Notes under the pieces: generated by a model
Database searches by the model: none
Told to the model about the DNA's origin: nothing
What the model saw: the letters and a program-made list of their open reading frames with translations, nothing else
Translations under genes and position numbers: made by a program
Assembly: GCF_003324165.1 (NCBI RefSeq)
Contig: NW_025407910.1
Coordinates: 1-21,270, forward strand
Direction: 5' to 3'
DNA from: Naegleria lovaniensis
Lineage: Eukaryota > Heterolobosea > Eutetramitea > Acrasida > Naegleriidae
DNA length: 21,270 bases
Shown: positions 1 to 21,270 of the stretch, in pieces
Layout: the number at the start of each line of letters is the position of its first letter
Numbering within the stretch: the first letter of the stretch is position 1

Positions 1-1184
1 GAAGAATGATTCAAAATAAAATGTAAGGACATGGGGTAAATCTTTTGAAACACCTCCAAATGCATCAATTCTAAATAGTCTTGGGGCCACTTGTTCAATC
101 CAATTTCATCTTTCAATTCGTAGAATCTTCTCTTAACGGTTGAGAGAGAACATCCGAGAATTTGAGAAGCCTTTTGTTGAGTCAGATGGAGCACTTGGAG
201 CATTTCGTGTTTGGTGATGGAAGAAACAGCTCTTCGTTGAGCTCGTTGTTGTTTGAGATGAGAAGAGCAGGTGGTTGAGTGATTGATATGGAAAGTAGGG
301 ACATTGGGTTCATGATGATTTTGAATGGATGAAGTTGTTGTGGTTGCTGTAGGTGTGGTGGATCCACCCTCCCACAATCCAAAACCATACACGTACTGAG
401 TATTGGGCGTAAGATTGCTGGCACCATTATTGTTGGATGATGACTTGTTGTTGGAATTACCATTCTTATTGGCCTCGGCTGCCAGCAAATGTTTGTATTG
501 ATACTTTCTCTTAATGACCTTCTTTTTGGAAGAGGAAGACTTCTTTGCAATTTTAGAGGGTGGAAGATGGTGAGTGTTGCTGGTGGTTGTGGTTGCAGCT
601 TGTTGGATGTCGTTCCCCAATGATGGACTTGTTGATTCTGCTCTTGCGGATGAGGAGGCTGATCGATGGAGAGTTGGATTGTATTCTTGGGTCCTGTTCA
701 ACTCAGCTGAATTATAGGGATGATATCTCTTTCCATCATCAAGCACCTCCTGAGGATGAATCGATACCTGTTGTTGTTGTTGGCATTTAGGATAATTCAA
801 TGTTCCGTTGTTGCTCATCCGTATTCTGTCATCATGATGACTTTCATAACCTGAACTTGGATACATGACACTTGTTGAGTAGAAGGAATGATGCTCGGTA
901 CAACCCGATGGAGATGAATACTCATTGTATGGCTGTGAGGAAAACTCCTCTCGTATGGGTATCTTGTATGGACGAGCTCCATGGATCAATGGTTGTTCTT
1001 GTTGGTATTCTTGCAGGACCTCTCTTCTATGACTCGAGAGATTTACATTCTGGGAAGATGCACCGAATCGAGTCAAAGATGCATACATGTTGGGTCGAGG
1101 TGAGGAATAATGGTGGAATTTGTTGCTTGGATTGCTGTTCTCTTGATTGGTAATTGGAATGACAGAGGAGGTTGTGTTCGTCAT
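1..1184 (-). CDS. RWP-RK-like domain protein, putative transcription factor (partial, C-terminus off left edge)
   Basis: An uninterrupted minus-strand frame of 394 codons runs from an ATG at 1184-1182 to the window edge; an in-frame TGA lies upstream of this ATG, so it is the first possible start. The N-terminal 200 residues are rich in Ser, Asn, Gln, His and Tyr. A lysine/arginine-rich stretch at residues 211-231 (KIAKK...KKKVIKRK) could be a nuclear localisation signal. Residues about 321-370 match the RWP-RK family pattern: a helix-turn-helix-like region ending in LGCSLSTVKRRFYEL, followed by IGLNKWP. In the canonical family the end reads GIxRWPxRK; here it is NKWPQDY, so the signature is only partly kept. 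RWP-RK proteins are DNA-binding regulators known from plants, algae and some amoebae. Function as a transcription factor is inferred. The poly-Gln/Asn content is typical of protist nuclear proteins and says little about function. Confidence 0.75.
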   Translation of the reverse strand, partial: MTNTTSSVIPITNQENSNPSNKFHHYSSPRPNMYASLTRFGASSQNVNLSSHRREVLQEYQQEQPLIHGARPYKIPIREEFSSQPYNEYSSPSGCTEHHSFYSTSVMYPSSGYESHHDDRIRMSNNGTLNYPKCQQQQQVSIHPQEVLDDGKRYHPYNSAELNRTQEYNPTLHRSASSSARAESTSPSLGNDIQQAATTTTSNTHHLPPSKIAKKSSSSKKKVIKRKYQYKHLLAAEANKNGNSNNKSSSNNNGASNLTPNTQYVYGFGLWEGGSTTPTATTTTSSIQNHHEPNVPTFHINHSTTCSSHLKQQRAQRRAVSSITKHEMLQVLHLTQQKASQILGCSLSTVKRRFYELKDEIGLNKWPQDYLELMHLEVFQKIYPMSLHFILNHS

Positions 1185-1568
1185 CAAGAGAACTATGGTA
1201 ATGAATGATCACGAAGAAGTATTGAATCAAAGAATCGTTTAGTAGGTGGTTCTATTAGTAATGGCGCTTTGTATGAAAGGTTCGTCTCTGTGAGTAGTTG
1301 TTGAGTTTGAAAGTCAATCAACAACCGTGAAGGAGATGGCGTTGTTTTTGTTTTTGTTGAGATGCAATTTGTGGTGGTGTCTAGAGGGTGAAAGTAATGT
1401 TCTGAACAGAGATGTCTTGTGTGGTTGTGAGTGCAGGAGTTGTTGTCCTTTTCAAGAATGCATGTCCGTTTGCATATGTGCTTGTCGTTTAAGGATGGCA
1501 TTTGACAGCTTCTGACACCTGCGTAATGTCAGCGTAGCGAAAATGGCGTTGTGATTGCGGCCTAATAA
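1185..1568. other. Upstream region of the RWP-RK-like gene, no clear gene
   Basis: This stretch separates the RWP-RK start codon from the left end of the transposon. All frames are broken or code for unconvincing peptides. It presumably holds the 5' UTR and promoter of the minus-strand gene. A 6-bp inverted repeat, CTGACA (1512-1517) with TGTCAG (1527-1532), is present but too short to interpret. I searched both strands here for the missing N-terminal part of the DZIP1-like gene that lies beyond the transposon and found nothing resembling it. Confidence 0.5.
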
Positions 1569-1583
1569 CTGGCGTTCCCAACT
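1569..1583 (+). repeat. Left terminal inverted repeat of the transposon
   Basis: CTGGCGTTCCCAACT, the exact reverse complement of 5438-5452. A looser inward continuation reaches about 1613 and includes GTGTAACATT, matching GTGTTACAAT at the other end. Confidence 0.9.
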
Positions 1584-1669
1584 ACCACTTCGCTGGTGTA
1601 ACATTCCTTTATTTGGTTCATTCGGGCTACGTCTCAGTGTTTTTGTTACATTAGCTTTTTGTTGTTCGC

Positions 1670-1717
1670 CCAGCAAAAGCTGCTTTGTCTTTGTTGAAGG
1701 ACAAAGGCTTCTGCTGG
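1670..1717. repeat. Imperfect hairpin in the transposon's left non-coding part
   Basis: The arm at 1670-1689 (CCAGCAAAAGC...CTTTGTC) pairs with the arm at 1700-1717 (GACAAAG...CTGCTGG), with one mismatch and a 2-nt bulge, around a 10-nt loop. It lies about 150 bp beyond the stop codon of the transposase, so it could fall in that transcript's 3' region or be a subterminal structural element. The role is unknown. Confidence 0.6.
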
Positions 1718-1869
1718 AGCTATAATGAATAATAAAACGACTTGAGGTATGTTGTTGTGATTAGAAAAATACGGTGTAATTGTGGTCGGAAGAAATAAAT
1801 AGGTGAACAATTTTAAACGTGTTCCAATTTTTGGACGAACTTTTTTTGTGATGAAAAATGCTTGACATT

Positions 1870-4800
1870 TTATTGCATGTCTTGAGACGAAGCCACCACC
1901 TGGCTCAGCTGGGAATACGAAACGAGGTTTTTTGTTTTCTTTGCAAATACGTAAAAAGGAGGTGACAACAACTGATAATTTCCAACAATCACAGCAATTT
2001 GTTTTTGATAAAGCTTGGTGCTGGTTGTTGATGAAAATTGTCCAATTAATTTAAATTTGAATGGATCCGTCTGATTTGGTGCCACAAATATTTTAAATGA
2101 GTTAATTGGTTCAGAATGTCGAGATGCATTTTCATTGTTCTCATTGAAATTGCGAACCTCTACGGTTGCATTGCTCAAAGAAATATGATTAGTCTTAATT
2201 TCAAATTCTACGGGCTTTTTAAGCAAAAATGCCGCAATATGATTTTGAGCATGAATTAATGAGTCGTGTGTTTGAATAATGGTAAAACTGATGTCGTCGG
2301 TTAATGTAAGTCGTTCTGTTAAGTTTGGCAAAACTTCACTTGTTTCAATATGGAAAACAGGAAGTGAAATGTTGTAGTAATTGGAAATGCTTGTCTCCAT
2401 GAAATCGGTGGCAAATCCGGCCCTATAGTCATGTCTTGACTGATGGTATGATTGACGGATGGAGTTGACACGATGTTGTAAACATCGCAATTGTAAGTCT
2501 TTCGCACAAATTAAATCTTGATCTGTAAAACTATAAGAAATGGATGTCACGCTTTCTCTAGCTTGCTTTCTTTCATTATTAAAGTCAACAAATTGTTTTT
2601 CAGTCATTCTCATCAAAATTTGTTGGTTAATTTGACTAGGGGCATCACAATATTTCCTCTTTCTATCGTTATTGTATGAAAGATATACACATTCTTTTTT
2701 CACTAATTTGATTTTCATGTTTGAGTAACTTCTATGATAGTCCAATACTGTGGTTCTTTTTGAATAATCACGTGACTCTCCGAAAAATCCTTCAAGAGAA
2801 CGTGTTCCCAATAAAGACAAATCAAAAACTGCATCTTGTGGAATAATTCTGATCAATTTCTGAATTGTTTTGATGTTATGGATAATGATGTTTTTTGTGA
2901 GGGTTCCGGATAATGTAAAATTATTATTCTTATTGGAAATAATGACGTCTTGGAAAACGGTATCCCACTCATTCAAATAGTCCAAATTTTCCTTAAGAAC
3001 TTGCAACACTTCGTGCAAATTGTGTGAAGATGTTCCATCATGATTTTTGTCATCGTAAACATGAAATAAATCATGTATCGCTTTTAAGTACTTATAGAAT
3101 CCTAAATATCGATAGTTGGTTCTCTCGTTCAATAATCGTAATTTTTCAAGTAACTGTAAATTGCATACATCACGTAATACATCCTCAGATTGATCATCAT
3201 ATTTGATAAACGAGCTCCGTTTAACTATTTTACACCACTCTAAAGGTTGTTGTCTATATATTTCATCGAGTGTGTTCAATTCAAATCGTTGTAAAATAGA
3301 ACAAGAAATTTTGGTGACAGCTATGTCTTGATTGCTAAAATTTGCCACACACACTTTACCAATGTTAGTATGAAGGGTTTCACTCAACAACGTAACACTT
3401 AATTCGTTGTCATTGCTGCTATGATAGAAAGAAATGCCTCCAGAGTTAAAATTCCGTGGTTCTTTTTCTTTCCATTCAAATGAAATTGTGTCTTTGTCAT
3501 TCACTATGAAGGAAAGTGGTATGTTGGTCGCTTGTGTTCTTTGAATAACAATTTTCATCAAATGGCAACCGTTTCCGTTGTCGTTGGAAGAAATACAAGC
3601 AGAGGAATGGCGTGCAATTTGAAGGTTTGGAGCACCTACTTTAGTGGCAACCGGATATAATTTTGGTCTCCCATTAATTGCATTCCTCATGTTTTTGCAA
3701 TGGTGACTGTAGCAAAAATGATGTAGTTCATTTGGGCTCGATGTGAAATATTTGTAATTAGCAGACCCTGCATCTGACACAGTACAGACGATGTTTCGAG
3801 TATATGTGTCACGAAATTCAGAAATCGTGTCTCTAATGGTTTGTTCAGTTTCAGTAGTGCATACTTTGAAGTTTCCAGGAATTCGAACTTCACCGTTAAT
3901 ACTGCAATATAAAGTTTGAACAATTTTTTCAGCTAAAAAACCCTTGGGTGGAAAATTCGGACTCTGAGCTAGTGCAGTACAATCACTAATCTTCAATGGA
4001 CCTTCATTGGCACCGTATACAAGCCCAAGCTTGGTATTGATTCCTAAATGCGGTGTTACATCTACTGCATCAATTTGAACAAGACCAAAATTTTGATTTT
4101 CAATAACCTTCATTTTTTCTACTAGCTTATCAAAGTCATCTTTGTCTAGTTTAGTATTCCCTTCTCCATATGATGCGGTGTGAAAATGATGGTCGAGTGT
4201 GGATGAACAAGGTAGGACTAAGTTACATCTTTCAGAAGAGGGTTCAAATTCTTGTCCTCGTTTCAACCCTCTCGCCAATGCTTCATACGCATTGTATCCC
4301 ATGATAACCAATAAATCTTGAGCAAAACAAAGAACAGATGGGCTCCATCTATGGCCTCTACTGTCTTTGCAAATTAATTGTGAAAAAGCATCACGAAGAT
4401 ATGTGAAAAAGAAAGTTCGAGGTACTAATTTGCGACTACCTAACACCTGAAAAAACAATTTTTTCAATTCTTGAATATCCTCATCAAATATATCACATTC
4501 CGAATAATAACTATCATCATCGTTATTTTGTGATTTAAAATCAGCATGGTCTACAAAATTATGAGAGATGGTGTCGGACTTGGTATTTACAATTGATGAG
4601 TGTGTTGGAATAAATTTGTTGTTAATTAGTTGTTGCAGCATGTAATACGGTGCTGTTTGTTCTTTTGTTGAATATGACAACGTGATGTAGTCTTCAGCAA
4701 AACCATGATCCAGGATTTTATGTAATTCAATAACGCCGACATTTTTTTCTGGTTCGAGTAATTTCATGATGGTTGAACTAGAATAACGTTGTGACGTTGT

Positions 4801-5310
4801 TGAGGTTTGAGGTGGGTCTTCGCAAGCTGTACTTGTTTTGGAGTGTTTACGTTTTTGACGAATTCGCATCAGCTCGTCATGACACTCTTTCAATTTCAAA
4901 TAGCCTTGAAAATGTAGTTTGTTGATCCATTCTGATGTTAACTCTTGATTTTGTCTTTGATTTTGAAATTTTGGGTCAGAGTAAATGTTATAGATAGCAC
5001 TATCCTCGTCCGGGTCAATGCAATCAGTAACATATTGTGCAATCTTTGTTGAATTGTCAACCTGGAATTTGCAACAGTATAGAACAAATGGGACTCGTTT
5101 GTTGTGTGTGATGAGGTATGAGAAATATAGTTCGAGATGGCGATGGATGGTATTAAAATCCTTGCGATGAAATCCACATTGATCAATAATATCTTCTATT
5201 AAATGTTCGACATTAATATATTGATGGACTGCGAATAGCATTGTTTTGATGGCAACATGATATTCCGGTCTCAACAGACCGACAAAGGCGTTTCGTTCAT
5301 GTTTTAACAT
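1870..5310 (-). CDS. P-element/THAP9-like transposase
   Basis: A 1146-aa protein read from ATG 5310-5308, preceded by an A-rich context. The frame is open 34 codons further upstream but without an ATG. Recognised in order: a helical segment HRWSPSVLCFAQDLL (about residue 320) followed by a TYR/AY-type helix and LPCSSTLDHHF, as in the region before the RNase H fold of THAP9 and P transposases; QIDAVDV with Asp at about 414-417 and LGLVYGANEGP after it; CTVSDAGSAN with Asp about 513; CYSHHCKNMRNAI about 533-545, equivalent to the family's PHLLKNIRN; and LEGFFGESRD with Glu about 840, equivalent to the LENFF motif. These supply a plausible DDE triad. No N-terminal THAP zinc finger is visible. 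An insert (about 585-680) and the last 150 residues look beta-rich and are not recognised. No frameshift or stop, so the gene may still be functional. Confidence 0.75.
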   Translation of the reverse strand: MLKHERNAFVGLLRPEYHVAIKTMLFAVHQYINVEHLIEDIIDQCGFHRKDFNTIHRHLELYFSYLITHNKRVPFVLYCCKFQVDNSTKIAQYVTDCIDPDEDSAIYNIYSDPKFQNQRQNQELTSEWINKLHFQGYLKLKECHDELMRIRQKRKHSKTSTACEDPPQTSTTSQRYSSSTIMKLLEPEKNVGVIELHKILDHGFAEDYITLSYSTKEQTAPYYMLQQLINNKFIPTHSSIVNTKSDTISHNFVDHADFKSQNNDDDSYYSECDIFDEDIQELKKLFFQVLGSRKLVPRTFFFTYLRDAFSQLICKDSRGHRWSPSVLCFAQDLLVIMGYNAYEALARGLKRGQEFEPSSERCNLVLPCSSTLDHHFHTASYGEGNTKLDKDDFDKLVEKMKVIENQNFGLVQIDAVDVTPHLGINTKLGLVYGANEGPLKISDCTALAQSPNFPPKGFLAEKIVQTLYCSINGEVRIPGNFKVCTTETEQTIRDTISEFRDTYTRNIVCTVSDAGSANYKYFTSSPNELHHFCYSHHCKNMRNAINGRPKLYPVATKVGAPNLQIARHSSACISSNDNGNGCHLMKIVIQRTQATNIPLSFIVNDKDTISFEWKEKEPRNFNSGGISFYHSSNDNELSVTLLSETLHTNIGKVCVANFSNQDIAVTKISCSILQRFELNTLDEIYRQQPLEWCKIVKRSSFIKYDDQSEDVLRDVCNLQLLEKLRLLNERTNYRYLGFYKYLKAIHDLFHVYDDKNHDGTSSHNLHEVLQVLKENLDYLNEWDTVFQDVIISNKNNNFTLSGTLTKNIIIHNIKTIQKLIRIIPQDAVFDLSLLGTRSLEGFFGESRDYSKRTTVLDYHRSYSNMKIKLVKKECVYLSYNNDRKRKYCDAPSQINQQILMRMTEKQFVDFNNERKQARESVTSISYSFTDQDLICAKDLQLRCLQHRVNSIRQSYHQSRHDYRAGFATDFMETSISNYYNISLPVFHIETSEVLPNLTERLTLTDDISFTIIQTHDSLIHAQNHIAAFLLKKPVEFEIKTNHISLSNATVEVRNFNENNENASRHSEPINSFKIFVAPNQTDPFKFKLIGQFSSTTSTKLYQKQIAVIVGNYQLLSPPFYVFAKKTKNLVSYSQLSQVVASSQDMQ

Positions 5311-5437
5311 TTTTATTGAAAAAACCTCCAGCAAACACCAGAACAAAACTTCGACAGCCTGCTCGACCTTTTTTAAAATGGTTAGGATTCTAAAAAATAA
5401 AGTGCTTTCCAAATGCTATTGTAACACTATTTCTGGG

Positions 5438-5452
5438 AGTTGGGAACGCCAG
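5438..5452 (-). repeat. Right terminal inverted repeat of the transposon
   Basis: AGTTGGGAACGCCAG, exact complement of the left end. Its last base, G5452, is the first base of a GAT codon in the frame of the truncated DZIP1-like gene, so the coding sequence runs directly into the element. Confidence 0.9.
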
Positions 5453-8400
5453 ATTTTAACGAAACCAATTTTGTACAGGTCTTTAGAATTTCTCAATTAA
5501 TTATTGAGTACTTGTTATACGTTCAAAATTATTTATCCACCAAAAAGTAAGTGATTGTGTTGAGAGTTGGTCAATGTAACGCTTGTACAAGAAAAGAAAT
5601 AGAAGCGAATGTGAAAACAATCATCCAAGATTTTGAGGAGGCTAAACTGAGCTTAGTGAAAAAGTCGGAGGAAGTAGCATATTTAAAGAAAGAACTGAAA
5701 CGAAAAAAGAAAGCGCTTTATGCTTATGAATGTGTGTTCGGAACCAATCCGGAAAAAGCCAGAATTTTATTGATGTCACAAAGCAATCCAAGTCAACCCT
5801 TACCTCAAACACAACCTCAACAATCGAGTTCTCGGTCTGAAAGAGAAGAAACTTTTGGTGAACTACGGGGTGATATTAAACGTATGCAAGAAGCGTTATT
5901 CTCACAACTAGAAAACACAATAGAGAAAAAACAAAGTCAGCTTGAAAAAGAAAATCAAAAGAAGGTAAGTGCTGAACGGTTAGAAATAATCGATCACTTT
6001 ATTGGTTTCAGTTGGACTATTTTCAAAACGAGTTTGAAAAATTTACAGAAAGCTTTAAAAAGCAACAAGAAAATTTATACTCTACCATAGCAAAGTCCGT
6101 GACTAAGTTTACAGAAAGTGACACCTCCCAAAATGCTGATTCAGCGAGTAGAGATGAATTTCTTCAACTGTCTACTCATATTCAAAACCTTATTCAACAA
6201 AACAATCAACAAATGCTCACCTCTTTCGAAAGAAAACTGAACGATCTCTCTGCATCTACCAAGCAAGTGAAGAAAGCTGAAAATGATCTTGAAGTTGTGG
6301 AACTAAAGAAAAAGTTGGACACGGTGATGAACGTATTGCAAGCCAAGCAAATGGAACAAGTAAAACCGGTAGAGGTTGTGGTAAACAAAATGAGTCGAGT
6401 GGAATCGACCCCAGCACAAGAAGAAACAATCGTTGTTAAGGCCAAGCCAAAACATGAAATTGTGAAAAAAGAGGAGCCCGTCGTTGTTGCAGTTCAAAGA
6501 AAGGAAGAGCCTCCCAAGAAAGAAAAAGTAGATTTTAAACCAAAAGAGCCAAAGAAAGAGCCAATGAAGGAACCAGTCAAAGCCCAACCTATGGAAGTTT
6601 CAAAACCAAAGGATGAACAAAAAGACCCTCCTAAATCAAGTGTAAGATCGACATCTCCACCAACGAAAAATGCAACGATAGTGGAGAGCAGTTCAAGATC
6701 TTCTGTCGTCATTGAACAACCTAAAGCGGTGAATGCTCAACCCGTTTCAGTTCCAAAGCCACTAGAAGATCCAAAACCACAACCACCCATATCACATCCA
6801 TCAGAAGACGAAAACGATCATGATCAAAGTTACACAACAACAACAACAAGTGAGACATCAGAGACAACCAATACCACGGCAACGAGCATTGATGTTAGCA
6901 CCCTAGGTCTTAAAGAGAGAATTTACAGAGATATTGAGCTTGGGAAAGTATTTGAAGAATTTGATGACAACATTGCATATCAACATGAAGAGGACAAACC
7001 CTGGCTTACTTCCAAATTTAAACAAAATCCAATCTTTAGAGATTTACAAAAAACAGAAACACAAACGCTGGTTGATCACGAATTACATGTCAGAGGAATT
7101 GATTCCGATCAAAAAGGCATGTCTGAATCAGAATATGCTCGTGGTTTAAAGTCACTCCAAAAAGAACGTGATTCTGTAGTTAAAAACAATCCCGATCATT
7201 TGGTAATTATGAATGCTTTGAGAGAAAAAGTCGACAATATTGTGGCTGAATCAAGCAAGAGTATTCATCCTCAAGTGGCTTTCAGTCAACACATTGATGA
7301 CATTATCAACAAGATACAAAAGATGAATACTTTTGATGAAGAGAAGAGAAAACTTCCATTAGAAACTCCAAAGACACCTCAATCACCATTCCCAGTAGTA
7401 GGAGTCAAAGACGATTCTGAGGACGACGAAAAGGACACACCCACTGTTAAAATACCTCAAAAACGTAATACTGATATTCACAAGTCAGAGAATGTTGTAA
7501 AAACAATGGCGGGTGCCTTAATGCAGGAAGCTCTCAAAAAGAAGAAGGAAATGGATGAAAAGAAGGAAAAACCAGTCACTGCGCTCGATGCATCCAATAG
7601 TAAACAGAACCAAATTGAAGAACAGAAAGAGCGGAGAGTGGACCAACAAACTACTCTCAAATCGATGGATTTCACAAAGAACGTTAGTGATGACGAGCAA
7701 GAGGAAGCTAAGAGTGTGAACAATACAAAAATTATTGAAGCTGAATTTGAGGATGAACTCATTGAGGATGATCATGAGATCATTGGCTCGACGGTGTATG
7801 AGGAAGTAGGACATGGAGATGAAGATGACTCCCAATACACGTATGAATATGAAACTGCAACGGAACAAGATCCAAATGAAACCAAGCGAGGGGATGTTAC
7901 AGTTCAGGAGGAGGAAATGGATGAATCTTTTGTAAAATCTTTGAAGAATAAGGATACCATTCAGACCTTCTCAGCTGTCGACGAAGATTCTGATATTTCT
8001 GAAGCACGTGTTGGCGGCAATCAGCAGCCATTTAAGAGCGCACCCAACCTACAGAAAGCTAGTACCCACTTGGAACCAGAAGAAGAGAGCACAGTTACGA
8101 AAGTGGTAAGCAAAGTTTCAAAGCTGAAAGCTCACTCCAGTGATGAAGACGACAGCGATGATGACGACTTACCATTCACAAAAGGAAGTTCATCTCTGAC
8201 CAACGCTGCTCTTGGCAACAAGTTTAAAAGTTTGAACAACATGTGGGAAGACATGAACAAGAAGAAGAATGTATCGGTGGATGACAGTTTGGATTTACCT
8301 GGGTCTGACGACTTTGATATTTCGTCATTCAAGCAACAGGTTCCTACTTCCAAAAACACTGCACGTGCTGGCGCCTCAATGCTTTCGTCAGATGTTTCTG

Positions 8401-8456
8401 GTTTTATTAAAACGCTTAAAGAGGAGGAGGACGATTTAGACACCGAAGAGCTGTAG
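5453..8456 (+). CDS. DZIP1/Iguana-like cilium assembly protein, 5'-truncated at the transposon
   Basis: Three exons: 5453-5546, 5592-5964 and 6012-8456, about 969 residues. Exon 1 encodes FVQVFRISQLIIEYLLYVQ, the hallmark helix of the DZIP1 N-terminal domain (family form: K.FRLAQL.IEYLL.SQ.YL). Exon 2 gives a coiled coil ending in KKELKRKKKALYAYE, as in DZIP1. Then follow charged coiled coil, a long acidic Lys/Glu/Pro/Ser-rich linker, a segment near 6900-7260 with HVRGIDSDQKGMSES (DZIP1 form: GI..D..GIS...) and a C-terminal DDFDISSF motif near 8310 (DZIP1: DWDISSLE). DZIP1 acts at the basal body and transition zone in ciliogenesis. The usual C2H2 zinc finger after the KRRKKM segment is absent. 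There is no ATG between the transposon end and exon 1; an in-frame stop lies just inside the element, so the start and perhaps the first 80-100 residues are missing. The first in-frame ATG is 5773. Confidence 0.85.
5547..5591 (+). other. Intron 1 of the DZIP1-like gene (45 nt)
   Basis: GTAAGT at 5547 and TACAAG ending at 5591. Removal joins ...YLSTK to KEIEAN in frame (phase 2) and removes an in-frame TAA that is part of the donor site. Joining restores a continuous DZIP1-type coiled coil. Confidence 0.8.
5965..6011 (+). other. Intron 2 of the DZIP1-like gene (47 nt)
   Basis: GTAAGT at 5965 and a pyrimidine-rich TTTCAG ending at 6011, phase 0. Removal joins ...KENQKK to LDYFQNEF, continuing the coiled coil into the long third exon. 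Confidence 0.9.
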
Positions 8457-8575
8457 CTCGTACGAATAAAAAAAGCATATTGCAGAATTTGCACAAATAT
8501 TTACTTTTTCCTTTTCAAGTTGAGCTGCACCCACCCATAAAATACGTTCCAAAATTGAAAATACATTCAAAAGAA

Positions 8576-8824
8576 ATGAAATCTCTTCCCTTCATCGTAA
8601 AATCGATCTTGATATTTGTGTTTGTGATCATTCTTGCTTCGATTTTCTCTACTGTTTCGTGCCAACGTGCAATGAAGCAGGAAGAGTTGATTAAGCAAGT
8701 CAAGCAAGAAGGAAAAGAATTGCCAACTAAACCAAATCTACCTCGTCATATTATGGATTGTCCATTAAACCTGGAACACTTTCCTGAATACAAAAAATGT
8801 TACAACACTCCCCTACACTTTTAA
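8576..8824 (+). CDS. Small hypothetical membrane or secreted protein (82 aa)
   Basis: The ATG at 8576 follows an A-rich leader, about 120 bp after the DZIP1-like stop. The frame is open upstream but has no earlier ATG. Residues about 5-26 are strongly hydrophobic (FIVKSILIFVFVIILASIF) and end in STVSCQRA, which fits either a signal peptide cleaved after SCQ or a signal anchor. The remaining 50 residues are basic and polar, with two cysteines (MDC and KKC). I do not recognise the family. It could be a small secreted protein or an accessory subunit of a membrane complex; the sequence does not decide. Confidence 0.6.
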   Translation: MKSLPFIVKSILIFVFVIILASIFSTVSCQRAMKQEELIKQVKQEGKELPTKPNLPRHIMDCPLNLEHFPEYKKCYNTPLHF

Positions 8825-8928
8825 AATTTGTGTTGTTGTAAAATCAAGAAATAAATAAGATTTTGTGCCATGGATTTGAATGTTACCATTTTCTCAAACT
8901 TCCATTCATGTTACACTGAAACCTATCG

Positions 8929-11172
8929 CTAATCAACAATTTTATAGCTCTCATGTATATTTGGTGTTCCTACTCGGAATTCTAGAGGCCCATTATACAT
9001 TAAGAGCCGATCCGCATCGTTATCCCAATTGAATAAAGCCGGTCCACAATTGTCTCCAAAAGCGTTGAGTTCGATAATTTTCACTAGTCTCTGCTCTAAA
9101 TTCAAAACAACAAAATCCACACAACAATCATCCAATGGAAGAATTTTCGAAAATTGATTGTCAAACCTCTCAACAATAATATCCTTAATTTTTTTCCATT
9201 CATCCATTGTAACTTGAGGAAAATAAGATGTACTAAAATACTGAGACATTGTAGTTATTTTTCGGTTCCTCACAAATGTTCGCACCTCCCTCCATATTGG
9301 TAAATCAGTCCATTCTCTAACCACAATTTGTATCGGCATTTCATCTGGAATGTGGCCACTTTCGGAAATGCTTTGCAACATGATTGATAAATCAACATGA
9401 GATCTATAACTTGTGCTCATTAAATTAATGAATTCCTTTCCAGAAGTTACTTTCATACATTTTTGAGCACATATTTGTGAGATGGCGGATTGATACTTGT
9501 TATTCTTGATCTTCAAGTCTCCATTTTCTTGATTTTCCATTTCCAAGTTGTATTTTTCATGAAACTCTAATACCATTTCATGGACCATTCCTTCATAGTT
9601 TTTAGCTCTAAATGCAGCGTCTTTAGGAGATCTATGACTGAGTTTCACGAATGCAGAGCCTAAAAACGTATTGCTATGAATAATTCTGTCAATTTTTTCT
9701 GATAGTCTATTAAGTGTTTCTTCATCGTCCTCATTGACAGTACTTGATCCAAAAAACCATCGCTCATACTCTTTAACAACAGCTTTCGCCTCATTAAAGG
9801 TCAAAGATAGAAATTTTGTTTTAAAAGTATGATCACCTAGCTGGGTCATCCAGTTTTTACAATCTGTCAATTCTATATAGATGGATAAACTATCTGTAAC
9901 AAATTGTTTTTTGTCTATCGTCACAAACCAATTATCATTATTGCTTGACTGTTGAGAATAATCTTGTGCCAGGTATGGGAATGGAATCATTATCTTCAAC
10001 AATGTAAAAGTTGCGTCTCTCAGTGGATAAAAATAAGAAAATAATAAATACATTATAAAAGGAAGGAACCAGTCCAACTCTAATAGCTTGGCTTTGATTG
10101 AGCATAGATCAATTAGTCTAAATTCAGAAAATATGGAAACAAAAAGGAGTATGAAATCTGTCAATAACCTGAGCTGGTCAAGGGAAGGATTAAAATAAAT
10201 GTCCAAAAATTCTTCCATGACCTGATGAATCCAAAATTGTTGTTCATGGTCATGCTTTTCTCCGGTAATTTCACACAAATGAATAAATGGTGAATTAGAG
10301 CGTGGTTTTGTGGTGATGTGCTGAATAAAACACATAACCGTGATGTTTTTCTCGTGTTCGTCTGAAAGTGAATTAATATCTCTCCAAACTTTGAGTACAT
10401 CCCCAAGATCTGACATATTATCTATAGATGTGTTTTGGTAACATTGAAACTCTCCAAGCCTGTATTTAATTGGATACTTCGGAGATGGTGTCTGAGTTTC
10501 TTCTAACGTTGATGATTGATCCAATGTGTCCTCTTCCTTGCCAAGAGACAATTCTGGAAGAAAATCGAATAAATCTCCTGTTTTTCCACTAGAATTGCTA
10601 TTGGCAACTTGTTGAAATTGGGAAGCATCAAGACTCCTTAATTCTTGGATCATTTCTTTCCATCCAGGTCTGAAAGAATACTCTCCATCTCCATCCGAGA
10701 AGTGTAATTTCATAAAATCCTTCATAAACTTTTCATAAACAATCATTTGATCCAATCCCATATGGGGAGAGATCAGTAACCGAGTCATCCAATGAAAGGC
10801 TTGATCGTTCCTGAAAAGAAAATATTTCGTTGAGCGATGATGATGGACGCAGCTAGGATGATGGTACGGGCACATTTTTTCATCATGGAAGCCTTTCCTG
10901 CAGGCAAAATAGCAATCCTCTCGAGAGGGCAGTGTAATGGAAAGACGGATCATCAGAAGATCAAGTAGTAGCTCACTCTCGGGTGCATTCTCTGACAGCA
11001 GAAATGTCTTGTAACAAACTCCCAGAAAAATAACAACACATGTTACTTCTACTAACCCATCATAGAAGAATCCATGATGAGCATGATGCACGTGTGTGTG
11101 ATTCAAAAACAAAATCACTCGTGACATTCTCACATTCACATTGGATGTATGGTTGTTTGAATCCATTGTCAT
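8929..11172 (-). CDS. CDC123/D123-family (ATP-grasp fold) protein with long N-terminal extension
   Basis: Read from ATG 11172 the protein has 747 residues; other possible starts are ATG 11166 and ATG 10953. The C-terminal 260 residues match the CDC123 family: FVKLSHRSPKDAAF (about 508-521), a VREWTDL...REVRTFV block (about 618-635) followed by SQY, CCVDFVV (about 684), and IELNAFGDNCGPALFNW (about 700-716), the family's DFNP...LFxW motif with Asp replaced by Glu. CDC123 proteins assist assembly of translation initiation factor eIF2 and have an ATP-grasp fold. Typical members are about 330-360 aa, so roughly 480 residues here are extra. That part has a His/Cys cluster (CYFACRKGF...CPYHHPSCVHHH, about 87-112) and hydrophobic helices but no domain I recognise. 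It is convergent with the preceding small gene and head-to-head with the receptor kinase. Whether it works on eIF2 or is a divergent paralogue is open. Confidence 0.8.
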   Translation of the reverse strand: MTMDSNNHTSNVNVRMSRVILFLNHTHVHHAHHGFFYDGLVEVTCVVIFLGVCYKTFLLSENAPESELLLDLLMIRLSITLPSREDCYFACRKGFHDEKMCPYHHPSCVHHHRSTKYFLFRNDQAFHWMTRLLISPHMGLDQMIVYEKFMKDFMKLHFSDGDGEYSFRPGWKEMIQELRSLDASQFQQVANSNSSGKTGDLFDFLPELSLGKEEDTLDQSSTLEETQTPSPKYPIKYRLGEFQCYQNTSIDNMSDLGDVLKVWRDINSLSDEHEKNITVMCFIQHITTKPRSNSPFIHLCEITGEKHDHEQQFWIHQVMEEFLDIYFNPSLDQLRLLTDFILLFVSIFSEFRLIDLCSIKAKLLELDWFLPFIMYLLFSYFYPLRDATFTLLKIMIPFPYLAQDYSQQSSNNDNWFVTIDKKQFVTDSLSIYIELTDCKNWMTQLGDHTFKTKFLSLTFNEAKAVVKEYERWFFGSSTVNEDDEETLNRLSEKIDRIIHSNTFLGSAFVKLSHRSPKDAAFRAKNYEGMVHEMVLEFHEKYNLEMENQENGDLKIKNNKYQSAISQICAQKCMKVTSGKEFINLMSTSYRSHVDLSIMLQSISESGHIPDEMPIQIVVREWTDLPIWREVRTFVRNRKITTMSQYFSTSYFPQVTMDEWKKIKDIIVERFDNQFSKILPLDDCCVDFVVLNLEQRLVKIIELNAFGDNCGPALFNWDNDADRLLMYNGPLEFRVGTPNIHESYKIVD

Positions 11173-14100
11173 CTGGACCACATGTCCACAAGCAACCTTA
11201 TGGATCCTCCTCCTATTCCATCATCCTTTCAAAAATTAATATTCTCCTATCGGGATTATTATACCTGATCATTTGGATGCCAATACTTTCATTATATCTT
11301 CACAGACATCAAGATACAGAAAATTATCATTTTCGAAGGTCCGTCGGCAATGATTCATGGTGGAGTAGCGGCAGTAGTAGTAACAATGTTTTTGCTTTGG
11401 TACAGTCAAATGTGGACTGGAACCAAGCAAGTGATAATGGTGGTGGACCTTTCAACAGAACCATGATGATCCATTCATCAACGACTCGTCGAAAAACAAC
11501 CTCCAAACAACAGCAACAACAACTCTCTCATTTCGCTTGTTACCGTGACAATTTTACAAATTTTGACCTTGTCTTTCATGTCGGAAATAATGAAACTGTC
11601 GAAAAAAAAGGACATTTTCACACAATGACTGGCCTCTTTCAATACATCTCATATATCATGTTGGAGGATTCAGACCAATATACATGTCTCAGGTATAACA
11701 TGACAGTTTTTATTACAAGTGATATTGTAGAAGAACTAAATCATCGAAACACAGTGTGTGGAAATACCATTCCCAGTTTTGATGCTTCAAAAAGTATTGT
11801 CAGAGTATTTATGAATATTAGAAGTGAAAATTCTGAGGACAAGAAAGTATTGCAATGTTCAAGTGATAATCCAGTATTTCTCTTTGATTCAGCAAGTATT
11901 GCATTTTTAACCTTCTCTCACATGAGTCTCAAGGAAATGATGATTCGACCTGTAACAATCACCAATTCCATAATTACGAGCTCGGTCATTCAACTGTTAC
12001 ATGGTATTGATGAAGCTGGAATTTCAGATACCAAGCTTGTAATTACTCAAACAAAAGCGTCTGAGGTTGGAATTTTAACATTACATAATGTCACCATGCA
12101 TTCTGGATCCATGTCTATAAGTAATTGTGCTAAAATTCATTTTGAATTTTTTTATTTCCGTGAAGATGTCACACTAGACGTGATACCCATTTTAAAAGTC
12201 TCAAACTCTGAGACCTTTTACGTGGCATGGTCCACATTCATATTTGGAGACTATTTTTCTATTCAAATGGAAGCAGTCATTGAGGCAATATTTTTCAGCT
12301 GTAAATTTGATTTTATTCATTCACCGAATTCTCCTTTAATTTCTTCATCCGAGTATGGAATGGTGGGAAATTTATTATTTAGGTTTTATTTAATTGGGTG
12401 TTCTTTCAACAACAGAAATCATGATCATGGATGGCTCAAGATCATTAGTGCAGGAGTGACAAATATTGAAAATGTCCATGTTGCAAATAATACGTGCAGC
12501 AAGGCTGAAGGAATTTTTTATTTTTATTTATGCCAAACCATTTACATATCAGATTCCTTATTCACGAATAATACGGCCAAGCACAGTGGTAGTTTGTTAT
12601 TCCTAAGCTCTAAAACGTTCCATGTTTTGAATACTAAATTTATTGACAATAACTCTGTAAAAAGTGGTGGAGCAGTGACCGTGCTAGAATGTCACAATTC
12701 TGCACAATTAACATTTAAGAGGACGTTATTCATTCGTAACGCGGCAAATAATGGAAATGGAGGAGGCATTGCTATCATTGATACGAAATCATTTGTCATC
12801 ATTTCAGATGTAATCATGTCACAGAATAGAGCTACTCTTGGAGGTGGTGCTATTTATTGCAACAATGTCACCTACCTCTACATTTCGAAATCTCAATTTG
12901 ATTACAATGTTGCTCATCACCATGACAATGACGAAAAGTGTATCACAACGTCATTTTTATCAGGTGGAAGCGGAGGAGCCATGTCTTTGTTTCAAACCCC
13001 TTTGGAAATGACTGACGTCAAACTGATAGCAAATAAGGCAACTAGGGGTGGAGCACTTTTTGCAACTTCTAAAGCCCTGATGTACGTTACTGAATTTACA
13101 AATAATGTGGCATTGGTTGCAGGAGGTGCATGTTTCTTTGTCAAAAATTCCTCACAAGTATATCAATGGGACGTATTCATGCAAAACAATCAGGCCACAG
13201 TTTATGGACAAAATACTGCAACTCCCATCTCCACTTTTTCTCAAGAGGTGCTGGAACCAATGGCGAACAATGGGAAACTAGTGTTGTATCCTGGAGCAAC
13301 ATTGGTGTTAAAATTTACGGACATGTACGACCGTAACAATAATTTCATACCGATCATGTATGAATGTCCAATATCCTCCATTTCAGATAGCCGTTTTTAT
13401 CTTGTGAGCAATAATTCACATTTTGAAAGTAATGTGATTTATTTCACATTAAGGATTGCGAGTCGTGTTGAAATTAATATAGATGAACATCCTGTTGATA
13501 CTGAAATTTTGATCAGTTTCACAGAATCAGAAACGACTAATATCAGCGTGACCATTGGCCCTTGTCCCATGGATTATATCATTAATGATGGACAGTGTGA
13601 AATGGGGTTTCCACTTTCCAAAGTCATTCCTGGAATAGTTGTTGGCTCCATTCTACTCTTATTGGTTGGAATTATATTAGGTTCATGTATGTGCTCTGCA
13701 TGTGCTTTCAGTGTTTGGAGAATTTTTAAAAACGCCAGAAGCTTGTACGTGAGACAACAGTCAGAAAGGGAAATTGAAGAAAAATTACTCAATTACGATG
13801 TTTCATTCTCTCATTATGGATCTCTAAATTCTGATACATCTTCTACCATTGAAAAGAATACTCATTATGTCATTCCTGTGACTGAGTTGAAAATTGAAAA
13901 GAAAATTGGAGAAGGAGCAAGTGGAAGGTTTGTAATTGAATGTTGTTTGAGAAACAGATGAATTCCAAAACTATTCTACAAAATTAGTGTGTACAAAGCA
14001 AAATATAACATGATGGATGTTGCAGTGAAAACGATCATTAGGAAAGATGATACTCATCAAGATTTTGAAAAAGAAGTAATGCTACTGGTTAAGCTTAGAC

Positions 14101-15144
14101 ATCCAAACATTATTTGTTTTTATGGAATTTGTATTTCAGAAAGCCAACTCTGTATTGTGGTCGAGTTAGGTCAAAATGGAAGTTTAGAACAAATGATAAA
14201 AGATATACGAAAAGGAAAAATTAAGAAGAAGTTTAGGGACAAACTCAAAATATTGATTGGTGTTGCAAATGGAATGAAATATTTGCACGGACTGCAACCT
14301 CACTATTTAATCCATAGAGATTTGAAACCTGCTAATATTATTTTAGATCAATCCTACACACCAAAGGTATGTCTACAAAAATGTTGATCATGAAACATGT
14401 CATATTGATCGATCAATATTTGTATTTAAGGTTTGTGACTTTGGGTAAGTGTCTATTTTCATTATCAAGACTTGTTGTACATTGACCATTATAATGAATA
14501 CTAAAGATTGAGTCGTGTTGTATCCATGAATACACAAACAAATTCCTTGACAGGAAATGTTGGTACCCTACTCTACATGTAAGTCTTCTTTTTTCATTGA
14601 ATTCAATCTTTTAATTTTTACACACACTTCATGAAAAGGAGTCCTGTAAGTGTTGAAACTCACCATTAATGAACTGCTATAACAACAATTTCTTTAATAA
14701 TGATAGGAATTAATCTTGGAAGAAGATTCTGAAACGAACAAGCTTGCACGAGAAAATGCAACAAAAATTGATGTCTACTCCTATGCCATTATCATGTACG
14801 AATTATTCTTTGAGGAAACTCCTTACTGGAATGAAGATAGTGAAAAAATTAATTACTTTCATCATTGCAATAGCGATCAAAAGAAAGTGAAAGCATTCAA
14901 TCTTTTATATCAAGTTGCTAATCATGAAAAACGTCCTCTCATTCCATTCAAAGATCATGAAGAAATGAAACAGTGGTGTGAAAAATTTATGGTCCATGAC
15001 AACACTTCTAATGAAGACGTGTTCATTGGAGTGGACATGTATGTGAAACTCATGCAACAATGTTGGTCCTCAAATCCCACAGAAAGACCTTCATTCGAGA
15101 GAATTATGCACAAGTTGACAGAGATTTATAATTTGGAATTTTAG
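11040..15144 (+). CDS. Receptor-like TKL protein kinase with PMP-like beta-helix ectodomain
   Basis: Six exons: 11040-13927, 13988-14366, 14431-14444, 14507-14578, 14639-14645 and 14707-15144, giving 1265 residues in one frame. ATG 11145 is an alternative start (1230 residues), favoured by the overlap with the neighbouring gene. Near the N-terminus is a hydrophobic signal/anchor segment (LSGLLYLIIWMPILSLYL). The ectodomain contains N-glycosylation sequons and repeated strands of the type NNTAKHSGSLLF, NNSVKSGGAVTV, NRATLGGGAIYC and NKATRGGALFA (about residues 500-700), like chlamydial PMP/right-handed beta-helix repeats. One membrane helix follows (about 861-885). The kinase has a GEGASGSVYKA loop, VAVK, HRDLKPANI, CDFG, MSPE, DVYSYAIIMYE and CW...P.ERPSF, so all catalytic residues are present and it is TKL-like. 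Probably a surface receptor; the ligand is unknown. Confidence 0.93.
13928..13987 (+). other. Kinase gene intron 1 (60 nt)
   Basis: GTTTGT donor and TTAG acceptor. It splits an AG|T serine codon inside the glycine-rich loop; splicing gives GEGASGS followed by VYKAKY, whereas read-through gives an early stop at 13961. Confidence 0.9.
14367..14430 (+). other. Kinase gene intron 2 (64 nt)
   Basis: GTATGT donor and TTTAAG acceptor, phase 0, between ...SYTPK and VCDFG. Confidence 0.9.
14431..14444 (+). other. 14-nt exon encoding the DFG motif
   Basis: GTTTGTGACTTTGG lies between an AAG acceptor and a GTAAGT donor. It encodes VCDF plus two bases of the Gly codon, the Mg-binding motif of the kinase. 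Confidence 0.9.
14445..14506 (+). other. Kinase gene intron 3 (62 nt)
   Basis: GTAAGT donor and TAAAG acceptor, splitting the Gly codon of DFG (GG|A). The next exon (14507-14578) encodes the activation segment LSRVVS...GNVGTLLY. Confidence 0.9.
14579..14638 (+). other. Kinase gene intron 4 (60 nt)
   Basis: GTAAGT donor after CTACAT and GAAAAG acceptor before the 7-nt microexon. Confidence 0.85.
14639..14645 (+). other. 7-nt microexon encoding part of the kinase APE-type motif
   Basis: GAGTCCT is preceded by AG and followed by GTAAGT. It completes ATG and supplies Ser-Pro, giving GTLLYMSPELIL across three exons, the expected TKL sequence after the activation loop. Skipping it gives AT|G AAT TAA, an immediate stop. 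Confidence 0.9.
14646..14706 (+). other. Kinase gene intron 5 (61 nt)
   Basis: GTAAGT donor directly after the microexon and GATAG acceptor before GAATTAATC, phase 0. Confidence 0.85.
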
Positions 15145-15245
15145 AAGAAGTGTTTGCGTGCCAATACCTTCAATACCAGCTGTTCAAATATTTGTTAAAA
15201 AAAAGATAAAAAAAATTCCTTCTTTTATCATACATTCAATCGGCC

Positions 15246-16553
15246 ATGTCCTCTTCAACGAGCAGTAGTAGTAGCGGCAACAACATGAGTAGCTACTCAA
15301 GTGCAGACAATTATTTACACCTCCTTACATCTGTAAATCCAACCGATTTCATCTGCACATCGGAACGTGCTTCTCAAATTGTAAAATTATTTTCGGAACA
15401 CTATCTACCACTTCCCTTCTCCTCCAATGAAGACAAGTCTGATCTAACAGAAGAAACCACTCTAATCCTGCTTGTTCCATATTTTATTGGTTTGGCAACA
15501 TTACAAATTAGGCAAGAACGAAGTCCTAATCAACCCTTCGATATGGAAGCACACAAAAGGATTCGGACTATTCAACTGAAACAAGCCAAACAGCAATTTA
15601 TCCATTTTTTAAATTTAGTGGTACAATATGAACAACTGAATGATGAATATTTATCTTGGGTTCTTCCTTTCACAATGCATGATGATGACGAGGAGGAGTT
15701 ACAACAAGTCAAGAAAAAACAAGACGAATTTCAAAAATTAATGAGTGACAGAAATCAAATGATACTGAGAATGAAATCAAAAACCTTTCTCGAGAATAAT
15801 TTATTTTTAAATTGTGAAGCATTATCAGATATGGAAATTTCAAATTTATTGACGGAGCAAACAGATGAAATCACCAATGAACACAAGCATCAAGTTTCTG
15901 ATAAAATCAAAAAAAGAATGCTTCCTATCAGAGAATACATTCAATTTTGCGTATTGGACACTATTGAACAGCTTTCATCCATCAACAGAGAAGAACAAAT
16001 GCTAGCGGCTACATCACAGGCCCAACAACAACTTAACAGACCATCACAACAAGTCAATAGCAGTGGTAGTAGTGGAATTTCACACCTTAAAGCAACTTCT
16101 ATCAATGATATTTTGTCCAATAGGTCACAACTTTCGCAAATGGGGTACAACATGGTACTTTTACCGAATGCCTCAAGTGATAAAGCCCAGAAGCAACACA
16201 AGCAAGGAAATAATTATTTACAACGTACTGCCGCTTCAAATTCGGCGTCACAAGGTGTGGCTAGCTCTGCATTCAGCTCATACAATACACAAAGAACAAT
16301 CCGAGAGAACATGAAGGATAAGGTTTTCGGTAGCTATGTTCCACCTCCAACCATGTCCATTGAAGAATTCGCTAGACAAGAAATGGAAGAGCTACATCAA
16401 AGACATGAACGAGAAAAACTGCAAGCTCAACAACAAACCAAAAAGAAGGAAGACGACGAAACAGAAGAGGATGAAGAAGAGCTCAAGAAAAAGAGAGCAT
16501 GGGATGACTGGAAAGATGATCATGTCAAAGGATCTGGTAATATGAGAGATTAA
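15246..16553 (+). CDS. TAP42/IGBP1 (alpha4) family PP2A-associated regulator
   Basis: A 435-aa intronless frame from ATG 15246. The N-terminal half after a Ser-rich start is helical and contains LTEETTLILLVPYFIGLATLQIRQ-type sequence, corresponding to the TPR-like helical bundle that binds PP2A-family catalytic subunits. The C-terminus is diagnostic: PTMSIEEFARQEMEEL (about residues 366-380), a Lys/Glu/Asp-rich linker, then RAWDDWKDDHVKGSGN, matching the family's RxWDDWKDxxPxGxGN ending. Length is close to the 340-400 aa norm, with an extra Gln/Ser-rich loop at about 265-340. TAP42/alpha4 stabilises free PP2A, PP4 and PP6 catalytic subunits and acts in TOR signalling in yeast and animals. It starts about 100 bp after the receptor kinase and converges on the next gene with only 28 bp between stop codons. 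Confidence 0.92.
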   Translation: MSSSTSSSSSGNNMSSYSSADNYLHLLTSVNPTDFICTSERASQIVKLFSEHYLPLPFSSNEDKSDLTEETTLILLVPYFIGLATLQIRQERSPNQPFDMEAHKRIRTIQLKQAKQQFIHFLNLVVQYEQLNDEYLSWVLPFTMHDDDEEELQQVKKKQDEFQKLMSDRNQMILRMKSKTFLENNLFLNCEALSDMEISNLLTEQTDEITNEHKHQVSDKIKKRMLPIREYIQFCVLDTIEQLSSINREEQMLAATSQAQQQLNRPSQQVNSSGSSGISHLKATSINDILSNRSQLSQMGYNMVLLPNASSDKAQKQHKQGNNYLQRTAASNSASQGVASSAFSSYNTQRTIRENMKDKVFGSYVPPPTMSIEEFARQEMEELHQRHEREKLQAQQQTKKKEDDETEEDEEELKKKRAWDDWKDDHVKGSGNMRD

Positions 16554-16581
16554 AATAACTTGTTCTATTCTGTGTGTCAAC

Positions 16582-18194
16582 TTAATTCTCAATCTGACTT
16601 TTAGGTTCTGATTGAATAGAATATGGATCGATCCATTGAATTTCACATTTAAGCATTGGTTCGTCACAAACAAAGCACTCACTTGGGAAAGAAAGCTGAA
16701 CTTCAGAGTCTTGTTGAGGGATGATACTCTCTTGTGCAACTTGCACGCTAGAAGAAACAATTGATAGAGGCTGAAAATGGTCACACGAAAAGTAAATGAG
16801 GTTGCTTGAATACGTGGAATCGTGAGTGTAATTGGAAATGAATTTAAATTCATCTCCGGTAATAATTCTGTAAGGACTAGTAAACCCAAATCTACTAGTG
16901 ATAAACTTGTGAAGAATTGTGTCCTTGTTGTTGACGCCAATGTTTCCACAAAGTGTTATTCCAAGTCTTAGTTTAGGTTGCTGTTGTACTCGGGTAGCAA
17001 TGTAATTTGTAAAACATTTAAATATGGCAACCAATTGGGTAAGCAAAAATTTGGTTTCCAGGTCAAAATTCTTTTCTAATTGAATCCTTTCGTCAACATC
17101 TGAAAGTGAATGCAAAGCAAAGTTAATGACCAAGACATTCAACTGATCGAACAAAATTTGCGACCGTAATCTTGTAGTCCTTCTATCCTCCAGTAACTCA
17201 TGATTAAACACTTTTAACAGCTCTGCATTGTCCTTCATTTCAAACTCGGCTATGCTGCAGAGAGACGGCAGAGTATTGTTTCGAATCTTTTCTTGTTGAG
17301 TTTCACATAGCAGTTTCAGTTGTGTAATGTCAACTTCTTCATTCGAGGACTCCCCAAAATTTCTTAAAGTTTGTTGCAGTGTTTTAAAAACAGAATCATC
17401 ATATTCAAGCTCAACAACTTTTGTATCTGCAAATCTGCTAAACTTGCTTCTCTTGTAAAAAATACAATTTCCAGCATTGGAGCTATCTAGAATGTGGATA
17501 CATTTGAATAGCCAATTTTTGAGAGATCTAAATTCCAGTCGTTATATTCCGTGAGTGTGACATTTTGCAGAGACAGCATGTCAATATCTGACTGAATGAT
17601 TTCTCTATAAATCAATCTCTTTCTATAAATTGAGTATGAAATAAAGTCCAAGTCTGGTAGTGTACGATTTTTTACGCCTCTATAATCCAACGTATAGCTT
17701 CCAACAGAAAAAACAAAATCTGGTTTGTAATATGTCAATAAAAGTCTCGTCTTTTGTCTGTAATCCAAGATATTTTCATCCATAGTCGAAATAATTGTTC
17801 TGCGTGGTATAGATGTTGGCATTTGAATTACTGGTTTTGTTATAATGTCTTTACAAAAACATTTTCCTGTCTTTAAATAAAATTCGTCATCAAATAGCAC
17901 TACTCTTAACCGTAGTCTATAATTTAAATCATCACTTGTGGGAACATAGCTTAAACCATTGTACAAGGAAATGCTACTTGTTTCATCTTTTTTGTATGTT
18001 TTTGTGGGATCGCTATTTGTTTCTCGGAACCATTCAATGATACAAGTTCCCAAATTTTTAATATACAAGGTCGGAGCCATGTCTACTCCAACGATCGGTG
18101 TAGGAAATTCAAAGGATATTTTGATAATGTCTTTCTCTTCCAAGAAGGAAATGGATCGTTGCTGAAACTGTTGTGCAGAATTTGAATTGCCCAT
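16582..18194 (-). CDS. PDE12/CCR4-type EEP-fold protein, catalytically degenerate, with one frameshift
   Basis: The first part reads from ATG 18194 to a stop at 17487-17489; the second continues in another frame from about 17500 to the stop at 16582-16584. Joined they give about 535 residues, close to PDE12 (about 600). PDE12-like features: IYRKRLIYREIIQSDIDML before LQNV (family LQEV, catalytic Glu), GNCIFYKRSKF (family GCAIFxKxSKF), LGITLCGNIGVNN (family CGDFN) and CDHFQPL (family SDHxxL). The metal-binding Glu, Asp and Asn are changed to Asn, Asn and Gly; only the His of the last motif is kept, and the NTHLY motif is not recognisable. Activity is therefore unlikely. MGNSNS at the start fits N-myristoylation. 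The frameshift lies between about 17490 and 17545; no usable intron spans it. It may be a pseudo-enzyme with a sequence error, or a decaying gene. Confidence 0.78.
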
Positions 18195-18878
18195 GTTGAT
18201 ATCGCAATTTAGTAAAAGAGATAAATTAAAATAGATGATGCGGAAATTGTTGTCAATAACAATATCGGGTTTGCCTCCTTTGAAGTAGGAGTCCAATGTA
18301 CAAATGACAACTTTGTTGAATTGTTGTTTCAGAAGAGAACACCAGGTGCTACCCAGCGAGAGCAGATTTGCTGTCAATGATGTGATTATTTTTTTCAAAA
18401 TTTTTATTTGAATTGTTGTTCAATAGTTTTCAAATTCCGTTATCCACCCGCATTGGAATAACATGATGCTATTCGGTCCAATTTAAACATGTTTCAAAGA
18501 GCACGTTCTCAAAGAAAATACAACATTGAGTGCAGTCCGTATGATTCTTTAAACTTTAAGCCTCAAATACGTTTATCAACTATTTAATTGGATGGCATGA
18601 GTCGTTGCGCTGTCTATCATAAATGTTGAAAACAACCAGTTCGTGGTGGAAAAGATTTTGTTGTAATAATTTTCAAAATTGTTTTTTAATTTGAAGCACA
18701 ATTTGGATTGTCTAAGAAGACAATGGCTAGGGAAGCATCAGATTATTACTTGTTTTAGATCACTGTACAATATTATTTTCACTCTAGAATGTCATTCGAA
18801 TGACTGTCAGATATTGTTGTTGTATTCTTGATCTTTGATACAATAATTAAATTATGAATAATGATTCTACGTTTGAAA
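18195..18878. other. Intergenic region upstream of the PDE12-like gene
   Basis: Between the start of the PDE12-like gene and the stop of the 99-aa gene, both on the minus strand. The first 204 bases stay open in the frame of the PDE12-like gene but contain no ATG, so they may be 5' UTR or, less likely, part of an upstream exon. The rest is AT-rich with no reading frame, RNA gene or repeat that I can support. Confidence 0.4.
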
Positions 18879-19178
18879 TTATTTGCTGCTATGCGTATTC
18901 ATAGGTGTAACAGGAAAAGCAATATCTAGTGTTTTTGCTGGAGCGTGAGCAGGTATAGACTTTCGCTTATTCGTACCCGTGTTAGTATGTTGAGCCTTTG
19001 AAATACTGGATAAAAATTCTCCAAAGGAAGCCTTTGGTTTTTCTTTCTTGTAAAGAACGGAATCATGATGAACATCAGCTTCGTAGCCATATATTTTAGC
19101 TAATGTTTCTTCCTTCTTTTGAAGCTCCGAGAACGAGCGTCCGATGGAAGGTTGATGCGAAGTGGACGAAGAGGACAT
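18879..19178 (-). CDS. Hypothetical protein, 99 aa
   Basis: A frame from ATG 19178-19176 in a strong A-rich context (AAAAAATG on the coding strand) to TAA. The product is polar and basic, starts with a Ser-rich stretch, has a short amphipathic segment (SELQKKEETLAKIYGYEAD, about residues 17-35), a patch KKEKPKASFGEFLSSISKA (about 44-62) and a Lys/Arg run TNKRKS. No signal peptide or membrane segment. I do not recognise a family. The clear start context, length and coding-like composition support a real gene; it shares a 225-bp upstream region with the divergent USP-like gene. Confidence 0.55.
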   Translation of the reverse strand: MSSSSTSHQPSIGRSFSELQKKEETLAKIYGYEADVHHDSVLYKKEKPKASFGEFLSSISKAQHTNTGTNKRKSIPAHAPAKTLDIAFPVTPMNTHSSK

Positions 19179-19403
19179 TTTTTGTTTGATTCAAATATTT
19201 ATTGTTCATATTTTAAAATTAAAATTATTCATTTACAATTGGCGCAGTTAGAGCCTTTGCTGTTCATGTGATTTGCAAAATATACTTTGTCTTCATCTAT
19301 GAACACAGCAATGGTCTTCTAAAGTTTCGAATTGATTTCTAACCCAGTTTGTTTGATGATCAAGGCAGATTCGAGTTCGAAATAAATATTATGCGGTAAC
19401 GTG
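19179..19403. promoter_or_regulatory. Probable bidirectional promoter region
   Basis: 225 bp between two divergent start codons (19178 minus, 19404 plus). AT-rich, with no motif I can name. The assignment is by position only. Confidence 0.35.
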
Positions 19404-21270
19404 ATGATAAAAATCAGAAGAAAAATGAATCCACAACATTCCCTTCCTCCATTGCCATCCAAGCCAACAACAACCACACAGCAAATCGTGAAGCAACCTC
19501 AGCAACAAATAAGACCTATAACTCCTGTTGTGGTGATCCCACAATATAACACAAGCACAACACCCATCACAGACTATTCGGGAGTACTCTTCATTGGAAT
19601 GGATCGGAGATCATCATGCAGCAGAAATAATCCTATGTTGGTCATGAATGATAATTACGGAAATAATTGCAACAACAACCAGTACTGATCTATCAGCAAC
19701 CACCTTCAGATTCAATCTATGGAGGAGAATCTAATAATTGTAATACTTCGGGATATATGTATAATGCCAATTCTATTCCACAACAAAATTATGTCACAAC
19801 CAACAAGGGACCTCAAAACGCTTTCAACAAGAATATTTATATGAATAGCCTGAATAATGGTCAACAGCTTCATGTACCAATAGATCAACATACTGCTCCA
19901 AAAAGAAATAGTCCACATCCTTTGGACTCTAACAAGACATCTAATCCGACAACCTCATCCTCTCCCTCTGTTTTGGATCAGTATTCATCTGCAACTAACA
20001 ACAATTATCAACAATCTCTCACTACAAGCCACAATAATTCACATTACTCTTCCCCAATGTCACAGTCGTCTCACGATACACAACCATTCTTGCAATCAAA
20101 TATTACAACTAACAACAACTTGCCCACTGGACTTAACTCAACCATTAACAACAACTTTCAGACAGTGGATTTAAGCCAAGGTCACAAATAATATCGCATC
20201 TCAAAACAAACCCACAAAACTTCAGTTCCTAGTAGTAAGAAACCTGTTTTACACGGACAACCCAATTAACAAAATTGCTAATGTTGTTGAAGATTTTATT
20301 GACAAAATTGTTCCAGGTGACAAAGGTACCAGGGTTGACCTTACTGAGCCAAACCGGTAAAAGGTCTTTCTAACAACATGGAGAGTACAACTGCTTTTTA
20401 AAATGTTGTTATTCAAAGCTTATGGAATGCTCGACCATTCAGAGACTTGTTTTTATCTATTGACAAAGACAGTCATTTTCACAAAGATCCCCAATCTTGT
20501 GTGTTTTGTGCTTTGAAAACACTGTTTACGTCTTATGAAACGGATGCTCGCTCCGTAATTGAGCCGAACGACGTAAGAACGAGTCTCTCATTTGCTCACA
20601 ACAAAGACTCTAAATTTCAGTTAAGGCGTATGGATGATGCCTCAGAAGCATTTGTAAGTTTGTTTTACCTTCTTCAAAGTTTTCCAAATAACTTTAAACA
20701 GCAAGCCATTTTGGAGGACGTCAACAATTCTCTGAAATATGATCAAATTCAATTTTTGATTTTAATGTGACTGACTTTTATGTGTGTCGTAATTGTAATT
20801 CATATTCTGAACCTCACAACTACACTACTAACAATTGGTGCATATCCAGCAGTGAATTCGTCACCAACAAAAGAAGAGATCCTAACATGTCGTTCGAGCA
20901 AGCAATTAGATCATCTGTTGAGAGTTTCCATAAAACATGTGAGAATTGCAAAGGCACCTCAGACTCTCAAAAGCACATTTTTCAAACCTTTCCAGCAGTG
21001 TGTACAATATCCTTCTCTTGGGAGGCAGATGTTATTTCAGAAGATTCAATTTTGGAATTTATGTCCTACTTCAAAATTAAGAATATTAATTTACATGACA
21101 TTTTTAGATTGTACTGCAACGGAAATGATATTGAAGTGATTGGAAATGTATCATCTATTATATGCTATTATGGAAGACATTACATTGTAAGTAGTAGGTG
21201 ATATCGAACTTTTGAAGCATCGAATCTGATAATACTTACGTAGTGCATTGTTTATGACAAGAAAACAAAC
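19404..21270 (+). pseudogene. USP-family (peptidase C19) ubiquitin hydrolase-like gene, multiply frameshifted, 3' end off window
   Basis: From ATG 19404 (or 19425) a Pro/Gln/Asn-rich N-terminal region runs to about 20190, changing frame near 19670-19686. Another change near 20172-20191 leads to a segment LFYTDNPINKIANVVEDFID, another near 20343-20355 to PVKGLSN. The active-site box then reads HGEYNCFL in a third frame (Cys codon 20392-20394), with frame changes on each side (about 20375 and 20401), and NVVIQSLWNARPFRDLFL resumes. Next come CVFCALKTLF and RRMDDASEAF; after a further shift near 20755-20769, YVCRNC and CENC zinc-ribbon cysteines and CYYGRHYI with the catalytic His. This matches plant UBP-related and USP53/54-like proteins (GL.N..GEYNCFLN...QSLW). 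A GTAAGT donor at 21187 indicates a further exon. Six single-base-type lesions without point nonsense suggest a decaying gene or local assembly errors. Confidence 0.78.
21187..21270 (+). other. Probable intron start in the USP-like gene (donor visible, acceptor not certain)
   Basis: GTAAGT at 21187, phase 0, directly after the codons for RHYI. Without splicing the frame stops at 21201. The acceptor may be the CAAG near 21260 or lie outside the window. Confidence 0.6.

Follow-up and report, generated by a model that had tools for sequence, protein, structure and literature searches.

A transposon end at a DZIP1-like coding exon of Naegleria lovaniensis: a probable insertion allele on a contig most likely joined through the repeat

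Introduction

What has become of a gene when a DNA transposon stops at the very base where one of its coding exons begins? This question is raised by the window analyzed here, a stretch of 21,270 nucleotides that makes up one entire contig of Naegleria lovaniensis (C88, positions 1-21270) in a genome of 30,690,286 bases and 97 contigs. A 284-residue piece of enolase from this genome differs at 2 of 284 residues from PDB 7ugh, an N. fowleri protein, which supports a Naegleria host. The exon belongs to a gene resembling DZIP1, whose family is connected with ciliogenesis and the ciliary base in zebrafish, Drosophila, and mammalian cells, as described in the available portions of PMC2890509, PMC6904220, and PMC4393111. 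The original prediction offered two readings of the locus: a cilium gene broken by a P-type transposon, or a gene that now starts inside or downstream of the element. Comparison with the rest of the genome points to a different answer for the contig and a qualified one for the gene.

The element-exon junction

The transposon occupies positions 1569-5452 (3,884 bp, with its transposase frame on the minus strand) and is bounded by inverted ends of 19 bp each that match at 18 of 19 positions. The left end (1569-1587) reads CTGGCGTTCCCAACTACCA on the plus strand and the right end (5434-5452) reads CTGGCGTTCCCAACTCCCA on the minus strand. These ends are not random sequence, as the genome contains the pattern CTGGCGTTCCCAACTNCCA 38 times (19 per strand) and the reversed control pattern not once. 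Position 5452 is the last base of the element and the DZIP1-type exon starts at the next one, with ATTTTAACGAAACC adjoining the element's right end. The frame directly past the element reads DFNETNFVQVFRISQLIIEYLLYVQNYLSTKK, and the DZIP1 frame (VFRISQLIIEYLL) has its V codon at 5479, 26 bases beyond the element. Followed backwards, this frame stays open across the junction and 28 bases into the element, where it meets a TAA stop at 5422-5424; between that stop and the DZIP1 helix there is no ATG. Frame reading thus confirms the earlier description of a helix 26 bp from the terminal repeat, an unbroken frame to the last base of the element, no intervening ATG, and an in-frame stop inside the element. 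The statement that a P-type end lies within a DZIP1-like exon holds for the position of the end, but the label "P-type" found no support from profiles.

On the plus strand of the window, the remainder of coding exon 1 (5453-5546) begins inside codon 170 and is predicted to end at a GTAAGT where the open frame allows it. It would be followed by intron 1 (5547-5591), exon 2 (5592-5964), intron 2 (5965-6011), and exon 3 with the stop codon (6012-8456), all limits being taken from splice signals and the open reading frame. The residues encoded from the junction onward match Pfam Dzip-like_N at profile positions 53-118 of 118 only (E = 2.8e-12), so the window carries just the second part of this domain. 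A promoter scan at the junction gave three promoter-like sites against 0.8 expected, although the consensus used is bacterial and uninformative for a eukaryote.

An intact copy without the element

A genome search with positions 5440-6600 of the window returned two places, the window's own contig and C36:310747-311894. The whole right arm of the window (5453-21270, plus strand) represents the same locus as C36:310748-326571, and the two align with no mismatches and 14 one-base gaps, all of them within the last 3.8 kb. The gaps define an indel-rich tail at 17496-20750 (a feature of neither strand) and mostly fall within short single-base runs. Genes at 16582-18419 and 19386-21201 seem fragmented in the window because of such one-base indels relative to C36, which has single frames of 612 and 601 aa there. 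Elsewhere in the right arm, a large gene on the plus strand (11034-15144, frames judged by eye) appears to encode, over several exons, a repeat-like extracellular part, a membrane-spanning stretch, and protein-kinase motifs. A tRNA scan found none.

Across the insertion site C36 is free of the element and reads GATCTGAGGTATTTTAACGAAACC. Its exon extends 5′ in open frame to an ATG at C36:310239, so that the 169 codons missing from the window stand in one run with the window's exon and the insertion point falls inside codon 170 of an otherwise open gene. The three-exon reading of this gene comes to 1,140 letters including the stop sign. Dzip-like_N is complete in the C36 copy (residues 120-237, profile positions 1-118 of 118, E = 3e-30), which places the protein with the DZIP1/Iguana family. 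The C-terminal two thirds match Pfam only below threshold, and a ciliary role in Naegleria would be a prediction from family membership. A search of open-access literature found no paper treating both Naegleria and DZIP1.

An empty site with a complete DZIP1 N-terminus had been named beforehand as the test of disruption, and C36 from 310239 provides exactly that. The "transposon-broken cilium gene" is therefore supported for one allele, but the same genome also has an intact copy, which limits the break to one allele or a subset of cells at most. The other proposed outcome, a gene whose start now lies within the element or shortly after it, has in its favor a frame that remains open for 28 bases into the transposon; set against the missing ATG between the in-frame stop and the helix, and against an intact C36 gene whose ATG lies 169 codons upstream, such a start is unnecessary and we give it hardly any credence. 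Two smaller candidates were also set aside. An upstream exon to the left of the element within the window was rejected, as the left arm comes from another locus and the 5′ part is uninterrupted on C36, and the AG before 5479 is not needed as a splice acceptor, the C36 frame being open across it.

Origin of the left arm

The left arm of the window (1-1568) originates from a locus on C37 and not from the DZIP1 locus. On its minus strand lies the 5′ portion of an RWP-RK-like gene (frame 3-1208), whose RWP-RK match of 24.9 bits is below the Pfam cut-off of 29.3. Aligned to C37 in reverse orientation, the arm is 97.0% identical, with 11 mismatches and 37 gap positions in 1580 columns. Apart from point changes, it has an insertion of 13 bases and a deletion of 12 relative to C37, the kind of differences expected of an alternative allele or a paralogue; at 3% from C37, the arm could be a paralogue instead of the other allele. 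The C37 sequence continues through the site without the element, and the genome-wide listing of the end pattern has no element ends on C37.

A simple DZIP1 insertion allele would have both flanks from the DZIP1 locus and a target-site duplication. In the window the left flank is CCTAATAA, from C37, and the DZIP1 side is ATTTTAAC; the two have no target-site duplication in common. The left junction of the DZIP1 insertion was not found among the element ends in the genome, so that one side of this insertion is seen.

Other copies of the element

Twenty places were compared. Among the 17 other complete copies, 16 are indistinguishable from the window's along 3,884 bp, as is the one on C25 along 3,883 bp, an identity that is a weaker sign of recent movement than it appears because polishing can make repeat copies more alike. 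The copies on C92 and C94 are cut by contig ends (the latter with 10 gaps and no mismatch), a further copy on C38 is missing its left end, and C13, which other searches show to be a diverged fragment, gave no match in the 20-place comparison. The truncated copy at C38:404191-407770 has the same stretch of about 40 flanking bases, CTCCCTTGTCTTTAATGATTGGTGGCGGGACCGATTTGCAT, to its left and right, a state that imperfect transposition or repair would leave. The small contigs C92 and C94, which end inside the element, repeat the left flanks of C83 (no mismatches, 1 gap) and C46 (no mismatches, 23 gaps), respectively, with differences that are indels only.

Exact 8-bp duplications flank 9 of the 18 complete copies when the window's is included (C5, C12, C15, C21, C23, C26, C32 twice, and C46). 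The duplication is 7 bp on C9 and 5-6 bp on C25, where one end base has been lost. The remaining seven copies (C22, C48, C70, C83, C85, C88, and C93) have no duplication, which means that the state of the window's element recurs in six others. All seven have a contig end within 21,226 bases, whereas 1 of the 11 copies with a duplication has one less than 25 kb away (Fisher p = 0.00025, with a cut-off picked post hoc; Mann-Whitney p = 0.0014). Closeness to a contig end is no proof, because the exception, C26, has an exact duplication 143 bases from the end.

The window's left flank and the right flank of the C22 copy adjoin on C37 with CTAATAA in common (7 bases, not 8), and the left flank on C93 and the right flank on C48 have 8 bases in common, ATAGGCTG. 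In both cases the matching bases across contigs indicate a single insertion split over two contigs. For 8 of the 11 further flanks, a second place in the genome was found over the whole length or nearly so: C22-left at C49 (95%), C48-left at C48:144 kb, C70-left and C83-right at two places in C2, C70-right at C38 (95%), C83-left at C12, C85-right at C3, and C93-right at C27. C85-left matched itself only, among 40 scored of 52 candidates, and C48-right and C93-left lie within another repeat. Counting the C37 site (C88-left, C22-right) and the C36 site (C88-right), a counterpart exists for 10 of the 12 distinct sites of insertion. No exact element ends are listed at these counterparts, except at C38, where the left-truncated copy ends about 55 bp away. 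Where both flanks could be traced (C83, C70, C22, and C88), they led to two different contigs each time. C37-type flanks are 1-3% off C37, and the right arm of the window matches C36 along 15.8 kb without a single mismatch, in keeping with a recent event.

Could the join have arisen in a chromosome? Identical copies of DNA transposons are known to undergo ectopic exchange, and a recombination between two copies that joined the DZIP1 and RWP-RK loci would likewise show two loci connected by one complete element without matching duplications. However, the reciprocal product, in which the element would link the DZIP1 N-terminus to the C37 right flank, is absent among the element ends in the genome, and the C37 right flank is joined to a third locus instead, in C22. 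The same state in six other copies, with all seven within 21.3 kb of a contig end, also argues against a true rearrangement, and we consider one unlikely. At the other extreme, the element-exon junction itself might be an artefact, with no cell having a DZIP1 insertion. Recovery of only one side of this insertion, on a short contig with an indel-rich tail, would agree with that possibility, yet the break falls at the exact last base of the element, which is rare for chance joins, and the two other split insertions with matching 7- or 8-bp duplications demonstrate that single junctions can be true insertion ends. We judge a wholly artefactual junction to be very improbable.

The explanation that we favor, with considerable confidence, is a polymorphic insertion in the DZIP1-like gene combined with a contig that is an assembly chimera through the repeat. 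A DNA transposon would have landed in coding exon 1, either in one of the chromosome copies or in part of the cells, with the intact DZIP1-like copy remaining on C36. The assembler would then have placed the element-bearing reads in a short side contig and, with many identical copies present, the assembly would have run through the element into the left flank of another insertion, the one at the C37 locus. Chimeric side contigs induced by repeats are a familiar kind of product in long-read assemblies of heterozygous genomes, and the window's contig resembles them in being short, in having an identical repeat between the flanks of two loci, and in its indel-rich tail. As a whole, C88 is thus most likely an assembly product, the wrong join having presumably been made by the assembler and not in the cell. 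The DZIP1 insertion is probably real in one allele or in some cells, because each single junction coincides exactly with an element end and the two split pairs demonstrate that ends of this kind arise by true insertion. It would be heterozygous or mosaic and would be expected to destroy the product of that copy. Naegleria is mainly a heterozygous diploid according to the accessible part of PMC9928731, and insertions on one chromosome copy are accordingly to be expected.

Superfamily of the element

The transposase frame (1870-5415, minus strand) runs for 1181 aa from stop to stop, with its first ATG at 5310. Its acidic residues D449, D548, and E875 (in LEGFF) stand in motifs that we take to be P/THAP9-like. 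The 8-bp target-site duplications are a feature of the P-element superfamily that this element shares, as are its short inverted ends; 8-bp duplications are also made by hAT and some other superfamilies. Unlike the P-element/THAP9 superfamily, the element has a frame of 1181 aa in one run that matched no P-element or THAP family in Pfam at E up to 1, no TNP-like domain, and no P-element structure sequence among PDB sequences; pieces of the frame gave no Pfam match either. For THAP in particular, the result of no Pfam match at E up to 1 is one that a divergent zinc finger would escape. A single-sequence fold of the transposase had a mean pLDDT of 31.8, too low for use, and one scan of viral contigs confirmed no relatives of the element. 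For comparison, the available text of PMC7776569 gives Drosophila P as having 31-bp ends and 8-bp duplications and the zebrafish THAP9 element as having 13-bp ends and 8-bp duplications. With its motifs and 8-bp duplications, a P-type assignment is plausible and our best guess from sequence.

A search of the genome with PF21787 gave no match to the window's element, only to a second repeat family (C2:561 kb and 14 other places; C93:649-888), to which the window's transposase has a weak collinear match (E = 0.85). Frames in this second family reach 1038 aa and match PF21787 (TNP-like RNase H) weakly, at 18.3 bits for the protein, below the cut-off; at the C-terminus there is a subthreshold exonuclease match (RNase_T, E = 0.036). 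The inverted arms of the family measure at least 122 bases and are separated by about 3.2 kb. One copy of this family has received an insertion of the window's element, at the site split between C93-left and C48-right. The open-access literature on Naegleria transposons, in the portions available, names no element of this kind.

Implications

The window's contig should not be read as a single locus, and anyone deducing gene order, promoter capture, or a broken cilium gene from this contig alone would be misled. We suggest tentatively, as something short of an even chance, that the element may belong to a previously undescribed Naegleria transposon family that is recently or still mobile, with insertions that are polymorphic in one sequenced culture and include a natural DZIP1 knockout allele and, less likely, real element-mediated interchromosomal exchanges. 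Should the insertions prove polymorphic, its 18 complete copies, of which 17 (counting that of the window) are the same in every one of 3,884 bp, would point to recent mobility in a lineage with few genetic tools. An allele carrying the DZIP1 insertion would permit asking whether the flagella of Naegleria need DZIP1.
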